Part shown: piece by piece, positions 1-64,000 of the stretch
Position numbering within the stretch: position 1 is the first letter of the stretch
How the letters are laid out: every line of letters begins with the position of its first letter
NCBI GenBank assembly: GCA_022844045.1
Contig: JALHMM010000004.1
Location: 1-64,000 of the forward strand
DNA: 64,000 bases
Direction: 5' to 3'
DNA from: Reyranellaceae bacterium
GTDB taxonomy: Bacteria; Pseudomonadota; Alphaproteobacteria; Reyranellales; Reyranellaceae
The notes under the pieces: generated by a model
The model's input: only the letters and a program-made list of their open reading frames with translations
Databases searched by the model: none
Told to the model about the DNA's origin: nothing
Made by a program: the position numbers and the translations under genes

Positions 1-2
1 CG

Positions 3-404
3 CCCCCGCCGCCGGCCGCAGCGGCGGCGACGAAGTTTCCGCGCGTGCGCGTGGTCACCGTCACCGGCGCGCCGGGCAACGGCAACCGTGCGCTGACCGC
101 TGGCATGCGCCGGGCGTTGGGCGAAAGCCAGGTCGTGCTGGTCGACGCGCCCGACGCCACGACGATGACGGTGATCGGCTCGGTCGAGATCAGCGCGCCC
201 GCCGAGGGCAAGCAGCGCATCGTGATCCGCTGGATCGTGAAAGGGCCGGGCGGCGAGCAACTCGGCGATCTCGAGCAGGCCAACGATATCAAGGCCGGCG
301 CACTCAACGGCGACTGGGGCGGCGTCGCGCACGTCATCGCGCTGGCCGCCAGCGAGGGCATCCTCGACCTGATCGCACGCGCCAGCGGGGCGACGCGGCG
401 CTGA
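3..404 (+). CDS. C-terminal part of an uncharacterised envelope-type protein (5' end outside window)
   Basis: The frame is open from the first bases of the window and begins with a Pro/Ala run (PPPPAAAAA), followed by about 120 residues of alternating hydrophobic/polar sequence (RVVTVTGAPGNGNRAL, TMTVIGSVEI, RIVIRWIVKGPGG) ending at TGA. A GTG at 45 could be taken as a start, but the Pro/Ala linker in the same frame upstream shows that the real start lies outside the window. A disordered linker followed by a small beta-rich domain is typical of exported or lipid-anchored envelope proteins; that is inference. No catalytic motif is seen and the family is not recognised with confidence. Confidence 0.6.
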   Translation, partial: PPPPAAAAATKFPRVRVVTVTGAPGNGNRALTAGMRRALGESQVVLVDAPDATTMTVIGSVEISAPAEGKQRIVIRWIVKGPGGEQLGDLEQANDIKAGALNGDWGGVAHVIALAASEGILDLIARASGATRR

Positions 405-441
405 CCCTCAAGCTGGCCTGAATTAGCCCCAGCCCACGCGG

Positions 442-470
442 TTTACAGGCCGTGCAAAGCTGTTTATGGT
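442..470 (+). promoter_or_regulatory. candidate sigma70-type promoter of prs
   Basis: TTTACA at 442-447 (5 of 6 to the consensus -35) is followed by 17 nt and TATGGT at 465-470 (4 of 6 to the -10). It lies about 80 nt before the prs ATG, in the only non-coding gap upstream of that gene. Confidence 0.4.
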
Positions 471-548
471 GCCGGCCGCAAACGGGGATTTATCCTTTAT
501 TTGTAATGCTTTGTGCGCTGACTGAGCGCCCGGGCGGGGATCGCGTCG

Positions 549-1487
549 ATGAAGATTCTGACCGGCAACAGCAATCGGCCGCTGGCCGAGGCGATCGCCG
601 CGCGGCTCGACCTGCCGCTGGTCAAGGCCAATATCCGCCGCTTCGCCGACATGGAGGTCTTTGTCGAGATCCTCGAGAACGTGCGCGGCGAGGACATGTT
701 CGTCATCCAGTCGACGTCGTATCCGACCAACGACCACCTGATGGAACTGCTGATCTCCATCGACGCGCTCAGGCGTTCCTCGGCGCGGCGCATTACGGCC
801 GTCCTTCCCTATTACGGCTACGCACGGCAGGATCGCAAATCGGGGCCACGCACGCCGATCTCGGCCAAGCTCGTGGCCAACCTGATCACCCATGCCGGCG
901 CCAATCGCGTGCTGACCGTGGAACTGCATGCCGGTCAGATCCAGGGCTTCTTCGACATTCCGCTCGACAATCTCTTCAGTGGCCCGATCTTCTCCGACGA
1001 CATCCAGCGCCGCTTCAACGGCAAAGGTGAGCGGCTGATGATGGTGTCGCCCGATGTCGGTGGCGTGGTGCGCGCCCGTGCGCTGGCGAGCCGCTGCGAC
1101 GCCGACCTCGCCATCATCGACAAGCGCCGCGAGCGCGCCGGCGTGTCGGAGGTGATGAACATCATCGGCGAGGTCGAAGGCCGCATCTGCATCCTGGTCG
1201 ACGACATCGTCGATTCCGCCGGTACGCTGTGCAACGCGGCGACGGCGCTGAAGGAGGCCGGTGCCGAGGCGGTCCACGCCTATGTCACGCATGGCGTGCT
1301 GTCCGGTGGCGCTGTGGCGCGGGTCGCCGCCTCGCCGATCACCGAGATGGTGATCACCGACAGCATCCAGGCGACCGAGGCGGTCAAGGATTCGAAGAAC
1401 ATCCGCCAGCTGACCATCGCGCCACTGATGGCCGAGGCGATCCAGCGCATCGCCGACGAGCGCTCGGTTTCCAGCCTGTTCAACTGA
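549..1487 (+). CDS. prs: ribose-phosphate pyrophosphokinase (PRPP synthetase)
   Basis: Cytosolic enzyme that transfers pyrophosphate from ATP to ribose 5-phosphate, making PRPP for purine, pyrimidine, His and Trp synthesis. The 312 aa match the usual class I length. Visible signatures are the N-terminal loop [10 protein letters not shown] (31-41; Met sits where Gly is usual in FSDGE/FADGE), ATP loop YARQDRK (91-97), [10 protein letters not shown] (125-134), PDVGG (168-172) and the PRPP-binding [12 protein letters not shown] (215-226). The ATG at 549 follows the G-rich stretch GGGCGGGGA. The gene appears monocistronic, with its own candidate promoter upstream and a 75-nt gap before the next gene. 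Identification is secure. Confidence 0.97.
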
Positions 1488-1562
1488 GCGGACACTTGCC
1501 GCTCACTCGGACGTGCGGCGATTTGAGTCGCGGCGGCCCCGCGCGCGTGCGAGCCTATCGGC

Positions 1563-2303
1563 ATGAATGAGTCGGCGCGACCAGGCGGGCTTGATGACGC
1601 GCCGCGCTGGCGACGTTTCCTGCCGGTCGTGGTGATCATCGCGGGCGTTATCGCCTATTTCGCGCTGGGCCTGCACCGCTACGTCTCGTTCGACACCGTG
1701 CGCGCGCATCGCGGCGAGCTGGTCGCTTGGGTGGCCAACCACCGCGCGCTGGCGATGTGCGTCTTCTTCGTCGGCTACGTGCTGATCATCGCCCTCTCGT
1801 TGCCGATCGGCGCCCTGGGCACGCTGCTCGGCGGCTTCCTGTTCGGCATCGTCATGGGCACCACCCTGTCGGTGATCGCCGCCACGGTCGGCGCCACCCT
1901 GGTGTTCCTCGCGGCGCGCGGCGCCTTCGCCGACGTGCTGCGCCGGCGCGCCGGCGCCTGGTTCGCGCGCATGGAGGACGGGCTCAGGCGCCACGCCTTC
2001 TCCTACCTCCTGTTTCTGCGATTCGTGCCGGTCTTTCCGTTCTGGTTGATCAACATCGTGCCGGCGTTCTTCCGCGTGCCGACGCGCACCTTCGCGGCGA
2101 CGACCTTTCTCGGTATCATCCCGGGCACGGCGGTCTACGCCAGCGTCGGGGCGGGCCTCGACAAGGTCTTCGACAAGGGTCGCACGCCGGATCTCGACAC
2201 GCTGCGCGACCCGAATCTCCTGCTGCCGCTCGCCGCCTTGGCCTTGCTCTCGCTGGTGCCGGTGGTGTGGAGCTGGCTGCGCGGCCGGCGCGAGAAGACC
2301 TGA
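1563..2303 (+). CDS. TVP38/TMEM64 (DedA-superfamily) membrane protein
   Basis: Inner-membrane protein of 246 aa in the TVP38/TMEM64/SNARE-associated family; bacterial members are poorly defined but related DedA proteins act in lipid transport and membrane homeostasis. Hydrophobic segments lie near residues 18-38, 65-85, 85-118, 145-165, 180-200 and 220-240. The family core is visible as GALGTLLGGFLFG and the re-entrant-like LRFVPVFPFWLINI with its Arg and Pro-x-x-Pro residues. The stop codon overlaps the next ATG by one base (TGATG), so translation is probably coupled to the flavoprotein downstream. TVP38 plus mercuric-reductase-like pairs are common in proteobacteria, but the joint role is not established. 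Confidence 0.9.
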   Translation: MNESARPGGLDDAPRWRRFLPVVVIIAGVIAYFALGLHRYVSFDTVRAHRGELVAWVANHRALAMCVFFVGYVLIIALSLPIGALGTLLGGFLFGIVMGTTLSVIAATVGATLVFLAARGAFADVLRRRAGAWFARMEDGLRRHAFSYLLFLRFVPVFPFWLINIVPAFFRVPTRTFAATTFLGIIPGTAVYASVGAGLDKVFDKGRTPDLDTLRDPNLLLPLAALALLSLVPVVWSWLRGRREKT

Positions 2304-3715
2304 TGGCCACCGCGTGTGACCTCTGCATCATCGGCGCCGGCTCGGCGGGCCTGACGGTGGCCGCCGGCGCCGCGCAACTCGGCGCGCGCGTGATCCTGAT
2401 CGAGCGCGGCGAGATGGGCGGCGATTGCCTGAACTACGGCTGCGTGCCTTCCAAGGCGCTGATCGCCGCCGGCCACACCGCGCAGGCGATGCGCGATGCC
2501 GCTCGCTTCGGCATCGCGCCGGTCGAACCCACCGTCGATTTCGCCGCGACCATGGACCATGTGCAGGGCGTGATCGCCGCCATCGCGCCCAACGATTCGG
2601 TCGAGCGCTTCGAAAAGCTCGGCGTGCGCGTCCTGCGCACCACCGCGCGCTTCATCGCGCCGGACACCGTCGAGGCCGGCGGCGAGCAAATTCATGCCCG
2701 CCGCTTCGTCATCGCCACAGGCTCGCGGCCGACCGCGCCGCCGATCGCCGGCCTCGACACCGTGCCCTATCTGACCAACGAGACTGTGTTCGGCAACCGC
2801 CAACGGCCTGGACACCTCGTGATCATCGGCGGCGGCCCGATCGGCATGGAGATGGCGCAGGCGCATCGTCGACTTGGCACGCGCGTCACCGTGCTGGAAG
2901 CCGCCGCCCTGCTCGGCAAGGATGATCCCGAGCTGGCCGCGATCGTCATCGCGCGGCTTTCGGCCGAGGGCGTGGTTCTGCGCGACAAGGTGAAGATCGC
3001 GCGTGTCTCCGGCCCCGCCGGCGCCATCACCGTGGAACTCGACGGCGGCGAGCGGATCGAGGCGACGCATCTGCTGGTCGCCGCCGGCCGCGCGCCGAAT
3101 ATCGAGGGCCTCGATCTCGACAAGGCCGCGATCGCCTTCACCAAGCGCGGCATCACCGTCGACAAGGCTCTGCGCACGAGCAATCGCCGCGTCTACGCCA
3201 TCGGCGACATCAACGGCCTGCATCCCTTCACGCATATGGCGGGCTTCCATGGCTCGCTGGTGATCCGCAACGCGCTGTTCCGCCTGCCGGTCGACGTGCA
3301 TGCCGCCGCGCTGCCGTGGGCGACCTACACCGACCCCGAGATGGCGCAGGTCGGCCTGACCGAAGCGCAGGCGCGCGAGCGCCATGGCGATGGCGTGCGG
3401 ATCGCGCGTTGGCCATTGCATGAGAACGACCGCGCGCAGGCCGAGCGCGAGACGACAGGACTTGTGAAGGTCGTCGCCGACAAACGCGGTCGCGTGTTGG
3501 GCGCCGGCATCGCGGCGCCGCGCGCCGGCGAGCTGATCCATGTCTGGTGCCTGGCGATGGCGAAAGGCCTGAAGCTCGGCAGCGTGGCGCAGATGGTCGT
3601 GCCCTATCCGACCTTGGGCGAGGCGAGCAAGCGCGCGGCGGGATCGTTCTTCACGGATGCGTTATTCTCGCCGCGCACGCGCTGGCTGGTCGGACTGCTG
3701 CAACGACTACCATAG
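2303..3715 (+). CDS. mercuric-reductase-like pyridine nucleotide-disulfide oxidoreductase
   Basis: Predicted cytosolic FAD flavoprotein of 470 aa in the dihydrolipoamide dehydrogenase/MerA class. It has an N-terminal FAD motif (IIGAGSAG, 9-16), a redox-active GGDCLNYGCVPSK with Cys42 and Cys47, a second Rossmann motif IIGGGPIGMEMAQ for NAD(P)H, an ATGSRP motif, an FAD-contacting YAIGDI and a C-terminal dimerisation domain with HENDRAQAERE, a string typical of MerA-like proteins. It lacks an N-terminal HMA domain and a C-terminal Cys pair, so mercury reduction itself is unlikely to be the role. The ATG at 2303 overlaps the TVP38 stop; the longer open frame upstream is the antiphase of TVP38. 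The true disulfide or metal substrate is unknown. Confidence 0.92.
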   Translation: MATACDLCIIGAGSAGLTVAAGAAQLGARVILIERGEMGGDCLNYGCVPSKALIAAGHTAQAMRDAARFGIAPVEPTVDFAATMDHVQGVIAAIAPNDSVERFEKLGVRVLRTTARFIAPDTVEAGGEQIHARRFVIATGSRPTAPPIAGLDTVPYLTNETVFGNRQRPGHLVIIGGGPIGMEMAQAHRRLGTRVTVLEAAALLGKDDPELAAIVIARLSAEGVVLRDKVKIARVSGPAGAITVELDGGERIEATHLLVAAGRAPNIEGLDLDKAAIAFTKRGITVDKALRTSNRRVYAIGDINGLHPFTHMAGFHGSLVIRNALFRLPVDVHAAALPWATYTDPEMAQVGLTEAQARERHGDGVRIARWPLHENDRAQAERETTGLVKVVADKRGRVLGAGIAAPRAGELIHVWCLAMAKGLKLGSVAQMVVPYPTLGEASKRAAGSFFTDALFSPRTRWLVGLLQRLP

Positions 3716-3827
3716 GCTTGGCGCATCGACGCCATAGGGAGCCGATATTTCAGCTTCCGCGTCGCCTCGGGCAGGTTGGCCTCACGCCGCAAACAGCGGC
3801 CGCGAACCAAACCCGAGGAGACCATCC

Positions 3828-4076
3828 ATGAAGACCACCGCCATCATCGCCAGCGCGCTCATCGCCGCGATCGCCATCGCCGGCAACGCCAGCGCCCAGG
3901 ACAAGACCGAGAAGTGCTACGGCATCGCCAAGGCCGGCAAGAACGACTGCCAGACCGCGACCTCGTCCTGCTCCGGCACGTCGAAGAAGGACGCGCAGGC
4001 TGACGCCTGGATCAGCGTGCCGGCCGGCGCCTGCGCCAAGATCGTCGGCGGCTCCACAACCGCCAAGAAGAGCTGA
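3828..4076 (+). CDS. bufferin-like DUF2282 peptide precursor
   Basis: Secreted small protein of 82 aa. It has a signal peptide ([18 protein letters not shown], cut near ASA-QD) and a mature core with exactly four Cys at 30, 41, 48 and 69 in the contexts [21 protein letters not shown] and VPAGACAKI. This is the DUF2282/BufA1 pattern; established members (bufferins) are post-translationally modified by a DUF692/MNIO enzyme with a DUF2063 partner and bind copper in the periplasm. Here a DoxX gene follows 133 nt downstream, as in buf/gig operons, but neither modifying enzyme is in the window. The ATG at 3828 follows GAGGAG (3811-3816). The family call is strong; modification and metal binding are inferred. 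Confidence 0.88.
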
Positions 4077-4107
4077 TCCAGCGAAATCGGACGCGGCGCG
4101 ACGCTCC

Positions 4108-4142
4108 ACCCGGCGGGACCATGACCCCCGCCACCGCCGGGT
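4108..4142 (+). promoter_or_regulatory. GC-rich intergenic hairpin between DUF2282 and doxX genes
   Basis: ACCCGGCGG (4108-4116) pairs perfectly with CCGCCGGGT (4134-4142). An alternative inner stem, GGCGGG (4112-4117) with CCCGCC (4127-4132), is mutually exclusive with it. There is no T-tract, so partial attenuation or mRNA stabilisation between the small abundant peptide gene and doxX is more likely than full termination. Confidence 0.4.
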
Positions 4143-4209
4143 CGATGCACCTGATCCCATCGACGTCGCCGCCGCGTCCGACCCGCCACACCATCCAGGG
4201 ATACCGATC

Positions 4210-4680
4210 ATGACCACGCTCGCCCTGTCGCATCCTTCGCGTAGCCCGCTCGTCGCGCGCCTCGCCACCGCCCGCGCGGTGCTGGGTCGCGTGCCGCAGT
4301 CGGTGTTCAACCTGCTGTTCCGCGTCGCCGTCGGCGCGGTGTTCTTCAAGTCCGGCCTGGTGAAGATCCAGAGCTGGGAGACGACGGTCGGCCTGTTCCG
4401 TGACGAGTACGCGCTGCCGATCCTGCCGCCGCATGTCGCGGCCTATCTCGGCACGGCGGCCGAGCTGATCTGCCCGGTGCTGATCGTGCTGGGCCTCTTC
4501 GCCCGGCTGGGCGCGGCGGCGTTGTTCGTCATGACCATGGTCATCCAGTTCCTGGTCTATCCAGCGAACTGGGCCGAGCACCTGATGTGGGCCTCGCTGC
4601 TGGGCTTCATTATCACGCGCGGTCCGGGCACACTGTCGCTCGATGCCCCCATCGCCCACCGCCTCTTCGGCCGCGCCTGA
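4210..4680 (+). CDS. DoxX family inner-membrane protein
   Basis: DoxX proteins are four-helix membrane proteins linked to respiratory or redox functions and often encoded in DUF2282 (bufferin) operons. This one has 156 aa, with hydrophobic stretches near residues 37-53 (LLFRVAVGAVFFKSGL), 76-95, 97-115 and 124-139, and the usual FFKSGLVKIQSW and PANWAEHLMW motifs. The ATG at 4210 is preceded by CCAGGGAT. The next gene starts 17 bp after the stop, so doxX and ndh probably share a transcript. Cotranscription with the DUF2282 gene upstream is likely but separated by a hairpin. Biochemical function is unknown. Confidence 0.9.
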   Translation: MTTLALSHPSRSPLVARLATARAVLGRVPQSVFNLLFRVAVGAVFFKSGLVKIQSWETTVGLFRDEYALPILPPHVAAYLGTAAELICPVLIVLGLFARLGAAALFVMTMVIQFLVYPANWAEHLMWASLLGFIITRGPGTLSLDAPIAHRLFGRA

Positions 4681-4696
4681 GCGACCGAAGGGCGCC

Positions 4697-6001
4697 ATGT
4701 TCGACCAGGCTCCCCAGGCCGGCGCGACGGCGGGCCAGGCCACCGCTCCGCGGCGCCCGCGCATCGTCATCGTCGGCGCGGGCTTCGGCGGCCTGGCCGC
4801 GGCCAAGGCGCTGAGCGGTGCGGACGCCGAGGTCACGCTGGTCGACCGACGCAACTATCATCTCTTCCAGCCGCTGCTCTACCAGGTGGCGACGGCCGGC
4901 CTGTCACCGGCGCAGATCGCCACGCCGATCCGCGCCGTCGTCGCCGACGCCGCCAATGTGCGCGTGCTGATGGGCCGCGTCGGCGGCGTCGACACGGCGC
5001 GCCGGGTCGTCCGCCTCGAGGAGCGCGAGCTGCCGTACGACTATCTCGTGCTGGCGACCGGCGCGCGTCATTCCTACTTCGGACGCGACGAGTGGGAGCA
5101 GTTCGCCCCCGGACTGAAGAAGATCGACGACGCCACCGAGATCCGCCGTCGCATCTTGACCGCCTTCGAGCACGCCGAGACCGAGGACGACCCTGACAAG
5201 CGCCGCCGTCTGCTGAACTTCGTGGTGATCGGCGGCGGTCCGACCGGCGTCGAGATGGCCGGCGCCATCGCCGAGCTGGCGCGCCGCGCGCTCGCCCGAG
5301 ATTTTCGCACGATTGACCCGCGCCAGGCGCGCATCGTGCTGGTCGAGGCCGGCCCGCGCGTGCTCGCGGCCTTCCCGGAAAAGCTCTCGGCCTGGGCCGG
5401 GCGCGCGCTGACAAAGCTCGGCGTCGAGGTCCGCCTCGGTAAGCCGGTCACCACCTGCGACGCCGAAGGCGTCGTGGTCGGCGACGATCGCATCCCCGCC
5501 GCGACCATCATATGGGCCGCCGGCGTGGCCGCGTCGCCGGCGGCGAAGTGGGTATCGTCGGAGGCCGATCGCGCCGGACGGCTGAAGGTGCTACCCGACC
5601 TGTCGGTGCCCGGTCATCCCGAGATTTTCGCCATCGGTGATACGGCGCTCGCCTGCGACGGCGATGGCAAGCCCTATCCCGGCCTCGCCCCCGTCGCCAA
5701 GCAGCAGGGCGAATACCTCGCCCGCCTGCTGCGCGCTCGCCTCGCCAGCAAGAAGCCGCCAGGGCCCTTCCGTTATCGCGACAGCGGCACCATGGCTACG
5801 ATCGGCCGCGGTGCCGCGATCGCGAAGTTCAGCGACCGCTTCCAGCTCACCGGCTTCATCGCCTGGGCGCTGTGGGGCCTGGTGCACATCTTCTTCCTGA
5901 TCGGCTTCCGCAACCGCTTCACGGTGCTGGCCGACTGGATGTGGTCCTACGTTACCTTCCAATCGGGCGCGCGGCTGATCACCGGCAAGAATTCGGAGTG
6001 A
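4697..6001 (+). CDS. ndh: type II NADH:quinone oxidoreductase
   Basis: Single-subunit, non-proton-pumping NADH dehydrogenase that passes electrons from NADH through FAD to quinone at the inner membrane. The 434 aa contain an FAD-binding IVIVGAGFGGLAAAKAL near residues 23-39, the NDH-2 motif YHLFQPLLYQVATAGLSP, ATGARHSYFG, a second Rossmann motif VVIGGGPTGVEMAG, AIGD followed by PVAKQQGEYLA near the quinone site, and a C-terminal hydrophobic stretch (FIAWALWGLVHIFFLIGF) that anchors it to the membrane. The ATG at 4697 follows GAAGGGCGCC; an earlier in-frame ATG at 4643 lies inside doxX and is disfavoured. The start lies 17 bp beyond the doxX stop. Confidence 0.93.
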   Translation: MFDQAPQAGATAGQATAPRRPRIVIVGAGFGGLAAAKALSGADAEVTLVDRRNYHLFQPLLYQVATAGLSPAQIATPIRAVVADAANVRVLMGRVGGVDTARRVVRLEERELPYDYLVLATGARHSYFGRDEWEQFAPGLKKIDDATEIRRRILTAFEHAETEDDPDKRRRLLNFVVIGGGPTGVEMAGAIAELARRALARDFRTIDPRQARIVLVEAGPRVLAAFPEKLSAWAGRALTKLGVEVRLGKPVTTCDAEGVVVGDDRIPAATIIWAAGVAASPAAKWVSSEADRAGRLKVLPDLSVPGHPEIFAIGDTALACDGDGKPYPGLAPVAKQQGEYLARLLRARLASKKPPGPFRYRDSGTMATIGRGAAIAKFSDRFQLTGFIAWALWGLVHIFFLIGFRNRFTVLADWMWSYVTFQSGARLITGKNSE

Positions 6002-6046
6002 TCACCATTCCGCGCTCGTCAGGAGCACCGCCCGACGAAGGGCGTC

Positions 6047-6955
6047 TCAGGTCGCCGCCGGCAGCGGCGTGGCGCCGCGGCTCGACCACGGAAAGCGCAG
6101 CGCCTCGTTGACGAAGGCGCCGACCGCCGGCGCGTGCGGCCGGCCACGCACGGTGACGATCTGTATCTGCCTGGAGATCTCCGGGTCGATCAGCGGGCGG
6201 ACGCACAGTCCGGAGAGCGTCACCGAGTGCTCGGGAATGTAGGTGAAGCCGAGGCCGGCGAGCGCCATGGTCTGAACCCAGTCGTCGCGATCGCTGCGAA
6301 AGACCGTGGACACGCCGATGCCGGCCTGACCGAACAGCCCGCCGACATAGCCGTCGAACTCGCACTCGGTGCGGCTGACATAGGTCTGCTTGTCGAGGTC
6401 GGCCAGGCGCACGGCGTTCTGGCGCTCGAAGGCGTGACCCGGCGCGACGCCGATGACGAAGCGCTCATCGTAGAGCCGGCGCGAATGGAAGCGTTCGTCG
6501 ACGCCGCCGGGCAGACCATAGATCGCCACGTCGTAGCCGCCCTTGGCGAGGTTCTCCTCGATGCTCGCGCCGTTGCCGTCGCTGATCGTCAGGTTGATGC
6601 GGGGATGACGGTCGCGGAAGGCCTGCAGGAACGGCAGCAACCGGCCCGGCCCGATGGTGCACATCAGGCCGACCCGCAGCTCGGTGTCCTCCGCCTTGGC
6701 GAAGCTGCGCGCGCGCTCCTTGGCGGCGTCGGTCTCCGTCAGCACCTGGCTCAAGTGCGGGCGCATCATATCGCCCAGGCCGGTGAGATGCGTGTTGTTG
6801 CGCTCGCGGCGGAACAGTGGGCCGCCCAGCTCGTCTTCGAGGCCCTTGATGGCGCGCGTCAGCGAGGGCTGCGACACGTTGCAGCGCTCGGCCGCGCGCG
6901 TGAAATTCAGCGTCTCGCAGACCGCCAGGAAGTAGCGGATCTGGTGCATCTCCAT
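6047..6955 (-). CDS. LysR-type transcriptional regulator
   Basis: Transcription factor of 302 aa. Residues 1-60 form the LysR winged helix (HQIRYFLAVCETLNFTRAA then CNVSQPSLTRAIKGLE), followed by a linker helix and a periplasmic-binding-like effector domain (LRVGLMCTIGP onward). It is transcribed divergently from a peroxiredoxin gene with a 121-bp shared gap that contains a T-N11-A type palindrome (7003-7021), so it probably controls that gene and itself. Cys133-type OxyR redox residues are not evident in the usual OxyR context; the coinducer is unknown. The ATG at 6955 is chosen because the HTH begins immediately after it. Confidence 0.93.
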   Translation of the reverse strand: MEMHQIRYFLAVCETLNFTRAAERCNVSQPSLTRAIKGLEDELGGPLFRRERNNTHLTGLGDMMRPHLSQVLTETDAAKERARSFAKAEDTELRVGLMCTIGPGRLLPFLQAFRDRHPRINLTISDGNGASIEENLAKGGYDVAIYGLPGGVDERFHSRRLYDERFVIGVAPGHAFERQNAVRLADLDKQTYVSRTECEFDGYVGGLFGQAGIGVSTVFRSDRDDWVQTMALAGLGFTYIPEHSVTLSGLCVRPLIDPEISRQIQIVTVRGRPHAPAVGAFVNEALRFPWSSRGATPLPAAT

Positions 6956-7002
6956 GGATTGGCTCCCCCGATGCCTGGACGCGTCCTGTCTACCCGTGAT
7001 CG

Positions 7003-7027
7003 CGATACGTCGCGGCTATCGTATAGC
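7003..7027. promoter_or_regulatory. candidate LysR operator (two overlapping palindromes)
   Basis: CGATA (7003-7007) and TATCG (7017-7021) are perfect inverted arms 9 nt apart and contain T7006-N11-A7018, the LysR-type core. A second palindrome overlaps it: GCTAT (7015-7019), CGT, ATAGC (7023-7027). Both sit between the divergent lysR and peroxiredoxin genes. Confidence 0.55.
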
Positions 7028-7076
7028 AAGCCAACGACTATTTCCTTTCGCGTACGCCACCCGTCAGGTTCGTGAG

Positions 7077-7727
7077 ATGGACCTGGCACGGACCCTCGAA
7101 ACCCTGCGCGACCACCATAGGGCGGCGATCGACGACTTCGCGCGTCAGGCCTTCGAGGAGGAGCTCGAACGGCTGCGCATGCTGCGCCTGACCGACGAAT
7201 GCCTGGGCGTCGGCGACATGCTGCCCGACTTCGAGCTCGCGGACAGCGCCGGCAGGGTCTGGCGCTCGATGGACCTGCTCGACTACGGCCCGCTGGTGCT
7301 GGCCTTCTTCCGCGGCGACTGGTGCCCCTATTGCGAGATCACCATGGCGGCACTTAACGACGCGCGACCGCGCATCGAAGCGATGGGCGCCACTGCGATC
7401 GGCATCTCGCCCGAGCTGCCAGAGCGCATCGCCGCGACAGTGAGAAGTCGCGGGCTGAGCTTCCCCTTGCTCAGCGATCCGACCAACGCCTATGCCCGCT
7501 TGTGCGGCGTCGCCTACGAGCTGTCGCCCGATCACGTCCGCATCCATCGCGATCGCAAGCGCTCGCTGCCGGCGATGCATGGCGACAGCAAGTGGCGCCT
7601 GCCAGTGCCCGCGGTCTACGTCGTCGAGCCCTCGGGCCGCGTCGTCTTCGCCTTTGCCGACGTCGATCCGTCACGCTGGCCCGATCCCAAGGACCTGCTC
7701 GACGCGTTGCGCCGTCTCGCGCGCTGA
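7077..7727 (+). CDS. peroxiredoxin-like protein (AhpC/TSA fold)
   Basis: Probable thiol peroxidase of 216 aa. The thioredoxin-fold core begins near residue 44 (VGDMLPDFELAD), with the active site FFRGDWCPYCE containing Cys83 and Cys86 in a CPYC arrangement, followed by an ISPELPE segment and a C-terminal VPAVYVVEPSGRVVFAF. Residues 1-40 form a charged helical extension common in this peroxiredoxin-like subgroup. An in-frame ATG at 6954 would add 41 residues but lies within the lysR start region; the ATG at 7077 follows GTTCGTGAG and gives the usual N-terminus. Divergent pairing with the LysR regulator suggests induction by an oxidant or electrophile. Confidence 0.87.
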   Translation: MDLARTLETLRDHHRAAIDDFARQAFEEELERLRMLRLTDECLGVGDMLPDFELADSAGRVWRSMDLLDYGPLVLAFFRGDWCPYCEITMAALNDARPRIEAMGATAIGISPELPERIAATVRSRGLSFPLLSDPTNAYARLCGVAYELSPDHVRIHRDRKRSLPAMHGDSKWRLPVPAVYVVEPSGRVVFAFADVDPSRWPDPKDLLDALRRLAR

Positions 7728-7741
7728 GCGCCGGGCGTATC

Positions 7742-7773
7742 GAATCCCAAGCCAGCGGGCATTTCAGTTCATC
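7742..7773 (+). promoter_or_regulatory. bipartite promoter motif, copy 1 (upstream of bdhA)
   Basis: GAATC, 7 nt, then AGCGGGCATTTCAGTTCATC. The same arrangement with one mismatch occurs at 10833-10864 upstream of the cupin gene. It lies 59 nt before the bdhA start codon. It is probably a regulator site or promoter element; the factor is unknown. Confidence 0.5.
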
Positions 7774-7831
7774 CCCCACGACGCGCATTGTCCTGAGCAC
7801 ACGGCGGGGGCGCTCGTGCAGGGATAGGACA

Positions 7832-8614
7832 ATGCTCAACGGGAAGACCGCCATCATCACCGGCTCAACCAGTGGCATCGGCCTCGGCATCGCCGAAGCC
7901 CTGGCACAGACCGGCGCCAACATCGTGCTCAACGGCTTCGGCGACGCCATGGAGATCGAGCGCACCCGCTGCGATCTCGCCCAACGCACCGGCACGCGCG
8001 TCGTCTATTCGCCCGCCGACATGAGCAAGTCGGGCGCGATCGAGAACATGATCCGCCAGACGGTCGACGCTTTCGGCGCCGTCGACATCATGGTGAACAA
8101 CGCCGGCATCCAGCATGTCGCGCCGGTCGAGGAGTTCCCGCCCGAGAAGTGGGACGCCATCCTCGCCATCAACCTGTCCTCGGCCTTCCACGCCACGCGG
8201 CTGGCGCTGCCTGGCATGCGCAAGAAGGGCTGGGGCCGCATCATCAACGTCGCCTCGGCGCACGCCCTGGTCGGTTCGCCCTACAAGTCGGCCTATGTCG
8301 CGGCCAAGCACGGCGTCTACGGCCTGACCAAGGTCGTGGCGCTGGAGACCGCCGAGGACGGCATCACCTGCAACGCCATCTGCCCGGGCTATGTGCGCAC
8401 GCCGCTGGTCGAGAAGCAGATCGACGACCAGGCGAAGGCGCACGGCATTTCGCGCGACAAGGTGATCACCGACATCCTGCTGAAACAGCAGCCCAACAAG
8501 AAGTTCGTCGAGGTCGCCGAGCTTGCCGCCCTGGCCGTGTTCCTGTGCAGCGACCAGGCCGGCTCGCTCACCGGCGTCGCGCTGCCCATGGACGGCGGCT
8601 GGACCGCGCACTGA
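7832..8614 (+). CDS. bdhA: D-3-hydroxybutyrate dehydrogenase (SDR)
   Basis: NAD-dependent short-chain dehydrogenase interconverting D-3-hydroxybutyrate and acetoacetate, used to mobilise polyhydroxybutyrate. The 260 aa are the normal length. Visible are the cofactor motif ITGSTSGIG (9-17), NNAG, the catalytic Ser in NVASAHALVG with YVAAK (Tyr-x3-Lys), ICPGYVRTPLVEKQI and the family C-terminus MDGGWTA. The ATG at 7832 follows AGGGATAGGAC; the open frame upstream of it is the antiphase of the peroxiredoxin gene. It heads a three-gene cluster with a patatin-like gene (11 bp after) and adc, a recurrent PHB/acetoacetate set in Alphaproteobacteria. Confidence 0.94.
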   Translation: MLNGKTAIITGSTSGIGLGIAEALAQTGANIVLNGFGDAMEIERTRCDLAQRTGTRVVYSPADMSKSGAIENMIRQTVDAFGAVDIMVNNAGIQHVAPVEEFPPEKWDAILAINLSSAFHATRLALPGMRKKGWGRIINVASAHALVGSPYKSAYVAAKHGVYGLTKVVALETAEDGITCNAICPGYVRTPLVEKQIDDQAKAHGISRDKVITDILLKQQPNKKFVEVAELAALAVFLCSDQAGSLTGVALPMDGGWTAH

Positions 8615-8625
8615 GGGAGGAGACA

Positions 8626-9681
8626 ATGGACACTCACCAGATGACATCTCGCACCGCGGGCGGGCGCGACAACGTCAAGCGCATCAGCCTCGCCCTGCAG
8701 GGCGGCGGCGCGCACGGCGCCTATACCTGGGGCGTGCTCGACCGTCTGCTCGAGGACGAGCGGATCGAGGTCGAGGCGATCAGCGGCACCTCGGCCGGCG
8801 CGATGAACGCCGCCGTCTTCGCCGACGGCATGGGTCGCGGCGGCCGCGCCGAGGCCAGGCGCGCGCTGGAGGCGTTCTGGCGCAATATCAGCGACGCCGC
8901 CCGCTTCAGCCCGCTGCAACCCACGCCGTTCGATCGCGTGACGCGCGGCTGGAATCTCGACCATTCACCGTCGTTCATGATCATGGACATGATGAGCCGG
9001 ATGCTGTCGCCGTACCAGACGAACCCGGCGAACCTCAACCCGCTGCGCGACGTGCTCCTGAAGTCCGTCGACTTCGAACGCCTCGAGCATTGCCGCGCGG
9101 TGCGCCTGTTCATCTCGGCGACCAACGTCAAGAGCGGCAAGGTGCGCATTTTCGAAAGCGGACAGATCACGCCCGACGTGCTGCTCGCTTCGGCCTGCCT
9201 GCCCTTCATGTTCCAGGCCGTGACCATCGACGACGAGCCTTACTGGGACGGTGGCTATATGGGCAATCCCGCCCTGTTCCCGCTGATCTACGGCGCGCAG
9301 TCCAGAGACGTCGTGATCGTGCAGGTCAATCCGTTGAGCTGCGACGCGGTGCCGACCACGTCGTCGGCGATCATGAACCGGCTGAACGAGATCAGCTTCA
9401 ACTCCAGCCTGATGCGCGAGATGCGCGCCGTCTCCTTCGTCACCGACCTGATCGACCAGGGCCGGCTCGACAGCGAGCAATACAAGCGCATGAACGTGCA
9501 CTGGATCGAGGCCGAGGAACACATGAAGGGCCTTGGCGTCTCGAGCAAGCTCAACGCGCAGTGGGATTTCCTGCTGCACCTCATGTCGATCGGCCGCGAC
9601 GTCGCCGCCGCCTGGCTGGAGCGAAACTTCGACGCCATCGGCGAGCGTTCCACGGTCGACATCAAAGCCAAGTTCCTCTGA
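8626..9681 (+). CDS. patatin-like phospholipase
   Basis: Predicted Ser/Asp-dyad lipid acyl hydrolase of 351 aa. It has the oxyanion loop LALQGGGAHGAYTWG (22-36), nucleophile elbow GTSAG with Ser56 and catalytic Asp208 in WDGGYMGNPA. No signal peptide or membrane segment is seen, so it is probably cytosolic or PHB-granule-associated. The ATG at 8626 follows GGGAGGAG, 11 bp after bdhA. Homologues sit between bdhA and adc in many Alphaproteobacteria, which suggests a role near polyhydroxybutyrate or hydroxybutyryl metabolism; the substrate is not known. Confidence 0.92.
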   Translation: MDTHQMTSRTAGGRDNVKRISLALQGGGAHGAYTWGVLDRLLEDERIEVEAISGTSAGAMNAAVFADGMGRGGRAEARRALEAFWRNISDAARFSPLQPTPFDRVTRGWNLDHSPSFMIMDMMSRMLSPYQTNPANLNPLRDVLLKSVDFERLEHCRAVRLFISATNVKSGKVRIFESGQITPDVLLASACLPFMFQAVTIDDEPYWDGGYMGNPALFPLIYGAQSRDVVIVQVNPLSCDAVPTTSSAIMNRLNEISFNSSLMREMRAVSFVTDLIDQGRLDSEQYKRMNVHWIEAEEHMKGLGVSSKLNAQWDFLLHLMSIGRDVAAAWLERNFDAIGERSTVDIKAKFL

Positions 9682-9757
9682 CCACCGCCATCCGAGCGCG
9701 ACGAGGACCTGGATGTCTCGCCTCGCTCGACGTGACGAAACACCGAGGCGCCCCGCC

Positions 9758-10525
9758 ATGAACCACCTAGAGATCGTCGCCACGCCGCCGATACAAGAGA
9801 TCGGTCCGAGCCACCCGCATCTGCCCTACCGTTTCGTCGATCGCGGCTACATGGTCATCACCTATGAGAGCGACCCTGCGGCGATCCGGGCCGCCGTTCC
9901 CGAGCCGCTGGTCCCCGACGCCTCGAACCAGGTGTCCTACGAGTGGATCCGCATGCCCAACCCCTCGGGCTTCGGCGACCGCACCCAGAGCAGCGTGGTG
10001 ATTCCATGCTCGTTCAACGGCCGCCCCTGCGATTTCATCGCCCAGATCTATGTCGACGACGATCCGCCACTCTCCGTCGGCCGCGGGGACGACGGCTTCC
10101 TCAGGAACTACGCCCGCCCGAAGCTGGCCATCCTCAGGAACACACTGATCGGCACGCTCGACTTCGCCGGCCAGCGCGTCGCCACGGCCACCATGGCCTA
10201 CAAGCACGCCCTCTACGCCGGCGGATGGTCCAACCTGGAGGCATCGCTACGCAAACCGCGATGCCGGCTGAAAATCATCCCCAATATCGATCGTGACCCG
10301 GCGATCGCCCAGCTGGTCGGCGTCGAGCTCACCGACGTCACGGTGAAGGGCTCGTGGTCCGGCCCGGCGCGGCTTGACCTCGTGCCGCACGTCAACGCGC
10401 CGGTCGCCGACCTGCCGGTCCGCCGCGTCGTCGGCGGTCGGCACTTCCTCGCCGACCTGACCTTGCCGGCCGGCCGGGTTCTGGTCGACTATCTCAAAGG
10501 CAACGACCTTCGTCAGGCGGCGTGA
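9758..10525 (+). CDS. adc: acetoacetate decarboxylase homologue with substituted catalytic residues
   Basis: Acetoacetate decarboxylase normally makes acetone and CO2 through a Lys Schiff base. This 255-aa protein aligns along its full length with the clostridial enzyme (VPEPLVP, IPCSFNG, NTLIGTLDFAGQRVATATM, KIIPNIDRDP, VLVDYLK). However, the active-site segment that normally reads GFPKK/AYPKK is here GFLRN: the Schiff-base Lys115 equivalent is Arg116, Lys116 is Asn117, and Glu76 is Gln77. Arg29 and Glu61 equivalents are kept. The nucleotides (CTC AGG AAC) are single changes from CCC AAG AAG. The frame is otherwise intact. Classical decarboxylase activity is therefore unlikely; it may be decaying or have a binding role. 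The start follows the bdhA-patatin genes by 76 nt. Confidence 0.9.
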   Translation: MNHLEIVATPPIQEIGPSHPHLPYRFVDRGYMVITYESDPAAIRAAVPEPLVPDASNQVSYEWIRMPNPSGFGDRTQSSVVIPCSFNGRPCDFIAQIYVDDDPPLSVGRGDDGFLRNYARPKLAILRNTLIGTLDFAGQRVATATMAYKHALYAGGWSNLEASLRKPRCRLKIIPNIDRDPAIAQLVGVELTDVTVKGSWSGPARLDLVPHVNAPVADLPVRRVVGGRHFLADLTLPAGRVLVDYLKGNDLRQAA

Positions 10526-10933
10526 GGTGTTCCGCGGTAGTGCGCGCAGCTATCGGACGGCGGCTCTAGCGCCGCGCCGCTCCTTCGCTGTCTCTCTATG
10601 TCCCGGCCAACACCAGGGGGCATAGGGACTTAACAGCCACCGCGACTGCGCATTGGCTTTCCTTGTGAGCCCCCCATCGACAACAGAGGTGCGCGGCAGG
10701 TCCTTCGGGCAAGCCTTCGATGTCGAGCGTACATCGGCGGTCCTTTCAGCGCCGGCCGCCTTGTCTTGAGTCCAATCCAGCGGCCGACGCCCGAGCATCG
10801 GACTCAGTCTGCCGCCGTCGCTCTTGGTTATGGAATCAATTCATAGCGGGCATTTCCGTTCATCGCGCCGGACTCCGATGCTGGCGTCATGGCCGCAACC
10901 ACTCCGGTCGCGGTGCCACCAACGGAGATACTG
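10526..10933. other. 408-bp non-coding interval between adc and cupin gene
   Basis: No open frame here has convincing codon use or a recognisable product on either strand. The only structured element seen is the second copy of the bipartite motif at 10833-10864. The adjoining sequence 10560-10800 may be a decayed gene, but nothing identifiable remains. Confidence 0.5.
10833..10864 (+). promoter_or_regulatory. bipartite promoter motif, copy 2 (upstream of cupin gene)
   Basis: GAATC, 7 nt, then AGCGGGCATTTCCGTTCATC; 24 of 25 specified bases match copy 1 at 7742-7773, with the same internal spacing. It lies 70 nt before the cupin start codon. Confidence 0.5.
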
Positions 10934-11395
10934 ATGTTCAAACGCACGTTCCTCGCCGCGACGCTGCTCACGGGCTTCGCGTTCGTCGCGCCGGCCTTTG
11001 CCGGCGAATGCCCGGCCGACAAGATGCGCCCTGACGCCACCAAGCCGTCAGCCGCCGCCGCCAAGGGCGTCACCGACAAGGTGCTGTCTCAGATCGATCT
11101 CGGCAATGAGAAGGTCGCGCTCAAGGGCCACAACATGCGCGTGCGCCGCCTCGAAATTCAGCCCGGCGGGATCGTGCCGTGGCACAGCCACGCCGAACGC
11201 CCCGCGCTGATCTACATCGTCTCGGGCGCCATCTACGAGCACGCGAGCAATTGCGCCGTGCCGATCCTGCACAGCGCCGGCCAGGTGGCGCGCGAGACCC
11301 ATGCCACGTCGCATTGGTGGCAGAACACCGGCAACGTCCCCGTCGTGCTGCTGTCGTTCGATATCCAGCGCGATCCCAACGACAAGAACATGTAA
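10934..11395 (+). CDS. secreted cupin-domain protein
   Basis: Periplasmic protein of 153 aa with a signal peptide (MFKRTFLAATLLTGFAFVAP, cut after AFA) and a single cupin barrel. The metal-binding motif 1 is visible as PWHSHAERPALIYIVSG (His-x-His and downstream Glu) and motif 2 in ETHATSHWWQNTGN. Such small exported cupins bind a metal and a small ligand; the reaction here is unknown. The ATG at 10934 follows ACGGAGA; an upstream in-frame ATG at 10889 would bury the signal peptide. It precedes an MFS gene by 23 nt and shares its promoter motif with the bdhA cluster, suggesting coregulation. Confidence 0.85.
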   Translation: MFKRTFLAATLLTGFAFVAPAFAGECPADKMRPDATKPSAAAAKGVTDKVLSQIDLGNEKVALKGHNMRVRRLEIQPGGIVPWHSHAERPALIYIVSGAIYEHASNCAVPILHSAGQVARETHATSHWWQNTGNVPVVLLSFDIQRDPNDKNM

Positions 11396-11418
11396 CGCCG
11401 TACCGGCGGAGTCGGACC

Positions 11419-12630
11419 ATGACAGGTGCCCTGCGCGCGTTCACGATCGGCCTGACGGCCTTTCTGACCGTCGTCGATCTATTCGCGACGCAGGCCATCC
11501 TGCCCGCCCTCACCGCGGCCTACGGTGTGACGCCGGCGGCCATGGGCTTCGCCGTCAACGCCAGCACCATGGGCATGGCGGCGGGCGGCTTCGCGGTCGC
11601 CTTGTTCGGCCGCCGTCTCGATCAGCGGCGCGGCATTCTGCTGAGCCTGGCGATCCTGGCGATCCCCACGGCGCTCTTGGCCACCATGCCATCTCTGCCC
11701 GTCTTCACGGCGCTCAGGATCGTCCAGGGCGTTTGCATGTCGACGGCCTTCGCGCTCATGCTGGCCTATCTCGGCGAGCATACCAGCGCCCGCGACACCG
11801 CCAGCGCCTTCGCCGCCTACATCACCGGCAATGTCGCCTCCAACCTGTTCGGCCGACTCCTGGCTGCGAGCGCCGTCGATCATCTGGGCCTCGCCCCCAG
11901 CTTCTATGTCTTCGCGCTGCTGAATCTCGCCGGTGCGGTGCTGGTCTGGTTCACCATCCAGCGCACACCCGTGATGGACCGTGTCGACATGAGCCACAGC
12001 CCGCCGCTCGCGAGCTGGTTGCGTCATCTCGCCGATCCCGCGCTGCGCGCCGCCTTCGCGACCGGCTTCGTCATCCTCTTCGCCTTCATCGGCACGTTCA
12101 CCTACGTGAACTTCGTGCTGGTGCGCCCGCCCTTCTCGGTCAGCATGATGACCCTGGGCGCGATCTACTTCGTGTTCCTGCCGGCGATCTTCACCACGCC
12201 GCTCGCCGGTCGGGTCGTTGCGCGGGTGGGCACGCGTCCCGCGCTATGGGCGGCTTTCGGCCTCGCCGCCGCGAGCCTGCCCCTTCTGCTCAGCGCGCAC
12301 CTTGCTCTCTTGCTCGCGGGCCTCGTCCTGATCGCGGTCGGTACGTTCTTCGCCCAAGCGGTCGCCACCGGCTTCGTCAGCCGCGCGGCGGCGACCGACC
12401 GTGGATCGGCGAGCGGGATCTATCTCGCCAGCTACTTTCTCGGCGGCCTCGCCGGCAGCGCGGTGCTGGGCCAGGTCTTCGATCGTCTCGGCTGGATGGC
12501 GTGCGTGATCGGCATCGGCGTAGCGCTCGCGCTCGGCGCGTTGCTGGCGACGCGCCTGGTCATAGCCGCGAACCATCGGCCCGATGCCGCAACGGTATTT
12601 CAGAAGAGCGTGCCAGACAGCCAGTCTTGA
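11419..12630 (+). CDS. MFS transporter (YnfM/arabinose-efflux type)
   Basis: Inner-membrane secondary transporter of 403 aa with about 12 hydrophobic helices. The N-terminal half contains DLFATQAILPAL and the loop FGRRLDQRRG between helices 2 and 3 (the MFS G-x-x-x-D/R-x-G-R-R position). The second half starts after the cytoplasmic loop near residue 190. The sequence resembles drug/metabolite exporters of the YnfM/Bcr group; the substrate cannot be deduced. The ATG at 11419 lies 23 nt after the cupin stop, with GGCGGAG upstream. Larger open frames over the same stretch are antiphase artefacts of GC-rich coding DNA. Confidence 0.88.
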   Translation: MTGALRAFTIGLTAFLTVVDLFATQAILPALTAAYGVTPAAMGFAVNASTMGMAAGGFAVALFGRRLDQRRGILLSLAILAIPTALLATMPSLPVFTALRIVQGVCMSTAFALMLAYLGEHTSARDTASAFAAYITGNVASNLFGRLLAASAVDHLGLAPSFYVFALLNLAGAVLVWFTIQRTPVMDRVDMSHSPPLASWLRHLADPALRAAFATGFVILFAFIGTFTYVNFVLVRPPFSVSMMTLGAIYFVFLPAIFTTPLAGRVVARVGTRPALWAAFGLAAASLPLLLSAHLALLLAGLVLIAVGTFFAQAVATGFVSRAAATDRGSASGIYLASYFLGGLAGSAVLGQVFDRLGWMACVIGIGVALALGALLATRLVIAANHRPDAATVFQKSVPDSQS

Positions 12631-12665
12631 ACCACGCACTGACGCGTTCACCCCACGGAGCCCCC

Positions 12666-13166
12666 ATGCCAAACCGCATCGTCCAAGTCTGCTCAACCGC
12701 CTTCCTTGCCGTCGCCATCATGATGTCGCCCGCCTCGCAGGGCATCGCCCAGAGCCCAAAGCCCGCGGTTTCAGCGTCCGGCGTCATCGCCACCAAGAGC
12801 GCCTATGACGTCGCCGAGACAGTGGCGCGCCTCAAGAAGGACATCGCCGGCAAGGGCATCGTGTTCTTCCAGGAGATCGACCAGGCGGCGCTCGCCGGCA
12901 AGGCGGGCATCGAACTCAAGCCTTCGACCCTGCTGATCTTCGGCAACCCGCCGCTCGGCACGCAGTTCATCACCGCGGAGCCGCAAGCGGGCCTCGATTG
13001 GCCGGTGCGCATGCTGGTCTATCGCGACGCGGCGGACCAGGTGTGGGTCGCCTACAGCGACTTCGCGTGGATCGCCAAGCGCCATGGCATCACCAACCGC
13101 GATGCGCAGTTCGGCATGGCCTCGCAAGTCGCCGCCTCGATCGCATCCAGCGTCGCTCCTCACTGA
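12666..13166 (+). CDS. exported DUF302 protein
   Basis: 166 aa with a signal peptide (IVQVCSTAFLAVAIMMSPAS, cut near GIAQ) and one DUF302 domain: VAETVARLKKDIAGKGIVFF at the start, the signature LLIFGNPPLGTQFI in the middle and PVRMLVYRDAADQVWVAYSD near the end. DUF302 proteins are small dimeric alpha/beta proteins of unsettled function, often linked to stress or ligand binding. The ATG at 12666 is preceded by CACGGAGCCCCC. It is the last gene of the cupin-MFS-DUF302 run, 35 nt after the MFS stop. Confidence 0.9.
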   Translation: MPNRIVQVCSTAFLAVAIMMSPASQGIAQSPKPAVSASGVIATKSAYDVAETVARLKKDIAGKGIVFFQEIDQAALAGKAGIELKPSTLLIFGNPPLGTQFITAEPQAGLDWPVRMLVYRDAADQVWVAYSDFAWIAKRHGITNRDAQFGMASQVAASIASSVAPH

Positions 13167-13323
13167 GGAATGTGACCGGCGAGCCATGCCACGCTGCTGA
13201 ATAGCGCTCGACTGCTTCGGACCTGTGGGGCGTCCAACCTTTCGGTGTCTGGACGTCCTGAGGTCTGACGGACCTCGGCCCATGAATTGCCCACAGATTC
13301 TCGGCGCGATCCGCGTCGCGGCG

Positions 13324-13446
13324 CCGGGACCGGCCCGGTTCGATCTGGTACCGCATGTCAATGCACCGGTGGCCGATCTGACCTTGCCGGCCGGCCACGT
13401 CCTGGTCGACTACCTCAAGGACACGGACCTGCGACATGCCGCCTGA
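13324..13446 (+). pseudogene. adc: C-terminal remnant of a second acetoacetate decarboxylase gene
   Basis: The frame PGPARFDLVPHVNAPVADL is followed directly by TLPAGHVLVDYLKDTDLRHA, matching the C-terminus of the adc at 9758-10525. It lacks 15 internal residues (45 bp) present in the full copy between two GCCGACCTG repeats (10406-10414 and 10451-10459). Nothing upstream of about 13324 matches the rest of the gene. The fragment lies in the same orientation as the full copy. Confidence 0.85.
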
Positions 13447-13493
13447 GCGCCGCGCGCTGGGCAGGGGGCGCGGCATCCGCTAGGTTGCCGCGC

Positions 13494-14930
13494 ATGTCGC
13501 GCGTGGAGACATCGCTGGCGCCCGCCGTGGCCGCAACGCCGAGGCGGCGCTGGAGCTTCGGCCTGTCGCCGCGCATCCTGGCGTTGGTGATCGTGGCGGT
13601 GATGACCGCCGAGGTGGCGATCTTCCTGCCGTCGATCGCGCGCTTCCGCCTCAACTACCTGGAAAGCCTGATCGAGACCGGCGCGCTGGCGACCCTGGCG
13701 CTCGACGCCACACCCGACAACATGATCGACGAACGGCTCACCCGCATGCTGCTCGACCATGCGCGCGTCGACGGGGTCGTGGTGATCGAGCCGGACAAGC
13801 CCAAGCGGGCGCTGATCCCGCCGATGCCGACACAACCGCGCGAGACGTTCGAGATCGCCGACGCCATGGTCCCGGAGCTGATCTGGGACGCGCTGCAAGC
13901 CATGGCGCGCTCCGGTAGCCACGTGATCCGCGTCGGCGGCCGCTCGCTGCGCATGCCCAACGCGCGGGTCTACATCATCGTCGACGAGTTGCCGCTGCGG
14001 CTGCAGATGTACGCCTTCAGCCAGCGCATCCTGGTGCTGTCGATCATTATCGCGCTGTTCACCGCGGTCCTGCTCTATCTCGGCCTGCGCTGGCTGATCG
14101 TGCGGCCGCTGCAGGGCGTGGTGCGCGAGATGACGGCGTTCCGGCAGGCGCCTGAGGACGAGACGGCGACCCATCAGCTCAGGCCGCGCCAGGACGAGAT
14201 CGGGCTGGTCGACCGCGAGTTCGACGGCCTGCAGCGCGAGTTGCGCGCGGCCTTGCGGCAGAAGACGCGCCTGGCCGAGCTCGGCACGGCGATGAGCAAG
14301 ATCAACCACGATCTGCGCAATATGCTGGCGACCGCGCAGCTGGTGTCCGATCGCCTGGCGCGCAGCGAGGATCCCAAGGTGCGCGAGGTCGCGCCGATGA
14401 TGCTGGGCTCGATCGACCGCGCGGTGCGCCTGTGCGGCGACACGCTCGACTACGCGCGCGACCGTCCGGTGCCCAAGCTGGCGCCGGTCGATCTCGCCGA
14501 TGTCGCCGACGAGGTCGGCGTGGCGCTGATCGAGCTGGCGGAGCGCAGCGATCCCAACGCCGCGCACGACTGGCGCGTCGACGTCGAGCACGGGCGGCAG
14601 ATCCTGGCCGATCGCGCGCTGCTCTTCCGCATCCTGTTCAATCTCGGCCGCAACGCCTTCGACGCCGGCGCCAAACACGTCGTCGTGCGCGCCAGCGAGG
14701 AGCCGGCGGCGATCACTGTCGACGTCGTCGACGATGGCCCAGGTGTCCCAGAAGAGCTCCGGGCCCGCCTGTTCCAGCCTTTCGCGCGCGGCGGGCGGCC
14801 GGGCGGCTCCGGGCTTGGCCTGACGATCGTGCGCGATCTCGTCCTTGCCCATGGCGGCGACATCATGCTGGTGGCCAACGGCACGGCGGGCGCGACTTTC
14901 CGCTTCACGATCCCGCGCCGGGTGGCCTGA
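13494..14930 (+). CDS. orphan sensor histidine kinase
   Basis: Membrane sensor kinase of 478 aa. Helix 1 is near residues 27-47, a sensor loop of about 130 residues follows, and helix 2 is near 180-205 (ILVLSIIIALFTAVLLYLGL). Then come a HAMP-like linker (RPLQGVVREMTAF), a dimerisation domain with phospho-acceptor His272 in SKINHDLRN, and an ATPase domain with N-box GRNAFDAGA, G1 VDDGPGVP and G2 GGSGLGLTIV. No response regulator is adjacent, so the partner is encoded elsewhere. The ATG at 13494 follows CAGGGGGCG...; the longer open frame covers the adc remnant. Its 3' end overlaps the convergent MFS gene by 26 nt. Confidence 0.92.
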   Translation: MSRVETSLAPAVAATPRRRWSFGLSPRILALVIVAVMTAEVAIFLPSIARFRLNYLESLIETGALATLALDATPDNMIDERLTRMLLDHARVDGVVVIEPDKPKRALIPPMPTQPRETFEIADAMVPELIWDALQAMARSGSHVIRVGGRSLRMPNARVYIIVDELPLRLQMYAFSQRILVLSIIIALFTAVLLYLGLRWLIVRPLQGVVREMTAFRQAPEDETATHQLRPRQDEIGLVDREFDGLQRELRAALRQKTRLAELGTAMSKINHDLRNMLATAQLVSDRLARSEDPKVREVAPMMLGSIDRAVRLCGDTLDYARDRPVPKLAPVDLADVADEVGVALIELAERSDPNAAHDWRVDVEHGRQILADRALLFRILFNLGRNAFDAGAKHVVVRASEEPAAITVDVVDDGPGVPEELRARLFQPFARGGRPGGSGLGLTIVRDLVLAHGGDIMLVANGTAGATFRFTIPRRVA

Positions 14931-16113
14931 GCCGACGGCGTTCCAGCGCCACGGCCAGCCAGAAGCACAGGGCGGAGACCAGCGCCACGACGAACAGCGC
15001 CCACAGCACCGGCGTGTAGCCGCCGGCGGCCTGCCATATCAGGGCCGCCAGGAAGGGGGCGGCGGCGCGCGCGATGCTGGTCGGCATGGTGATCGCGCCA
15101 TTGATCGCACCGTAAGCACGCTGGCCGTAGTAATCGGCGACGATGACACCGCGAATGATCGTCAGCGTGCCGTTGGCCAGGCCGTAGATTGTCGCGAAGC
15201 TGAACAGCGTGAACGCGCTGGGCGGCAACATCAGGATCACGATTACGACGGGATAGGCGAGGATCACCATCGAACCGACGGCGCCCATCGACAGCCGCCG
15301 CCCGAAGGTCACCAGCAGGATGCGGCCCGCGACCTGCATCGGCCCGATCAGGGTGAAACCGGCGACGATCAGCTCCATTTTCATGCCGCGATCGCTGAGC
15401 AGCGGCACGAGATGGAAGATCATCGCCGTGAAGGTCAACGCGTTGAGTGTGAACGAAAGAGTCAGCGTCCAGAACGAGGGGCGGCGCAGCGCGTCGCGCA
15501 GACCCTCGCCATCGTCGGCGACGGCGGGACGCTGTGCCGGCGGCATGGCGCGCGGGATCAGCCAGAAATGGATCGCGGCGCAGAGCAGGTTGAAGCCGGC
15601 CAGCACGTAGAGTGACTGGTGCCAGCCCAGCCGCTCGATCAGGAGCTGGGTCAGCGGGATGAAGGCCGTGCTCGCCAGTCCGCCGACAAGAGTCACCGCG
15701 GTGATGGCGCGGCGGTAGTCCTGCGGGAAGGTGCGGGTCATGACGGCGAAGGCCGGATCGTAGAGCGTCGCCGCCATCGCCAGGCCCAGCACGGCCCACA
15801 GCGCGTAGAACAGCCACAGCGAGCCAGCCAGCGGCCACAGCGCCAGCAGCAGCGCGCCCAGCAGCGAGCCAGCGGTCATCAGGGTACGGCCGCCGACGCG
15901 GTCGATGCGGCTGCCGATGGGCACGGCCACGAGGCCGGCGACCAGCAGGCCGATCGACAGCGCCGCGTTGAGCTCGGTGCGCGACCAGCCGAGACTCTTC
16001 TCCATCGGCACGACGTAGAGCGCGAAGGCGTAGAACTGCGTGCCCCAGGACACCAGCTGCGCGACGGCCACGCCCCAGACGATCAGCCAGGCGCGCGTGC
16101 CGACCAGCGGCAT
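14905..16113 (-). CDS. MFS transporter
   Basis: 402-aa inner-membrane transporter with about 12 hydrophobic segments. MFS signatures include PIGSRIDRVGGRTLM between helices 2 and 3 and FGRRLSMGAVGSM in the second half. It resembles the oxalate/formate-antiporter-like group of MFS proteins (MEKSLGWSRTELN after helix 1), but the substrate cannot be assigned. Its ATG overlaps the rlmI stop codon by one base, so the two are probably co-translated. Its 3' end overlaps the histidine kinase gene tail to tail. Confidence 0.88.
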   Translation of the reverse strand: MPLVGTRAWLIVWGVAVAQLVSWGTQFYAFALYVVPMEKSLGWSRTELNAALSIGLLVAGLVAVPIGSRIDRVGGRTLMTAGSLLGALLLALWPLAGSLWLFYALWAVLGLAMAATLYDPAFAVMTRTFPQDYRRAITAVTLVGGLASTAFIPLTQLLIERLGWHQSLYVLAGFNLLCAAIHFWLIPRAMPPAQRPAVADDGEGLRDALRRPSFWTLTLSFTLNALTFTAMIFHLVPLLSDRGMKMELIVAGFTLIGPMQVAGRILLVTFGRRLSMGAVGSMVILAYPVVIVILMLPPSAFTLFSFATIYGLANGTLTIIRGVIVADYYGQRAYGAINGAITMPTSIARAAAPFLAALIWQAAGGYTPVLWALFVVALVSALCFWLAVALERRRLRPPGAGS

Positions 16114-17303
16114 CAGCCCACCTGCAGCAGCAGGCCCTTGAGATAGGCGGTCTCGGGCAGGCCGGGATGCACGGGATGATCCATGCCGGCGCCGGTCGAG
16201 CGCAGGATGCGCGCCTCGCGCTTGGCATCGTGCAGACCGCGGCGCACCTGCTCGGCGAAGTCCTGATGCGACATCAGGTGCGAGCAGGAGGCGATGAACA
16301 ACAGACCTTGCGGCGCCACCAATGTCGCGGCCTGCCGCGCCAACTTGCGATAGCCCTGCGCGCCGGCCTTGATGTCCTTGCGGCTCTTCACGAAGGCCGG
16401 CGGGTCGGCGATGACGATGTCGAAGCGCTCGCCCTTAGAAGCCAGCCGGTCGAGCTCGTCGAACACGTCGGCCTTGCGGGTCTCGACGCGCGAGTCGACC
16501 TGGTTCAACGTCGCCGCTTGACGCGCCAGCTCCAGCGCCGGTGCCGAGCTGTCGATCAGGACGGCCTGCGCGGCGCCCTCGACGGCGGCCAGCACGCCAA
16601 AGCCGCCGGCATAGCAGTACGCGTCGAGCACACGTGCACCCTGCGCGTAGTGCGCCACCATCGCGCGGTTGTCGCGCTGGTCGAAGAACCAGCCGGTCTT
16701 CTGCCCGCCGGCCGGATCGCAGACGAAGCGCGCGCCGTTCTCGACCACGTCGATCGGCCCGGCGATCTCGCCCTTGGCGACCTTCGTCTCCAGCGGCAGG
16801 CCCTCGAAGCCGCGCGTCGGCGAATCGTTCTTCAGCAGGATCGCCGAGGGTGTGAGCACCGAGTCGAGCGCCGCGATCAGCGCATCGGTCAGCGCTTCCC
16901 AGCCCGCCGTGTTGAGCTGGGCCACGACGACATCGCCATAGCGGTCGACGATCAGGCCGGGCAGCCCGTCGGCCTCGGCATGCACCAGGCGATAGTGCGG
17001 CACGCCGGCGTAGAGGCGCGTGCGCAGGGCCAGCGCCGCGGCCAGGCGCTCCTCGATCAGCGCCTGGTCGATCTTCGCCTCGGCGTCGCGGCTGAACAGG
17101 CGCGCGGCGATCAACGAATGAGGGTTGAAGGTGCCGACGCCCAGCGCATCGCCGCCGGCGGCGCGCACGATCACCGGTGAGCCCGGCTGGATCGCCTTGG
17201 TCTCGGGATTCATCAGCACTTCGTTGGAGAAGGCCCAGGGATGGCCATGGCGCAGCCGCCGGTCCTCGCCGGCGCGCAGGATCACACTGGGGTATTTGGC
17301 CAT
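16113..17303 (-). CDS. rlmI: class I rRNA large-subunit methyltransferase (RlmI family)
   Basis: SAM-dependent m5C methyltransferase; RlmI modifies C1962 of 23S rRNA in E. coli. The 396 aa match the family. Visible are an N-terminal PUA-like domain (RRLRHGHPWAFSNEV, GDALGVGTFNPHS), the RlmI-type linker DGLPGLIVDRYGDVVVAQ, QKTGWFFDQRDNR, SAM motif I VLDAYCYAGGFGV, motif IV IADPPAFVKSRK and the catalytic-Cys region IASCSHLMSH. The ATG at 17303 gives the standard MAKYPSVIL N-terminus. It is followed without a gap by the MFS gene, an unrelated function. Confidence 0.93.
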   Translation of the reverse strand: MAKYPSVILRAGEDRRLRHGHPWAFSNEVLMNPETKAIQPGSPVIVRAAGGDALGVGTFNPHSLIAARLFSRDAEAKIDQALIEERLAAALALRTRLYAGVPHYRLVHAEADGLPGLIVDRYGDVVVAQLNTAGWEALTDALIAALDSVLTPSAILLKNDSPTRGFEGLPLETKVAKGEIAGPIDVVENGARFVCDPAGGQKTGWFFDQRDNRAMVAHYAQGARVLDAYCYAGGFGVLAAVEGAAQAVLIDSSAPALELARQAATLNQVDSRVETRKADVFDELDRLASKGERFDIVIADPPAFVKSRKDIKAGAQGYRKLARQAATLVAPQGLLFIASCSHLMSHQDFAEQVRRGLHDAKREARILRSTGAGMDHPVHPGLPETAYLKGLLLQVG

Positions 17304-17367
17304 GAGACGGAGCTCCGCGAACGCGGCCCTCCCCTAGCACGGTTGCGGCTGTAAAGAAGGCGAAACA

Positions 17368-19104
17368 TCAGTCGCCCCGCGCCACACCGTCGCGCCTGGG
17401 GTCAGCGCCGCCTTCGTAGGTCACCGTGCCATCGGCCGCGCGACGGGCGCGAATGCCGTGCAGGCCACCCTGATGCGGCGCGACATCGACCGTATGACCC
17501 AGCGCCTTCAGGGCCTCGGCCAGTTGCTTCGCCTGCTCGTCATTGGCCCGGCCCTCGATCTCGGTGGCGCCGCCGCGATTGAGCACGCGGCGCGCGGCGA
17601 TCGCGTCCTGCAAGGGCAGGTCGCGCAGCAGGGCGCCCCAGGTCGCCTGCAGCACGTCGCCGATGATGCGCGAGCCGCCGGCCGAGCCGATCGCCAGCAC
17701 GAAGCGGCCGTCACGATCGGTGACGATCAAGGGCGACATCGAGGATCGCGGCCGCTTGCCGGGCTGCACGCGGTTGGCCACCGGCCGATCGTTGACCACC
17801 GGCACCGAGGCGAAATCGGTCAGCTCGTTGTTGAGCAGGAAGCCGCCGACCATGCGCCGCGCGCCGAACGCGGTCTCGATGGTCGTGGTGAATGACACCG
17901 CGTTGCCGTCGCGATCGACGATGGACATGTGGCTGGTGCCACCCTCGGGCTTGGCCGGTGTCGAGGCCGGCGCGGGCAGCGGCGCACCCGGCGGCTGGCC
18001 GGCCGTCACGCGCCCCATCACGCGCTCGTCGCTCAGCGCACTGCCGCGTTTAGCGAGATAGGCGCCATCGAGCAGGCCATCGACCGGGACAGGCACGAAC
18101 CCCGGATCGCCGAGGAAGCGTTCGCGATCGGCGAAGGCCAGCCGGCTGGCCTCGGCGATACGATGCGCATCGCCGGCCACGCCGGGCGGCACCGGCGCGC
18201 GGTCGAGCAGCGGCAGGGTCTGCAGGATCGCGAGTGGGCCAGAGGATGGCGGGCCCATGCCGCAGATGATCCAGTCCCGGAGCGCGCGGCACAGCGGGGC
18301 GCGTTGCAGCGCGCGATAGTCGGCAAGGTCCGCGGCGCTCATGCGGCCCGGCCGCGGCTCGCGCGCCACCGCCGCCACGATCGCGTCGGCCAGCGGACCG
18401 CTGTGCAGCACCTCGGCGCCGCGCTCGGCGATCAGGCGCATGGTCTCGGCCAGATCGGGATTGCGGATGGTGTCGCCGATCTTCTTTGGCGAGCCGTCGT
18501 CGTTGAAGTAGACCGCGCGCGCCCGGGGATCGTTCTGCAGCCCACGCTCGCCCGCCAAGGCCCGACCCAGGCGCGGCGGCACCACGAAGCCGTCGGCGGC
18601 CAGCTTGATCGCCGGCGCGAACAGATCGCGCCAGGGCAGCTTGCCGTGACGGCGATGGGTTTCCTCCAGCATGCGCACGACGCCGGGCACGCCAATCGAC
18701 AGGCCGGACGCCACCGCCAGCGGGAACGGCAGCGGAATGTTGTAGATATCGAGGAATAACGTCTCGGTCGCGGCCGCTGGCGCCGTCTCGCGGCCATCCC
18801 ACGACGTGACGCGGCGCGAGCGGGCATCGTAGTGCAGCAGGAAACCGCCGCCGCCGATGCCCGAGGCCTGCGGCTCGACCACGCCCAGCACCATCTGCGT
18901 GGCGATCGCCGCATCGACCGCCGAGCCGCCCCTGCGCAGCATCTCCAGCCCGGCTTCGACGGCCATCGGATTGGCCGCCGCCACCATGTGTGTCTTCGCC
19001 GTGGTGCCGGGCTCGCGCGCCGCGACGGGCCAGGCGATCAGGAGCGCGACCGCGAGGATCACGCGGGTGACGGTCTTGTCGAACATCGCCATAGCCTGCG
19101 CCAT
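17368..19104 (-). CDS. ggt: gamma-glutamyltransferase
   Basis: Periplasmic N-terminal-nucleophile hydrolase that cleaves the gamma-glutamyl bond of glutathione and related compounds. The 578 aa include a signal peptide (VILAVALLIAWPVAAR), the large subunit with MVAAANPMAVEAGLEML and ASGIGGGGFLLHYD, and the autoprocessing site before Thr390 in EGGTSHMSIVDRDGNAVS, which becomes the nucleophile of the small subunit. The small subunit shows RPRSSMSPLIV and GSAGGSRII. Three Met codons at 19104, 19092 and 19086 are possible starts; all leave the signal peptide intact. It is divergent from a P1 peptidase gene across only about 34 bp. Confidence 0.94.
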   Translation of the reverse strand: MAQAMAMFDKTVTRVILAVALLIAWPVAAREPGTTAKTHMVAAANPMAVEAGLEMLRRGGSAVDAAIATQMVLGVVEPQASGIGGGGFLLHYDARSRRVTSWDGRETAPAAATETLFLDIYNIPLPFPLAVASGLSIGVPGVVRMLEETHRRHGKLPWRDLFAPAIKLAADGFVVPPRLGRALAGERGLQNDPRARAVYFNDDGSPKKIGDTIRNPDLAETMRLIAERGAEVLHSGPLADAIVAAVAREPRPGRMSAADLADYRALQRAPLCRALRDWIICGMGPPSSGPLAILQTLPLLDRAPVPPGVAGDAHRIAEASRLAFADRERFLGDPGFVPVPVDGLLDGAYLAKRGSALSDERVMGRVTAGQPPGAPLPAPASTPAKPEGGTSHMSIVDRDGNAVSFTTTIETAFGARRMVGGFLLNNELTDFASVPVVNDRPVANRVQPGKRPRSSMSPLIVTDRDGRFVLAIGSAGGSRIIGDVLQATWGALLRDLPLQDAIAARRVLNRGGATEIEGRANDEQAKQLAEALKALGHTVDVAPHQGGLHGIRARRAADGTVTYEGGADPRRDGVARGD

Positions 19105-19134
19105 GGACGCTCGCGACGCCAGCGGCTAGCGTCC
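19105..19134. promoter_or_regulatory. inverted repeat between divergent ggt and P1 peptidase genes
   Basis: GGACGCT (19105-19111) and AGCGTCC (19128-19134) are perfect arms 16 nt apart, filling the gap between the two start codons. It could be a shared operator or an mRNA hairpin; no promoter boxes are obvious. Confidence 0.35.
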
Positions 19135-19138
19135 AGCG

Positions 19139-20164
19139 ATGATCCGCCCGGGCCCGCGCAATCTGATCACCGACGTCGACGGCATCCTCGTCGGCAACGC
19201 CGAGGATCCCGCGGTGCGCAGCGGCACGACGGTGGTGCTGGCCGAGCAGGCCTGTGCCGCCTCGGTCGACGTGCGCGGCGGCGCGCCGGGTACGCGCGAC
19301 ACCGACCTGCTCGATCCGACCTGCCGCGTGCAGGCGATCGACGCGGTGTTCCTGTCCGGCGGCTCGGCCTTCGGTCTCTCGGCCGGCGACGGCGTGATGA
19401 AGTGGCTGCGCGAGCGCGGGCGCGGCGTGCCGGTGGGCTCGACCAATGTGCCGATCACGCCAGGCGCGATCCTCTTCGACCTGCTCAATGGCGGCGACAA
19501 GGATTGGGACTGGCCGCCCTATCGCGAGCTGGGCTACCGCGCGACCGACAATGCCGCCAAGACCTTCACGCTGGGCAATGTCGGCGCCGGGCTGGGCGCG
19601 CGCTGCGGCCATCTCAAAGGCGGGCTGGGCAGCGCCTCGGCGGTCGATCCGTCGACCGGCATCCAGGTCGGCGCCCTCGTCGCGGTCAACGCCGTGGGCT
19701 TCGCCACCATGGGCGAGCTGCCGCATTTCTGGGCCTGGGCGCTGGAACAGGACGGCGAGTTCGGCGGCCTGCCGCCGCCGCCCCGCGGGCTGAACCTGGC
19801 CGTCTCGCACACCCGCCAGCTGCTCGACCATGGCGCCGCAGCGCTGGCGGCTCAGCCGCTCGCCAATACCACCATCGCCGTGGTGGCGACCAACGCGCGG
19901 CTCGACAAAGCGTGGTGCCAGCGCCTGGCGATCATGGCCCAGGACGGGCTGGCCCGCGCGCTGCGCCCGGTGCACACGCCGGCCGACGGCGACGCGGTCT
20001 TCGCCATGGCCACCGGCCGCGTGGCCGTCGCCGACGACCCGATCGCGCGGGCTGAATTGGGCACACTGGCGGCCGATTGCCTGGCCCGCGCCGTGGCGCG
20101 CGGTGTTTACAGTGCCGCGACATTGGGCGGCGTGAGGGCCTGGAAGGACGCGTACGGCCGCTGA
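19139..20164 (+). CDS. P1 (DmpA/BapA-like) self-processing aminopeptidase
   Basis: Family P1 peptidases split autocatalytically into two chains and release N-terminal residues, some of them beta-amino acids. The 341 aa contain the family start NLITDVDGILVGNA, SVDVRGGAPGTRDTD, FLSGGSAFGLSAGDGV, GLGARCGHLKGGLGSAS and the predicted cleavage/nucleophile region LANTTIAVVATNA, where a Thr replaces the Ser of DmpA, as in other members. No signal peptide is seen, so the enzyme is probably cytosolic. Pairing with gamma-glutamyltransferase points to peptide or amino-acid scavenging. The ATG at 19139 lies just after an inverted repeat. Confidence 0.9.
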   Translation: MIRPGPRNLITDVDGILVGNAEDPAVRSGTTVVLAEQACAASVDVRGGAPGTRDTDLLDPTCRVQAIDAVFLSGGSAFGLSAGDGVMKWLRERGRGVPVGSTNVPITPGAILFDLLNGGDKDWDWPPYRELGYRATDNAAKTFTLGNVGAGLGARCGHLKGGLGSASAVDPSTGIQVGALVAVNAVGFATMGELPHFWAWALEQDGEFGGLPPPPRGLNLAVSHTRQLLDHGAAALAAQPLANTTIAVVATNARLDKAWCQRLAIMAQDGLARALRPVHTPADGDAVFAMATGRVAVADDPIARAELGTLAADCLARAVARGVYSAATLGGVRAWKDAYGR

Positions 20165-20213
20165 CGGGCAATCTCTGGATTGCTATGGTCGGCGCCCATC
20201 GATGGAGGGATCT

Positions 20214-21725
20214 ATGACCGCTGTAACCCGGCGCCAGCTTGCCGGCCTGATGGGTGGCGCCAGCGCCGCGGCCATGCTCGCCAAAGGCGCCTGGGCGCAA
20301 TCGCCGGCGCGTGCCAAGGATGGTGGGCTTGTGCTCGGCATGTCGCTCGAGCCGCCGGTGCTCGACCCCAACCTCAACGCCGCCGCGGCGGTCCGCGAGG
20401 TTACCTACCTCAACATCTACGAGAGCCTTGGCCGCATCGACTCCAAGGGCAATGTCGGGCCGGGCCTGGCGAGCAGTTGGAAGGTGTCGGAGGACGGCAC
20501 CGAGTACGTCTTCACCTTGCGGCCGGGCCTGAAGTATCACGACGGCGAGCCCTGCGATTCCGCCGACGTGAAATTCACGCTCGACCGGCTGTCGGCCCCC
20601 AACGCCACGGCGCCGGCGAAGTCGCTCTACGCCAGCATCGCCTCGGTCGAGGCGCCCAACGCCACCACGGTGCGGGTCAAGCTGAAGAACCCCGACTCGT
20701 TCTTCGTCTACAACATCGCGCTCGGCGACGCGGCGATCATGGGCCGCAAGAGCGCCGAGACCAACGGCACCAAGCCGGTCGGCACCGGTCCGTTCATGTT
20801 CAAGGAGCGCAAGGAAGGCGATTCGATCACGCTGGTGAAGTGGCCAGGCTACCGGGACGCCGCTTCGATCAAGCTCAACACCGTGGTCTTCAAGGTGACC
20901 AAGGATCCGGCGGCGCAGGTCAATGCGTTGCTCGCCGGCGACATCGATGCCTTCGGCGGCTTCCAGGCGCCGGAGCTGGTCAACCGCGTGCGCGCCGACG
21001 GACGATTTGCGGTCGTGATTGGGTCCACCGAGGGCGAGACCATCCTTGCCACCAACAACGGCAAGGCGCCGATGAACGATCTGCGCGTGCGCCAGGCGAT
21101 CGCCCACGCCATCGACCGCGAGGAGCTGGTCGCCGGCGAGAACGGCTTCGCCATCCCGATCGGCTCGCACTGCGCGCCGCATAATCCGGCCTATGTCGAT
21201 CTGACCAAGACCTATCCGCTCGATCTCGCCAAGGCGAAGAAGCTCTTGGCCGATGCCGGCCATCCCAACGGCTTCAGCGCCAGCCTCAAGCTGCCGCCGG
21301 TGGGCTACGCGCAGCGCTCGGGCGAGATCATCGCCGCCCAGCTCGGCAAGATCGGCATCAAGCTCAGCATCACCCAGCTGCAATGGCCGCAATGGCTGAG
21401 CGAGGTGTTCCGCGAGCGCAATTACGACTTCACCATCGTCGCCCACACCGAGGCCAACGACCTCGACCGCTACGCGCGCGAAGGCTACTACTGGAACTAC
21501 AATTCCCAGGCCTTCCGCGACAACTGGAACGCCGTGGTGCGCGAGACCGATCCGGCGCGCCGCCTGCCGCTGCTGCAGAAGGCGCAGAAGATCATCGCCG
21601 ACGACGCGGTCAACGGCTTCCTGTTCCAGCTCGGCAAGATCGGCGTGTGGAACAAGAACCTTGTCGGCATGTGGGAGAATTCCCCGACGCCGGCTGTCGA
21701 TCTGTCGGCCGTGTCCTGGAAGTGA
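20214..21725 (+). CDS. peptide/nickel-type ABC transporter substrate-binding protein (family 5)
   Basis: Periplasmic solute-binding protein of 503 aa. The N-terminus VTRRQLAGLMGGASAAAML is a Tat-like signal (Arg-Arg, hydrophobic stretch, AWA-Q cleavage). Family 5 features follow: LGMSLEPPVLDPNLNAAA, YESLGRID, LRPGLKYHDGEPCDSADVK, PVGTGPFMFKE and LRVRQAIAHAIDREELV. The family carries di- or oligopeptides, nickel or glycosidic ligands; this one cannot be narrowed down. The ATG at 20214 is preceded by GGAGGGA; an ATG at 20202 lies on top of that ribosome-binding site and is not used. Two permease genes follow after a palindromic repeat. Confidence 0.93.
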   Translation: MTAVTRRQLAGLMGGASAAAMLAKGAWAQSPARAKDGGLVLGMSLEPPVLDPNLNAAAAVREVTYLNIYESLGRIDSKGNVGPGLASSWKVSEDGTEYVFTLRPGLKYHDGEPCDSADVKFTLDRLSAPNATAPAKSLYASIASVEAPNATTVRVKLKNPDSFFVYNIALGDAAIMGRKSAETNGTKPVGTGPFMFKERKEGDSITLVKWPGYRDAASIKLNTVVFKVTKDPAAQVNALLAGDIDAFGGFQAPELVNRVRADGRFAVVIGSTEGETILATNNGKAPMNDLRVRQAIAHAIDREELVAGENGFAIPIGSHCAPHNPAYVDLTKTYPLDLAKAKKLLADAGHPNGFSASLKLPPVGYAQRSGEIIAAQLGKIGIKLSITQLQWPQWLSEVFRERNYDFTIVAHTEANDLDRYAREGYYWNYNSQAFRDNWNAVVRETDPARRLPLLQKAQKIIADDAVNGFLFQLGKIGVWNKNLVGMWENSPTPAVDLSAVSWK

Positions 21726-21737
21726 GGCAGTTTGCTT

Positions 21738-21880
21738 ACCTTCCCCCGCTGGCGGGGGAAGGTGGCGCGCAGCGCCGGATGGGGGTGGTTGGTGCGACAA
21801 CTCCCACCGACGTGACTGATCGCAATACCGGCACCCCCATCCGCCCTTCGGGCACCTTCCCCCGCAAAGCGGGGGAAGGT
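21738..21880. repeat. nested palindromic repeat element (REP/MITE-like) inside the ABC operon
   Basis: Two hairpins with identical 12-bp arms, ACCTTCCCCCGC/GCGGGGGAAGGT (21738-21749 with 21752-21763, and 21854-21865 with 21869-21880), are themselves flanked inside by CGGATGGGGGT (21776-21786) and its complement ACCCCCATCCG (21833-21843). The whole 143-bp unit is thus an imperfect large palindrome. Its last arm supplies the purine-rich stretch just before the permease ATG at 21891. Confidence 0.85.
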
Positions 21881-21890
21881 AACGGCGACC

Positions 21891-22838
21891 ATGCTTGAAT
21901 TCCTCGCGCGGCGTCTGGCGGCGGCACTGGTCACGCTGGTGCTCGCCAGTGTCGTCATCTTCGTCGTGCTCGAGGTGCTGCCGGGCGATCCCGCCGAGGT
22001 GATGCTCGGCACCGAGGCGCGGCCAGACACGCTCGCCGCGTTGCGCGCCAAGTTCGGTTTCGATCGGCCGCCGGTGGAACGTTACTTCTCGTGGATCGCC
22101 GGGCTGGTGGTCTTCGAGCTCGGCAACAGCCACGCCTATGGCACGGCGGTGGCCAAGCTGATCGCCGACCGCATCGTCGTCACCCTGCCGTTGGGCATCA
22201 TGGCGCTGACCTGGGCGACCCTGGTGGCGATTCCGCTGGGCGTCTTCGCCGCCTGGAAGCGCGGCACGCCGGCCGACTGGGCGGTGATGGGTTTCGGTCA
22301 GCTCGGCATCTCGATCCCCAATTTCTGGTTCGGCATCCTTCTGGTGCTGTTCTTCGCCGTCAGCCTCAAATGGCTGCCGGCCGGCGGCTTTCCCGGCTGG
22401 CGCACCGATCCGCTCCAATCGCTGCGCTCGCTGATCCTGCCGGCGCTGGCGCTCAGCCTGTCGGAGATCGCCATTCTCGCGCGCATCACCCGCTCCTCGA
22501 TGCTCGACACCTTGCGCGAGGACTATGTGCGCACGGCCCGGGCCAAGGGCGTGCCCGAGCGCGCCGTGCTGATGAAGCACGCCCTGCGCAACGCGCTGAT
22601 CCCGATCGTCACCGTCGCCGGCCTGCTGGCCGGCTTCCTGATCGCCGGCGCGATCATCGTCGAGACCGTCTTCCGCCTGCCCGGCGTCGGCCAGCTGGTC
22701 TTCGACTCGATCAACAACCGCGATCTGATCGTGATCAAGAACATCGTCATCCTGATCACCGCCTGCGTGCTGTTCGTGAACCTGATGATCGACGTCGCCT
22801 ACGCCTTCCTTGATCCCAGGCCCAAGGTGAGCGCGTGA
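21891..22838 (+). CDS. ABC transporter permease (DppB/OppB type)
   Basis: Inner-membrane permease of 315 aa with six predicted helices. It begins with the family motif RRLAAALVTLVLASVVIFVV and LPGDPAEVMLG. The ATPase-coupling EAA loop reads YVRTARAKGVPERAVLMKHA, followed by ALIPIVTVAG and the C-terminal FRLPGVGQLVFDSINNRDL. The ATG at 21891 is preceded by GGGGGAAGG, which is the 3' arm of the repeat element. The next gene overlaps it by 4 nt. It forms the channel for the binding protein encoded upstream. Confidence 0.94.
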   Translation: MLEFLARRLAAALVTLVLASVVIFVVLEVLPGDPAEVMLGTEARPDTLAALRAKFGFDRPPVERYFSWIAGLVVFELGNSHAYGTAVAKLIADRIVVTLPLGIMALTWATLVAIPLGVFAAWKRGTPADWAVMGFGQLGISIPNFWFGILLVLFFAVSLKWLPAGGFPGWRTDPLQSLRSLILPALALSLSEIAILARITRSSMLDTLREDYVRTARAKGVPERAVLMKHALRNALIPIVTVAGLLAGFLIAGAIIVETVFRLPGVGQLVFDSINNRDLIVIKNIVILITACVLFVNLMIDVAYAFLDPRPKVSA

Positions 22839-23680
22839 GGGGCTCGTTCTGGCGCCGCGCGATCCGCCATCCCGGCTTCATGCTGGGCGCGTTTCTGGTG
22901 GGCATCACTATCGCGATGGCGATCGTCTCGATCGTCTGGACGCCGCACCCCTACGACAATCTGCGCATGGCGCTGAAGCTGCGCCCGCCCTCGGACATCT
23001 ATCCGCTGGGCACCGACCATCGCGGCCGCGACCTGCTCTCGCGCATCATGGTCGGCGCCCAGACCTCGATCACCGTCGGGCTGATCGCCGTCTCCATCGG
23101 CATGACCTTGGGCGTGATGCTGGGTGCCTGGGCCGCCGCGCGGCGCGGTTGGGTCGACGAGATTCTCTCGCGTTTCAGCGACCTGGTCTTCGCCTTCCCC
23201 GCTGTGCTGATGGCGATCCTGATCACGTCAGTGTTCGGCGCCAGCGCGACCAACGCCATCCTCGCCATCGGCATCTTCAACATCCCGGTCTTCGCCCGCG
23301 TCACCCGCGGCGCGGCGCTCACCATGTGGGGCCGCGACTTCGTGCGCGCGGCCAAGGCGCTCGGCCTGGGACCGTTCGCCATCACCGTCCGCCACGTGAT
23401 CCCCAATATCGCCAGCGTGCTGATCGTGCAGGCGACCATCCAGTTCGCCGTCGCCATCCTCGCCGAGGCCGGCCTGTCCTATCTCGGCCTGGGCGCGCAG
23501 CCACCGGTGCCGTCCTGGGGCCGCATGCTCTACGACGCGCAGACCTATCTCTACGACGCGCCCGGTCTGGCGATTTATCCCGGTCTCGCCATCGCACTCA
23601 CGGTGCTGGGCCTGAACATGGTGGGTGACGGCCTGCGCGACCTGCTCGATCCACGCCTGCGGTTGATGCGGGTGGGCTGA
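22835..23680 (+). CDS. ABC transporter permease (DppC/OppC type)
   Basis: Second channel subunit, 281 aa. The GTG start at 22835 overlaps the stop of the first permease (GTGA), indicating coupled translation. Features: NPF-like start replaced by RHPGFMLGAFLVG, the conserved LGTDHRGRDLLSRIMVGAQTS, EAA loop FVRAAKALGLGPFAITVRHV and the family end EAGLSYLGLGAQPPVPSWG. No ATP-binding cassette genes follow; the next gene is an unrelated secreted protein, so the ATPases must be encoded elsewhere or shared. Confidence 0.94.
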   Translation: MRGSFWRRAIRHPGFMLGAFLVGITIAMAIVSIVWTPHPYDNLRMALKLRPPSDIYPLGTDHRGRDLLSRIMVGAQTSITVGLIAVSIGMTLGVMLGAWAAARRGWVDEILSRFSDLVFAFPAVLMAILITSVFGASATNAILAIGIFNIPVFARVTRGAALTMWGRDFVRAAKALGLGPFAITVRHVIPNIASVLIVQATIQFAVAILAEAGLSYLGLGAQPPVPSWGRMLYDAQTYLYDAPGLAIYPGLAIALTVLGLNMVGDGLRDLLDPRLRLMRVG

Positions 23681-23805
23681 CTGGAAACACCGGCGCTCCC
23701 AGCCCCAGATCATTGAACCGCCACCTCATTCTCGGTCTCGGCACAAAGTACGGAACCTGCCGCCAACCCTCGAAGTTACCTTCCTGACAACCCAGGAGGT
23801 CACTG

Positions 23806-24168
23806 ATGAGCCTGCGTCCCCTCGCCGTCGCCGCGCCGCTGCTCTGCCTCATACCTGGGATCTCCGGCGCCCAGCAGATCTCGCTCGCGACGGCTGTCGG
23901 TCCGCTCTACGACGACGTCGCGAATTGCCTAGTGAAGGAGATGGAGCCGCGCGCGCTCGCGGCGCCCGTCGTGCGGCCGCCGCCCACCAACCGGGCTGAA
24001 GTGCATCTGTACCTGCGCGGCAGCGAGAGATTCGGCACGCCGATCGCCAGTTTTTTCGTTAGCCAGCTCGACAACGGCACGACGACGATCGCCTTTGAAG
24101 AGCGGACCGACCACCGGGGTCAGCACGCCGCGGCGGCGAAGGCCGCGGCTCAACGATGCCTCAGATAA
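23806..24168 (+). CDS. small exported protein of unknown function
   Basis: 120 aa with a signal peptide (LRPLAVAAPLLCLIPGIS, cut near GAQ). The mature part has two Cys (one in DDVANCLVKEM and one at the C-terminal QRCLR), which may form a disulfide, and no recognisable domain. The ATG at 23806 has a strong ribosome-binding site (CAGGAGGTCACTG). It stands alone between the ABC operon and a convergent TPP enzyme gene. Function is unknown. Confidence 0.7.
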   Translation: MSLRPLAVAAPLLCLIPGISGAQQISLATAVGPLYDDVANCLVKEMEPRALAAPVVRPPPTNRAEVHLYLRGSERFGTPIASFFVSQLDNGTTTIAFEERTDHRGQHAAAAKAAAQRCLR

Positions 24169-24244
24169 GGCTGGCGACCTTCATGCCCCCTTGTACCCGG
24201 CTTGCGCTTCTCGCGGGAGGGAGCGTCCTTCTGATCGCGCTGCG

Positions 24245-25945
24245 TTAACGCCGCTGCCGCGTCTCGAACTCGTGGACCTCGCTCATGAAGGGCGCGGCGA
24301 TGGCGGCGTTCAGCTTGCAGTCGAGGAACACCGGGCCTTCGGGCTTTTCCAGCAGCGGCCGCGCCTTCTCGAGATCTTCGAGCGTGCGGATGGTGGCGGT
24401 CTGGAAGCCGAAAGCCTCGGCGATCGGCGCGTAGTCGACGTCGGGAAACACCGACTTGGCGACCGGCAGGTCGCGCATCTTGAGGAAATGCAGCTCGGCG
24501 CCGTAGGCGCAGTCGTTCATCAGCACGATCACCAGCGGCAGATCCTCGCGCACGACGGTCTCGAGCTCGCCCATGGTCATCAGGAAGCCGCCGTCGCCGA
24601 TCACCAGCACCGTCGTCTCATCCGGCCGCGCCCGCGCCACGCCCAGCGCCGTACCGAAGCCGAGCCCGATCGAAGCGAAGTCGCTGGTGAACTTGAACCG
24701 GCCGGGATCCGGCACCGAAAGATAGGGCACGATGCCGAGGAAATTGCCGGCGTCGTACACAAGGTTGCGATTGGCGGGCAGGAGCTTTTCCAGCGCCACG
24801 CCGAGCGATCGCGGATCGACGGTGCGCAGCGTGTTGGCCGGCTGGAAGTCGCGGGCAATGTCGAACTCGCGAAGGAAGCCCAACACTGCATCGGCGCGGA
24901 ACGGCCGCTCGGCATTGGAGCCCTCCGGCAGGGCCGCCGCCATGGCCTCGGCCGTGAGCCGTGCATCGCCCACCACCGCCACGTCGGCAGGATAGTAACG
25001 GCCGATGTTGCCGCGCGCGGCATCGACCTGGATCAGCGGCACCTTGGGCAACGAGTGTCCAAAGCTCATGGTCAGGATGTTCAGGCTCGCGCCGAACACC
25101 AGCACGCAGTCGGCGTCGGCAACCATACGGCGCGCGGCGGAGTGCGAGAACGAGCCGATGACGCCGAGATTGCAGGGATGGCCGCGGAACATGTCCTTGC
25201 CGCGCACGGTCGTGGCGAGCAGAGCGCCCGTCCGCTCGGCGAGCCGCTCGATCGCGGCCTTCGCGCCGGCGCGGTGCGCGCCCAGCCCGGCGAGGATCAA
25301 GGGCTTGCGGCTTTGACGCAGAACCGCGAGCGCCGCCTCGATGGCTTGGGGAGGCGGCGCGGCCGGCGCCGGCTCACGACGCGCGGCCTTGGCAGGCGCC
25401 GCGGCGATCTCGATTGGCATGTCGGCAAGCTGCACGTTGACGGGCAGCAGCAGCGCCGCCGCCCCGCCCTGCATCGCCGCGTTCACGGCATCCGCGAGCG
25501 CGCCGCGCGCCGTCGCGGGGCTGGTGGCGGTGAAGGTCCGGAGGCCGGCGGCGGCCAGCACCGCCTGGGCGTTGAAGGCCTTGTAGTCCGGCCCCATGCC
25601 GTTGCCTGCGCCGCCGCCCGCGGCGGCATCGCCGGAAATGATCAGCACCTTGGAGCCGGCGCGGCTGGCGTAGGTGATGGCATGCAGCCCGTTGGCGGTC
25701 GCCGGGCCGCGCCCGATCACCGCCACGCCGAGTTTACCCGAGGCGTAGGAGTAGCCCTCGGCCATGGCGACCCCGTTGTTCTCGTGGCGCGCGCCATAGA
25801 AGCGAACGCCGGCGCTGTCGAGCGCGGTGACGAACACGGCGGTGTCGTCGCTCATCAGGCCGAACACCTGCTCGACGCCCAGGCTCTTCAGGTCGTCGAC
25901 GAGCATCTGGTAGGTCGGCACGACACGCTCGAGGCGATCAGGCAT
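24245..25945 (-). CDS. thiamine-diphosphate enzyme (acetolactate synthase-like)
   Basis: 566 aa with the three-domain plan of ThDP enzymes. The N-terminal PYR domain has cofactor-activating Glu55 in GARHENNGVAMAEGY; a central Rossmann-like domain follows (PLILAGLGAHRAGAKAA); the C-terminal PP domain carries the GDG...N motif VIGDGGFLMTMGE then VLMNDC. It resembles the large acetolactate synthase/sulfopyruvate decarboxylase group, but no regulatory subunit is adjacent, so branched-chain synthesis is not implied. It lies 94 nt downstream of an enoyl-CoA hydratase gene on the same strand; they may share an operon. Substrate unknown. Confidence 0.88.
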   Translation of the reverse strand: MPDRLERVVPTYQMLVDDLKSLGVEQVFGLMSDDTAVFVTALDSAGVRFYGARHENNGVAMAEGYSYASGKLGVAVIGRGPATANGLHAITYASRAGSKVLIISGDAAAGGGAGNGMGPDYKAFNAQAVLAAAGLRTFTATSPATARGALADAVNAAMQGGAAALLLPVNVQLADMPIEIAAAPAKAARREPAPAAPPPQAIEAALAVLRQSRKPLILAGLGAHRAGAKAAIERLAERTGALLATTVRGKDMFRGHPCNLGVIGSFSHSAARRMVADADCVLVFGASLNILTMSFGHSLPKVPLIQVDAARGNIGRYYPADVAVVGDARLTAEAMAAALPEGSNAERPFRADAVLGFLREFDIARDFQPANTLRTVDPRSLGVALEKLLPANRNLVYDAGNFLGIVPYLSVPDPGRFKFTSDFASIGLGFGTALGVARARPDETTVLVIGDGGFLMTMGELETVVREDLPLVIVLMNDCAYGAELHFLKMRDLPVAKSVFPDVDYAPIAEAFGFQTATIRTLEDLEKARPLLEKPEGPVFLDCKLNAAIAAPFMSEVHEFETRQRR

Positions 25946-26039
25946 AACGCGCTCCTTTTGGCTTCACGCCCCACGAGCCCATCAGACCACAGCCGGACCG
26001 GGCACGCACGCTCCCGCCGGGATGCGAATGATCCGGTCC

Positions 26040-26894
26040 TCACGCACCCTTGTAGTTGGGCTTGCGCTTCTCGATGAAGGCGCGGCGGGCTTCCTTGGCG
26101 TCCTCCGAGGCGTTGAGGATGCTGCCGGCGTTGGAGGTCAGCACCATGGTGTTCTCCATGGTGGTGTCGACCGCGGTGCGCATGATGCGCTTGCCGATCC
26201 ACTGCACCAGCGGCGGCACGTTCATCATGCGCGTGCACAGCGCGCGCGTCGTCTCCTCGAGCTTCTCCGACGGCACCAGGTGGTTGAGCATGCCCCATTG
26301 CAGTGCGCGCTCGCCGTCGAGCTCGCCGGTATAGGCGAACTCCAGGGCGCGGCCGAGTCCCACCATCTTGGGCAGGTAGTAGCTGCCGCCGTTCTCGATG
26401 ATCTGTCCGGCGTTGTGATAGGCGACGAAGCGCGTCTTCTCGCAGCCGATGCGGATGTCGCAATGCAGCGCCATGTCCATGCCCGAGCCCACCGCCGGGC
26501 CGTTGATCATGGCGATGGTCGGCTTGCGGATCAGCGAGATGTCGCGATGCAGCTTGGTGAAGCCATGGAAGAAATGCTGGCGCGACGCGTCGATGCCCTC
26601 GTGTGCGCCGCGATTGCCCACGAAGTCCTCGCCGGTGACGTCTTTCGGCGCCTTGCCGCGCAGATCGGCGCCGGCGCAGAACACGCGGCCCACACCGGTC
26701 AGCACGATCACCCGGATCTTCGGATCGTCGTCGCCGGCGCGCATGTACTCGCCGACCTTGGCGACGGTGCCGTTCTCCTCCGACGAGCCGATCAGCGCGT
26801 TGAGCCGGTCTGGCCGGTTGAAGCGGATCCAGAGGATGCCCGACTCCTCGGGCTCGTAGGTGAGGTAGTCGACCAGCTTCGGTCCCGTAGCCAT
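26040..26894 (-). CDS. enoyl-CoA hydratase/isomerase family protein
   Basis: Crotonase-fold enzyme of 284 aa acting on CoA thioesters in fatty-acid or aromatic-acid degradation. Visible: IRFNRPDRLNAL, the first oxyanion-hole segment VFCAGADLRGK, the second PAVGSGMDMALHCDIRIG, and the C-terminal helices. The usual catalytic Glu region reads YHNAGQIIENGGSYYLPKMVG. The ATG at 26894 is chosen because the family begins there; a longer in-frame extension to 27170 has poor codon use and overlaps the divergent SDR gene. It is upstream of the TPP enzyme on the same strand. Confidence 0.9.
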   Translation of the reverse strand: MATGPKLVDYLTYEPEESGILWIRFNRPDRLNALIGSSEENGTVAKVGEYMRAGDDDPKIRVIVLTGVGRVFCAGADLRGKAPKDVTGEDFVGNRGAHEGIDASRQHFFHGFTKLHRDISLIRKPTIAMINGPAVGSGMDMALHCDIRIGCEKTRFVAYHNAGQIIENGGSYYLPKMVGLGRALEFAYTGELDGERALQWGMLNHLVPSEKLEETTRALCTRMMNVPPLVQWIGKRIMRTAVDTTMENTMVLTSNAGSILNASEDAKEARRAFIEKRKPNYKGA

Positions 26895-27108
26895 GGCGCG
26901 CCTCCGCGATGTTGCCGCGCCGACAGCCTGCCGTCCGGCGCGCCGCCGGAGAAGCGCGCCTGGCGGAGGGCAGGTCGGCGTGCCGGGGATGGCGCAAACG
27001 GCGGCTTCCACCACGTGCGCGGTGGAATACCGAGTCACCGGGCTGCTACTTTTGTCCTGACCGTCAGCCGTGCAACTGAAAGCCAGCATCTGTCCTGAGG
27101 AATAGATC

Positions 27109-27894
27109 ATGACCAAACCGGTTTGCCTCATTGTCGGTGCCGGCGCAGGCATTGGCGGCAATGTCGCCAAACGCTTCGCGCGGGAGGGCTACCACGCGGT
27201 CCTGGCAAGACGATCCGACAAGGAGGGTCTCGACCGCCTCGTCGCCGAGATCAGCGGCGAGGGCGGTTCGGCGGCCGGCTTCCTGCTCAACGCCGTCGAG
27301 GACGGCAGCATCGAGCGGCTGGTGGAGAGCATCGAAAAGGATATCGGGCCGATCGAGGTCGCGGTCTTCAATCTCGGCGCCCAGATCGGCAGCCGGGCGC
27401 TCGCCAACACCTCGCTGAAGGCGTTCGAACTGGGATGGCGGATGGCCACGTTCGGGCTCTTCAGGCTCGCGGTGACGCTGTTTCCTTACATGGAGCAACG
27501 CGGCAAGGGCTCGCTGCTCGTCACCTCGGCGACGGCGGCTGTTCGCGGCAATGCCGGGCAGCACTCGCACGCCGCCGCGATGGCCGGGCGCCGCATGCTC
27601 TGCCAGACCCTCAACGCCGAGTTCGCGGCCAAGGGCATTCATGTCGCCCACATCCTCATCGACGGCGCCGTCGATGCCCCTGATACGCTCGGCAAGATGC
27701 TGGGACCTGAGCGGTATCAGGCGCTGCGGGAGGCCAAGGGGCTCGCGAAGGACGGGCTGCTGCTGCCGGCGGAGATCGCGAACACCTATTTCCACGTCGC
27801 GCATCAACACCGATCGGCGTGGACGCACGAGCTGGACCTGCGCGCGTTCTCGGACCTCGCGTGGTGGAACCACGCGACCAGCGGCAATCTCTAG
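27109..27894 (+). CDS. SDR-family oxidoreductase lacking the Tyr-x3-Lys pair
   Basis: 261-aa Rossmann protein with a cofactor motif IVGAGAGIGGNVAKRF (8-23) and the C-terminal family motif GIHVAHILIDGAVD. The catalytic Ser140 is present in LLVTSATAAV, but the positions where Tyr and Lys normally fall (153 and 157) are Ser and Ala in QHSHAAAMAGRRM. Some related SDRs also deviate here, so it may bind NAD(P)H without classical catalysis. The ATG at 27109 follows CTGAGGAATAG. It is divergent from the enoyl-CoA hydratase gene. Confidence 0.85.
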   Translation: MTKPVCLIVGAGAGIGGNVAKRFAREGYHAVLARRSDKEGLDRLVAEISGEGGSAAGFLLNAVEDGSIERLVESIEKDIGPIEVAVFNLGAQIGSRALANTSLKAFELGWRMATFGLFRLAVTLFPYMEQRGKGSLLVTSATAAVRGNAGQHSHAAAMAGRRMLCQTLNAEFAAKGIHVAHILIDGAVDAPDTLGKMLGPERYQALREAKGLAKDGLLLPAEIANTYFHVAHQHRSAWTHELDLRAFSDLAWWNHATSGNL

Positions 27895-27910
27895 CGCGCG
27901 CTTACCGAGA

Positions 27911-28260
27911 AGTAGTCTGGGCGCCGACGTGATCAAGATCGAGCCCCCCGGTGGCGACATCGCCCAGGGGACGGCGGGGACGGGAGCGTTCACGCCGATG
28001 TTCGTGTCGCCGGACAGGGGCAAGCGCTCGATCGCCCTCGATCTGAAGCAACTGGCCGAGGGTCACCCGTACCTGCTCGGCGACCGGCTGACGGCGGCCG
28101 ATATCATTCTGTCGACGCGCCTGTCGTGGGCCGTCAGCTACGGCGTGACCATCGATCCGCGCGCCGCAGCGTACAGCACCCGCGTGACGGAGAGAGCCGC
28201 CTACCGACAGGCGTCGATCCGCAACACGCCGCCGAAGCCCCGAATTGGGCAACTACAGGG
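27911..28260 (+). pseudogene. chimeric relic: CaiB-type CoA-transferase start joined to glutathione S-transferase end
   Basis: One open frame reads SLGADVIKIEPPGGD and SPDRGKRSIALDLK, the N-terminal hallmark of CaiB/BaiF (family III) CoA-transferases, and then, from about 28049, PYLLGDRLTAADIILSTRL and AYSTRVTERAAYRQA, the C-terminal domain of a glutathione S-transferase. The CoA-transferase lacks its first about 30 residues, its catalytic Asp region and everything after; the GST lacks its thioredoxin-fold half. No start codon or ribosome-binding site is evident. It is a fossil of rearrangement rather than a working gene. Confidence 0.75.
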
Positions 28261-28355
28261 CTCGCGCACGCCTTTCGTCCTATGGCCGGAGCGCATAGAC
28301 GCGAAGCGGCGACGGAGTAGAATAGCTACTGCGAAGGCTTACTGCGGGATTGCCC

Positions 28356-28592
28356 ATGAACGCCATCACGAAGCGATTGCGAAAGGCTCTAGAGGCCGTG
28401 CAGACTTGGCCTGTCGAACGACAGGATGCCGCGGCGGAAGTGCTGGAGCGCATGAACAGCCTGGCGACCGCTCCGTACAAGCTCAGCGCCGAAGAGCGCG
28501 CCGATCTCGAGGAAGCCTTGGCCGAAGCCCGGCGCGGCGAGTTTGCCAGCGACGCGGATGTTCGGGCGATGTTCGCACGTCACGGCCAGTGA
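28356..28592 (+). CDS. ParD/CopG-like antitoxin
   Basis: Small charged protein of 78 aa; the C-terminal half (LSAEERADLEEALAEARRGEF then ASDADVRAMFARHGQ) has the helical, acidic toxin-wrapping pattern of antitoxins paired with RelE/ParE toxins. The ATG at 28356 is 7 nt after GCGGGA; an ATG at 28350 is too close to it. The stop overlaps the GTG of the toxin gene (GTGA), the usual coupling in such modules. An AGTAG/CTACT inverted repeat at 28316-28330 may be an operator. The family call rests on pattern and context. Confidence 0.75.
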   Translation: MNAITKRLRKALEAVQTWPVERQDAAAEVLERMNSLATAPYKLSAEERADLEEALAEARRGEFASDADVRAMFARHGQ

Positions 28593-28881
28593 GACTTCGC
28601 TATTCGATCCGGGCCCTGGCTCAGCTCGACGAAATCTATACCTACATCGCATCGCACGATTCCCGCGGCTCACGAAGAGTACAAGCGCGCATCAAGCGAT
28701 CGCTCGACCGACTTACGGATTTCCCATTCAGCGGCCGCGAACCGACATACCCGGCGTTCGGCTGCTATCGGTGATCAAGTATCCGTACTTGATCTTCTAC
28801 TCGGTCGACGTCGCGGCGGAAGAAGTCCGTATCTTGCGTGTACGTCATGGTTCACGTGACCCATCGCGCCATCTCGACTGA
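28589..28881 (+). pseudogene. ParE/RelE-like toxin gene with a frameshift
   Basis: GTG at 28589 starts RLRYSIRALAQLDEIYTYIA and RRVQARIKRSLDRLTDFPFS, a ParE/RelE toxin N-terminal half, which then stops at 28774. The expected C-terminal half, GVRLLSVIKYPYLIFYSV then EEVRILRVRHGSRDP, continues in the -1 frame to 28881. One missing base near 28740-28760 explains the break. As sequenced the toxin is truncated to 61 aa without its C-terminal strand, so it is probably inactive. Confidence 0.85.
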
Positions 28882-28883
28882 CG

Positions 28884-29414
28884 TCAGCTCGGCCAGGCCC
28901 GCCGAATCGGGTCGCGGCCATCCCAGTTCGTCGCCGCGTCGCGCACTGCGTCGAACACGCGTTTGCGCGTGGGTGTGGCGTGCGCCATCTCGATCATCGT
29001 GCCGGGGTGGCCTTCGTTCCAGAGATAGACGAAGCGGCCGCGCGTGCTGTCGCCGTTCTGGCCGATGGTGTAGCCGTTCGCCAGCGCTTGATTGAGCTTG
29101 GCGTCGTAATCCTCGGGCCAGCTCGACCAGTGCTGCATGCCCTCGTGGCCGGCGGCGAGAAAGTCGCGGTACACCGAGGGCGTCTCGCAGCGCTGCTGGA
29201 TCAGTTCGAGCTGCACATCGCCCGAGTTCGCCAGCGCGATCGAGAAGTGGAAGTTGTCGTAACGCGTGCCGCGATAGTGGAACTCGGTGAACGCCATCTT
29301 CTCGGCGTAGAACCACGGGCCCACGCCGCAGACCTCGATCCAGTGCTCCATCGCCGCCTCGATATCGCGCACGACGATGCCGACCTGGCGCATTTCTCCA
29401 AACAGACGACTCAT
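28884..29414 (-). CDS. VOC (glyoxalase/bleomycin resistance/dioxygenase) superfamily protein
   Basis: 176 aa with two beta-alpha-beta-beta-beta modules: RQVGIVVRDIEAAMEHWIEV starts the first and GMQHWSSWPEDYDAKLN the second. Candidate metal ligands are seen as His in HFSIALA-type and GMQHW positions, and Glu in VQLELIQQ and MIEMAHA. Similar proteins occur with CoA-linked catabolic genes as epimerase-like members, but no specific reaction can be assigned. The ATG at 29414 gives a compact N-terminus. It is convergent with the toxin relic (2-bp gap). Confidence 0.85.
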   Translation of the reverse strand: MSRLFGEMRQVGIVVRDIEAAMEHWIEVCGVGPWFYAEKMAFTEFHYRGTRYDNFHFSIALANSGDVQLELIQQRCETPSVYRDFLAAGHEGMQHWSSWPEDYDAKLNQALANGYTIGQNGDSTRGRFVYLWNEGHPGTMIEMAHATPTRKRVFDAVRDAATNWDGRDPIRRAWPS

Positions 29415-29451
29415 GCGTGCCTCCGCGCTGGAGGCGGCAGCCTAGCAAAGT

Positions 29452-29691
29452 CTAGGGCATCACGCCGAAGGGGCGTTTCTCACCCTCGGCCGTGCGCACC
29501 TTGCGGTCCTCGTCCTCAGGGCCGACGCGCTGGGGAATAGGCTCGTCGCGGTTGGGATCCGGATCACGCGGCGGCAACTCGATCGGAGCGTCGCCGGGTT
29601 GATCGCCGTCGGGTGGGCGGCGGTCACGGTCGGGATCCGGACGCCGGGGTTGCTCAATCGGCGTCGGATTCTGGCGTTTCGGATCAGGCAT
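29452..29691 (-). CDS. short Pro/Asp/Arg-rich hypothetical protein
   Basis: 79 aa dominated by Pro, Asp, Arg and Glu (DPDRDRRPPDGDQPGD, PPRDPDPNRDEP), predicted to be fully disordered and with no membrane segment. Codon third positions fit the genome and the frame has an ATG, but low complexity means it could be a chance open frame. It lies between the VOC gene and the divergent topoisomerase gene. No function suggested. Confidence 0.5.
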   Translation of the reverse strand: MPDPKRQNPTPIEQPRRPDPDRDRRPPDGDQPGDAPIELPPRDPDPNRDEPIPQRVGPEDEDRKVRTAEGEKRPFGVMP

Positions 29692-29772
29692 GGCTTCGTT
29701 TCCCGCTTAAAGTGCTCGCCATCACAACGTCCGGCGCGGAACGGGTGTTCCCTCCGCGCGTTTCGTGACGCG

Positions 29773-30801
29773 ATGAACCAGCAACAACGCGCTCTGGTGA
29801 CGAAACTGGCCCGGGAGAGGGGCCTGAAGATCGTGCGGACCGCCGCGCTGACGGTTCAGCGGCAGCGACATGGCAAGGGCTTCCGCTTCGTCGATCGCCG
29901 CGGCGCCACGATCCGCGGTGCCGAGGAGCTCCAGCGGCTGAAATCGCTGGCGGTGCCGCCCGCCTACATCAACGTGCGACTGGCTGCGGACCCGAACGCC
30001 CATCTGCAGGCGATCGGCGAGGACGCGGCCGGCCGGCTGCAGTACCGCTATCACCCTCTCTGGGCCGACGTGCGCGAGGCATTGAAGGCGCGGCGTCTCG
30101 CCGGCTTGGCGAAATCCTTGCCGGCGATACGCCGCGCCGTATCGCGCGGCCTCGCGTCGGCCGATTGCGATCGGCATTTCGCCACGGCAGCGGTCGTTCG
30201 GCTGGTGACATTGACCGCGATCCGCGCCGGCGGCGAAGCCTATGCCCGCGAACGCGGGACGCGCGGAGCGACCACGCTGCTGAAGGCGAACATCAGGATC
30301 GCCGAGGGGCTCTGCACATTGCAGTTCAAGGCCAAGGGCGGGGCGATCGTCAGCAAGGATCTGCGAGACCGGCGACTGGTGGCGGCGATACGGCGGCTGG
30401 TGGCTCTCCCGGGGCCGCGCCTGTTCCAGTACCGCGACTCTGACGGCGCCGTGCGGCCGGTGCGTGCGGGTGACGTCAACCGCTTCCTGCGCGGGGTCGC
30501 GGGCCAGCCGATCTCCCTGAAAGACTTCCGCACGCTGCTGGCCTCGACAACCGCGCTGAAGACACTGGCCGTAACGGTGCCGGCCACCAGTGCGCGCGGT
30601 CGACGATCGCAGGTGCGCGCGGCCGTGACGGCAATCGCCGGTGAGCTGGCCAACACGCCGACGGTTTGCCGTGCCAGCTACGTCCACGACGCAGTCGTCA
30701 CCGCTTTCGAGAAAGGCAGGCTGCGGCGGATCGGCAAGCAGTCACCGCTCGAAGCGGCGGAGACCCTGGCGCGCATCGTTTCGCGACCGGCAAGCGACTG
30801 A
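29773..30801 (+). CDS. DNA topoisomerase IB (poxvirus-type)
   Basis: Relaxes supercoils through a 3'-phosphotyrosine intermediate. The 342 aa match the compact bacterial enzyme. Seen are the N-terminal beta domain (GKGFRFVDRRGATIRGAEEL, LAVPPAYINVRLA), the RTALRAGGE-type motif as TAIRAGGEAYARERGTRGA, a catalytic Lys strand (LQFKAKGGAIVSKDL), the second catalytic Arg in LKDFRTLLAST and the nucleophile Tyr303 in CRASYVHDAV. The ATG at 29773 starts the usual N-terminus; the longer frame upstream covers the divergent Pro-rich gene. Such genes are accessory in Alphaproteobacteria. Confidence 0.93.
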   Translation: MNQQQRALVTKLARERGLKIVRTAALTVQRQRHGKGFRFVDRRGATIRGAEELQRLKSLAVPPAYINVRLAADPNAHLQAIGEDAAGRLQYRYHPLWADVREALKARRLAGLAKSLPAIRRAVSRGLASADCDRHFATAAVVRLVTLTAIRAGGEAYARERGTRGATTLLKANIRIAEGLCTLQFKAKGGAIVSKDLRDRRLVAAIRRLVALPGPRLFQYRDSDGAVRPVRAGDVNRFLRGVAGQPISLKDFRTLLASTTALKTLAVTVPATSARGRRSQVRAAVTAIAGELANTPTVCRASYVHDAVVTAFEKGRLRRIGKQSPLEAAETLARIVSRPASD

Positions 30802-30885
30802 GATTCCGCCCATTCGCGCGCAACCCGCCCCGCGAAAAGTCGTTCGAAGGCGAGGCCACCCTCGGTTCGGGCCAGGAGTATGCCC

Positions 30886-31485
30886 ATGAAAACCATCAGT
30901 CATGTCTACGACAGCTACGGCCAAGCCAAGTCCGTCGTCGAGGATCTCGAAGCCAACGGCATCTCACACAATGACGTCACCCTCGTCGCCAACCGCTACG
31001 TCAGCAAGGCGTACGAAGACGCCACCGACACCACGGGCGCCACCACGGGCGCGGGCGTCGGTGCGCTGGCCGGCGGGGGCGCGGGCCTGCTGGCCGGCCT
31101 CGGCCTGCTCGCCATTCCCGGACTCGGCCCGGTGGTCGCGGCAGGCTGGGCCGCAGCTGCAGCGATCGGCGCGATGGCCGGTGCGGCCGGTGGCGTCACG
31201 GTCGGGGGCCTGGTCGATATCCTGACGACCTCCGGCGAGCCCGAAGAGCATGCGCATGTCTACACCGAGGCCGTGCGGCGCGGCGGCACGCTGGTGAGCG
31301 CGCGGATCGCCGAAGAGGATGCCGATCGCGTGCGGGCGATTTTCGCGCGACACGATCCGATTGATCCCGAGATGCGCGGCCGCGAGTACCGCACAAGTGG
31401 GTGGGATCGCTTCGATCCCAAGGCCGATCACTATCGGCTGTCGCAAGCGGAGATCGAGCGCATCCGCATGGTGGGCTATCTCTAG
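30886..31485 (+). CDS. general stress protein 17M-like (YflT-type) glycine-zipper protein
   Basis: 199 aa. Residues 1-45 form a YflT-like domain (ISHVYDSYGQAKSVVEDLEA), followed by a Gly/Ala-rich hydrophobic block (GVGALAGGGAGLLAGLGLL, GPVVAAGWAAAAAIGAMAG) typical of membrane-associating glycine zippers, then a domain with RRGGTLVSARIAEEDADRVR and a basic C-terminus. Members respond to general stress; mechanism unknown. The ATG at 30886 is 7 nt after AGGAG; the ATG at 30880 is only 1 nt after it. Confidence 0.85.
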   Translation: MKTISHVYDSYGQAKSVVEDLEANGISHNDVTLVANRYVSKAYEDATDTTGATTGAGVGALAGGGAGLLAGLGLLAIPGLGPVVAAGWAAAAAIGAMAGAAGGVTVGGLVDILTTSGEPEEHAHVYTEAVRRGGTLVSARIAEEDADRVRAIFARHDPIDPEMRGREYRTSGWDRFDPKADHYRLSQAEIERIRMVGYL

Positions 31486-31614
31486 GCCACACCTGTCGTC
31501 GGGCTTTTGTGGCAGGGCGGATTTTCCAGGGTCCGCCCTGCTGTCGTCTTGTCGTCACGCCTGCGGCAGACCAATCTGCGGGCCACGCGTTTCCTCATGG
31601 GAAAGGATCCCCGA

Positions 31615-33123
31615 ATGTCGACCATGGCCCCCCAGTCACAGCCGCACGCCGTCCTCGCGCCACGCCCCAAGGGCATGCTGATCGATGGCCAAAGGGTCGA
31701 GGCCGTTTCAGGCCAGCGCTTCAGCGTCGAGAACCCGGCCAAGCGTACGCCGATCGCCGATGTGCCGCGCGCCGCCGCCGCCGATGTCGATCGCGCCGTC
31801 GCGGCGGCCCAGAAGGCGCAACCGGCCTGGGCCAAGATCGTGCCGCGCGAGCGCGGCAAGCTCCTGCTGAAGATCGCCGAGGCCTTCGAGGCCCGTGTCG
31901 AGGAGATGGCGCGCACCATCGCGCTGGAGACCGGCAACGCGCTGCGCACCCAGGCGCGCGGCGAAGCGCGTGGTGCGGCCGACATCTTCCGCTATTTCGG
32001 CGGGCTGGCCGGCGAGCTGAAGGGCGAGACCATCCCGCTCGGCGAGCACGTGCTGTCATACACCCGACGCGAGCCGCTGGGCGTGGTCGGCGCGATCATC
32101 CCGTGGAACGCACCAGTGCTGCTGGGCGCGCTGAAGATCGCCCCGGCGCTCTGCGCCGGCAACGCACTGGTGCTGAAGGCGGCCGAGGACGCGCCTTTGG
32201 GCGTGCTGCTGATGGCCGAGATCTGCCAGGAGTTCCTGCCGCCTGGCGTGCTCAACGTGCTGACCGGTTACGGCCAGGAGTGCGGCGGGCCGCTGGCGAA
32301 CCATCCGGCGATCCGCAAGCTCTCCTTCACCGGCTCGACCGAGGTCGGCAAGGTGATCATGCGCGCCGCCGCCGAGCGCATCGTGCCGGTGTCGCTGGAG
32401 CTGGGTGGCAAGAGCCCGTCGATCGTCTATCCCGACGCCGATGAGGACTGGGTGGTCGAGGGCATCATCGCGGCAATGCGCTTCACCCGGCAGAGCCAGT
32501 CATGCACCGCCGGCTCGCGGCTGTTCCTGCACGCCGACATCTTCGATTCGTTCCTCGCCAAGCTGAAGGCCAAGACCTCGGCGCTGAAGCTGGGCGATCC
32601 GCTCGACGAGGCGAGCGACATCGGCACCATCATCAACAACAAGCAGTTCACCAAGGTCTGCAAGTATGTCGAGGAAGGCCTGAGCCGCGCCGATGCGACG
32701 CTGGTGATGGGCGGCCTGCCACCCAAGAGCGGGCCATTGAGCGAAGGCTACTTCGCCATCCCCACGATCTTCGCCGACCAGTCCAACGACTGGCGCCTGG
32801 CGCGCGAGGAGATTTTCGGGCCGGTGCTGGTGGCGATCCGCTGGACCGACGAGGCCGAGGTGATCCGCATGGCCAACGACAGCCACTACGGTCTCGCCGC
32901 CTACGTCTGGACACACGACATCGGGACCGCGCTGCGCTCAGCGCACGCCATCGAATCCGGCTGGGTCCAGGTCAACCAGGGGCTCGGCCAGTCGCCCGGC
33001 CATTCCTACGGGGGATACAAGCAGAGCGGCATCGGCCGCGAGTTTTCGCTCGAGGGCATGCTGGACAGCTTCACCCAGCGCAAGAACGTCACGGTGAACC
33101 TCAACACGCCGCGGCGGGCGTGA
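31615..33123 (+). CDS. NAD(P)-dependent aldehyde dehydrogenase
   Basis: Oxidises an aldehyde to the acid. The 502 aa show IIPWNAPVLLGALKIAPAL (substrate/cofactor entrance), FTGSTEVGK (cofactor), the general base Glu in LELGGKSPS and nucleophile Cys297 in QSQSCTAGSR, and EEIFGPVLVAIRW toward the C-terminus. The ATG at 31615 follows GGGAAAGGATC; the longer frame upstream has no ribosome-binding site. It stands alone between the stress-protein gene and a convergent DUF4142 gene. The substrate cannot be deduced. Confidence 0.93.
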   Translation: MSTMAPQSQPHAVLAPRPKGMLIDGQRVEAVSGQRFSVENPAKRTPIADVPRAAAADVDRAVAAAQKAQPAWAKIVPRERGKLLLKIAEAFEARVEEMARTIALETGNALRTQARGEARGAADIFRYFGGLAGELKGETIPLGEHVLSYTRREPLGVVGAIIPWNAPVLLGALKIAPALCAGNALVLKAAEDAPLGVLLMAEICQEFLPPGVLNVLTGYGQECGGPLANHPAIRKLSFTGSTEVGKVIMRAAAERIVPVSLELGGKSPSIVYPDADEDWVVEGIIAAMRFTRQSQSCTAGSRLFLHADIFDSFLAKLKAKTSALKLGDPLDEASDIGTIINNKQFTKVCKYVEEGLSRADATLVMGGLPPKSGPLSEGYFAIPTIFADQSNDWRLAREEIFGPVLVAIRWTDEAEVIRMANDSHYGLAAYVWTHDIGTALRSAHAIESGWVQVNQGLGQSPGHSYGGYKQSGIGREFSLEGMLDSFTQRKNVTVNLNTPRRA

Positions 33124-33129
33124 ACTCGC

Positions 33130-33651
33130 TCACGCTGGTCGCGGCAGCGCCTTGGCCAGCGTCTCCAACCGGATCTGGTGGTCCTGGAGTACCAGCAGGA
33201 AATCGGCGGCGAACTTCTTCAGCGCCGGGTTCTCGCCCGAGCCCGCGTAGCCGCTGAACAGCACCAGCAGATCACGGTGCATCGCCACCTGCGTGTCGAT
33301 GAACAACGAATCGAAGCTGGCCGTCGGCGCCATCCTGAGCTTGTCGAGCATGTCCTTGAGCTTGCCCTGAAGCTCCTCCGGTGCCTCCTTGACGGCGGTT
33401 TCGTTGGCAGCCTGCCTGAACTTGGTGATCGCCGCCGAGTAGTCGGCCAACATGGTCACCGAGAATGCCTTGACCTCGGTGTTGGTGGACACACCGCCAG
33501 CCAGGCGCGCGACCTGGGCTTGGAAGCTGAGCGCTTCGGCGGCCGCCTTCGCGAACGCGTCGGCCTTTGTCTTCTCGGCACGGGCGGCAAGGCCGATAAC
33601 CATCAGGGCCGCCGCCACGCATGCGACGGCCAGTCGGGAAAGGTTCCGCAT
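33130..33651 (-). CDS. exported DUF4142 protein
   Basis: 173 aa with a signal peptide (LSRLAVACVAAALMVIGLA, cut after ARA) and a four-helix DUF4142 domain: NTEVKAFSVTMLADYSAAIT, FDSLFIDTQVAMHRDLLVLF and LQDHQIRLETLAK. DUF4142 proteins are periplasmic ferritin-like helical bundles without an assigned role. The ATG at 33651 lies 6 nt after GAGGAGG; an ATG at 33657 directly abuts that site. A longer frame to 33786 is unlikely. Confidence 0.88.
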   Translation of the reverse strand: MRNLSRLAVACVAAALMVIGLAARAEKTKADAFAKAAAEALSFQAQVARLAGGVSTNTEVKAFSVTMLADYSAAITKFRQAANETAVKEAPEELQGKLKDMLDKLRMAPTASFDSLFIDTQVAMHRDLLVLFSGYAGSGENPALKKFAADFLLVLQDHQIRLETLAKALPRPA

Positions 33652-33707
33652 TGGCATCCTCCTCGGCGACCTTCCGATGCAACGCGGAGGATCGCCGGGA
33701 GTTGCCT

Positions 33708-34475
33708 TCATGCCGCCGTGTAGGCTCCGTCGACCGTATGTGTCGAACCTGTGACGTAGGCGGCACGATCCGAACACAGCCAGCACACCATCTCAGCGAT
33801 GTGTTGCGGCGTACCCATGCGCTTGACCGGTATGCCGGCCATGATCTGCGCGCCGCGTCGCGCCATCGTGTCCTTGGTCATGTCGGTCTCGATGAAGCCC
33901 GGGCACACCGCGTTCACGCGGATGCCGTTCTCGGCGTACTCCAGCGCAGCGGTCCGCGTCAGGCCGACGACACCATGCTTGCTGGCGACATAGGCCGAGG
34001 AGGTTGGAATGCCGAACAGACCGGCGATCGAGGCGGTGTTGACGATCGCGCCGGAGCCCTGCTTGGCCATCTACTCCAGCTCGGCGCGCATGCACAGCCA
34101 CACGCCCTTGAGGTTGACTGCGATCATGCGGTCGAAGGCTTCCTCGGGCCATTCCGCCGTCTTCTTGCCGGCGCCGCCGACCTGATAGCCGGCGATGCCG
34201 GCGTTGTTGAAGGCGCAGTCGAGACGACCGAAGGCCGAGACCGCCGCGCTCACCATGCTCGCGACCTCGCCGGGCTTGGTGACATCGGCGGTGATCGCCA
34301 GCGCCTGGCCGCCGGCCTTGTTGATCAGCGCCACGGTCTCGGCCGCGCCCTCGGCCATCTGGTCGGCGACGGCGACACGCGCGCCCTCGGCTGAGAACAG
34401 CAGCGCCGCGGCGCGGCCGATGCCGCGTCCCGCGCCAGTGATCAGGGCTGTCTTGCCCTCGAGCATGCCCGCCAT
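33708..34475 (-). pseudogene. SDR-family oxidoreductase gene interrupted by an in-frame amber codon
   Basis: A complete SDR frame: cofactor motif LITGAGRGIG, NNAG, catalytic NTASIAG...SAYVASK with Tyr and Lys, VCPGFIETDM and VDGAYTA end. After CMRAELE a TAG (34073-34071 on the minus strand) interrupts, and the frame resumes at once with MAKQGSGAIVNTAS. Relatives have a sense codon here, so one C-to-T change of CAG explains it. The ATG after the TAG could restart translation, but the product would lack the cofactor site. The start at 34475 follows GAGGGGAGAAACACC. It is 14 nt downstream of the dipeptidase gene on the same strand. Confidence 0.85.
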
Positions 34476-34489
34476 GGTGTTTCTCCCCT

Positions 34490-35893
34490 CTATGTCAGAT
34501 TGGCCAGCGCGACGCGCAGGTAGTTGCCGCCCAGCAGCTTGCGCATGTCGGCAGCGTTGAAGCCGCGCGCCATCAGCGCCGCGGCGAGCGCCGGCAGCCG
34601 CGTGTAGCTGGGCAGAGCCGAGCCGCTGAGCAAGCCCATCATGTCGCTGCCGATGCCGACATGGTCGACGCCCACCGCATCGGCCATACGCGCCATGCCG
34701 GCGGCATAGGCGGTGACATCCTTGAATATCGTGGCCGGCGGCCAAATGCCGATGACGCCGCCGGTGCGCGCGACCACGCGCGCGTGCTCGGCGCTGATCA
34801 GCCGGCTGAAGCGGCCCGGCGTCGTGGCGAACGATGTGTGCGAAAGCACGAGCGGCTTGGTCGTGACCTCCGCCGCGCGGCGCACCAGGGACGTCGTGCC
34901 GTGCGCCACGTCGACGATGATGCCGCGCGCGTTGCAGCGACGGATCACGTCGGCGCCAAACGCGGTGAGACCGTCGTGTTCGCTCGGCTCGGTCTGGATG
35001 TCGCCCAACTCGTTGACGCGGTAGTGCGTCAGTTGAAGCTGGCGCACGTTCCATTTTTCATAGGCCTCGTCGACGCGCTCGATGCGTCCCTCGAGGAAGT
35101 CGGCGCCCTCGGAGGTGATAAGCACTGACGGCCGGTCGGGATGAGCCGCGCGCATCGCCGCCGCGCCGGTGATCACGCCGAGATTCTGTTCGCGCACCAG
35201 GTGCTGCAGGCGGGCGAAGGCGAGTGTCGCGTAATTGTAGAGTTCCCCCTGCGCTGGCGTGCGGTACGGCCGGATGCGCGTGTTGTTGTCGCTCGGCGCG
35301 ATGGCCGGCGCGTCGGCGACGATGGCGAGGCAGACCACCGCCATGCGGCCCTCACGCATCGGCGCCGCCAGGGGCACGAAGGGCGCGTTCGGCTCACGCA
35401 TGCGGATCACGCCGCCGCCGTGGCTGTGCAGGTCGGCGGTGACGGTGTCACCCATCGCCTCGCGCGCGGCGGCGATCGCCGCCGCATCAGGTTCCACGGC
35501 GAGCGCCAGTGGTGCCCAGGACGACAAGCCGAACAGCGCACCGCCGGCCAGCGCGGCGCGGCGGGTGAAGCCCGGCGCCACTGGCGAGGCCAGCGCACGC
35601 GCGTCGCGCAGCTGATAGCGCCAACCCATCTCGTCGTCGTCGAGGCAGGCCAGGCGGCCGGTCAGGCGCACACCGTTGCCGTCGGGCTTGATCGGCGTCG
35701 TGGCGAAGACCTCGATGCGCGCCAGTGGGTCGCGCGGCAGGCAGGCGAGGCAACACGACGGCTCACCGATCAGCGCGAAGCGCTCGCGCGCCGCCAGCGG
35801 ATCGTCGCTGACGATCCATCCCTCGATATCGACGGTGGCGCCGTGCAGCCGCGCGGCGCGTTCAGCCCGAAGATCGGTCCAGTCGATGCGCAT
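34490..35893 (-). CDS. membrane dipeptidase (M19) with an extra N-terminal domain
   Basis: 467 aa. Residues 1-105 are a separate domain (DWTDLRAERAARLHG, VDIEGWIVSDD, a Cys cluster PSCCLAC, VRLTGRLACLDDDEMGWRYQL) resembling OB-fold DUF3299-type domains. Residues 108-132 look like a Tat signal (GFTRRAALAGGALFG then APLALA) placed internally. From about 135 a zinc-dependent renal-dipeptidase fold follows: ADLHSHGGGVI, LITSEGADFLEGR, VDVAHGT, SHTSFATTP and HVGIGSDMMG. M19 enzymes cleave dipeptides or acyl-amino acids. An internal Tat-like signal is odd: either the true start is internal or two proteins are fused. Confidence 0.87.
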   Translation of the reverse strand: MRIDWTDLRAERAARLHGATVDIEGWIVSDDPLAARERFALIGEPSCCLACLPRDPLARIEVFATTPIKPDGNGVRLTGRLACLDDDEMGWRYQLRDARALASPVAPGFTRRAALAGGALFGLSSWAPLALAVEPDAAAIAAAREAMGDTVTADLHSHGGGVIRMREPNAPFVPLAAPMREGRMAVVCLAIVADAPAIAPSDNNTRIRPYRTPAQGELYNYATLAFARLQHLVREQNLGVITGAAAMRAAHPDRPSVLITSEGADFLEGRIERVDEAYEKWNVRQLQLTHYRVNELGDIQTEPSEHDGLTAFGADVIRRCNARGIIVDVAHGTTSLVRRAAEVTTKPLVLSHTSFATTPGRFSRLISAEHARVVARTGGVIGIWPPATIFKDVTAYAAGMARMADAVGVDHVGIGSDMMGLLSGSALPSYTRLPALAAALMARGFNAADMRKLLGGNYLRVALANLT

Positions 35894-35979
35894 TGCGGCA
35901 GCATAGCACTACCCCTGACGTAATCGACGGCGCGCCGCGGGCGAACGATATGTCTGATGTCGCAAATAGGAGGGTCACC

Positions 35980-36348
35980 ATGACTGACATGACCAAGTTG
36001 ATCGACGACTACATCGCCTGCTGGAACGAGACCGATGCCGGGCGCCGCCGCGCGCTGATCGATCGCGCCTGGACCGAGCGCGCGACCTATGTCGATCCGA
36101 TGATGAGCGGCGAAGGCCGCGGCGGCATCGACGCCATGATCGCCGGCGTGCAGGCGAAGTTTCCGGGATTCCGCTTCCGCGTCAGCAAGCCGGTCGAGGC
36201 GGTCGCCGACCGCGTGCGCTTTTCGTGGGAGTGTGGGCCGGATGGCGCCTCGGTTATCGGCGGCACCGATTTCGCCACCGTCGCCGACGGTCGGCTCAGC
36301 GCCGTCACCGGCTTCATCGACTTCGCACCCGGCATGGCGAAGGCGTAG
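35980..36348 (+). CDS. SnoaL/NTF2-like protein
   Basis: 122-aa cone-shaped NTF2-like fold: LIDDYIACWNETDAGRRRAL, RATYVDPMMSGEGRGGIDAM and a beta-sheet ending in VTGFIDF. Members are small hydrolases, isomerases or binding proteins; no specific activity is inferable. The ATG at 35980 follows TAGGAGGG at good spacing; an upstream ATG at 35950 lacks a ribosome-binding site. Divergent from the dipeptidase and convergent with an aldehyde dehydrogenase gene. Confidence 0.85.
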   Translation: MTDMTKLIDDYIACWNETDAGRRRALIDRAWTERATYVDPMMSGEGRGGIDAMIAGVQAKFPGFRFRVSKPVEAVADRVRFSWECGPDGASVIGGTDFATVADGRLSAVTGFIDFAPGMAKA

Positions 36349-36362
36349 GCTAGAACAGAAAA

Positions 36363-36390
36363 CGGCGCGCGACCGTCAGGCCGCGCGCCG
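36363..36390. terminator. bidirectional intrinsic terminator
   Basis: Perfect 9-bp stem CGGCGCGCG (36363-36371) and CGCGCGCCG (36382-36390), 10-nt loop, with AAAA before and CTTTCT after, between two convergent genes. It can serve both. Confidence 0.75.
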
Positions 36391-36408
36391 CTTTCTGTCA
36401 AAGGCCGA

Positions 36409-37839
36409 TCAGGCGGCCTGCACGCCCATCACCGCCTTGACCTCGAGGAACTCCTCGAGGCCCCAGGCGGCGTATTCACGGCCGTTGCCGCTCTGCTTGA
36501 AGCCGCCGAACGGCGCCGTCATGTCCATCGGCGTGCCGTTGAGATGCACGTTGCCGGCGCGCAGCTGCGAGGCCACGTCGCGCACCTTCTTGGGATCGCT
36601 GCCCTGCACGTAGGCGGCAAGGCCATAGACGGTGTCGTTGGCGTCCTTGATCGCCTGCTCCTCGGTTTCGTAGGGCAGGATCGCGAGCACCGGCCCGAAG
36701 ATTTCCTCGCGCGCGATGGTCATGCTGTTCTTGACGTTGCCGAAGATCGTCGGCCGCACGTAGTAGCCGCGGTTGAAGCCGTCGGGACGGCCCGGGCCGC
36801 CGGTCGCCACAGTCGCACCCTCGGCGATGCCCGCCTCGATCAGCTTCTGGATCTTGTTGTACTGCGTCTCGCTGACGACGGGGCCGAGCACGGTCTCTTC
36901 CGCCTTCGGATCGCCGACCTTCAGCGACTCCGCCACCGACTTCGCCACCGCGAGCGCCTCGTCGTGCTGCTTGGCCTGCACGAACATGCGGGTCGGCGCG
37001 TTGCACGACTGGCCGCTGTTGCGCATCATGCTGACCACGCCCGACGTCACCGCCTTCTTCAGATCGGCATCCGGCAGGATGATGTTGGCCGACTTGCCGC
37101 CCAGCTCCTGATGCACACGCTTGACCGTGTCGGCCGCGGCCTTCGCCACCAGCACGCCGGCGCGGGTCGAGCCGGTGAAAGAGACCATGTCGACGTCGGG
37201 ATGCTTCGACAGCGCCTGGCCCACCGTCGGGCCATCGCCGTTGACCAGGTTGAACACGCCCTTCGGCACACCGGCCGCGTGCATGATCTCGGCCCAGATG
37301 ATGGCGTTGAGCGGCGCGATCTCGCTGGGCTTGAGTACCATGGTGCAGCCTGCGGCCAGCGCCGGGCCGACCTTGCAGACGATCTGGTTGATCGGCCAGT
37401 TCCACGGCGTGATGAAGGCGCAGACGCCGATGGCTTCGTGCGCGATCAGGGTAGTGCCCTTCTGCGACTCGAACTCGAACTCCTTGAGCGTCTTGATCAT
37501 CTGCATCAGATGGCCGACGCCGGTCGCGGCCTGCGCCTTCATGGCGAGCGTGATCGGCGCGCCCATCTCCATCGAGATCGCCTTGGCGATGTCGTCGTAA
37601 CGGGTCTTGTAGACCTCGAGGATCTTCTCGAGCAGCGCGATGCGCTGTTCCTTGGTCGTGCGCGAGAAGGCCGGGAAGGCCGCCTTGGCCGCCGCCACCG
37701 CCTTGTCGACATCGGCCTCGCTGCCGAGGCTGATCCTGGCGCAGGGCTCCTCGGTCGCCGGATTGATCACGTCGATCGCGTTCGGCTTCGCGGGATTGAC
37801 CCATTCGCCGTTGATGTAGAACTTCAGATGGTCGGTCAT
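36409..37839 (-). CDS. aldehyde dehydrogenase family protein
   Basis: 476-aa NAD(P)-dependent aldehyde dehydrogenase: ITPWNWPINQIVCKVGPAL, VSFTGSTRAGV, base Glu in QELGGKSAN, nucleophile Cys279 in NSGQSCNAPTR and EEIFGPVLAILPY. Not a close paralogue of the one at 31615. The ATG at 37839 follows CGGAGGGACAC. It ends at a bidirectional terminator. Single-gene transcription is likely. Substrate unknown. Confidence 0.93.
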   Translation of the reverse strand: MTDHLKFYINGEWVNPAKPNAIDVINPATEEPCARISLGSEADVDKAVAAAKAAFPAFSRTTKEQRIALLEKILEVYKTRYDDIAKAISMEMGAPITLAMKAQAATGVGHLMQMIKTLKEFEFESQKGTTLIAHEAIGVCAFITPWNWPINQIVCKVGPALAAGCTMVLKPSEIAPLNAIIWAEIMHAAGVPKGVFNLVNGDGPTVGQALSKHPDVDMVSFTGSTRAGVLVAKAAADTVKRVHQELGGKSANIILPDADLKKAVTSGVVSMMRNSGQSCNAPTRMFVQAKQHDEALAVAKSVAESLKVGDPKAEETVLGPVVSETQYNKIQKLIEAGIAEGATVATGGPGRPDGFNRGYYVRPTIFGNVKNSMTIAREEIFGPVLAILPYETEEQAIKDANDTVYGLAAYVQGSDPKKVRDVASQLRAGNVHLNGTPMDMTAPFGGFKQSGNGREYAAWGLEEFLEVKAVMGVQAA

Positions 37840-37908
37840 GTGTCCCTCCGGGTGATGTGATGGCGCAGTGTCGCCAGACGCGCGCCGTTTGCAACCAACA
37901 AGACTCGT

Positions 37909-38802
37909 TTAACCCTGCCTGGCGGAGGGTTTAAGCAACGCTAGCGCCAGGGCGGCGACGCAGCAGCCCAGCGCGCCGAGCTGCCACGGCCCCAGCGGCT
38001 CGTTATGCGCCCAGACGCCGCCGGCCATGGCGATCACCGGCACGATGATGGTCGACACCGCCGCGGTGTTGGCGGGCAGCAGGTGCACGATGCGGAACCA
38101 CACCAGGGTGCCCAGCGCCGTGGGCACGATAGCGAGGTGGATGGCGGCCAGCAGCACCGGCCAGGACGGCACGAAAGGTCGCCAATCGGCGAGGATCGCG
38201 GCGCCGACCAGGATCGGTAGCGAGCCCAGGGTCATCTGCCACGCCGTCAGGGTGAGCGGATGTGTGCCGCGCCAGTCGGCGCGCTTCTGGATCAGTGTGC
38301 CGGCGGCCCAGCCAATGGCGGCCACCAATGCGCAAGCGATCCCGGTCGGCGCATCGGCCAGGCTGCGCAGATTGGGAACCGCCAGCAGCGCGACGGTGCC
38401 GGCGCCGAAGGCCAGTGCCAGCAGCAGGCGCGGCGTCGGCCGCTCACCGAACAGCAGCACCGCCATCAGCGCCGCCCAGAGCGGCATGGTGTAGCCGAGG
38501 ATCGAGGCCTGTCCCGATGGGATGAACAGCACACTGGCGGTGGCGGCGACGTACCACACCGACACCGTGCCGAAGGCACCGCCCAGCAGCGCGGGCCGGC
38601 TGGCGCGCGGCACGGTCAACGGCACGCCGCGCAGCCGCGCGATCGCCAGCAGCATCAGGCCGGCGCCGAGCACGGCGAGGCCACGAAACGTCCACACCGA
38701 GAGCTCGCGCAGCACGACGTTGAACATCGGCCAGGACGAGCCCCACAGCACGCCCAGCAGCAGCACCAGGCCGGTCGCGCCGTCGATACGACGCGCGGTC
38801 AT
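37909..38802 (-). CDS. EamA/DMT-family transporter, tandem copy 2
   Basis: 297-aa inner-membrane protein with ten predicted helices in two EamA repeats (LLGVLWGSSWPMFNVVLREL and GIACALVAAIGWAAGTLIQK start the halves). Signatures PSGQASILGYTMPLWAALMA and LLPANTAAVSTIIVPVIAM are shared with the upstream neighbour, of which it is a paralogue. Its start overlaps the neighbour's stop by 4 nt. DMT transporters export or import small metabolites; substrate unknown. Confidence 0.92.
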   Translation of the reverse strand: MTARRIDGATGLVLLLGVLWGSSWPMFNVVLRELSVWTFRGLAVLGAGLMLLAIARLRGVPLTVPRASRPALLGGAFGTVSVWYVAATASVLFIPSGQASILGYTMPLWAALMAVLLFGERPTPRLLLALAFGAGTVALLAVPNLRSLADAPTGIACALVAAIGWAAGTLIQKRADWRGTHPLTLTAWQMTLGSLPILVGAAILADWRPFVPSWPVLLAAIHLAIVPTALGTLVWFRIVHLLPANTAAVSTIIVPVIAMAGGVWAHNEPLGPWQLGALGCCVAALALALLKPSARQG

Positions 38803-39698
38803 GATGTGCGCGTCGACGGCGCCGGCTTGAAGAGCGCCAGCGCCAGCGCGATCACCGTGCAGGCGAGCGCGCCGATTTGCGTCGGGCCAAGCGGCTCATC
38901 GAGCACCAGCCGGCCGCTGACCATGGCGACGATCGGGACGACGATCGAGGACAGCGCCGCGACATTGGCCGGCAGCAGGCCGACGATGGCGAACCACGTC
39001 GCGGTGCCAACGCACATCGGGATCAGCGCGATGTAGATCGTGGTGAGCACGCTGGTCCAGGACGGCACGATCCAGACCCAGTCGGCGAAGATCGCCGAGG
39101 CGACCAGGATCGGCGGCAGCGACAATGCGATCTGCCACGCGGTCAGCGACAGCCCCATGCCGGCCCAGTCGGTGCGCTTCTGCACCACCGTGCCCAACGC
39201 CCAGCACAGGCCGGCGCCGAGGCCACAGGCGATGCCCAGCGGCGCATCGGCGTAGATGCGCAGGTTGGGCACGGCGAGCAGCGCCACCGACGCGGCGCCG
39301 AAGGCGAGCGCGGCCAGGATGCGCCCGCCCAGCCGCTCGCGCAGGAAGAGCGGCGAGATCAGCGCGAACCACAGCGGCATGGTATAGGCCAGCACAGCCG
39401 CCTGGCCCGAGGGGATGTAGCGCACCGCCGCCGCGGTGAGGATGTTCCAGATCGCGATGTTGAAGAACGACGCCCACAGCAGAGGCGCCCAGAGATGGCG
39501 CGGCACACGCAGCCGCTCGCGGCGCAGGCGGGCCACAGCGAACAACGCGGCGCCAGCGATGATCACGACGATGACGCGGAAGGTCCAGATCGAGAATTCG
39601 CGCATGGCGATGGAGAACAACGGCCAGTTCGTGCCCCAGACGAGCGTCAGGAGCGCGAGCAGGGTCAACGCGCGGGTATGGGCGGAGCGGTCTGGCAT
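38799..39698 (-). CDS. EamA/DMT-family transporter, tandem copy 1
   Basis: 299-aa ten-helix protein, first of a tandem pair. It shares PSGQAAVLAYTMPLWFALIS, LLAVPNLR and LLPANVAALSSIVVPIVAM with the downstream gene, showing local duplication followed by clear divergence. The 4-nt overlap implies coupled translation, so the two may assemble together. The ATG at 39698 is well placed. Confidence 0.92.
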   Translation of the reverse strand: MPDRSAHTRALTLLALLTLVWGTNWPLFSIAMREFSIWTFRVIVVIIAGAALFAVARLRRERLRVPRHLWAPLLWASFFNIAIWNILTAAAVRYIPSGQAAVLAYTMPLWFALISPLFLRERLGGRILAALAFGAASVALLAVPNLRIYADAPLGIACGLGAGLCWALGTVVQKRTDWAGMGLSLTAWQIALSLPPILVASAIFADWVWIVPSWTSVLTTIYIALIPMCVGTATWFAIVGLLPANVAALSSIVVPIVAMVSGRLVLDEPLGPTQIGALACTVIALALALFKPAPSTRTS

Positions 39699-39796
39699 CG
39701 GAAGCGGCGCACCGTATGGGCGCGCGGCGCCGGCGTCTATCGGCGAGGGCGCACGACGCCTATGCGCGCAGGCGCGCGACGCCTATGCGACGTCGC

Positions 39797-40237
39797 TCAG
39801 GTCGAGCGCTCCTCCGGCGCGGCCAGCGAGCAACCGGCGATGCGCCAGGTACCGTCGGGCTGCTTCTCCATGACGTAGAATGCCGTCACCGCCGAGCCGT
39901 CCGGCGCCTCGATATGAACCTTCTGAATCACCCAGTCCTCGACCGCGCGAATGTCGCGGAAGGCGAAGCTCTGCCAGCGATGCACCGGCTGGTAACCGTT
40001 GCGCACCATCGACATGAAGTTCTCGACGGTGCCGAAGATGCTCTTGATGCCGGGGGCGGCGAAGGAAAAGGCAGTCTCGCCGTCGTCGCGCCGGAAGGCC
40101 TCGAGCTGACGGCCGATGACGTCACGGATCTGGGTGCGATCGGCGTCGGTCGGCTGCTCGATGGCGAGCGCAGGCCCGCCCAGCAAGGCGACGAGCACCA
40201 ACCACCCACCCGTCAGTATCCCCAATGCGCCGCGCAT
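39797..40237 (-). CDS. exported DUF4864-type protein
   Basis: 146 aa with a signal peptide (GALGILTGGWLVLVALLG, cut after ALA) and an NTF2-like DUF4864 domain: IRDVIGRQLEAFRRDDGETA, FSFAAPGIKSIFG, FMSMVRNGYQPVHRWQSF and YVMEKQPDGTWRIAGC. Function of the family is unknown. The ATG at 40237 follows GGGAGGTTCGGTC; a longer in-frame extension to 40429 would hide the signal. Confidence 0.87.
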   Translation of the reverse strand: MRGALGILTGGWLVLVALLGGPALAIEQPTDADRTQIRDVIGRQLEAFRRDDGETAFSFAAPGIKSIFGTVENFMSMVRNGYQPVHRWQSFAFRDIRAVEDWVIQKVHIEAPDGSAVTAFYVMEKQPDGTWRIAGCSLAAPEERST

Positions 40238-40346
40238 GACCGAACCTCCCGCACCGAAGCGTCCTGATTCTATGCGATTGCGGCGCCCGTGGATGTTGGT
40301 CGCGCTCACGATCTCGCGAGCACGACGATAGAACCGCAGGCAATGG

Positions 40347-41051
40347 TCAGAAGCGGCGGCCCGGATAGGGGCGCGGGCCGCCCGCGGCGGTCGCCGGGCC
40401 ACCGCCCAAACGGCCCGCGCTGACGCCATAGCTCAGGCCCGCGAGGTTGGAGCGCTCGGCGGCGAGAAAGGCATTCTGACGCGAGATCTCGCCGTTGAGG
40501 TCCCCGATAAGGCGATCGATCGCCTGCATGGTGCGATTGGTGTCGGCTTCGATCTGGCGCAGCTGGCGGTGGTCTTCATCGACCGCGCCGCCGACATTGT
40601 AGGTCGAGCGGATGGTGTCGAGCAGATGGCCGGCCACCGACGCCTGGGTCGTGACCTGAGTGGCCAACGAGTTCAGGACGCCGATGTCGCCGGTCATCTT
40701 GTCCAGATGTCCCTGCGCCTGGTTCCACCGGGCGACCATCTCTGGATTGGCGGGCGTCGTGCCCACCGACAGGCGGGAGGTGATCTGGCTCACGGCCGTG
40801 TTGTAGCCGCGCGCCTCGCCACCCAGCGCATTGCGCAGCGCCTGGAGCTGGTTCACCTGGGCTTGGTGGGATGACGCGACGGCGTTCTGGTCGGCGCGCA
40901 GCTGCTGGACGCGGGCCGACACCGTGGCCCCACCCGTAGCGGTGACAGACGACGCCGGCGCCACCGTCCCCGGTCCTCCGAACAGATCGCCGCAGGCCCC
41001 CAAGGTGAACGCCGCCAGGAGGCAAGCGGCGCGCGTGGTCCATTTCGCCAT
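40347..41051 (-). CDS. predicted coiled-coil lipoprotein
   Basis: 234 aa. The N-terminus WTTRAACLLAAFTLGACGD carries a lipobox (LGAC) with the lipidated Cys near residue 20. The middle (VQQLRADQNAVASSHQAQVN through RQLRQIEADTNRTMQAIDRL) is long, helical and Gln/Asn-rich, predicted to be coiled coil, followed by a Gly/Pro-rich tail. Probably anchored to the outer membrane. No family recognised. The ATG at 41051 is chosen because it puts the lipobox at the right place. Confidence 0.75.
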   Translation of the reverse strand: MAKWTTRAACLLAAFTLGACGDLFGGPGTVAPASSVTATGGATVSARVQQLRADQNAVASSHQAQVNQLQALRNALGGEARGYNTAVSQITSRLSVGTTPANPEMVARWNQAQGHLDKMTGDIGVLNSLATQVTTQASVAGHLLDTIRSTYNVGGAVDEDHRQLRQIEADTNRTMQAIDRLIGDLNGEISRQNAFLAAERSNLAGLSYGVSAGRLGGGPATAAGGPRPYPGRRF

Positions 41052-41379
41052 CGGTGTCACGTACCTTGGTCCGATCCGCTCTCGTTGGGCACCCGCCGGC
41101 CAACGCGCGGCCACACGGACCACGCGCCACCAAGGCACCAGCCCCAATAGCAGTACCCGAAGGCTACTGAAACCCCGACTTTTCAACAAGCGTGGGGTTC
41201 GCCTGCGACAATCCGAATTCGCAAGCTGCGGCCGCAGTGTAACAAGCGACCTTGAATGATCCGGGCGAGCTGAACGGTGCGTTCTGGCGAAGGTCGGCAT
41301 ATTCGCTTGCGCCGGATCGACGTTTTGGCTACCTACCGCGCCTCGACCCGCCATTGCGGGCCATCAGACTTGGCTATAG
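41052..41379. other. 328-bp non-coding interval upstream of tRNA-Arg
   Basis: No convincing gene on either strand. A weak promoter-like pair, TTGCGC (41307-41312) and TACCTA (41330-41335) 17 nt apart, could drive the tRNA. Nothing else recognised. Confidence 0.4.
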
Positions 41380-41456
41380 GCGCCCATAGCTCAACTGGAT
41401 AGAGCACCTGACTACGGATCAGGAGGTTGGGAGTTCGAATCTTCCTGGGCGCGCCA
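41380..41456 (+). tRNA. tRNA-Arg (anticodon ACG)
   Basis: Full cloverleaf: acceptor GCGCCCA/TGGGCGC, D arm GCTC...GAGC, anticodon stem CCTGA/TCAGG around loop CTACGGA (anticodon ACG at 34-36), T arm GGGAG/CTTCC with TTCGAAT, discriminator G and encoded CCA. The A at position 34 would be deaminated to inosine and read CGU, CGC and CGA. Its 3' end marks the start of an accessory island. Confidence 0.96.
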
Positions 41457-41502
41457 AGCCTTTCAATGCGTTAGCAAATAGCTCCAGCCTCTTAGGCTCT
41501 CC

Positions 41503-42285
41503 CTAGGCTCTCGCCTCGGGCTGCTCGCGGACGCGGCGAGCTTTCACCTTCGGCAACTCATCCCACGTCCGACCGTCGAGCGTGCGGCCCGTGCGCTTCT
41601 TGTTAACACCGCCCCACTGCTTGAAGTGGAAGGCGACGCCTGCGCGCGTGCACTGATCACGGATCGAACGAACCCACTCGATAGGCATAGGCCGCGCGCC
41701 TGGCCCGCTCTCCCCGCCAGCGATGGCCCAATCGACGCCCTTGAGGTTCATGCCCTCCAGCGGTCCGAGAAGCGGCTCAAGCGATAGAAACTTGATCATT
41801 GCCGGCGTGCGCCGAAGGTTTTCTATGCGCGGGAGGTAGTCGGCGCTTTCGACGCTCACGCCCATCCATACGTTCTTCGGCCACGGCAGGTGCGGAGCGA
41901 GCTCCTCGCACCTCTCCGCCCGCTTCGTGAGGACCTGGTAGGTGTGCTGCGGCGTGTCGACCATCGTCTTGAAGACCTTGGCGATGAAATCGAGTGGCAC
42001 CTTCTCATGAAAGAGGTCGGACATGGAGTTCACGAAGATCGTGCGCCCGGTCTTCCACTTGGCAGGCAATGCGAGTGTCGCATCGTCGAGTGTTATCTTC
42101 CCGTTCCATTTCCAGCGCCCACCGGTCTTCCTCGTGATCCCGGTGTACTTCGGCTGACCCATTGCCTCTAGCCGTGAGGCGAGGCGCATGGCGTAGCAGT
42201 TGGTACAGCCCGGCGAGAGAACGGTGCACCCGGCAACCGGATTCCACGTCGCCTCGGTCCACTCGATAGGGGAGTTCGTTGCCAT
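41503..42285 (-). CDS. three-Cys-motif phage Gp37/Gp68 (DUF5131) protein
   Basis: 260 aa of the phage Gp37/Gp68 family. The defining cluster AGCTVLSPGCTNCYAMRLA (C-x6-C-x2-C) is close to the N-terminus, followed by IFVNSMSDLFHEKVPLDFI, YQVLTKRAERC, VWMGVSVESADYLPRI, FLSLEPLLGPL and WAIAGGESGPGARPMP. The Cys cluster and the barrel-like strands resemble radical-SAM enzymes, but the spacing is not canonical and the chemistry is unproven. It is co-directional with, and 12 nt downstream of, the tcmP-type gene, a pairing known from phages and mobile islands. First protein gene after the tRNA. Confidence 0.92.
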   Translation of the reverse strand: MATNSPIEWTEATWNPVAGCTVLSPGCTNCYAMRLASRLEAMGQPKYTGITRKTGGRWKWNGKITLDDATLALPAKWKTGRTIFVNSMSDLFHEKVPLDFIAKVFKTMVDTPQHTYQVLTKRAERCEELAPHLPWPKNVWMGVSVESADYLPRIENLRRTPAMIKFLSLEPLLGPLEGMNLKGVDWAIAGGESGPGARPMPIEWVRSIRDQCTRAGVAFHFKQWGGVNKKRTGRTLDGRTWDELPKVKARRVREQPEARA

Positions 42286-42297
42286 AACGCCTGCTTT

Positions 42298-43395
42298 CTA
42301 CGGAAACGTCACCATAACCTTGTCGCCAAAGGTGCCCGCCGGGCGCTTTTTGAGAGGTGTGGTGATCTTTCCCTCAGCCTCCAACTCCAGCAGCACATCT
42401 TTGTAGTTAGTCTTCCAATAGTTCCGACCTAGGCAGTGCTCCTCATATATCTGCTGCATCGTGAGGGTTCTGCCCGAAAACACCGTCGGCAGCGCGTCTT
42501 TGAGGTCCGTATACTCCGCAAACCACAGCTTGTTCGTCTGTGGCGGGAAGTCGTAGTAGGTATAATCCGGTATATCCTTTTCATCGCGCCAACTCTCGCG
42601 CGCCATTATGTCGTTCATGAGATACCAGCCGGCCTTGCTCTTCGTAACAAAAACCAGAAGGTGCGATGTACGTCGGCTCTTCCCCTTCTTGAACCAGAAG
42701 GGTCGCACGTAGGTGCCTTTAACCTCCCGCATAACCTCGGCCAGCTTGTCGACTATCAGTTCCTCCCTATCACCGACGTTAAGTCTGTTGAGCTCGTCCC
42801 GCAACTCCGACGCCCTCGTCTCACCAAACAAAGCACTCATACGCTCGACAAACTCATTTGCGCTAAGAGCCGCATTGATACGAGCGTAGTTGAAGAAGAA
42901 GACACAATCGCAGCCCCAGTTCTTTATTACACCGCGCACTAGGTTTTGAGTGAGGCCCTTATACCCGAACGGATCGATGAAGGTGAAAGACGGAACGATA
43001 GATGTACTATTGAAATATTGCTCGGCGCTTTTTTCAACCTTCTCGTTCAACAGTGTCGGCGGGTAGGTGAGCTTCTCGATACCGGGTAGCTTCGCGATCT
43101 CAGTATCGAGCTGAGCGATATAAATTTTCGATCCGTCGTTAAACACTGTCACGAGGTGATCGCACAATTCCTGCTGAGCAATAGCCTTTTCAAGGACCAT
43201 GATCGGAGTAGACGGCTTGCCGTTGCCATATCGTCCCGGACCACAAAACAGGTCGAAGTAGGCAATCCTGCCTCCGCGCCGCTTTGCCTCCGGCAGGACG
43301 AACCGCCACCACGAATTGAAGTATTTCGTGATGATCTGTGCCTTAATGCCGGACGCCTCGCTTTGCTCGTCAAAGAACTTGTCGTTCTTCGCCAC
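42298..43395 (-). CDS. tcmP: three-Cys-motif partner protein TcmP
   Basis: 365 aa, the usual partner of three-Cys-motif Gp37/Gp68 proteins. The N-terminal half looks like a Rossmann methyltransferase: motif I-like IAYFDLFCGPGRYGNG, an acidic strand end (LVTVFNDGS) and a motif IV-like SFTFIDPFGYKGL; the C-terminal half is helical with KGKSRRTSHLLVFVTKSKAG and a winged-helix-like end (FSGRTLTMQQIYEEHCLG). Family function is not established; methylation of a nucleic acid or peptide together with its partner is inference. Upstream lies a nested repeat (43453-43489) likely to control it. Codons are visibly less G/C-ending than in the core genes. Confidence 0.9.
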   Translation of the reverse strand: MAKNDKFFDEQSEASGIKAQIITKYFNSWWRFVLPEAKRRGGRIAYFDLFCGPGRYGNGKPSTPIMVLEKAIAQQELCDHLVTVFNDGSKIYIAQLDTEIAKLPGIEKLTYPPTLLNEKVEKSAEQYFNSTSIVPSFTFIDPFGYKGLTQNLVRGVIKNWGCDCVFFFNYARINAALSANEFVERMSALFGETRASELRDELNRLNVGDREELIVDKLAEVMREVKGTYVRPFWFKKGKSRRTSHLLVFVTKSKAGWYLMNDIMARESWRDEKDIPDYTYYDFPPQTNKLWFAEYTDLKDALPTVFSGRTLTMQQIYEEHCLGRNYWKTNYKDVLLELEAEGKITTPLKKRPAGTFGDKVMVTFP

Positions 43396-43452
43396 TTGCC
43401 CCCCTATTTTGCGGCTGTGCCGTTAAGGGGAATCTATCGCATTCAGCGATCA

Positions 43453-43489
43453 GTCGTCAGAGAACATACAAAGAACATTAACTGACGAC
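43453..43489. promoter_or_regulatory. nested operator-like repeat upstream of tcmP
   Basis: GTCGTCAG (43453-43460) and CTGACGAC (43482-43489) are perfect inverted arms. Between them AGAACAT occurs twice (43461-43467 and 43472-43478), exactly 11 bp apart, one helical turn. It lies 58-94 nt before the tcmP start codon. No T-tract, so an operator is more likely than a terminator. Confidence 0.5.
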
Positions 43490-43500
43490 AACCATTTATT

Positions 43501-43782
43501 TCAGCCTTTTGGGCTTTTAGCTGCGCGGTCTGTTCTGCACCTTGGAGTGCCACCAGACCAGGGCTCGGTAGTTTCGGACCTTCGGACGAGGCGCTTCTGA
43601 TAGAGGATGTGGAGCTGCTGCTCGGTCCATCCGAGGGTATTGGCGGTCACGGCCAAAAGGCGGGCCAGACGCGCGGGGTTAGGATCGCCAGTCGCCTCGA
43701 CGATCTGCTCAATCAAAGCCTCTTTCGCCGTTCGCGCGCCGGATTTTTTAACTGTCGGTTTTGGGTAATTTGATAGGTCCAT
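43501..43782 (-). CDS. small hypothetical protein
   Basis: 93 aa. The first 65 residues (KSGARTAKEALIEQIVEATG, PARLARLLAVTANTLGWTEQ) look like a helical DNA-binding or adaptor domain; the tail is Arg/Ser-rich and may be disordered. No family recognised. It is upstream of tcmP on the same strand but separated by the operator-like repeat, so probably a separate unit. Confidence 0.5.
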   Translation of the reverse strand: MDLSNYPKPTVKKSGARTAKEALIEQIVEATGDPNPARLARLLAVTANTLGWTEQQLHILYQKRLVRRSETTEPWSGGTPRCRTDRAAKSPKG

Positions 43783-44168
43783 AAATAGGTGAGGTACACC
43801 TCCGCTCTTTCCCTCATACCCTTTCGGGTCGTGTCGGTAGGTGGGGTTATGTGCTGCCAGTGGGACCCTTCTTGCTTCCGGCCCTCAATTCCTACGCGCG
43901 ACCTGGATGCCGGCACGCGTCCAGACCGTGCGCTCCCACCATGTCGGACGGGGCACCTGGTCGAGGAAGACAACAAACCCCGCTCATCCTCCGGATCAAT
44001 CTCGCCATTACGCGACCGGACGTGCGTGATAATCCCGTCTCCGAAGAGATTTAGGTCCCAGCCGCTCACATAGTGCTCCAAGCGGAGGCAACCGATCTCC
44101 GGAGTGGATCCGAGTGACGTGCGGTACATACCTTTGTGAACGAGAGCATTAAGACGATAGAGCGCCAC
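43713..44168 (-). CDS. doubtful hypothetical open frame
   Basis: 151 codons. The N-terminal 70 residues (LVHKGMYRTSLGSTPEIG, HYVSGWDLNLFGDGIITHV) have plausible composition, but the rest is Arg/Ser-rich like a wrong frame and overlaps the next gene by 70 nt. It may be a gene broken by a frameshift near residue 70. It covers an otherwise gene-free 400-bp stretch. Confidence 0.3.
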   Translation of the reverse strand: MALYRLNALVHKGMYRTSLGSTPEIGCLRLEHYVSGWDLNLFGDGIITHVRSRNGEIDPEDERGLLSSSTRCPVRHGGSARSGRVPASRSRVGIEGRKQEGSHWQHITPPTDTTRKGMRERAEVYLTYLWTYQITQNRQLKNPARERRKRL

Positions 44169-44193
44169 GCTCCTGTAGTATAGGTCTTCATAG

Positions 44194-44640
44194 CTACGGT
44201 ATCGTCACGCCTCGCAAGCTCACGTTGACCACAACCAGTTCCTCACCCACCGTCTTAATGAGCTCAAAGGTGAAATTCACCTTAGCGCCTTTGATATAGC
44301 GATTGGTGCTTGTGTAGTAGAAGGAGAGTGTTGCATCTCCGCCTTTGGGAAGAGATAGACCTGGCCGGTCACGAGGGCAGTCCGTGAGGGTACAGATTGG
44401 AATGCCGGATGCATCGTAGCCCTGATTTTCACCGTCGATCCTGGCGCTCCCCTGCGTATGCCAGATGCGGGTGGGGCCTTCCTGATTTTCGATGAGGAAA
44501 ATGAACGTCGGACCGCCGTGTGGGTTCTTGACGATCTTGTCGACCGAGATTTTGAGGCCGTCGACGGTGCGGGTCGGCTGTTGCGAATGCGCCGCGGTTG
44601 AAGCTACAAGCGCCAAGGCCACGAGCAAAAACCGAAGCAT
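44194..44640 (-). CDS. small exported protein of unknown function
   Basis: 148 aa with a signal peptide (LRFLLVALALVASTAAH, cut after SQ-region) and a beta-rich mature domain: KISVDKIVKNPHGGPTFIFL, SFYYTSTNRYIKGAKVNF, FELIKTVGEELVVVNVS. A Cys pair (ICTLTDC) may form a disulfide. No family recognised. The ATG at 44640 follows GGGGGAGGATACC. It is divergent from the membrane-protein gene at 44668 across 27 bp. Confidence 0.7.
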   Translation of the reverse strand: MLRFLLVALALVASTAAHSQQPTRTVDGLKISVDKIVKNPHGGPTFIFLIENQEGPTRIWHTQGSARIDGENQGYDASGIPICTLTDCPRDRPGLSLPKGGDATLSFYYTSTNRYIKGAKVNFTFELIKTVGEELVVVNVSLRGVTIP

Positions 44641-44647
44641 GGTATCC

Positions 44648-44664
44648 TCCCCCAAAACGGGGGA
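44648..44664. promoter_or_regulatory. palindrome providing ribosome-binding sites for both divergent genes
   Basis: TCCCCC (44648-44653), AAAAC, GGGGGA (44659-44664). Read leftward it gives GGGGGAGGA before the ATG at 44640; read rightward it gives GGGGGAA before the GTG at 44668. Confidence 0.5.
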
Positions 44665-44667
44665 ACT

Positions 44668-45087
44668 GTGGATCAGTTCGTAAGGGTCTGGAAGAGCTTT
44701 AGCAGGGAAGTGCAGATCGGGCTCATGCTCGCGGCGAGCGCCCTGCTGTTCATCTTCTCCGTCTACTTCTGCATGGTCGACGACAGCATGACGCGGGACT
44801 TCGAGAACCGTCGGCCTGGCACGCTCGATATGGTCGAGAATGCCGAAGCCTACGTCGGTTCGGATTGGTCCGTGTATGTGATCCCCCGCGGCCGGTGCGT
44901 GCTCCTCGAATCGGCGTCGGGGCCGGGCTTGTACGTGAGTATCGAGACGGCGCCGGACAGCAAAGATTGGTCCAGATACCGGGTCGGGAGGTTCGTGCGG
45001 TTTAAGTCGGATGGCGCACCCGGCAGGATCAAATTCGTTTTCAAATTCAATCGCTCGGAACGCGAGCCGTCCTTCTGCTGGGGTTAG
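44668..45087 (+). CDS. single-pass membrane protein, tandem paralogue A
   Basis: 139 aa from a GTG start. One membrane helix near residues 17-35 (IGLMLAASALLFIFSVYFCM), then a beta-rich domain with DWSVYVIPRGRCVLLES, RYRVGRFVRFKSDG and two Cys. The motif W-S-x-x-R-x-GRF[VI]RF[KR]S is shared with the next gene, so the two are tandem duplicates that have diverged. No family recognised; topology suggests a membrane-anchored extracytoplasmic domain. Confidence 0.65.
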   Translation: MDQFVRVWKSFSREVQIGLMLAASALLFIFSVYFCMVDDSMTRDFENRRPGTLDMVENAEAYVGSDWSVYVIPRGRCVLLESASGPGLYVSIETAPDSKDWSRYRVGRFVRFKSDGAPGRIKFVFKFNRSEREPSFCWG

Positions 45088-45089
45088 CA

Positions 45090-45611
45090 ATGCTCGCGCA
45101 GATAAACGCCTGGATAGAAGCGCGCACGGCTGAGCTCCTCGCAGAGTTCCGAAAGCTTCGCGCGCAGCCCATGAGTTTTGCGCAATTCGGGGACGTGTGG
45201 CGTGGGCTCGGAGCAACGGGTCAGAAGGTTATTCTGATCGGCACGACTGTCCTCTTCATCCTCATCGCGATCGGCCAGTGCCAAGAGAGCGATCGTGTGG
45301 CGCACGAAGAGCGGATGCTCAAAATGACCGGCGTGCGCAAGCCGATCATTGTCGAGACTATTTCGTTCTGGCGGCGAAAGATCGACATAGGTCCGCAGTG
45401 GACGTTGCCATTCACTTTCATTGAAGGGTTGCGTTGTGTCGACTGGGACACGCATCCGCCTTCCGAATTTCAGATGTCCGACGATGGGCATAATTGGTCT
45501 GCCGTGCGCAAAGGACGGTTCATTCGGTTCCGTTCAACGAACGGTCGGAGCTTCGCGATCCGGCTTGATTTTCGAGATCATCCGGAGCAAGCGTCGGCCT
45601 GTCGCTACTAA
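45090..45611 (+). CDS. single-pass membrane protein, tandem paralogue B
   Basis: 173 aa with a cytoplasmic helical start (INAWIEARTAELLAEFRKLR), one membrane helix near 46-64 (KVILIGTTVLFILIAIGQ), and a beta-rich domain ending NWSAVRKGRFIRFRSTNG, like the preceding gene. Starts 2 nt after that gene's stop, so they form an operon. Function unknown. Its 3' end overlaps the convergent small gene by 4 nt. Confidence 0.65.
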   Translation: MLAQINAWIEARTAELLAEFRKLRAQPMSFAQFGDVWRGLGATGQKVILIGTTVLFILIAIGQCQESDRVAHEERMLKMTGVRKPIIVETISFWRRKIDIGPQWTLPFTFIEGLRCVDWDTHPPSEFQMSDDGHNWSAVRKGRFIRFRSTNGRSFAIRLDFRDHPEQASACRY

Positions 45612-45849
45612 AACTCCGGCGCGAACCTCATCTCCGGGTAGTCCTCGTCCTTGCGTACGTCGATCGCCATGCTGTCCAAGAGGTCGTTTCGCCTGGTATC
45701 CGAAGAGCGACGCCGGTATCACGCTCGATCTTCCGCATGTACTCTCTTAACGCGGCCTTTGAGAGCGCTGTCGTCGAGCGGTAAGTGTGGACCTCGACTG
45801 TGGTGCCGTCCTTGGCCGTGACGATTTCTACGGGCCGATGAGCTACCAT
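45608..45849 (-). pseudogene. small hypothetical gene split by a frameshift
   Basis: The minus-strand frame VEIVTAKDGTTVEVHTYRST, SKAALREYMRKIERDTGVAL runs into an Arg/Thr-rich nonsense tail, while the +1 shifted frame gives a natural acidic end, DLLDSMAIDVRKDEDYPEMR and FAPEF, stopping at 45608. One missing base near the TTT at 45687-45689 (AAA on the coding strand) explains it. About 80 aa when repaired; no family recognised. Confidence 0.6.
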
Positions 45850-46028
45850 CGTATTGCTTTCTCATGTGCCGTACTGGGAGCAGAAAGCAGGGTGATGATA
45901 ATGACGGCGATATCGGCATTGGAAACAAAGAGGACTTGCCCTCCCTGTCCGGTGGGTTCGAAAACAAGGGAAGCTTTATCCTCGACGTCTTGTGTTCTTG
46001 TTTGTCGGTCCTTCTGTTGCTGCTTCAT
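45843..46028 (-). CDS. possible small membrane protein
   Basis: 61 codons: a charged start (KQQQKDRQTRTQDVEDKAS) and one hydrophobic stretch (VLFVSNADIAVIIITLLSA). The stop overlaps the next start codon by 7 nt (ATGGTAG), which supports translation, but ribosome-binding sequence is weak and no family is known. Confidence 0.35.
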   Translation of the reverse strand: MKQQQKDRQTRTQDVEDKASLVFEPTGQGGQVLFVSNADIAVIIITLLSAPSTAHEKAIRW

Positions 46029-46029
46029 A

Positions 46030-46100
46030 TTTCCAAAGGGTTTCCCCAGCTTAGTATTATTATATTTAGGTATTCTTATCTGTATATACTTATAGAACAA
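46030..46100. other. AT-rich stretch next to direct repeats
   Basis: A run of T/A-rich DNA (TTAGTATTATTATATTTAGG, then TATATACTTATAG) in an otherwise GC-rich window, immediately beside three 22-bp repeats. The arrangement matches a DNA-unwinding element of an iteron origin. Confidence 0.4.
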
Positions 46101-46166
46101 TTCGACCTGCCGTATTCTGGTATTCGACAGGCCGGATTCCAGAGTTCGGCATACCGGATTCAAGGG
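46101..46166. repeat. three tandem 22-bp direct repeats (iteron-like)
   Basis: Units start at 46101, 46123 and 46145. On the minus strand each begins GAATCCGG or GAATACGG and continues with a conserved G-n-CGAA. Units 2 and 3 are closest to each other. Exact 22-bp spacing (two helical turns) and position beside a winged-helix initiator-like gene suggest replication iterons. The last unit overlaps the 3' end of that gene. Confidence 0.6.
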
Positions 46167-46543
46167 TACGGCTTGGGCTTCTTCTTTACGACAAATTTGA
46201 CCTTGTAGATATTCGTCTTGCCTTGCCCGCGCCGAGTGATCTCCACGAGACCGGCATTTTCAAGCTCCTTGATAAACTCGTTTACCCTGGACTTACTCAT
46301 GCCGATGTCCTGGCCCAACCGATCTTGGCCGGGAAAACAGTGGTCCTTGTGCCAAGCGTAGTGAAGGAACATGGCGTATGTGAGCTTGGCACCCACCCCC
46401 AGATTTCCGTTCGTCAAAATGAAGTTCGGGACTTGGGTGAAACCAAATCGCGCGATCGGATCGAGCGTGTCGAGTTTGATGTTCTTCTCGGCAATCAGTT
46501 CACGGATTGAAGCCAGTTTTCCTTCTCGGCGTTCCATACTCAA
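46160..46543 (-). CDS. winged-helix (HTH_36-type) replication-initiator-like protein
   Basis: 127 aa. A basic N-terminal helix (REGKLASIRELIAEKN) precedes a winged helix: FTQVPNFILTNGNLGVGAKL, YAMFLHYAWHKDHCFPGQDR, then recognition region LGQDIGMSKSRVNEFIKELE, wing NAGLVEITRRGQGKTNIYKV and a Lys-rich tail. This layout is common in plasmid and phage replication proteins and primosome-type regulators. Direct repeats and an AT-rich stretch overlap or follow its 3' end. In the 58-nt gap before its start, TTATCCCCA (minus strand, 46599-46591) differs from a DnaA box at one position. The initiator role is inferred. Confidence 0.7.
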   Translation of the reverse strand: MSMERREGKLASIRELIAEKNIKLDTLDPIARFGFTQVPNFILTNGNLGVGAKLTYAMFLHYAWHKDHCFPGQDRLGQDIGMSKSRVNEFIKELENAGLVEITRRGQGKTNIYKVKFVVKKKPKPYP

Positions 46544-46601
46544 AGTTTATCACCCGTACCCGCATAGAATTCTTGGTCCAGATGTGAGCATGGGGATAAA
46601 C

Positions 46602-47357
46602 CTACCCAAAGAACTTCGCCCAGACCGATCGTGTTGGATGCTCCGACACCGACCCTGGATCCGATGTAGAAAAGCGCTCAACGTCGACTGGGTCTATCTT
46701 TTCCTCACCCTTCGGCGCCACGACAGTCGTGTCTAGACATGTCGCGTCATAACGCGACATGTCGCGCTGCGGCGCAGATAGCTGCTGCAGATGAGTTTCC
46801 AAGCGTCCGATCTCCCGGCTTTGATCCGTGAGTTGTGCGAGGAACACCTGCCTTTCCTCCATCATGTGGCCAATCACTTGCTCCTTGGCAGAACGATCGA
46901 TCTTCAGCTGAAAATTCTCTTTCTCCAAGACGTCAATACGAGCGCTGAACACCGGAGGGTCATCCTGCGTGGCCGTCGCGGTGGACGCTACCGCCGGTAT
47001 CGGCTCACCGTGGGATGTCGCGTCGTGACGCGCTGCGTCGCGTCGTGACGTGTCGTGACGCGACACGTCGTCTTCGATATGCGAAATGCGCTCTAGCTGC
47101 TTGAGCTCGAGAGCGTATCGTTCGGCTGATGGCTGACTGATGAAGTAGCGTTCAATTTTCTCGCCCCTCACCCGGATGCAATCAATGCTACCGTTTTCGC
47201 AAAAGCGCTGGATCGATCGCGTGGAGCGGGGAACGCCAAATGAGATGAACACCTGCTTGGCCTGGGTGATCGTGAGCTTGTGTCCCGGCATGTCGCGTTG
47301 TGTCGCGCCTTGGGGAAGGGGTGCGGTATGCAACCCCGCATCGTTGATGTTTTCCAT
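46602..47357 (-). CDS. DNA-binding coiled-coil protein (KfrA-like organisation)
   Basis: 251 aa. The N-terminal part (HKLTITQAKQVFISFGVPRS, TRSIQRFCENGSIDCIRVRG) is a MerR/excisionase-like helix-turn-helix with wing; the middle (ARIDVLEKENFQLKIDRSAK through REIGRLETHLQQL) is a coiled coil. Such layouts occur in plasmid partition/maintenance proteins. Peptides RDMSRYDATC and SRHDTSRRDAARHDATSH are produced by palindromic DNA repeats lying inside the gene. It precedes the initiator-like gene on the same strand by 58 nt. Family assignment is by layout only. Confidence 0.6.
   Translation of the reverse strand: MENINDAGLHTAPLPQGATQRDMPGHKLTITQAKQVFISFGVPRSTRSIQRFCENGSIDCIRVRGEKIERYFISQPSAERYALELKQLERISHIEDDVSRHDTSRRDAARHDATSHGEPIPAVASTATATQDDPPVFSARIDVLEKENFQLKIDRSAKEQVIGHMMEERQVFLAQLTDQSREIGRLETHLQQLSAPQRDMSRYDATCLDTTVVAPKGEEKIDPVDVERFSTSDPGSVSEHPTRSVWAKFFG
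46731..46766. repeat. intragenic palindrome cluster 1
   Basis: GTCTAGAC (46731-46738) and TGTCGCGT-CATA-ACGCGACA (46740-46759), followed by another TGTCGCG (46760-46766), all inside the coiled-coil protein gene. Confidence 0.7.
47016..47067. repeat. intragenic palindrome cluster 2
   Basis: TGTCGCGTCGTGACGCG (47016-47032), CGTCGCGTCGTGACG (47036-47050) and the palindrome CGTGTCG-TGACG-CGACACG (47049-47067). Same word as cluster 1; a further TGTCGCGTTGTGTCGCG lies at 47291-47307. Confidence 0.7.
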
Positions 47358-47416
47358 GAGCTTTATAAGAAGTGTATCACATGTACCGGGTGCATCGGCC
47401 GGGCGGCGGTTTATCC

Positions 47417-47800
47417 ATGGCCTTGCGTATCGACAGTCTGGTCGCGCGACATCTGGAGGCGAATGGTATTCCGACGGTGGTGATCGCCACAGCCCGCGAT
47501 ATCGTCGAGTCGGCTGCGGTGCCGCGTCTTCTCTTCGTCGACTTTCCGTTGGGCTAGCCGTGCGGCGAGCCGTGGAATGTCGAGCAGCAGCGCGAAGTCT
47601 TGGATATGGCGTTCCGCGTGCTGGAAACGGCCATAGAGCCGCGCACGACCGTGGATGCCGGTTTGTGTTGGAGCAAAGGCGAGCGTTGGAAGGAATTGCT
47701 CTTCACCGAGGAGCAGCCCTTCCTGCCTGGTGAAGCAGGTGAGGCATGGCTGAGGAAGAAGGAGGCTTATCGAAAAATGAAGGCTGAGGGCAAGATCTGA
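47417..47800 (+). pseudogene. glycine/sarcosine/betaine reductase B-like protein gene with in-frame amber codon
   Basis: The frame RIDSLVARHLEANGIPTVVI, ARDIVESAAVPRLLFVDFPL, then TAG (47555-47557), then PCGEPWNVEQQREVLDMAFR and EPRTTVDAGLCWSKGERWKE. Relatives of this small reductase-like family have FPLGNPCG here, so Asn has become a stop. The N-terminal part is also missing or unrecognisable upstream, where the island ends. The codon is UAG, not the UGA used for selenocysteine. A decayed gene is the simplest reading. Confidence 0.7.
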
Positions 47801-47848
47801 CATTACTGCGGGCCAGGGCCGCAGGTTTCGCTCCAATAGTAGTCGCGA

Positions 47849-48100
47849 ATGGAGACTCATGTGTCGCCATCGATCACGGTCTATACCACGCCACTATGCG
47901 GGCCCTGCGAGGCCCTGAAGCAGGCCCTGAAGGCGCGCGGCATAGCCTTCCGGACGATTGATCTGCGGATGGACGAGCAAGCTGCCGAACGGCTCGAGGA
48001 GCGAGGTATCCGGAGCGCCCCGGCCTTGGAGATCGACGGCCGGTTCTATACCGGCCTCGCGTTGAGGGACGATCGGCTTGACGCGGTGTTGCGTCCGTAG
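47849..48100 (+). CDS. glutaredoxin-like protein
   Basis: 83 aa thioredoxin-fold protein: VYTTPLCGPCEALKQALKAR with the redox motif CGPC near residues 17-20, FRTIDLRMDEQAAERLEE and SAPALEIDG (the cis-Pro loop, usually TVP, here APA). It probably reduces disulfides or serves as an NrdH-like electron donor. GTG at 47861 has GGAG 6 nt upstream and may be the real start, giving 79 aa. It is 26 nt before the flavin monooxygenase gene on the same strand. Confidence 0.85.
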   Translation: METHVSPSITVYTTPLCGPCEALKQALKARGIAFRTIDLRMDEQAAERLEERGIRSAPALEIDGRFYTGLALRDDRLDAVLRP

Positions 48101-48126
48101 TCTCGGCATTGAGAGAGGATCGTCAC

Positions 48127-49212
48127 GTGCTACCACTGGAATTCGGCTGGTTTCTGCCGACCTCAGGCGATAGCACGGCATATGGTGACCGCGATCAGGC
48201 GGTGCCGCCATCGCTGGAGATGTTCACCCGCGTGGTGGCAGCCGCCGAAGCCGCGGGCTTCGAGTATATGCTGGTGCCGGTCGCCGCTGCGTGCTGGGAC
48301 GCCTATATCAGCAGCGCCATCATGATCGGCCGGTCGAAGTCGATCCGCATGCTGGTGGCGGCGCGGCCGGGCTACATCAATCCCGTGCTGCTCGCCAAGA
48401 TGATCGCCGCCTTCGACCAGTTGTCGGGCGGGCGAGTCGCCGTGAACTTGATCGCCGGGCAGAGCGACCAGGAGGCCGTTGCCGAGGGGATTCCCTGGAG
48501 CAAGGAACAGCGCTACGAGGTGATGGACGAGGAAGTTGAAATCCTCAAGGCGTTGTGGACCGCCAAGGGCGAGGTGGATTTCGACGGCCGGTTCCATACC
48601 CTGCGCGGCGCGCGGATCGCGCCCAAGTCGTTGCAACAGCCCCATCCACGCTTCTATCTCGGCGGCGGTTCGGGCCAGGCGTGGGAGATCTCCGCGAAGC
48701 ATGCCGATGTGCATCTATTCTGGGGCGACACCTGCGAACGGATCGCCGCCAACATGCGGGAGATCCGTATGCTGGCCGCCCGGCACTGGCGACAGGACCG
48801 CATCGGCTTCGGCATGCGCCTGCAGATTGTCTGCCGGGAGACGGAGGGCGAAGCCTGGGATGCGGCCAACGAGCTGGTGCGCGACGTTACCGAGGCGCAG
48901 ACCCGCTACATCAAGACGCACTTCGCCACGTCCGTCGCCAACCAGCGGGTGCAGGAGCTGGCCCGCACCCGTGGCGACCTGATCGCTCCTCATCTGTGGA
49001 CGGGCATCACCAAGGTGCGGCCGGGGGCGGGCATCGCCGTGGTGGGCAATCCGCAGCAATGCGCCGATACGCTGCAGACGTTCATCGATCTCGGTTGCCA
49101 CTCCTTCTGCCTGTCAGGCTATCTGCACGATGCCGAGGCCGAGCGTTTTGCGAGGCTGGTCCGGCCTTTGCTCATCGAGCGCAACGAAGCGCGGATGCGG
49201 ACCGCGTCGTGA
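48127..49212 (+). CDS. LLM-class flavin-dependent monooxygenase (SsuD-like)
   Basis: 361-aa TIM-barrel flavoprotein of the alkanesulfonate monooxygenase branch: GWFLPTSGDST, FEYMLVPVAAACWDAYISSA, MLVAARPGYINPVLLAKM, GGRVAVNLIAGQSDQE, RYEVMDEEVEILKALW and FYLGGGSGQAWEISAKHADV. Such enzymes use FMNH2 and O2 to desulfonate or oxidise small substrates; no sulfonate transporter is adjacent. The GTG at 48127 lies 7 nt after AGAGAGGA; a TTG at 48109 is a less likely start. Confidence 0.9.
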   Translation: MLPLEFGWFLPTSGDSTAYGDRDQAVPPSLEMFTRVVAAAEAAGFEYMLVPVAAACWDAYISSAIMIGRSKSIRMLVAARPGYINPVLLAKMIAAFDQLSGGRVAVNLIAGQSDQEAVAEGIPWSKEQRYEVMDEEVEILKALWTAKGEVDFDGRFHTLRGARIAPKSLQQPHPRFYLGGGSGQAWEISAKHADVHLFWGDTCERIAANMREIRMLAARHWRQDRIGFGMRLQIVCRETEGEAWDAANELVRDVTEAQTRYIKTHFATSVANQRVQELARTRGDLIAPHLWTGITKVRPGAGIAVVGNPQQCADTLQTFIDLGCHSFCLSGYLHDAEAERFARLVRPLLIERNEARMRTAS

Positions 49213-49353
49213 ACGAGGCGAGCGAAGCCTTTCGCGGCGAACTGCCCAAACATCAGCCGACCTCGGCGGTATAGCCGTGCGGGCAACCGGTGCGTCATTC
49301 AAGCGCGATTAAGTGAGAGCTTGCGCGCGCTTGGGCACCATTTGGAGCGCTTA

Positions 49354-50286
49354 GAGTCTGTCCGGGAAGAAGCTTAGGGATTGCAGAGTTTATGGAGCAT
49401 GAAGCGGATCGAGGCGAGCGCGAGGAAGGCGAGTGCCTTGCGATTGAGACATTCCCAATCCTTGGCGAGCCTGCGCATCGGCTGAGCCAAGCAAAGGTGC
49501 GTTCGACGATCCAGCGTTTGGGCAAGACGACGAAGCGGCGGGCTTGATCGGAGCGCTTGACGATCTCGACGTCGAGTTGCTTGAGGATAGAGCGCATCGC
49601 CTGCTGGAATTTGGCGCCTTGATATCCGCCATCGGCGTAGAGCTTGAGGAGGAAGGGGTAGAGGCCGAACAGGCTGCTCATCACCAGCACGCCGCCATCG
49701 CGATCCTGGATGTCGGCAGCATGCACGAGGGCGTGCATCAGCAGGCCTTGCGTGTCGACAAGAATGTGCCGCTTCTTGCCTTTGATCTTCTTGCCCGCAT
49801 CGTAGCCATGCGGATCGTAGACCCCCTTTTCGGCGCTTTTCACGCTCTGGCTGTCGATGATCGCGGCGCTCAGCGAGGCCTCGCGCCCGGCTCGTTCGCG
49901 GCACGCGACGTAGAGCGCGTGATGAATGCGCTCGAGCGTGCCGTCCCAGCTCCACAGGTCGAAGTAGCCGTGCAAGGTCGAGCGCGGCGGCAGGTCTTTC
50001 GGGATCGCCCGCCATCGGCAACGCGTGCTCAGGATAAACATCAGCCCGTTGACCACCTCGCGCAGGTCGACCGTGCGCTTGTTGCCACCGCGCTTGCCCG
50101 GGGGAATGCCCGGCGCGATCAGCGCCCATTCCTCGTCTGTCAGGTCCGACGGATAGCGCAGGCCGCCGCGCTCGTAGCGTGCCCGGTTCTCGGCTGTCCA
50201 CATCGGCGGCGCCTCCTCATGCCATCTGCGCCGCACCCTTGAATCACAACCGACTCATCTGATTCAATATCTTCTCGGACGGACAC
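49354..50286. mobile_element. IS5-family insertion sequence (933 bp)
   Basis: Terminal inverted repeats GAGTCTGTCCGGGAAGA (49354 onward) and, at the other end, GTGTCCGTCCGAGAAGA (complement ending at 50286) match at 14 of 17 positions. TTA flanks both ends (49351-49353 and 50287-50289), fitting the 3-bp TNA duplication of the IS1031/IS427-type groups. It carries one transposase gene on the minus strand, damaged by a frameshift. Confidence 0.88.
49374..50203 (-). pseudogene. IS5-family transposase with a frameshift
   Basis: DDE transposase of about 275 aa: PSDLTDEEWALIAPGIPPGK, RCRWRAIPKDLPPRSTLHGY, AIIDSQSVKSAEKGVYDPHG (first Asp), HILVDTQGLLMHALVHAA, YADGGYQGAKFQ (second Asp) and WIVERTFAWLSRC (Glu). 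After RC the natural C-terminus RRLAKDWECLNRKALAFLAL, IRFMLHKLCNP lies in another frame; one missing C near 49472-49477 explains it. The ATG at 50203 follows GAGGAGG. The element is probably immobile by itself. Confidence 0.88.
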
Positions 50287-50454
50287 TTAGCATCGCTGTG
50301 ACTGCAGCGGATAAATGAGGTTGAAACAAAGTGCTACTTCAGAATCATGAGCATCTGTGGCGAAACCACAGTAACCGAATTGGCGGTCGATGTAGAGAGT
50401 GACCTGTTTGGGCGTGGCCCCGTGGCGAGCAGCAGCCGACGGCTCGCCATGGTC

Positions 50455-50601
50455 GCCGACCCACAGCGAGTCGTAGCCGCAGTGATCGACAAGCTCGACC
50501 AGCTCGTCGATGCGCGGCAGCCATGGGCCGGTCGCGGGCTCGGTGCGCCGGTGGATGGTCTGGATGCCGGCACGCGGGCGGTCGTCAAGGGGAAGCGGCA
50601 T
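50455..50601 (-). pseudogene. truncated N-terminus of an LLM-class flavin oxidoreductase
   Basis: ATG at 50601 starts PLPLDDRPRAGIQTIHRRTE and LPRIDELVELVDHCGYDSLW then VGDH, the first strand and helices of an LLM barrel. After about 50 residues the resemblance ends, about 170 bp before the IS element. The following open frame to 50287 has no recognisable content. The gene is a remnant. Confidence 0.65.
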
Positions 50602-50623
50602 GGATGGTTCCTCGGGCCGCGGC

Positions 50624-51667
50624 TCAGGGCGTGGCGAAGCCTTGGAAGGTATGCGGAATGCGACGGATGTCGGCAACCAGCTCGCGCGCCAGGCCGGGTG
50701 GCATCCCCGGTGGAAAATTCAGCTCGATCGCGTCCGCGGCACCGCCGAAGCGCGCCTCGATGGCCGGCACGATCTCGTCGTAGGTGCCGCAGGCCGCGAA
50801 GATGCGCACCGTATCGTCCGGCACCAAGGCCGCCATCTCCTTCCAGCGGCCTTGCACGGACATTTCGTGCAGCTTCAGCCCAAGATCCTGCAGTCCGTGC
50901 AGTTCCAGGATCGGCATGTAGGTCCGCGTGGAACCGTAGAAGGCGACCCGGAAGCGGACCCAGTCCATCGCCTTTGCCACCGACGCGGCGTCCGGTCCGG
51001 TCGCGACGAAGCCACCGCCGTGCACGTCGAAATTCGCGCGTTGGCGGCCGCTGCGGCGCATGCCCTCCTCCATGCGCGGCAGGCACACTTCCTCAAGGTA
51101 TCGCCGCGAGCAGATCGGGTGTAGCCGCACACCGTCGGCGACTTCGCCGGCGACGCGCAGCATGGCCGGCCCGACGGCCGCGACGGTCACTGGCACCATC
51201 GGTAGGTCGTTCGGCTCGGGTGAGAAGTCTGGCGTCATCAACGTGAGCCGGTAGTGCTCGCCTTCGTACCGAAGCTTCTCGCCAGTCTGCCAACAGCGCC
51301 AGACCGCACGAAGCGCATGGACATACTCCCGCAGGCGCGGAGCCGGAGGACTCCACGGAATGCCGAAGCGGCGCTCGTTATGGCCCTTCACCTGGCTGCC
51401 CAGCCCAAGCACAAACCGGCCGTTCGAATTGGCGTGCAGGTCCCACGCTTGCATCGCGGTCACAGTCGGGCTGCGCGGGAAGGCGACCGCGATCGAAGTG
51501 GTCAGCTCTATGCGCTCCGTCGCCAGCGCCGCGACGGCCAGCGGCATGAACGCGTCATGCTTGGCCTCGAGCGTCATAAGCGCGTCGCAGCCGGCGGCCT
51601 CCGCCGCTTGCGCCGCCGGCCCCGCCTCACGCCAGTTCTGCATCGGCAGTGTCGTGAACACCCGCAT
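50624..51667 (-). CDS. LLM-class (F420/FMN) oxidoreductase
   Basis: 347-aa TIM-barrel flavin/F420 oxidoreductase: VFTTLPMQNWREAGPAAQAA, CDALMTLEAKHDAFMPLAVA, ELTTSIAVAFPRSPTVTAMQ, RFVLGLGSQVKGHNERRFGI and VTVAAVGPAMLRVAGEVADG. The start MRVFTTL at 51667 matches the family; 19 more codons upstream are unlikely. Close to the TIGR03617-type group common in actinobacterial and alphaproteobacterial catabolic regions. Followed after 22 nt by the truncated LLM gene and preceded by a nitronate monooxygenase gene (36 nt), so the three form one unit. Confidence 0.9.
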   Translation of the reverse strand: MRVFTTLPMQNWREAGPAAQAAEAAGCDALMTLEAKHDAFMPLAVAALATERIELTTSIAVAFPRSPTVTAMQAWDLHANSNGRFVLGLGSQVKGHNERRFGIPWSPPAPRLREYVHALRAVWRCWQTGEKLRYEGEHYRLTLMTPDFSPEPNDLPMVPVTVAAVGPAMLRVAGEVADGVRLHPICSRRYLEEVCLPRMEEGMRRSGRQRANFDVHGGGFVATGPDAASVAKAMDWVRFRVAFYGSTRTYMPILELHGLQDLGLKLHEMSVQGRWKEMAALVPDDTVRIFAACGTYDEIVPAIEARFGGAADAIELNFPPGMPPGLARELVADIRRIPHTFQGFATP

Positions 51668-51702
51668 GGCGCCTACCTGTGCTTTGCTCCGGTTGTCGGC
51701 AT

Positions 51703-52734
51703 TTAGGTCGCAACCTGCTCGCAAAGTCGGTCGAGCACGGCTTCCGCCTCCCGGACGATTTGCCGAACCACATCGCCGGCCGGCGCAACAGAGCTGACCA
51801 GACCGCAGCTCTGGCCTGCGGGCAAGACACCGTTCTCCACATCCCCCTCGAGCCGGCCGCGCTCCGAAGCCGGGTGGCCGACATGCATGGCTTGCAAGGG
51901 ATAAGGTTCGATCTCATGCTCACGCCCGGCCCAGGAGCCGGTGAATTGGTTTCGAATCAGGCGGCAGGGCTTGCCGCTGTGCGCCCGGGTTACGACTGTC
52001 CCTGCGGTGTCGGTTCCCACGATCATTCGCTTGTAGTTTTCGTGCGCTCGCGCCTCGCTTGTGGCGATGAAGCGGGTTCCCATCCAAATCCCTTGTGCGC
52101 CGAGCGCCAAGGCCGCGGCGAGGCCGCGGCCATCGGCGAGGCCGCCGCCCGCTAGCACCGGCACCGCCACGGCATCCGCTACTGCCGGCACAAGCACTGC
52201 CGTTCCGATCTGCCCGACGTGGCCGCCGCCGTCGCACCCCGAGGCAATCACCGCATCAACGCCATCAGCGACGGCCCGCTGCGCATGCTTCACTGCCCCG
52301 ACCACCGACATGACGAAAATGCCACGCGCGTGCGCTTCCGGCACCACGGCGGCCGGGCTGCCGAGCCCCGAGATCAGCACCGGAACCCGCTCCTCAAGCA
52401 CCACTTCGACCATCGCCGCAACGGCGCCAGTGTAGCGTTCGACCTCCGCGCCAGCGGCTCGCGCGGTCGCGAACAAGATATCGACCCCGAATGGCTTGTC
52501 GGTGCGTGCCCGAACGGCGCGGATCTCCGCGCGCAACTCATCCGGCGTCATTGTCGATCCGGCGCCGATCACGCCGAGTCCACCAGCGGCTGATACCGCG
52601 GCGGCGAGCTCTGCGCGGGCGACCCAGCCCATACCCGCTTGAAAAACCGGGTACTCCAAGCCAAGTCGCTTGCACAGCGGCGTCAAGAGACGGGTCGGGG
52701 CTCGTGTGGACGGCATTTTCGTTGCCAGCGTCAT
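51703..52734 (-). CDS. nitronate monooxygenase family protein (2-nitropropane dioxygenase-like)
   Basis: 343-aa FMN TIM barrel: LGLEYPVFQAGMGWVARAEL, AGGLGVIGAGSTM, KPFGVDILFA, ASGCDGGGHVGQIGTAVLVP (phosphate and catalytic-His region), VPVLAGGGLADGRGLAAALA and ALGAQGIWMGTRFIATSEA. It oxidises alkyl nitronates or acts as an enoyl reductase-like flavoprotein; exact substrate unknown. It differs from the second family member at 60204. Confidence 0.9.
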   Translation of the reverse strand: MTLATKMPSTRAPTRLLTPLCKRLGLEYPVFQAGMGWVARAELAAAVSAAGGLGVIGAGSTMTPDELRAEIRAVRARTDKPFGVDILFATARAAGAEVERYTGAVAAMVEVVLEERVPVLISGLGSPAAVVPEAHARGIFVMSVVGAVKHAQRAVADGVDAVIASGCDGGGHVGQIGTAVLVPAVADAVAVPVLAGGGLADGRGLAAALALGAQGIWMGTRFIATSEARAHENYKRMIVGTDTAGTVVTRAHSGKPCRLIRNQFTGSWAGREHEIEPYPLQAMHVGHPASERGRLEGDVENGVLPAGQSCGLVSSVAPAGDVVRQIVREAEAVLDRLCEQVAT

Positions 52735-52883
52735 GAAGGTCCCTCCCTATCGAGAAATCGGCTATCCTGATCTTTGCGCCTGCTCTCATCGGACGAGTCG
52801 CTACCGCAAGGCGATTACAGTCCAGCGCGTCGAGGGCTTTGGCTCCTACACCACTCATCAGGACACAACCGCTCTCCAGGTTC

Positions 52884-53342
52884 TCATGTCGCTGCCTTCG
52901 GCGGCCGAGGCTGCATGATCAGCACCGTTCCCTGGGCAACCGCACAGGGTCGACCGTCGTTCGTGACGTCGATCCTCACCACGGCGGTGGAGCGGGTCAT
53001 GGCGATGAGCTGCGCTTCCGCAGTGACAGTGCCGGACGTGACCGGCGCAAGCAGGTTGACCTTGAACTCCGTCGTTGCGGCCCATTGCCCGGCCTGCATG
53101 TGGGGGTAGCATACGAGCCCAAGCGCATGGTCGCACAACGCCGACAGAACTCCGCCGTGCATGTTGCCAAATCGCGTCAGCAGTTTCGGGTCCACCGGCA
53201 TCTCAATACAGATTCTGCCGGGCTCGACGAGCACCGTTCGCAGACCGAGGAATTCCGGCAGACCGGAAGTGGGTACGCTCGTGTCGAGAAAGCGGCGAGC
53301 CACCTCCTCGTCGAAGGGCGGGAGTCGCGGCGGTGGTACCAT
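52884..53342 (-). CDS. PaaI-type acyl-CoA thioesterase (hotdog fold)
   Basis: 152 aa: RFGNMHGGVLSALCDHALGL is the hotdog helix with the HGG motif and catalytic Asp, followed by TTEFKVNLLAPVTSGTVTAE and the strand IDVTNDGRPCAVAQGTVLIM. It hydrolyses acyl- or aryl-CoA esters, consistent with the nearby beta-oxidation genes. Lies between a Zn-alcohol dehydrogenase and nitronate monooxygenase gene on the same strand. Confidence 0.88.
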   Translation of the reverse strand: MVPPPRLPPFDEEVARRFLDTSVPTSGLPEFLGLRTVLVEPGRICIEMPVDPKLLTRFGNMHGGVLSALCDHALGLVCYPHMQAGQWAATTEFKVNLLAPVTSGTVTAEAQLIAMTRSTAVVRIDVTNDGRPCAVAQGTVLIMQPRPPKAAT

Positions 53343-53376
53343 GTGCTCTTTCTCCGACTGTAGTGCGTCGCCAACG

Positions 53377-54498
53377 TCAAGATGGCGGAATCAAACACGA
53401 GTGAATTGACCCTTCACCATCGACTTGACGAGCGAGCGTCCGGATCGCCAGATCCGCGTCTTCCAAGGCGAAATCGTGCGTGTGCATCAACGCAAGCGCC
53501 ACCTTTCGACTCTCGATGAGGTCGATCGCTTTGCGATAGCCGGAGCTGAGGACGCCGATGGCGCCTTTGATGGTGATCTCTTTCCAAACGATCATGTCGG
53601 AAACAAAGTCGGGGACCGTCTTTTGGCGCCGTCTCCCATCTTGCATCGTAAAGCCCTTTACGCCGGCCAACACGATTGTCCCGCCCCGCCGCACGTAGTC
53701 GAGAGCTCCGCGCACCGGTTGAGTCGCATACGAGGTCACGTCCACAACGATATCCACCCCCTTGCCGGCGGTGATCTCGCGGACCCGTTGCCGGACATCC
53801 TCGTTTTCCACATCGATTGTGTAGTCGGCACCGAGCGCGCGCGCGACCGCCAGCTTCTTTGCATCCGCGGCCAGTCCGGTGACAATAATCGTTGCCGCCC
53901 CCGCATACCGGGCCGCCACCACGCTGGCTAAGCCGCGCTGGCCTGGACCCAGGATCATCACCGTATCGCCGACACTCGTGGCGGGTAGTTCGACCGCCCA
54001 ACGAAACCCCGCGCCGAGGGGATTGAACATCACCGCGATTTCCGGCGGCAAAGACTTGTCGATCCGATGAACGATCGCGTTGGGCGCCAGATACATGTAC
54101 TGGGCGTAGGCACCCCAGAGTCCAGGTGCCACGGTCAGCGGAATATAGGAGTAGATCTCCCTCCGGTCGCATAGGTGATATCGCCCGCTAAGGCATGTGT
54201 TGCAGCAGTGGCAGGAAAGCATGGTCTCAACGCAGACCCGGTCGCCAACATCCACGCCCCACCGCTTTGCCGCGACATCGCCGATCGCGGCGATGATCCC
54301 AAGAGGTTCGTGCCCTGGGACCACCGGATAAGGCGTGTTCAGGACGCCTTCGTACTGTTCGTGGTCGCTGCCGCAAATACCGCAGGCCTCGATTCTGAGG
54401 ATGGCGCTGTCGGCGCTGACCGGTGGGATCGGCAGGTCTCGGCGCTCCAATTGGCGTGGACCCGTTTGAACCATGGCCATCGTTTTCTTGGGCAGCAT
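53377..54498 (-). CDS. zinc-dependent alcohol dehydrogenase (MDR)
   Basis: 373-aa medium-chain dehydrogenase: catalytic-zinc ligands in ACGICGSDHEQY and GHEPLGIIAA, structural-zinc Cys cluster in ETMLSCHCCNTCLSGRYHLC, Rossmann motif VMILGPGQRGLASVVAARYA (Gly-x-Gly with Arg) and GVDIVVDVTSY. Oxidises a secondary or primary alcohol with NAD(P). The ATG at 54498 follows GGAAAGG; 30 more codons upstream are unlikely. It heads the leftward unit with the thioesterase. Confidence 0.9.
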   Translation of the reverse strand: MLPKKTMAMVQTGPRQLERRDLPIPPVSADSAILRIEACGICGSDHEQYEGVLNTPYPVVPGHEPLGIIAAIGDVAAKRWGVDVGDRVCVETMLSCHCCNTCLSGRYHLCDRREIYSYIPLTVAPGLWGAYAQYMYLAPNAIVHRIDKSLPPEIAVMFNPLGAGFRWAVELPATSVGDTVMILGPGQRGLASVVAARYAGAATIIVTGLAADAKKLAVARALGADYTIDVENEDVRQRVREITAGKGVDIVVDVTSYATQPVRGALDYVRRGGTIVLAGVKGFTMQDGRRRQKTVPDFVSDMIVWKEITIKGAIGVLSSGYRKAIDLIESRKVALALMHTHDFALEDADLAIRTLARQVDGEGSIHSCLIPPS

Positions 54499-55235
54499 GG
54501 CGTAACCTTTCCTATGCCTCTCATAACGTCGCCCGTTGACATCAAGCGCTGCTTCCACGCGGACAACGTCGAAGCTGATCCCAGACATCGCTCAAACCGT
54601 GCGCAGGAGTCGTAGCCTCGAAGTCAGGACCCTTCGCGTTGCGATCGAGCACGCCGACTTGTCCTCACTTGCGCGAGGTAAAGTTTGGCCGTCCATCCGC
54701 TTTCGTTCGCTCGCCCCGCTACGTCGATGGTTCGGTCATTCCGCCCGCGCATGCCTTTTCCCCTCGGAATGGTTTCACGCTACACCGGCCGTCGGTATCC
54801 TGAGGCCGCGACGCGATACAATGGTTGTGGCCGGTACCTAATGCTAGTTAGAATCTACCGCTAAGGCAATATCTGTCCTCGACGCGGCCGTGGCTGTCCC
54901 ACACCTGCTACATTGATTTTCTAGTTGATCCAAGCCACGCGCGAGCGCCAGCGGATGCGCCGCGCCAGCGCGATAAGCTTCCACGTCCGCGAGGATTCCG
55001 GCTGCTTCCCGGCAAAAGTTGGGGCTCCGTGACACACAGTCGCGATAGGGGGCGGTGCCACCTCGCCGACCCTACTGCCAATCGATCAGCTCCTGATCCG
55101 AGAGCCCGCCCCCCGTTTTTACCCACAGAGGCTATTGGTGCGACACCCCGAAGTGGCCCGCTGGTCTGGGTGATTTGACTCGACTATCCATTCGAATAGT
55201 CGTTAGAATTAATTCTTGTAAGAGTCGAGAGTCAT
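54499..55235. other. 737-bp divergent non-coding region between alcohol dehydrogenase and P450 genes
   Basis: No gene can be supported; short minus-strand frames around 54844-55126 have no recognisable content. The final 60 bp before the P450 hold two palindromes (see next entry). The rest may contain promoters or decayed DNA, but nothing specific was seen. Confidence 0.45.
55181..55216. promoter_or_regulatory. two adjacent palindromes before the P450 gene
   Basis: CGACTAT (55181-55187) and ATAGTCG (55196-55202), 8 nt apart, and the perfect 12-bp palindrome AGAATTAATTCT (55205-55216), 20 nt before the start codon. Position suggests a repressor site over the promoter. Confidence 0.5.
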
Positions 55236-56453
55236 ATGGAAACCACTCCCGATCTGAAGCATGCCGACTTCATCGCCGATCCACACGCCCTCTATCGCCG
55301 GCTGCGGACCGACGAGCCGGTCCACTGGAACCCGTCCCTCAGAGGATGGATGGTCACGCGTCACGAAGACGTCGCGAAGGCGCTGATCGATCCGCGTCTT
55401 TCAGTCGCGAAGCTAAAACCCTTCCTGGATCAGGCCGGCCCCGAGACATATCGCAAGGTCGAGGGGGTAAGCGCAGTGTTGGCGGACTGGATGGTTTTCA
55501 ACGATCCGCCACGACATGGAAGGCTGCGCAAGGCGCTGGCCAAGTACTTCCTGCCTCACGAGGTCGCGCAGCTCCGTCCAATCATACTGCAACGCGTAGA
55601 GGAGCTGATCGACGGCTTTAGGGGGCGCGATCGAGTGGATTTCATCGAGTCTTTTGCCTTTCCCCTGCCGGCCCGCGTAATTTCGGACCTGTTTGGCGTC
55701 CCCAAGGAACACATCGCGGATCTGGGAAGGTGGTCCGAAAACCTCAAGGACTTCGTCGCGTTGGCCCGCGCCTCGCCGGACAAGTACGACCGGGCGAGGG
55801 CAGCGGCGGGTGAGATGGTCGCGTTTTTTCGCGAGACGCTCGATGACCACCGTCGCAATCCCCGTGACGACTTGACCGGGCGACTTCTAGAGGCGGGAGC
55901 CGGACCCGAGGGGCTGAGCGAAGATGAGATGGTTTCGACGCTCATCCTGCTGCTCTTCGCCGGGCACGAAACAACGGCCAGCCTGTTGACCAACGGACTC
56001 TATTGGCTCTTGCGAAGCCCGGCATCGATCGAGGCACTGCAGCGCGACCGTTCCCTCATCCCGGGCGCCGTCGAGGAAATGTTGCGATACGAAGGACCTG
56101 CCCAGACGGTGACCCGGATCGCAGCCGAAGACTTGCGTCTGGGCGTTGCGGACATCCGACGAGGCCAGCGGGTCTTCCTCGCGCTGAATTCGGCCGCTCG
56201 CGATTCCGCTGTCTTCCCGGACCCCGACTTGTTCAAGGTCGAACGTACCGACAATCGCCACGTCGCGTTCGGCCGGGGCATCCACTTTTGCCTTGGTGCA
56301 CCCCTCGCGCGCCTCGAAGCGCAGATCGCTTTCGACCGGCTGCTTTCGAGGTTGGCGAGCATCCGACTCGAAACACTTCAACCGCTATGGCATGACGAAC
56401 TCGTCACCCGCAGCATGGAGCGGCTCGTCATCTCCTATGAAATGGTGACATGA
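55236..56453 (+). CDS. cytochrome P450
   Basis: Soluble bacterial P450 of 405 aa, hydroxylating an organic substrate with O2 and two electrons. Visible: I-helix oxygen-activation motif LFAGHETTASLL, K-helix EEMLR (ExxR), and heme loop FGRGIHFCLGAPLARLEA with heme-ligand Cys352. WMVFNDPPRHGRLRKAL is the C-helix region. No ferredoxin or ferredoxin reductase gene is adjacent. The ATG at 55236 has only a weak GAGAG ribosome-binding site. Two palindromes upstream suggest repression. It points into an amidohydrolase and acyl-CoA dehydrogenase run. Confidence 0.95.
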   Translation: METTPDLKHADFIADPHALYRRLRTDEPVHWNPSLRGWMVTRHEDVAKALIDPRLSVAKLKPFLDQAGPETYRKVEGVSAVLADWMVFNDPPRHGRLRKALAKYFLPHEVAQLRPIILQRVEELIDGFRGRDRVDFIESFAFPLPARVISDLFGVPKEHIADLGRWSENLKDFVALARASPDKYDRARAAAGEMVAFFRETLDDHRRNPRDDLTGRLLEAGAGPEGLSEDEMVSTLILLLFAGHETTASLLTNGLYWLLRSPASIEALQRDRSLIPGAVEEMLRYEGPAQTVTRIAAEDLRLGVADIRRGQRVFLALNSAARDSAVFPDPDLFKVERTDNRHVAFGRGIHFCLGAPLARLEAQIAFDRLLSRLASIRLETLQPLWHDELVTRSMERLVISYEMVT

Positions 56454-56626
56454 GCATGTCACAGGCTCTACTCGGTCTACATGCGGAACTCGCGGGCGAA
56501 GCCCGCCGGATCACTGTCGGCGAACTCTTGCAGGTGCAGGCGCGGATGCACCCAGAAGCGCCATCGCGACCGATCGGACAGTTCACCCAATGCGCGCGGA
56601 ATCTGGCTCGCGCACGCGTTGGCTGA
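56450..56626 (+). CDS. possible short translationally coupled open frame after P450
   Basis: 58 codons (SQALLGLHAELAGEARRITV...) beginning in an ATGA overlap with the P450 stop. No ferredoxin-type Cys motif and no family known. The opposite strand over the same bases also reads plausibly (RLHLQEFADSDPAGFAREFR then M and stop), so this may instead be a gene remnant. Low certainty. Confidence 0.25.
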   Translation: MSMSQALLGLHAELAGEARRITVGELLQVQARMHPEAPSRPIGQFTQCARNLARARVG

Positions 56627-56727
56627 GTTGGGATTGCGGCGATGAGCATCCGACCATGAAACGCCGATTTCTGGGAGTTCTCAAATCACTGAGCTCCGGC
56701 AACTCGCGGTGAACTGAGGAGGCGGCG

Positions 56728-58422
56728 GTGGACTATGAGCTGAAAATTGTCGGCGCCGAGATCGTCGACGGATCAGGCCGAGAGCGCTACCGCGGCGACG
56801 TGGCGGTCAAGGATCGACGCGTCGTCGCACTGGGCAAGGCCCCCGGACGAGCGTCCGTAACGATCGACGCAGGCGGTCTCGTCGTTTCGCCGGGGTTCGT
56901 CGACATTCACACCCACTACGACGCGCAGGTTATGTGGGACCGCATGCTGAGCATCTCGCCGTGGCACGGCGTGACAACTGCCGTGATCGGCAACTGCGGC
57001 TTCGGCGTCGCCCCGACCCGGCCGGAGCACCGCAGCCTGATCACGCGGACACTTGAGAAGGTTGAGGGCATGAGTGTCGAGGCGCTTGACGCCGGTCTCG
57101 GCGCGGATTGGCCTTTCCAGACCTTCCCGGAATACCTCGACGCTATTGAAAAACGCGGCATCGCGATTAACCTCGGAGTATTAGTTGGTCATACGCCAGT
57201 GCGTTTTTGGGTGATGGGCGAAGCAGCCACTGAACGCACGGCCACGCCCGAGGAAATCGCTCGCATGAAGGCGATCGTGCGCCAAGCAATCGACGCTGGC
57301 GCGATCGGGTTCGCCACGTCCAAGGCCTCGACCCATATCGGGTATGGCGGGCGTCCTGTGCCGAGCCGCGTTGCCGACCTAGCCGAGATCAAGGCGCTGG
57401 CCGGTGCTTTGGGCGAGGCCGGCCGCGGGATCATGCAGGCGACGATCGGCAAGGAATTGTTCTTGGACGAGTTTGTCGAGATTTTCCGAGCGACTGGGCG
57501 GCCGATCACCTGGACAGCCCTGCTCGCCGGCCTTTCGTTCGGCGTGGGCGACCACCTGCAACAGCTTGCGCGCTCGGAAGCCATCGCAGCCGAGGGACTG
57601 AAGATCGCTCCGCAGGTCACGCCCCGGCCACTCAATTTCGAATACCAGTTCAAGGCTCCGTTCCCGTTCGAGCCGCTGAGTCTGTTCAAGTCAGTTTCCG
57701 CCGCAGACACCGGAGGCAAGGCGCGCATTTACGCCGATCCTGAGTTCCGGCGGGCCTTCGCCGAACGGATGCTGACGAAAGGTGCTCCCGCATTCCGCGC
57801 CACCTTTGCGAAGACGGTGATCGGGCAGTACGCGCCCGAGCCAGAGTTGGAGGAGCGCCTGCTTTTCGATGTCGCGCGCGAACGTGGTGTCCAGCCAACC
57901 TGTTTGGCTCTCGACATGGCGTTGCGGACGCGCCTCGAAGCGCGCTTCCGCATGCCGGTGGCCAACCATGAGGAGAGCGAGGTAGCCCCATTGCTGAAGA
58001 GCGCGTGTACCGTGATCGGGCTGTCTGATGCCGGCGCGCACGCCAGCCAACTCTGCGACGCCTGCTTGCCGACGTACCTTCTCGGCCATTGGGTGCGCGG
58101 GAAAGCCGCGTTCAGCCTAGAGGAGGGCGTGCGCATGCTCACTTCCCGACCAGCAGAGGTGTTCGGCCTCGTGGATCGCGGTCGCCTGAGGCTCGGCGCA
58201 CCGGCCGATCTTGTGGTCTTCGACCCCGCGACGATCGGCGCGAGCAAGCTGCGCCGCGTCCACGACTTCCCAGCAGGAGCAGATCGGCTGGTCTCGGATG
58301 CAACCGGCGTTGAGGCCGTGGTCGTCAACGGTACCGTGATCCGTCGCCGCGATGTTGACGCAGTCGATCTGCTGGGGTCGCTCCCGGGTACGGTGCTCCG
58401 CGGTGGTCGTGCAGCTGCTTGA
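56728..58422 (+). CDS. N-acyl-D-amino-acid deacylase-like amidohydrolase
   Basis: 564-aa metal-dependent hydrolase of the D-aminoacylase/dihydroorotase-like superfamily: [20 protein letters not shown] with the metal-binding [32 protein letters not shown]-like [30 protein letters not shown] and [17 protein letters not shown]. Members remove acyl groups from D-amino acids or hydrolyse other amides. A GTG at 56728 follows GAGGAGGCG. Context suggests the amide substrate is part of the local catabolic pathway; no transporter is adjacent. Confidence 0.9.
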
Positions 58423-58694
58423 CGACACGAAGACCAATGGCTCTTGCAGCCCGAGCTCGATGCTCGAAAGTTGCAGCGAGCAATGTGCGCGGCATCGGGC
58501 GTTGAGCTGAGCCATTGGGTCCGACGCGGCGGCCAAACCGCGAAAACTGGCGACATCGGCAAGACAGATGTAGTGGGTACTTCAAGTGTGACAATGGCCT
58601 ATGGTTACACATCACGCTTTGACCCATTCGCCGCCATGTTGTTTTTACCTCACGGTCGGGTTGTCTGATCGGTCATCCACGGTGTATTCGGTTC

Positions 58695-59849
58695 ATGCCC
58701 TACAACCTACCAGATGAACTGCGTCAAGTTCAGGAGATCGTTCGTCGTGTGGCGCGCGAGCGGGTAGAAAAGCGCGCCCAGCAAATCGACGCCAAGGGCG
58801 AGTATCCGCAGGATATGTTCGATCTGCTGAGCGAGCTCGGCTTGTTCACCTTGCCGTTCCCGGCCGAGTACGGCGGCTTGAATAGTGTCATGGCCGCCTG
58901 CCTGGCGATCGAGGAGCTGGGCCGCGTGTGCTACAACACAGCCTATTTGTTGTTGGTACAATGGGTGCCGTTTGGTGCAATTCTGGCGGGTGGTGACGAG
59001 GCGCAAAAGAAGCGCTATCTGCCGGGCTTGGCGGCAGGTGAGCTGCGCGGTGCAATCTCGGTTACTGAATCGCAGAGCGGTTCCGATGTCGCCGGCATCA
59101 AGACGCGCGCGAAGCGTGAGGGATCAGGTTATCGGCTAACCGGATCGAAAATCTGGTGCACCAACGCCGGTGTCGCCGACTTCGTGGTGCTCGCCGCGAA
59201 GACGGGTGAGTCCGAGGCGCCGGGCAGTATCAACCTGTTCATCGTTCCGAAAGGTACGCCCGGCTTCACGGTAGGCCGCAAGGAAGACAAGCTCGGTGCA
59301 CGTGGCGTTCCATCCCATGCCTTGTTCCTCGAGGGCGCCTATGTGCCGGAAGAGAATCGCCTCGGTTTGGAGGGCAAAGGCTTCAAGATTGTAATGGAGA
59401 CCTTCAACCACTCCCGACCGATCATTGGCGCGCGCGGTGTCGGCCTGGCCCAAGGCGCCATGGATCATACGATCGCCTTCATCCGCGATCGCCGTGCGTT
59501 CGGCCAGCGGGTCGGCGAATTCCAGGGCGTGCGCTGGATGATCGCCGACATGGCGATTCAGATCGAGGCCTCACGCCAGCTGGTATACCGGGCGGCAGCC
59601 GCCGTCGATGCCGGCGTGCGTGGCAGCGAGCTGGCCACCTTGGCGGCAATCGCTAAATGCCATGCCAGCGACACCGCGATGCGCGTCGCGACCGATGCGG
59701 TGCAATTATTCGGGGCGGCAGGCATTTCCAACGAGTATCCCATTAACCGATACTTCAGGGACGCCAAGGTGCTCCAAATCATCGAGGGCACCAACCAAAT
59801 CCAGCGTAACATCATAGCACGCAACGTCATAGATCAGGCGCCGGGATGA
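58695..59849 (+). CDS. acyl-CoA dehydrogenase
   Basis: 384-aa FAD enzyme introducing the alpha,beta double bond in acyl-CoA: LPFPAEYGGLNSVMAACLAI, AISVTESQSGSDVAGIKT (FAD/substrate), LTGSKIWCTNAGVADFVVLA, RRAFGQRVGEFQGVRWMIAD and the catalytic Glu in QIIEGTNQIQRNIIA. The chain-length preference cannot be read. ATG at 58695. The 272 nt upstream are non-coding and may hold its promoter. Confidence 0.94.
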   Translation: MPYNLPDELRQVQEIVRRVARERVEKRAQQIDAKGEYPQDMFDLLSELGLFTLPFPAEYGGLNSVMAACLAIEELGRVCYNTAYLLLVQWVPFGAILAGGDEAQKKRYLPGLAAGELRGAISVTESQSGSDVAGIKTRAKREGSGYRLTGSKIWCTNAGVADFVVLAAKTGESEAPGSINLFIVPKGTPGFTVGRKEDKLGARGVPSHALFLEGAYVPEENRLGLEGKGFKIVMETFNHSRPIIGARGVGLAQGAMDHTIAFIRDRRAFGQRVGEFQGVRWMIADMAIQIEASRQLVYRAAAAVDAGVRGSELATLAAIAKCHASDTAMRVATDAVQLFGAAGISNEYPINRYFRDAKVLQIIEGTNQIQRNIIARNVIDQAPG

Positions 59850-60203
59850 CGGAGCGATCGAGATCATCGCGCCCGGAAGTGCCAGCAAAACGGGGCGATA
59901 CTGCAACCGACGCCATGCGGGTTTCGGCGCAGGTCGCGTCGAGCCGGAGATAGCCTCAATCGCCCGCGATCGGGCGCTGCGGCAAGGCCTGGACGGCCCC
60001 TTGATGGCGCGGAGCCTACGATGCTCGATGCTGGGTGTGCGACGCACGCGACCGAAGAGGTGGTGTAAAGTGCGGTGGCATTGACATGACAGCCACCGGC
60101 CGTATTGGGCGCCGTTGCGCTTGGAGAACTCGGCCGTTGGAGGATATCGGCGATACTCCGCGGGGGCGTGGATGGCTCTCTGTCGTCGTGGTGACATCCT
60201 CTC
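59850..60203. other. 354-bp non-coding interval
   Basis: Between convergent acyl-CoA dehydrogenase and nitronate monooxygenase genes. A plus-strand frame from 60077 (TRPLEDIGDTPRGRG) vaguely recalls a MaoC-type start but breaks off; nothing else recognised and no strong terminator hairpin seen. Confidence 0.4.
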
Positions 60204-61340
60204 CTACTCGTCGAGGGTGCTCGACAACCGCTCGACAGCGTCGATGTAGTCCTTCATGAAATCCATGACGACGGAACGGGCCGACTGCTCGGTGTTCATA
60301 AGACCGACCGCCTGGCCGACAAAATACGCTGCGAGCGCCTTGGCGCCTTCGTGGCCGCCCTCCGCGAGCTTGTCGACCTTGGCCATGGCCGGCCGGCTAA
60401 GCAGACCCTGTAGTGGCATCGGCAGTGGATCGGGTGCGCCCTTGGCGCCCCAGGCGTCCGACCAGGCCGACTGCAGCTGACGTGTGGGCTTTCCCGTCCG
60501 GCTGCGCGAGCGGACGGTGTTGCGCGAGGTCGCTTTCAGCATCTTCTGCTTGACCGTGGAGGTTGTCTCGGCCTCTACCGTTGTCAACCAGACCGACCCG
60601 GTCCAGACACCAGCCGCGCCCATAGCCATGCAGGCAGCCATTTGCCTGCCAGTGGCAATGCCGCCCGCAGCGAGCACGTCGATGTTCTTGTAAGGTTCGA
60701 TGGCCTGTAAGACTTCGGGGACCAGCACCATCGTCGAGATCTCGCCGCAATGGCCGCCTGCCTCTCCACCGGCGGCGACGAGAATGTCCACGCCGGCCTC
60801 GGCATGCTTGATGGCATGCTCTCTCGCTCCCGTCAGAGCGCCGACGAGAATACCTCTTGCACGCGCTCGTTCCATGATCGATTTCGGCGGCACACCCAGG
60901 GCGTTCACGAACAGGTTGATGGGGTGCTTGAAGGCGACATCGATGAGCTTCATCGCGCCGGCTTCGCGCATGTTGTCGGACGAGCGCTTGTCGTACTCGC
61001 CGCTCCACAGGTCGGATGTGTCGATGTGGTGCCGTTCGAGGAGATCGGTGACATATTTTCGATGCTCAGGCGGGATGCGCGCCTGAAGATCTGCTTCGGT
61101 CAGCCCACCTTCCTTGTCCTCCATCTTGCTCGGGATGAGTAGGTCGATGCCGTATGGCTTGCCCTTGACGCGCTCGTCGATCCATTTCATCTCGATCTCG
61201 AGGCTTTCAGGCGTCAGTCCGACCGCACCGAGTACGCCGAAACCGCCCGCGTTCGTCACCTCAGCCACGACATCGCGGCAATGGGTGAACGCGAATAGCG
61301 GAAACTCAATGCCGAGCTTCCTGCACAATGCCGATTTCAT
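60204..61340 (-). CDS. nitronate monooxygenase family protein
   Basis: 378-aa FMN TIM barrel: LGIEFPLFAFTHCRDVVAEV, NAGGFGVLGAVGLTPE, KPYGIDLLIPSKMED, LVAAGGEAGGHCGEISTMVL (FMN phosphate and His), DVLAAGGIATGRQMAACMAM and GAAGVWTGSVWLTTVEAET. Longer than the copy at 51703 and only distantly related to it. It may oxidise nitro compounds or serve as a flavin reductase in CoA-ester catabolism, where such genes are frequent. Upstream neighbours on the same strand are two acyl-CoA dehydrogenases (262 nt gap). Confidence 0.9.
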   Translation of the reverse strand: MKSALCRKLGIEFPLFAFTHCRDVVAEVTNAGGFGVLGAVGLTPESLEIEMKWIDERVKGKPYGIDLLIPSKMEDKEGGLTEADLQARIPPEHRKYVTDLLERHHIDTSDLWSGEYDKRSSDNMREAGAMKLIDVAFKHPINLFVNALGVPPKSIMERARARGILVGALTGAREHAIKHAEAGVDILVAAGGEAGGHCGEISTMVLVPEVLQAIEPYKNIDVLAAGGIATGRQMAACMAMGAAGVWTGSVWLTTVEAETTSTVKQKMLKATSRNTVRSRSRTGKPTRQLQSAWSDAWGAKGAPDPLPMPLQGLLSRPAMAKVDKLAEGGHEGAKALAAYFVGQAVGLMNTEQSARSVVMDFMKDYIDAVERLSSTLDE

Positions 61341-61601
61341 GACGCGTTGCCTCCGTTAGTGTGTGCCGCACGCTGGCTGCGAGCTTTCAATGGGTTCTCC
61401 ATCCGGCGCAGGCCGAGGAAGCCGAGGTTGTCGAGGCTTCAACTGGTCCTTGGGAGAGCCGGATGTGGTCGCTGGCACCGTTGGCATTGAAGTCATCGGC
61501 CCGCGGTCGTGTCCTGGCCCGCACCGCGTCGCTTGCACTTTTCTGTTCGGCTACCTGCTGGGCTGCCGTGAGGGACAAGGAAGGAAGAAGACTGGCCACG
61601 C

Positions 61602-62690
61602 TCACACCCACGATTGCGCCGCTGCGGCCTCCTGGCGGCAGCGTTCCGGCGCGCCTAGAAGCTGGCGGTTAAAGGCGATACGTTTGAGCCAGTAGTGAAG
61701 ACCGAGGAGGTCGGTGAAACCCATGCCACCATGCACCTCCGTCGAAAGGCGAGCCACCTCGCGGCCGACGTCACCCAAATGCGCCTTGGTCTGCAACGCG
61801 GCGACGCGCGCCTCCTCGGGTAAGGCATCCTGAGCATAGGCTGCAAACCAAACCATCGCGCGGCAAGGCTCGAGCATGGTCACCAGATCAGCGAGCGTAT
61901 GCTTGACCCCCTGGAATGAGCCGATCGTCCGATCGAACTGGACCCGCTCCTTCGAGTAGGCGAGCGCCTTGTCGAACATCGACTGTGCCGCTCCCAGCGT
62001 GTCGGCCGCCAGGATCACCCGGCCCGCATCGAGCACGCGTGTTGCGGTAGCGCTCGGATCGTTGGCAGCGCTCAAAACCAATGCTCTTGCATTGTCGAAC
62101 ACCAGATCCGTCACGGGCCGCGTACGATCCAGACTGCGATGCACATCCGCTTTGACGCCTTGCTCCTTGGTGGCAAGGAGTACGCCACGGCCATCGGCGA
62201 GATAGGCAAGACAATGCGTAGCGCCGCCACAGTCGAGGGCCCCCGTTATGCGCCCGGACAGACGGTCCCCGACGAGCCGTGCGGAAGTCTCCCCCGTCTG
62301 CCCCGATCCTCCCGCGAATACGACACCGATGCGCACGTCGCCGGTGGCGATCTTGGGTAGCCACTCTGCCCGCTGTGTCTCGCTCCCACTCGCCATCAGC
62401 GCCATCGGCGCCATCACAAGGCTGGCTGAGAAAGGCGCCGGAGCAGCGTGATACCCCATGCACTCGGCGACTACGGCTGCATCGAGCAACGACAGACCGG
62501 CACCACCGAAACGTTCGGGTACCATTAGTCCCGCGATACCTTGCTCGACCAGACCTTTCCACAACTCGGCGTCGAAGCCATCGCCACGCTCGACGATCTT
62601 GCGGAATTTGTCCATCGGCAGCTTCTCGCCGAGAAAGCCACGCATGGACTGTTCGAGCATCCTCTGCTCTTCATTGAGACCGAATTCCAT
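61602..62690 (-). CDS. acyl-CoA dehydrogenase, small-type subunit
   Basis: 362 aa: EFGLNEEQRMLEQSMRGFLG, GIAGLMVPERFGGAGLSLLD, AYSKERVQFDRTIGSFQGVK (FAD-binding), EVHGGMGFTDLLGLHYWLKR. The usual ATESQ-type middle segment is degenerate (GVVFAGGSGQTGETSARL), typical of one partner in two-gene alpha2beta2 acyl-CoA dehydrogenases such as those of steroid side-chain degradation. It starts 3 nt after the next entry's stop, so the pair is cotranslated and probably forms a heteromer. Confidence 0.9.
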   Translation of the reverse strand: MEFGLNEEQRMLEQSMRGFLGEKLPMDKFRKIVERGDGFDAELWKGLVEQGIAGLMVPERFGGAGLSLLDAAVVAECMGYHAAPAPFSASLVMAPMALMASGSETQRAEWLPKIATGDVRIGVVFAGGSGQTGETSARLVGDRLSGRITGALDCGGATHCLAYLADGRGVLLATKEQGVKADVHRSLDRTRPVTDLVFDNARALVLSAANDPSATATRVLDAGRVILAADTLGAAQSMFDKALAYSKERVQFDRTIGSFQGVKHTLADLVTMLEPCRAMVWFAAYAQDALPEEARVAALQTKAHLGDVGREVARLSTEVHGGMGFTDLLGLHYWLKRIAFNRQLLGAPERCRQEAAAAQSWV

Positions 62691-62693
62691 GGC

Positions 62694-63914
62694 TCACCCC
62701 CTCGCGCCCGGCTTGATGTTGGCTTTTGGTTCGCGAGGCAGGCCCAATCCCCGCTCACCAATAATGTTCTTCTGGATGTTGGAGGAGCCGCCGCCGATGA
62801 TGAGCCCGACGTCGTACATGTTGTCGATCTGCCAAGTCGTGGCCTCGTCGTCCTCCATCGCCTCGCCCAAGGGCTCGTAGGGCAGACCGGCAGCCCCGAG
62901 CACGTCGACGGCGAGCGAAGACAGCCGATGCAGGATCATCGTGCCATTGAGCTTGACGATCAGACGGCGAACGCCTGCCTCCTCACCCTTGCTCTGCTCG
63001 GTCAGCAACCGCAGACCATGGTACTTCGAAGCCAGGACCTCTCCTTGCAGCTTCAACAGTCGCTCGCGATATTCCGGGATTTCGATGAAGCGTACGCCGT
63101 CGAGCGTCGTCTTTTTCATCAGTTCTACGACCCTGGCCAAGCGGTGAGTGAGCTTGTTTGGATCGCCGAGCAACAAGCGCTCATACTTCAGGGTCACATT
63201 GGCGACATGCCAGCCATCTCCGCGTCGCATGACGATCTGGTCGACGGGCACACGCACGTCGGTGAAGAACGTTTCGTTGAACTCTGCCCGGCCAGTCATC
63301 GTCACCAGGGGGCGAACCTCGATACCGGGAGTTGTCATGGGGACAAGGAGATACGAAAGGCCATCGTGCTTGCCCTTCTCAGGCTCCGTGCGGCACAGCA
63401 GAAACATCATGTCGGAGAAGTGCGCCGAGCTCGTCCAGATCTTCTGGCCGTTGACAACGAAATGCCCGTCCTCGACGCGTGCATGTGTCTTTGCCGCCGC
63501 GAGATCGGATCCGGAGCCCGGCTCCGAGTAGCCTTGGCACCAGATGATCTCACCACGAATCGTCGGTCCGACCCATTTGGCGCACTGCTCTTCGGTGCCG
63601 ACTTCGAGCAACGTCGGCACCAGCATGGAAATGCCCTGATTCATGATACCGGGAGAAAGGCCGGCGCTTGAGAACTCGTCGGCGACTATCGCCAACTCCA
63701 TGACGTCGAGAGGCAGGCCGAAGCCGCCATATTCCTTGGGAATGTTGCGAGCGAAATAGCCGTGATCGAGAAGAAGCTTCTGCCAGTCGAGCGCCCGTTT
63801 GTCCGGCCGTTTGCGACCGCCCCCCGTTCGCGGTGACAGGTGAGCATGAGTCTTGGCGAAGCTGCGCACCTCCTGTTGGAGAGCTCGATACTTGGGGCTG
63901 TAACTGAGATCCAT
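62694..63914 (-). CDS. acyl-CoA dehydrogenase, large-type subunit
   Basis: 406 aa: FARNIPKEYGGFGLPLDVME, IIWCQGYSEPGSGSDLAAAK, VVNGQKIWTSSAHFSDMMFL, GWHVANVTLKYERLLL and the end GLIIGGGSSNIQKNIIGERG with LGLPREPK, the pattern of FadE-type partners; the Glu of the common YEGTNQIQ motif is absent, as in this class. ATG at 63914 follows AAGGAGGACACCC. Paired with the 362-aa dehydrogenase downstream. Confidence 0.92.
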   Translation of the reverse strand: MDLSYSPKYRALQQEVRSFAKTHAHLSPRTGGGRKRPDKRALDWQKLLLDHGYFARNIPKEYGGFGLPLDVMELAIVADEFSSAGLSPGIMNQGISMLVPTLLEVGTEEQCAKWVGPTIRGEIIWCQGYSEPGSGSDLAAAKTHARVEDGHFVVNGQKIWTSSAHFSDMMFLLCRTEPEKGKHDGLSYLLVPMTTPGIEVRPLVTMTGRAEFNETFFTDVRVPVDQIVMRRGDGWHVANVTLKYERLLLGDPNKLTHRLARVVELMKKTTLDGVRFIEIPEYRERLLKLQGEVLASKYHGLRLLTEQSKGEEAGVRRLIVKLNGTMILHRLSSLAVDVLGAAGLPYEPLGEAMEDDEATTWQIDNMYDVGLIIGGGSSNIQKNIIGERGLGLPREPKANIKPGARG

Positions 63915-63947
63915 TGGGTGTCCTCCTTGCGTGCTGCCCTGGCGGCG

Positions 63948-64000
63948 CTACTTGGCCGGCACGATGCGATAAACGACGAAACGACGATGCGGCGCGCGTG
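63948..64000 (-). CDS. C-terminal end of the next leftward gene (partial)
   Basis: The minus-strand frame reads RAPHRRFVVYRIVPAK and stops at TAG 33 nt before the acyl-CoA dehydrogenase start. Codon use fits the genome. Too short to identify; probably the upstream gene of the same operon. Confidence 0.4.
   Translation of the reverse strand, partial: RAPHRRFVVYRIVPAK

Follow-up and report, generated by a model that had tools for sequence, protein, structure and literature searches.

The locus and its genes

The window, a stretch of 64,000 nucleotides from a Reyranellaceae genome, carries a gene for a homologue of acetoacetate decarboxylase (ADC) directly downstream of bdhA and a patatin gene (Table 1). 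ADC is known from textbooks for a lysine whose pKa is shifted, and this lysine has been taken as defining the family. Four genomes of the genus were sampled: that of the window (G000), that of its sister species (G002) and two others (G003 and G004).

Table 1. Features at the ADC locus of the window
Feature	Position	Strand	Evidence or remark
bdhA, 3-hydroxybutyrate dehydrogenase	7832..8614	+	TIGR01963 386 bits, over cut-off
Patatin-like phospholipase	8626..9681	+	PF01734 84 bits
Lys-less ADC homologue, 255 aa, ATG start	9758..10525	+	PF06314 190 bits (cut-off 29.8); NF002614 270.9 bits (cut-off 150)
Active-site region given up, codons 66-120	9953..10117	+	14/28 invariant columns changed vs 4/48 elsewhere, Fisher 1e-4
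Phe-Leu-Arg-Asn replacing Phe-Pro-Lys-Lys (TTCCTCAGGAAC)	10097..10108	+	
Near-identical copy of active-site 12-mer, 33 nt downstream (ATCCTCAGGAAC)	10130..10141	+	Possible short-patch conversion, post hoc
Insert of a cupin, an MFS and a third small gene, separating ADC from the histidine kinase	10889..13166	+	Synteny; at this place only in the window genome within the genus
Second ADC remnant, 3' end with 45-nt deletion, directly before histidine kinase	13306..13443	+	tblastn match; alignment; coding comparison over 13336-13443; repeat D1
Sensor histidine kinase; directly after ADC in G002, G003 and G004	13494..14930	+	

The product resembles the ADC enzyme (EC 4.1.1.4; PF06314, NF002614) as a member of the same whole-length sequence family: it can be aligned end to end with the intact copy of G003, and the solved ADCs 3bgt, 3bh2 and 3c8w align with its residues 16-247. 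PF06314 was its only Pfam match, with none to DUF2071 (PF09844). From its sequence, the protein is predicted to have the ADC fold; an AlphaFold2 model built from a two-row alignment had a pLDDT of 31 and was unusable. Its place in the operon, behind bdhA and patatin, is likewise that of the enzyme, and, as the earlier note on this DNA had stated for the window, the gene keeps it throughout the genus and in G048.

An active site without its lysine

The active site itself is unlike that of the enzyme. Relatives carry the motif GREIWGFPKKYAxPKL where the window protein reads GRGDDGFLRNYARPKL, so that GRGDDGFLRN stands against GREIWGFPKK or GRELWGFPKK in every intact relative listed, and the GREIWG element is gone. 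The position of the Schiff-base Lys115 is occupied by Arg116, that of Lys116 by Asn117, and that of Glu76 by Gln77 (the E of YTES; codon 9986-9988). The earlier note had described just this exchange, GFLRN for GFPKK together with Glu76 to Gln, and alignment with close relatives and with the solved ADCs confirmed it and showed the loss of the lysine to be common to the sister species. Its further claim that each change is a single nucleotide holds in part. The window codons CTC (10100-10102), AGG (10103-10105) and AAC (10106-10108) are each one nucleotide from those of G003, which has TTC CCC AAG AAG at the same site, but the Glu76 codon went from GAA in G003 to CAG in the window, a change of two nucleotides of which one is silent.

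No replacement lysine was found in the window protein by alignment with intact relatives, a result that bears on the possibility, raised at the outset, that another lysine occupies the active site. Residues K122, K149, K166, K172 and K197 are lysine in most or all intact relatives too, and K247, the sole lysine not also common among them, is C-terminal. Arg29 and Glu62 (Arg29 and Glu61 of CaADC) are retained. The description of the rest of the fold as intact was nevertheless too strong, with changes in 18 of the 76 columns that are invariant in 28 relatives (for example E30G, D68N, S69P, Y75R, G79S, E110G and W112D).

A scan of the genome contigs found one distant ADC, and no intact ADC was present in the window genome or in the complete genome of G002. 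A second, distant ADC-like protein of the window's own genome (L002, C25:46381-46734; 257 aa, 29-33 bits) has WGFPVEHG where PKK would stand, so that by eye it also is without the lysine. It is conserved in all four members of the genus (orthologues L047-L049).

The gene in the genus

ADC or its remains lie between patatin and the histidine kinase in all four genomes. The G003 gene encodes both GFPKK and the glutamate. In G002 the site reads FARK, Arg replaces Glu76, and a 15-nt deletion in the pocket has removed five residues of the GREIWG motif; its reading frame, like that of the window gene, is open, with a frameshift in neither copy. The G004 gene is a deletion pseudogene of which pieces 1-41, 83-109 and 181-255 remain, out of frame. 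In G003 (L035) the ATG of the otherwise intact gene has become AAG and is closely preceded by an in-frame TAA, so that translation would have to start at codon 12, where the next ATG lies. With G003 without its ATG start and G004 holding a deletion pseudogene, the ADC enzyme is being abandoned across the genus.

The gene also changes faster than its neighbours: identity between G000 and G002 is 98% for bdhA, 93% for patatin and 92% for the histidine kinase, and only 76% for ADC. A SCOT-type CoA transferase, which represents an alternative use of acetoacetate, is encoded in all four genomes. The acetoacetyl-CoA synthetase model gave no match over its cut-off, and a search for acetone carboxylase gave none in 75 genomes, its controls giving no match either.

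Timing of the loss and selection after it

The species tree obtained from neighbour genes is ((G000,G002),(G003,G004)), with supports of 97 and 77. Ancestral reconstruction gives the ancestor of G000 and G002 Arg116 (P 0.97) and Gln77 (P 0.95) with Lys117 still in place (P 0.96); Pro115 and Lys117 were altered later. Both species share K116R with an identical AGG codon, along with more than 25 other derived ADC changes. Both catalytic residues, Lys and Glu, were already gone when these two species split.

Selection was assessed with a codon model of our own script (MG94-type, F3x4) and not with a published package. With G004 included, dN/dS on the stem is 0.76 and not different from 1, on the tips it is 0.22 (2dlnL 53 against 1), and the background is 0.10. 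Without G004 the values are 0.29 for the stem and 0.22 for the tips. The tips are far below 1 (2dlnL 53-55 over the two analyses) though at twice the background, a significantly weaker constraint (0.22 against 0.10, p 6e-4). With neutral lengths taken from neighbour genes, the stem has 0.88 overall and 1.56 in residues 66-120. The pairwise G000-G002 value is 0.19. Outside residues 66-120 the tips have 0.20 against a background of 0.11, the C-terminal half has 0.11 in G000, and the G002 ADC, with its five pocket residues lost, scores 0.23-0.49. A near-neutral stem followed by constrained tips shows a burst of change on the stem and constraint afterwards. The earlier note had offered a choice between a very recent loss and a new non-catalytic role; of these the former fits poorly with a loss reconstructed in the common ancestor and followed by purifying selection in both descendants, and the latter is favoured, with decay as a serious rival.

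These averages call for care in one respect. As a control, the branch of the G004 pseudogene also averages 0.22, since the break can be late, so that this value by itself is no proof of function; what carries the argument for a retained role is that the lysine was lost before the split. At this G+C, a neutrally evolving copy would by chance stay free of stops about 10% of the time in each lineage.

The damage is not evenly distributed. When the 76 columns invariant in 28 intact relatives are split into residues 66-120 and the rest, the excess of changes in the active-site region of the window protein (Table 1) recurs in G002, with 16/28 changed within the region and 6/48 outside it (p 6e-5). 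G000 and G002 also differ from each other in this region, at positions 75, 77, 99, 105, 115 and 117, so that no new form of the pocket is being preserved. This speaks against a new enzyme, or a ligand sensor, built on the former pocket and in favour of a scaffold under constraint.

A retained pseudoenzyme or a decaying gene

On balance, with modest confidence, we read the window gene from these comparisons as a catalytically dead ADC, a pseudoenzyme that some non-catalytic role has preserved, if perhaps only temporarily. Its product would be unable to form a Schiff base with acetoacetate, so that decarboxylation by the established mechanism would be out of its reach. On this reading the two catalytic residues disappeared in the common ancestor of G000 and G002, in a brief phase of near-unconstrained change; purifying selection then returned in both descendants, leaving the active-site region to drift while the remaining chain was held. 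The retained role would most likely lie on scaffold or oligomer surfaces and not in the old pocket, and our guess is that it is structural or protein-binding. The loss of the residues, its timing, the clustering of the changes and the dN/dS values are shown by these comparisons; that the protein is inactive as a catalyst, and that it has a role at all, we infer. Catalytic residues have been lost here from a protein under purifying selection, as a pseudoenzyme would have it, with the caution that the G004 pseudogene gives an equal branch average. Conserved Lys-less ADCs elsewhere, such as the M-type described below, favour the same reading; G003 and G004, which show the gene to be dispensable in the genus, count against it.

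Slow decay is possible but the more doubtful account: the ADC step would be useless in the genus, and the window gene a unitary pseudogene caught before its first stop or frameshift, its protein without a role. The deletion pseudogene of G004 and the start-less gene of G003 make this a serious rival, and it would also account for the pocket deletion of G002, the fast evolution of ADC relative to its neighbours, the stem dN/dS near 1, the second, truncated ADC remnant nearby and the other use of acetoacetate that the CoA transferase offers. It does not sit well with a dN/dS of 0.22 in both lineages after their shared loss of the lysine (2dlnL above 50 against neutrality), with the low value of the C-terminal half in G000, with damage that is clustered and not spread, or with the lack of a frameshift in either the G000 or the G002 copy.

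That the window protein remains enzymatically active, through a chemistry independent of the lysine, we consider very improbable. Superfamily members such as MppR have altered chemistry, and Arg29 and Glu62 are kept; however, the pocket itself is unconserved between G000 and G002, the latter having deleted most of GREIWG, and the MppR model TIGR04460 scores 21.6 against a cut-off of 380. An assembly or sequencing error is scarcely credible even in an assembly of 144 contigs with 5.8% contamination, as the frame is open throughout and the sister species has the same AGG codon and the other shared derived changes.

Lysine-less homologues elsewhere

The samples at family, class and phylum level yielded 134 high-scoring homologues of ADC, a non-random set to which relatives of Lys-less hits were added. 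Lys115 and Glu76 are both present in 127 of them; Lys115 is absent from the other seven, and exactly the same seven are without Glu76. On the tree, the lysine was lost four separate times, in the clade of the window and in three further lineages. The M-type clade (GREIWGYPMK; G102, G354 and G620) lies directly after an intact ADC, overlapping or abutting it; its copies have Gln in place of Glu61 and are strongly conserved (dN/dS 0.05-0.15, a rough value over long distances). A Q-type ADC in G304, whose placement on the tree is weakly supported, precedes an intact ADC and overlaps it, and a further Q-type ADC, that of G351, lies at a contig end. Tandem pairs of an intact and a Lys-less ADC of these types were seen at L198:7776-9340, L199:1236-2730, L211:5046-6577 and L200:7122-8704. 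Among the viral contigs scanned, no relative was confirmed.

The window protein shares with all of these the joint loss of the Schiff-base Lys and Glu76 in a sequence that otherwise scores highly as ADC, and with the M-type it shares constraint. It differs in standing alone and in its independent origin, whereas genes of the M-type and the Q-type gene of G304 adjoin an intact ADC gene or overlap with it, and their products retain GREIWG and Lys116. The earlier note had held that known members of the superfamily keep the lysine, which these three lineages contradict, as does DUF2071 (PF09844), a family of the ADC-like clan without Lys115 (PMC4520260). That family, which has an ADC-like fold, is like the window protein in being without the lysine; it is, however, a distant family that retains Glu76, where the window protein is a close ADC. 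Apart from DUF2071, no Lys-less or pseudo-ADC was found in the open literature.

We tentatively propose, without great confidence, that joint loss of Lys115 and Glu76 may be a recurrent route from ADC to a non-catalytic protein, mostly a subunit encoded so as to overlap an active ADC (the M-type and the G304 Q-type), with the pseudo-ADC of the window left on its own once the active enzyme had been abandoned. The joint loss in several lineages, in tandem with intact copies, is a more interesting result than the window gene itself. The lysine disappeared on at least four occasions, and Glu76 went with it on all of them; current family models still label the products acetoacetate decarboxylase at scores well over cut-off, and such mislabelling leads to wrong predictions of acetone pathways. 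The paired intact and Lys-less copies form a natural set for asking about a role of the ADC scaffold beyond catalysis.

Local rearrangement

The cupin, MFS and third-gene cluster inserted behind the window ADC has an 87% copy at another place in G004 (G004:C10), and in G048 it (window 10826-13169) is found reversed upstream of lysR. Its occurrence at other places in relatives implies that the cluster moves. Beyond it, the ADC remnant runs into the conserved upstream region of the kinase. A recent duplication of ADC inside the window was rejected: over 13336-13443 the remnant matches G002 better (0.86) than it matches the full ADC of the window (0.79). For the same reason, recombination with a sister lineage may have brought in the full copy together with the insert, or an old tandem pair may have broken up. 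A recombination boundary at the ADC start, sought by sliding identity, was likewise discarded, as identity drops there in every pair compared, which reflects rate and not a boundary.

Within the gene, the active-site 12-mer and its copy downstream (Table 1) differ by one mismatch in the window, two in G002 and four in the intact gene of G003. Simulation puts such a likeness by independent evolution at about 1e-4 in a test that was post hoc, and it suggests short-patch conversion or template switching. Between patatin and ADC, a repeat-like element at about 9690-9740 is present in G000 and G003 and absent from G002 and G004.

Follow-up and report, generated by a model that had tools for sequence, protein, structure and literature searches.

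A candidate iteron-type replication origin beside a short winged-helix initiator gene on a tRNA-integrated island of a Reyranellaceae bacterium

We analysed a stretch of 64,000 nucleotides from a Reyranellaceae bacterium (hereafter the window), in which a short predicted initiator gene, rep, ends on three 22-bp direct repeats that abut an AT-rich tract. Sequence comparisons make it highly probable that this module is the oriV and the initiator of the circular form of an integrative island, of mobilizable or conjugative type, inserted at a tRNA-Arg gene. As in iteron-type oriVs, tandem repeats within the 17-24-bp range stand beside rep, and an AT-rich region adjoins them.

The rep gene, its repeats and the AT-rich tract

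The rep gene (46160..46537, minus strand) encodes a 125-aa protein made of a single winged helix (HTH_36), predicted to be an initiator from Pfam, PHROG, structure profile and Foldseek comparisons. It starts with ATG, a TTG at 46543 being a possible alternative, and its TGA stop codon (46160-46162) lies inside the first repeat. Rep matched HTH_36 in Pfam with E=5e-8, and the 'replication initiation' and 'O-like' families of PHROG with 1e-12 and 2e-10; HTH_36 was matched by all 40 aligned family members (40/40), and the proteins of relatives are mostly about 105-150 aa long. When the family profile was compared with all PDB sequences, RepA_N-type initiators came first (4pta, 2e-4; 4pql, 5kbj and 4pt7, 2e-3). 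Similarly, the predicted model of Rep (pLDDT 82.9) gave 4pql/5kbj as its top Foldseek match, with E 4e-4 and a TM-score of only 0.49, and DnaD/DnaB N-domains were among the next matches after the RepA_N chains. The Pfam family RepA_N (PF06970) was absent from the best 25 of the 29 families matched by any of the 40 members at E<=0.01, and the C-terminal domain that is essential in RepA_N initiators is absent as well, Rep ending at residue 125. Judging from sequence and model together, the DNA-binding domain of Rep resembles the RepA_N/DnaD/lambda-O-like type, and is a remote relative of RepA_N rather than a member of that Pfam family.

The three repeats (46098..46161, minus strand) have a period of exactly 22, and from 46161 down to 46089 the minus strand reads GAATCCGGTATGCCGAACTC-TG-GAATCCGGCCTGTCGAATAC-CA-GAATACGGCAGGTCGAATTG-TT-CTATAAG. 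At lag 22, 32 of 44 positions matched, against a mean of 20.1 in shuffled sequences, and 0 of 60 shuffles reached 32. Generic repeat finders run on the window did not report the 22-bp array because its copies are only ~70% alike; lag autocorrelation detects it. Each iteron consists of two half-sites in inverted orientation, with the consensus GAATTCGGC and 2-bp linkers, and half-site comparison revealed a seventh, upstream half-site, GGGTACGGC, within the last rep codons (46164..46172, minus strand). Going outward from the gene, one meets the last rep codons with this extra half-site, then the three 22-bp units, a TT and finally CTATAAGTATATACAGATAAGAATACCTAAATATAATAATACTAAG. This last segment is the AT-richest 48 bp of the whole window (46050-46097), at 81% AT versus a window mean of 34%; the predicted unwinding region (46050..46096, minus strand) contains three motifs of the 'AAGAATAC-CA' type (GTATATACAG, AAGAATACCTAA and AATAATACTAAG). 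Further out, CTTTGGAAATA (46028..46038, minus strand) is, by eye against the relatives, the counterpart of the family's CTTTGAAAAAG box.

An initial annotation of this DNA had described three 22-bp direct repeats, an adjoining AT-rich stretch and a winged-helix gene ending on the repeats, and all three were borne out by these analyses. It had also pointed to a DnaA-box-like sequence with one mismatch before the gene. Such a box is indeed present (TTATCCCCA, 46591..46599, minus strand, ~54 bp before the rep start, detected by box scan), but taken alone it does not exceed chance, since the window holds five one-mismatch boxes for 3.5 expected. No DnaA box was found within 300 bp downstream in the window.

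Conservation of the module among relatives

A scan of 84,980 species genomes yielded 52 loci, which belong to Alphaproteobacteria, Verrucomicrobia, Chloroflexi and a few others according to record titles. Two loci were found afterwards by profile search, both with the full module: one on a complete 4.2-Mb chromosome (G188), the other a third copy within one Verrucomicrobia genome. The module is rare in the surveyed genomes, with a match in 4 of the 75 genomes of the window's family (its own included), in 2 of 389 for its class, and in 1 of 240 for the phylum of the Verrucomicrobia genome G458, which is that one genome. G458 has three copies of the rep/ori module, on contigs C51, C138 and C103.

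Repeats were searched in the 220 bp after the conserved end of the gene, at 55 loci including the window (the duplicate L056 and the window copy L001 were left out), using first-order Markov resamples as shuffles. They were found 3' of rep at 48 of the 55 loci, with a period of 22 bp (25 loci), 23 bp (20) or 24 bp (3), and with 0 of 60 shuffles in each case. A lag score of at least 27/44 was reached at 46/55 loci, versus 4 of 217 random control places in the same loci. The seven that did not pass were L007, L036, L037, L038 and L045, where the signal was weak, and L050 and L053, whose genes are truncated. At 43 of 53 loci the array directly joins the AT tract, the offset being 0-2 bp. In this conserved tract 'AAGAATACTCA' motifs are 137 times denser than elsewhere: AATACNMA is repeated, with 64 occurrences in 7,101 bp (9.0/kb) versus 0.066/kb elsewhere; beyond it, many loci have a CTTTGAAAAAGG box, as judged by eye.

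DnaA boxes were enriched on both sides of the module. Exact boxes, TTATCCACA, occurred 7 times in the 300-bp downstream stretches (16,162 bp in total) versus 3 times in 309,161 bp elsewhere. Upstream, in the 150 bp before rep (55 loci, 11,585 bp), 19 boxes with at most one mismatch were counted versus 50 in the same 309,161 bp, a roughly 10-fold enrichment. Several of these lie at -45 to -58, the same place as the box of the window, and an identical TTATCCCCA stands at -58 in L002, which is among the two closest relatives. With the repeats at 48 loci, the AT motifs and this enrichment, the iteron-like replication origin of the initial annotation is well supported by comparative evidence.

Throughout the family, each repeat unit pairs two half-sites of 9-10 bp in inverted orientation, and these alternate along the array. 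A 2-bp linker joins the units in 41 of 53 loci (truncated L050 and L053 left out), and half-site inversion was above a null in which the unit was permuted and the direct repeat kept in 51 of 52 loci (L036, for which the period disagreed, was also left out here). For the window, inverted half-site identity was 0.67 versus 0.43 in the null, a value reached by 0 of 100 unit permutations, which places its half-sites among the more diverged ones. A plain dyad score for a single iteron did not reach significance in the window (7/10 pairs; 9/30 shuffles), while the pooled half-sites did.

Half-sites differ strongly by group: GAATTCGGC in the window, GACCGGCAA in Methylocystis, GAAGTGCCA in L037/L048 and GAAGTAAGC in some Verrucomicrobia. 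These changes follow those of the recognition helix as predicted: r=0.74, with a partial correlation of 0.57 once the remainder of the protein is accounted for, and 0/1000 permutations, which do not fully remove phylogeny. The computation covered 37 loci, i.e. 37 of the 42 aligned proteins; the others were set aside because of the register of their half-sites or because a register was missing. As the half-site changes with the recognition helix, we infer, on this indirect support, that Rep binds the repeats.

The island that carries the module

The last 45 bp of a tRNA-Arg(acg) gene form attL (41412..41456, plus strand), and an identical 45-bp copy, attR, is found beyond the window on contig C4 (C4:101882-101926), with 60.5 kb between the two. 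The window thus contains the left 22.5 kb (41457..64000) of a 60.5-kb island, and no second tRNA copy was found within its 64 kb because the right end of the island lies outside. A tyrosine recombinase gene adjoins attR (C4:100697-101764; Arm-DNA-bind_3, 9e-13; phage integrase family, 9e-28); its reading frame is open and, by eye, the catalytic R, HxxR and Y are kept. Inward of this integrase, family matches indicated two TraG/TrwB-like coupling ATPases (C4:96317-97852 and 98270-99763) and a CHC2 primase-like protein (C4:94307-94966); none of the island proteins scanned matched a relaxase family. Empty sites were found in relatives, in which the flanks are 136 bp (G002) and 892 bp (G004) apart, beside an intact tRNA-Arg. 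The att repeat at the tRNA 3' end, the integrase and the empty site that characterise a tRNA-integrated island were therefore all found.

Next to attL, positions 41503-43395 contain a pair of genes matching DUF5131 (6e-99) and the three-Cys-motif partner TcmP (2e-48), reported by PADLOC as candidate defence models PDC-M41B/M30B and PDC-M30A. The remainder, from 47400 to 64000 in the window and over C4:64000-93000, is mostly metabolic cargo as judged from translations, with P450-like, acyl-CoA dehydrogenase-like, amidohydrolase-like, monooxygenase-like and transporter genes. An IS5-like transposase reading frame was seen by eye inside the island at 49295-50236.

In three of six other genomes (G465, tRNA-Arg; G462, tRNA-Met; G457, tRNA-Phe), the module is likewise enclosed by a tRNA end and a second, identical copy of 40 bp or more, so that att repeats surround it in 4 of 7 neighbourhoods, the window's included. 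In the three others (G188, G463 and G460) no att repeat was found, although a tRNA lies at most 2 kb away in G188 and G463. TraG-like genes are present in G457, G460, G462 and G465, and relatives of Replic_Relax at L005, L017, L019 and L020 and in G457, G460 and G462. On contig C1 of G465 (L045), copies of the tRNA-Arg end are found at 1357547, 1369204 (28 bp) and 1387142, and there are perhaps two islands in tandem.

The intact-looking integrase, the two att copies and the empty sites in related genomes make it plausible that the island can still excise and replicate. Could the module instead be a remnant that once worked as an origin, in an island that is now a fossil? The half-sites of the window are less alike than in many relatives, the genome is a draft, and the island is rich in metabolic cargo and has an IS-like gene. 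We nevertheless find this unlikely, if worth keeping in mind, as rep, its partner gene (see below) and int are all open, the integrase seems by eye to keep its catalytic residues, and attL has not diverged from attR.

It is improbable that the element is a phage satellite or a cryptic prophage rather than an island of conjugation type. Its coupling ATPases, as well as the Replic_Relax proteins of relatives, argue against this, and no capsid gene was noticed in the partly annotated island. The points in favour of a phage nature are that phage replication genes share the module, and that RepA_N is known in PLE satellites, as far as these are described in PMC7145576.

The initial annotation had further proposed a captured plasmid. 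This was not borne out, because plasmid records show only distant initiators. A search of 72,556 plasmid records for the initiator gave no close relative and six distant matches, with 30-35% identity over 60-76% coverage; four of the six (H2, H3, H4 and H6) were examined and have no comparable module of repeats and AT motifs. The L027 origin compared with plasmids by blastn produced chance matches alone. Close relatives are located on genome contigs, and of the seven neighbourhoods examined four are flanked by a tRNA; more distant cousins of the module are replication genes of phages.

Phage cousins, the partner gene and known systems

A profile scan of viral contigs detected seven relatives. 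Four of them (L226-L229) have a longer initiator of 255-312 aa, which matches 'replication initiation' families, with 24-bp iterons located in the coding sequence itself, after the winged helix and before the C-terminal part. Synonymous-codon shuffles reached the observed repeat in 0 (L226), 8 (L227), 1 (L228) and 1 (L229) cases out of 200. Two or three AAGAAKAYNCA motifs are present in the same part of the initiator gene and nowhere else in those four loci. The adjoining gene matches a DnaB-like helicase in L226 and L229, and a DnaC-like loader in L227 and L228. The module is absent from the three other viral relatives, one of which, L232, has another strong repeat further on, of 23-bp period (40/44) and no more than 700 bp downstream from the match. 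A short AT-tract DNA pattern run over the viral contigs gave at least 120 matches, mostly due to chance, among which one, L080, looked similar.

In phage lambda, the iterons and the AT-rich unwinding region lie inside the O initiator gene. The four phage cousins have the same layout, with in-gene iterons and AT region, beside DnaB/DnaC-like genes, which suggests that the island rep gene is such an O-like phage initiator ended at its iterons. The island version differs from lambda O in that the C-terminal half is missing and the origin is noncoding.

These cousins also bear on whether the winged-helix protein might be only a transcription regulator, with the repeats and the AT tract as its operator/promoter. 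An HTH_36/MarR-like domain, tandem palindromes typical of regulator sites and a TATA-like sequence after the array would all suit a regulator. We consider this quite improbable, because the sites are 3' of the gene, because the three repeats in their order are conserved in company with several AT motifs and DnaA boxes, because the phage cousins hold the same array inside an initiator gene beside DnaB/DnaC-like genes, and because the best structural relatives are RepA_N initiators.

Upstream of rep, a partner gene (46602..47357, minus strand) encodes a putative partition or regulatory protein with a wHTH and a 59-residue coiled coil. Homologues stand beside rep at 38 of 54 other loci, and are divergent in Verrucomicrobia. 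The predicted model, a winged helix followed by a long coiled coil, had no significant fold match, and we therefore only infer a role in partition. Seven CGCGACA/TGTCGCG sites are found in this gene (minus strand; 47301-47307, 47291-47297, 47059-47065, 47016-47022, 46760-46766, 46753-46759 and 46740-46746), versus a mean of 3.2 in synonymous-codon shuffles, with 0/200 reaching seven. The L011 partner gene similarly contains TTCCGAA ten times. The in-gene sites of homologues are often spaced at 10-bp multiples and, in most, form two clusters 214-269 bp apart, the gap being the HTH-coding stretch. As 10 is not a multiple of 3, the phase of the sites is kept at the DNA level. Such an excess over synonymous-codon shuffles, at 5/200 or better (p<=0.025), was found in 19 of 39 partner genes versus 6 of 120 control ORFs, which include non-genes. 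These sites are likely to be a centromere or an operator.

Small iteron-binding wHTH proteins with a role in partition exist, such as TubR. pBtoxis ORF157 is another example, according to a reference title in PMC9178275. It is however very improbable that Rep is a TubR/ParR-like protein that segregates the element from its iterons without initiating replication, as no TubZ/ParM partner was noticed, a ParA relative occurs at 3 loci only, AT-rich unwinding motifs and DnaA boxes are unexpected of a centromere, and partition would be better assigned to the partner gene, which has phased sites of its own.

If the module is the oriV of the island, as we favour, the integrase would recombine attL with attR in tRNA-Arg to produce a 60.5-kb circle. 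Rep dimers would then bind the inverted half-site array of three 22-bp iterons, beside the AT tract with its 'AAGAATAC' motifs, and would melt this tract together with host DnaA bound at the flanking boxes. Host DnaB helicase loaded at the melted tract would start theta replication. Because Rep lacks a helicase-loading domain, the helicase would have to be loaded by DnaA or by another island protein. The coiled-coil wHTH partner probably serves partition or copy control by binding its own in-gene sites. The analyses establish the anatomy of the module, its conservation and co-variation, the ends of the island and the empty sites; that Rep binds, that the tract melts, that replication is of the theta type and that the element is active today are proposals drawn from them.

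By analogy, our best reading is that the origin works like those of SGI1 or PLE. SGI1, as far as described in PMC7433901 and PMC7826253, is also an integrated mobilizable island, whose oriV lies immediately 3' of rep and combines AT-rich DNA and DnaA boxes with four iterons of 16-17 bp; RepA binding has been demonstrated, and the island replicates as a circle when induced. Its initiator is a RepA_C protein (PF04796) instead of HTH_36, its iterons are GC-rich direct repeats, whereas those of the present family are palindromic 22-24-bp units, and 'AAGAATAC' motifs, present here, are not part of the SGI1 origin as these two sources describe it. PLE satellites of Vibrio cholerae, according to the part of PMC7145576 that concerns them, are chromosomal mobile elements of a Gram-negative bacterium in which a protein with a RepA_N-type N-terminal wHTH binds semi-palindromic iterons. 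There, however, RepA has a C-terminal domain, the recombinase is a large serine enzyme and the ori lies in a separate noncoding region; the link to the present family considered here is the shared RepA_N-like fold.

Plasmids of the pSK41 type and pPR9 likewise combine a wHTH initiator domain with Rep boxes inside the rep gene, and pPR9, whose initiator has a pfam13730 (HTH_36) N-terminus, replicates autonomously according to a review (PMC5703833, section 14). The pSK41 Rep is 319 aa long with an essential C-terminal domain (same section), whereas the gene described here stops at the iterons. Finally, SXT/R391 ICEs, as far as PMC4489591 describes them, also integrate, replicate in circular form and possess a partition locus; they start replication at oriT by the relaxase TraI, and not at an iteron oriV.

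No paper on this initiator/origin family was found in the literature, subscription journals being mostly outside the scope of the search, and the family looks undescribed. For us the scales are evenly balanced on the widest proposal, namely that these are undescribed, phylum-crossing minimal replicons, in which a lambda-O-like initiator was cut to its DNA-binding domain and an in-gene origin became a stand-alone oriV, carried by islands that have integrated at tRNA genes in Alphaproteobacteria, Verrucomicrobia and Chloroflexi, together with a partner having 10-bp-phased, centromere-like sites in its own gene.

It is still an open question how integrative elements maintain themselves once excised, and plasmid-like origins have been characterised on few chromosomal islands. 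The present module offers a portable and testable candidate origin within one 600-bp segment, and the dozens of natural pairs of iteron and recognition helix could serve to read a DNA-recognition code. An initiator devoid of the helicase-loader part could reveal the minimum that is required of an origin-binding protein, and the family as a whole points to a possible route from a phage initiator gene to a minimal island replicon.
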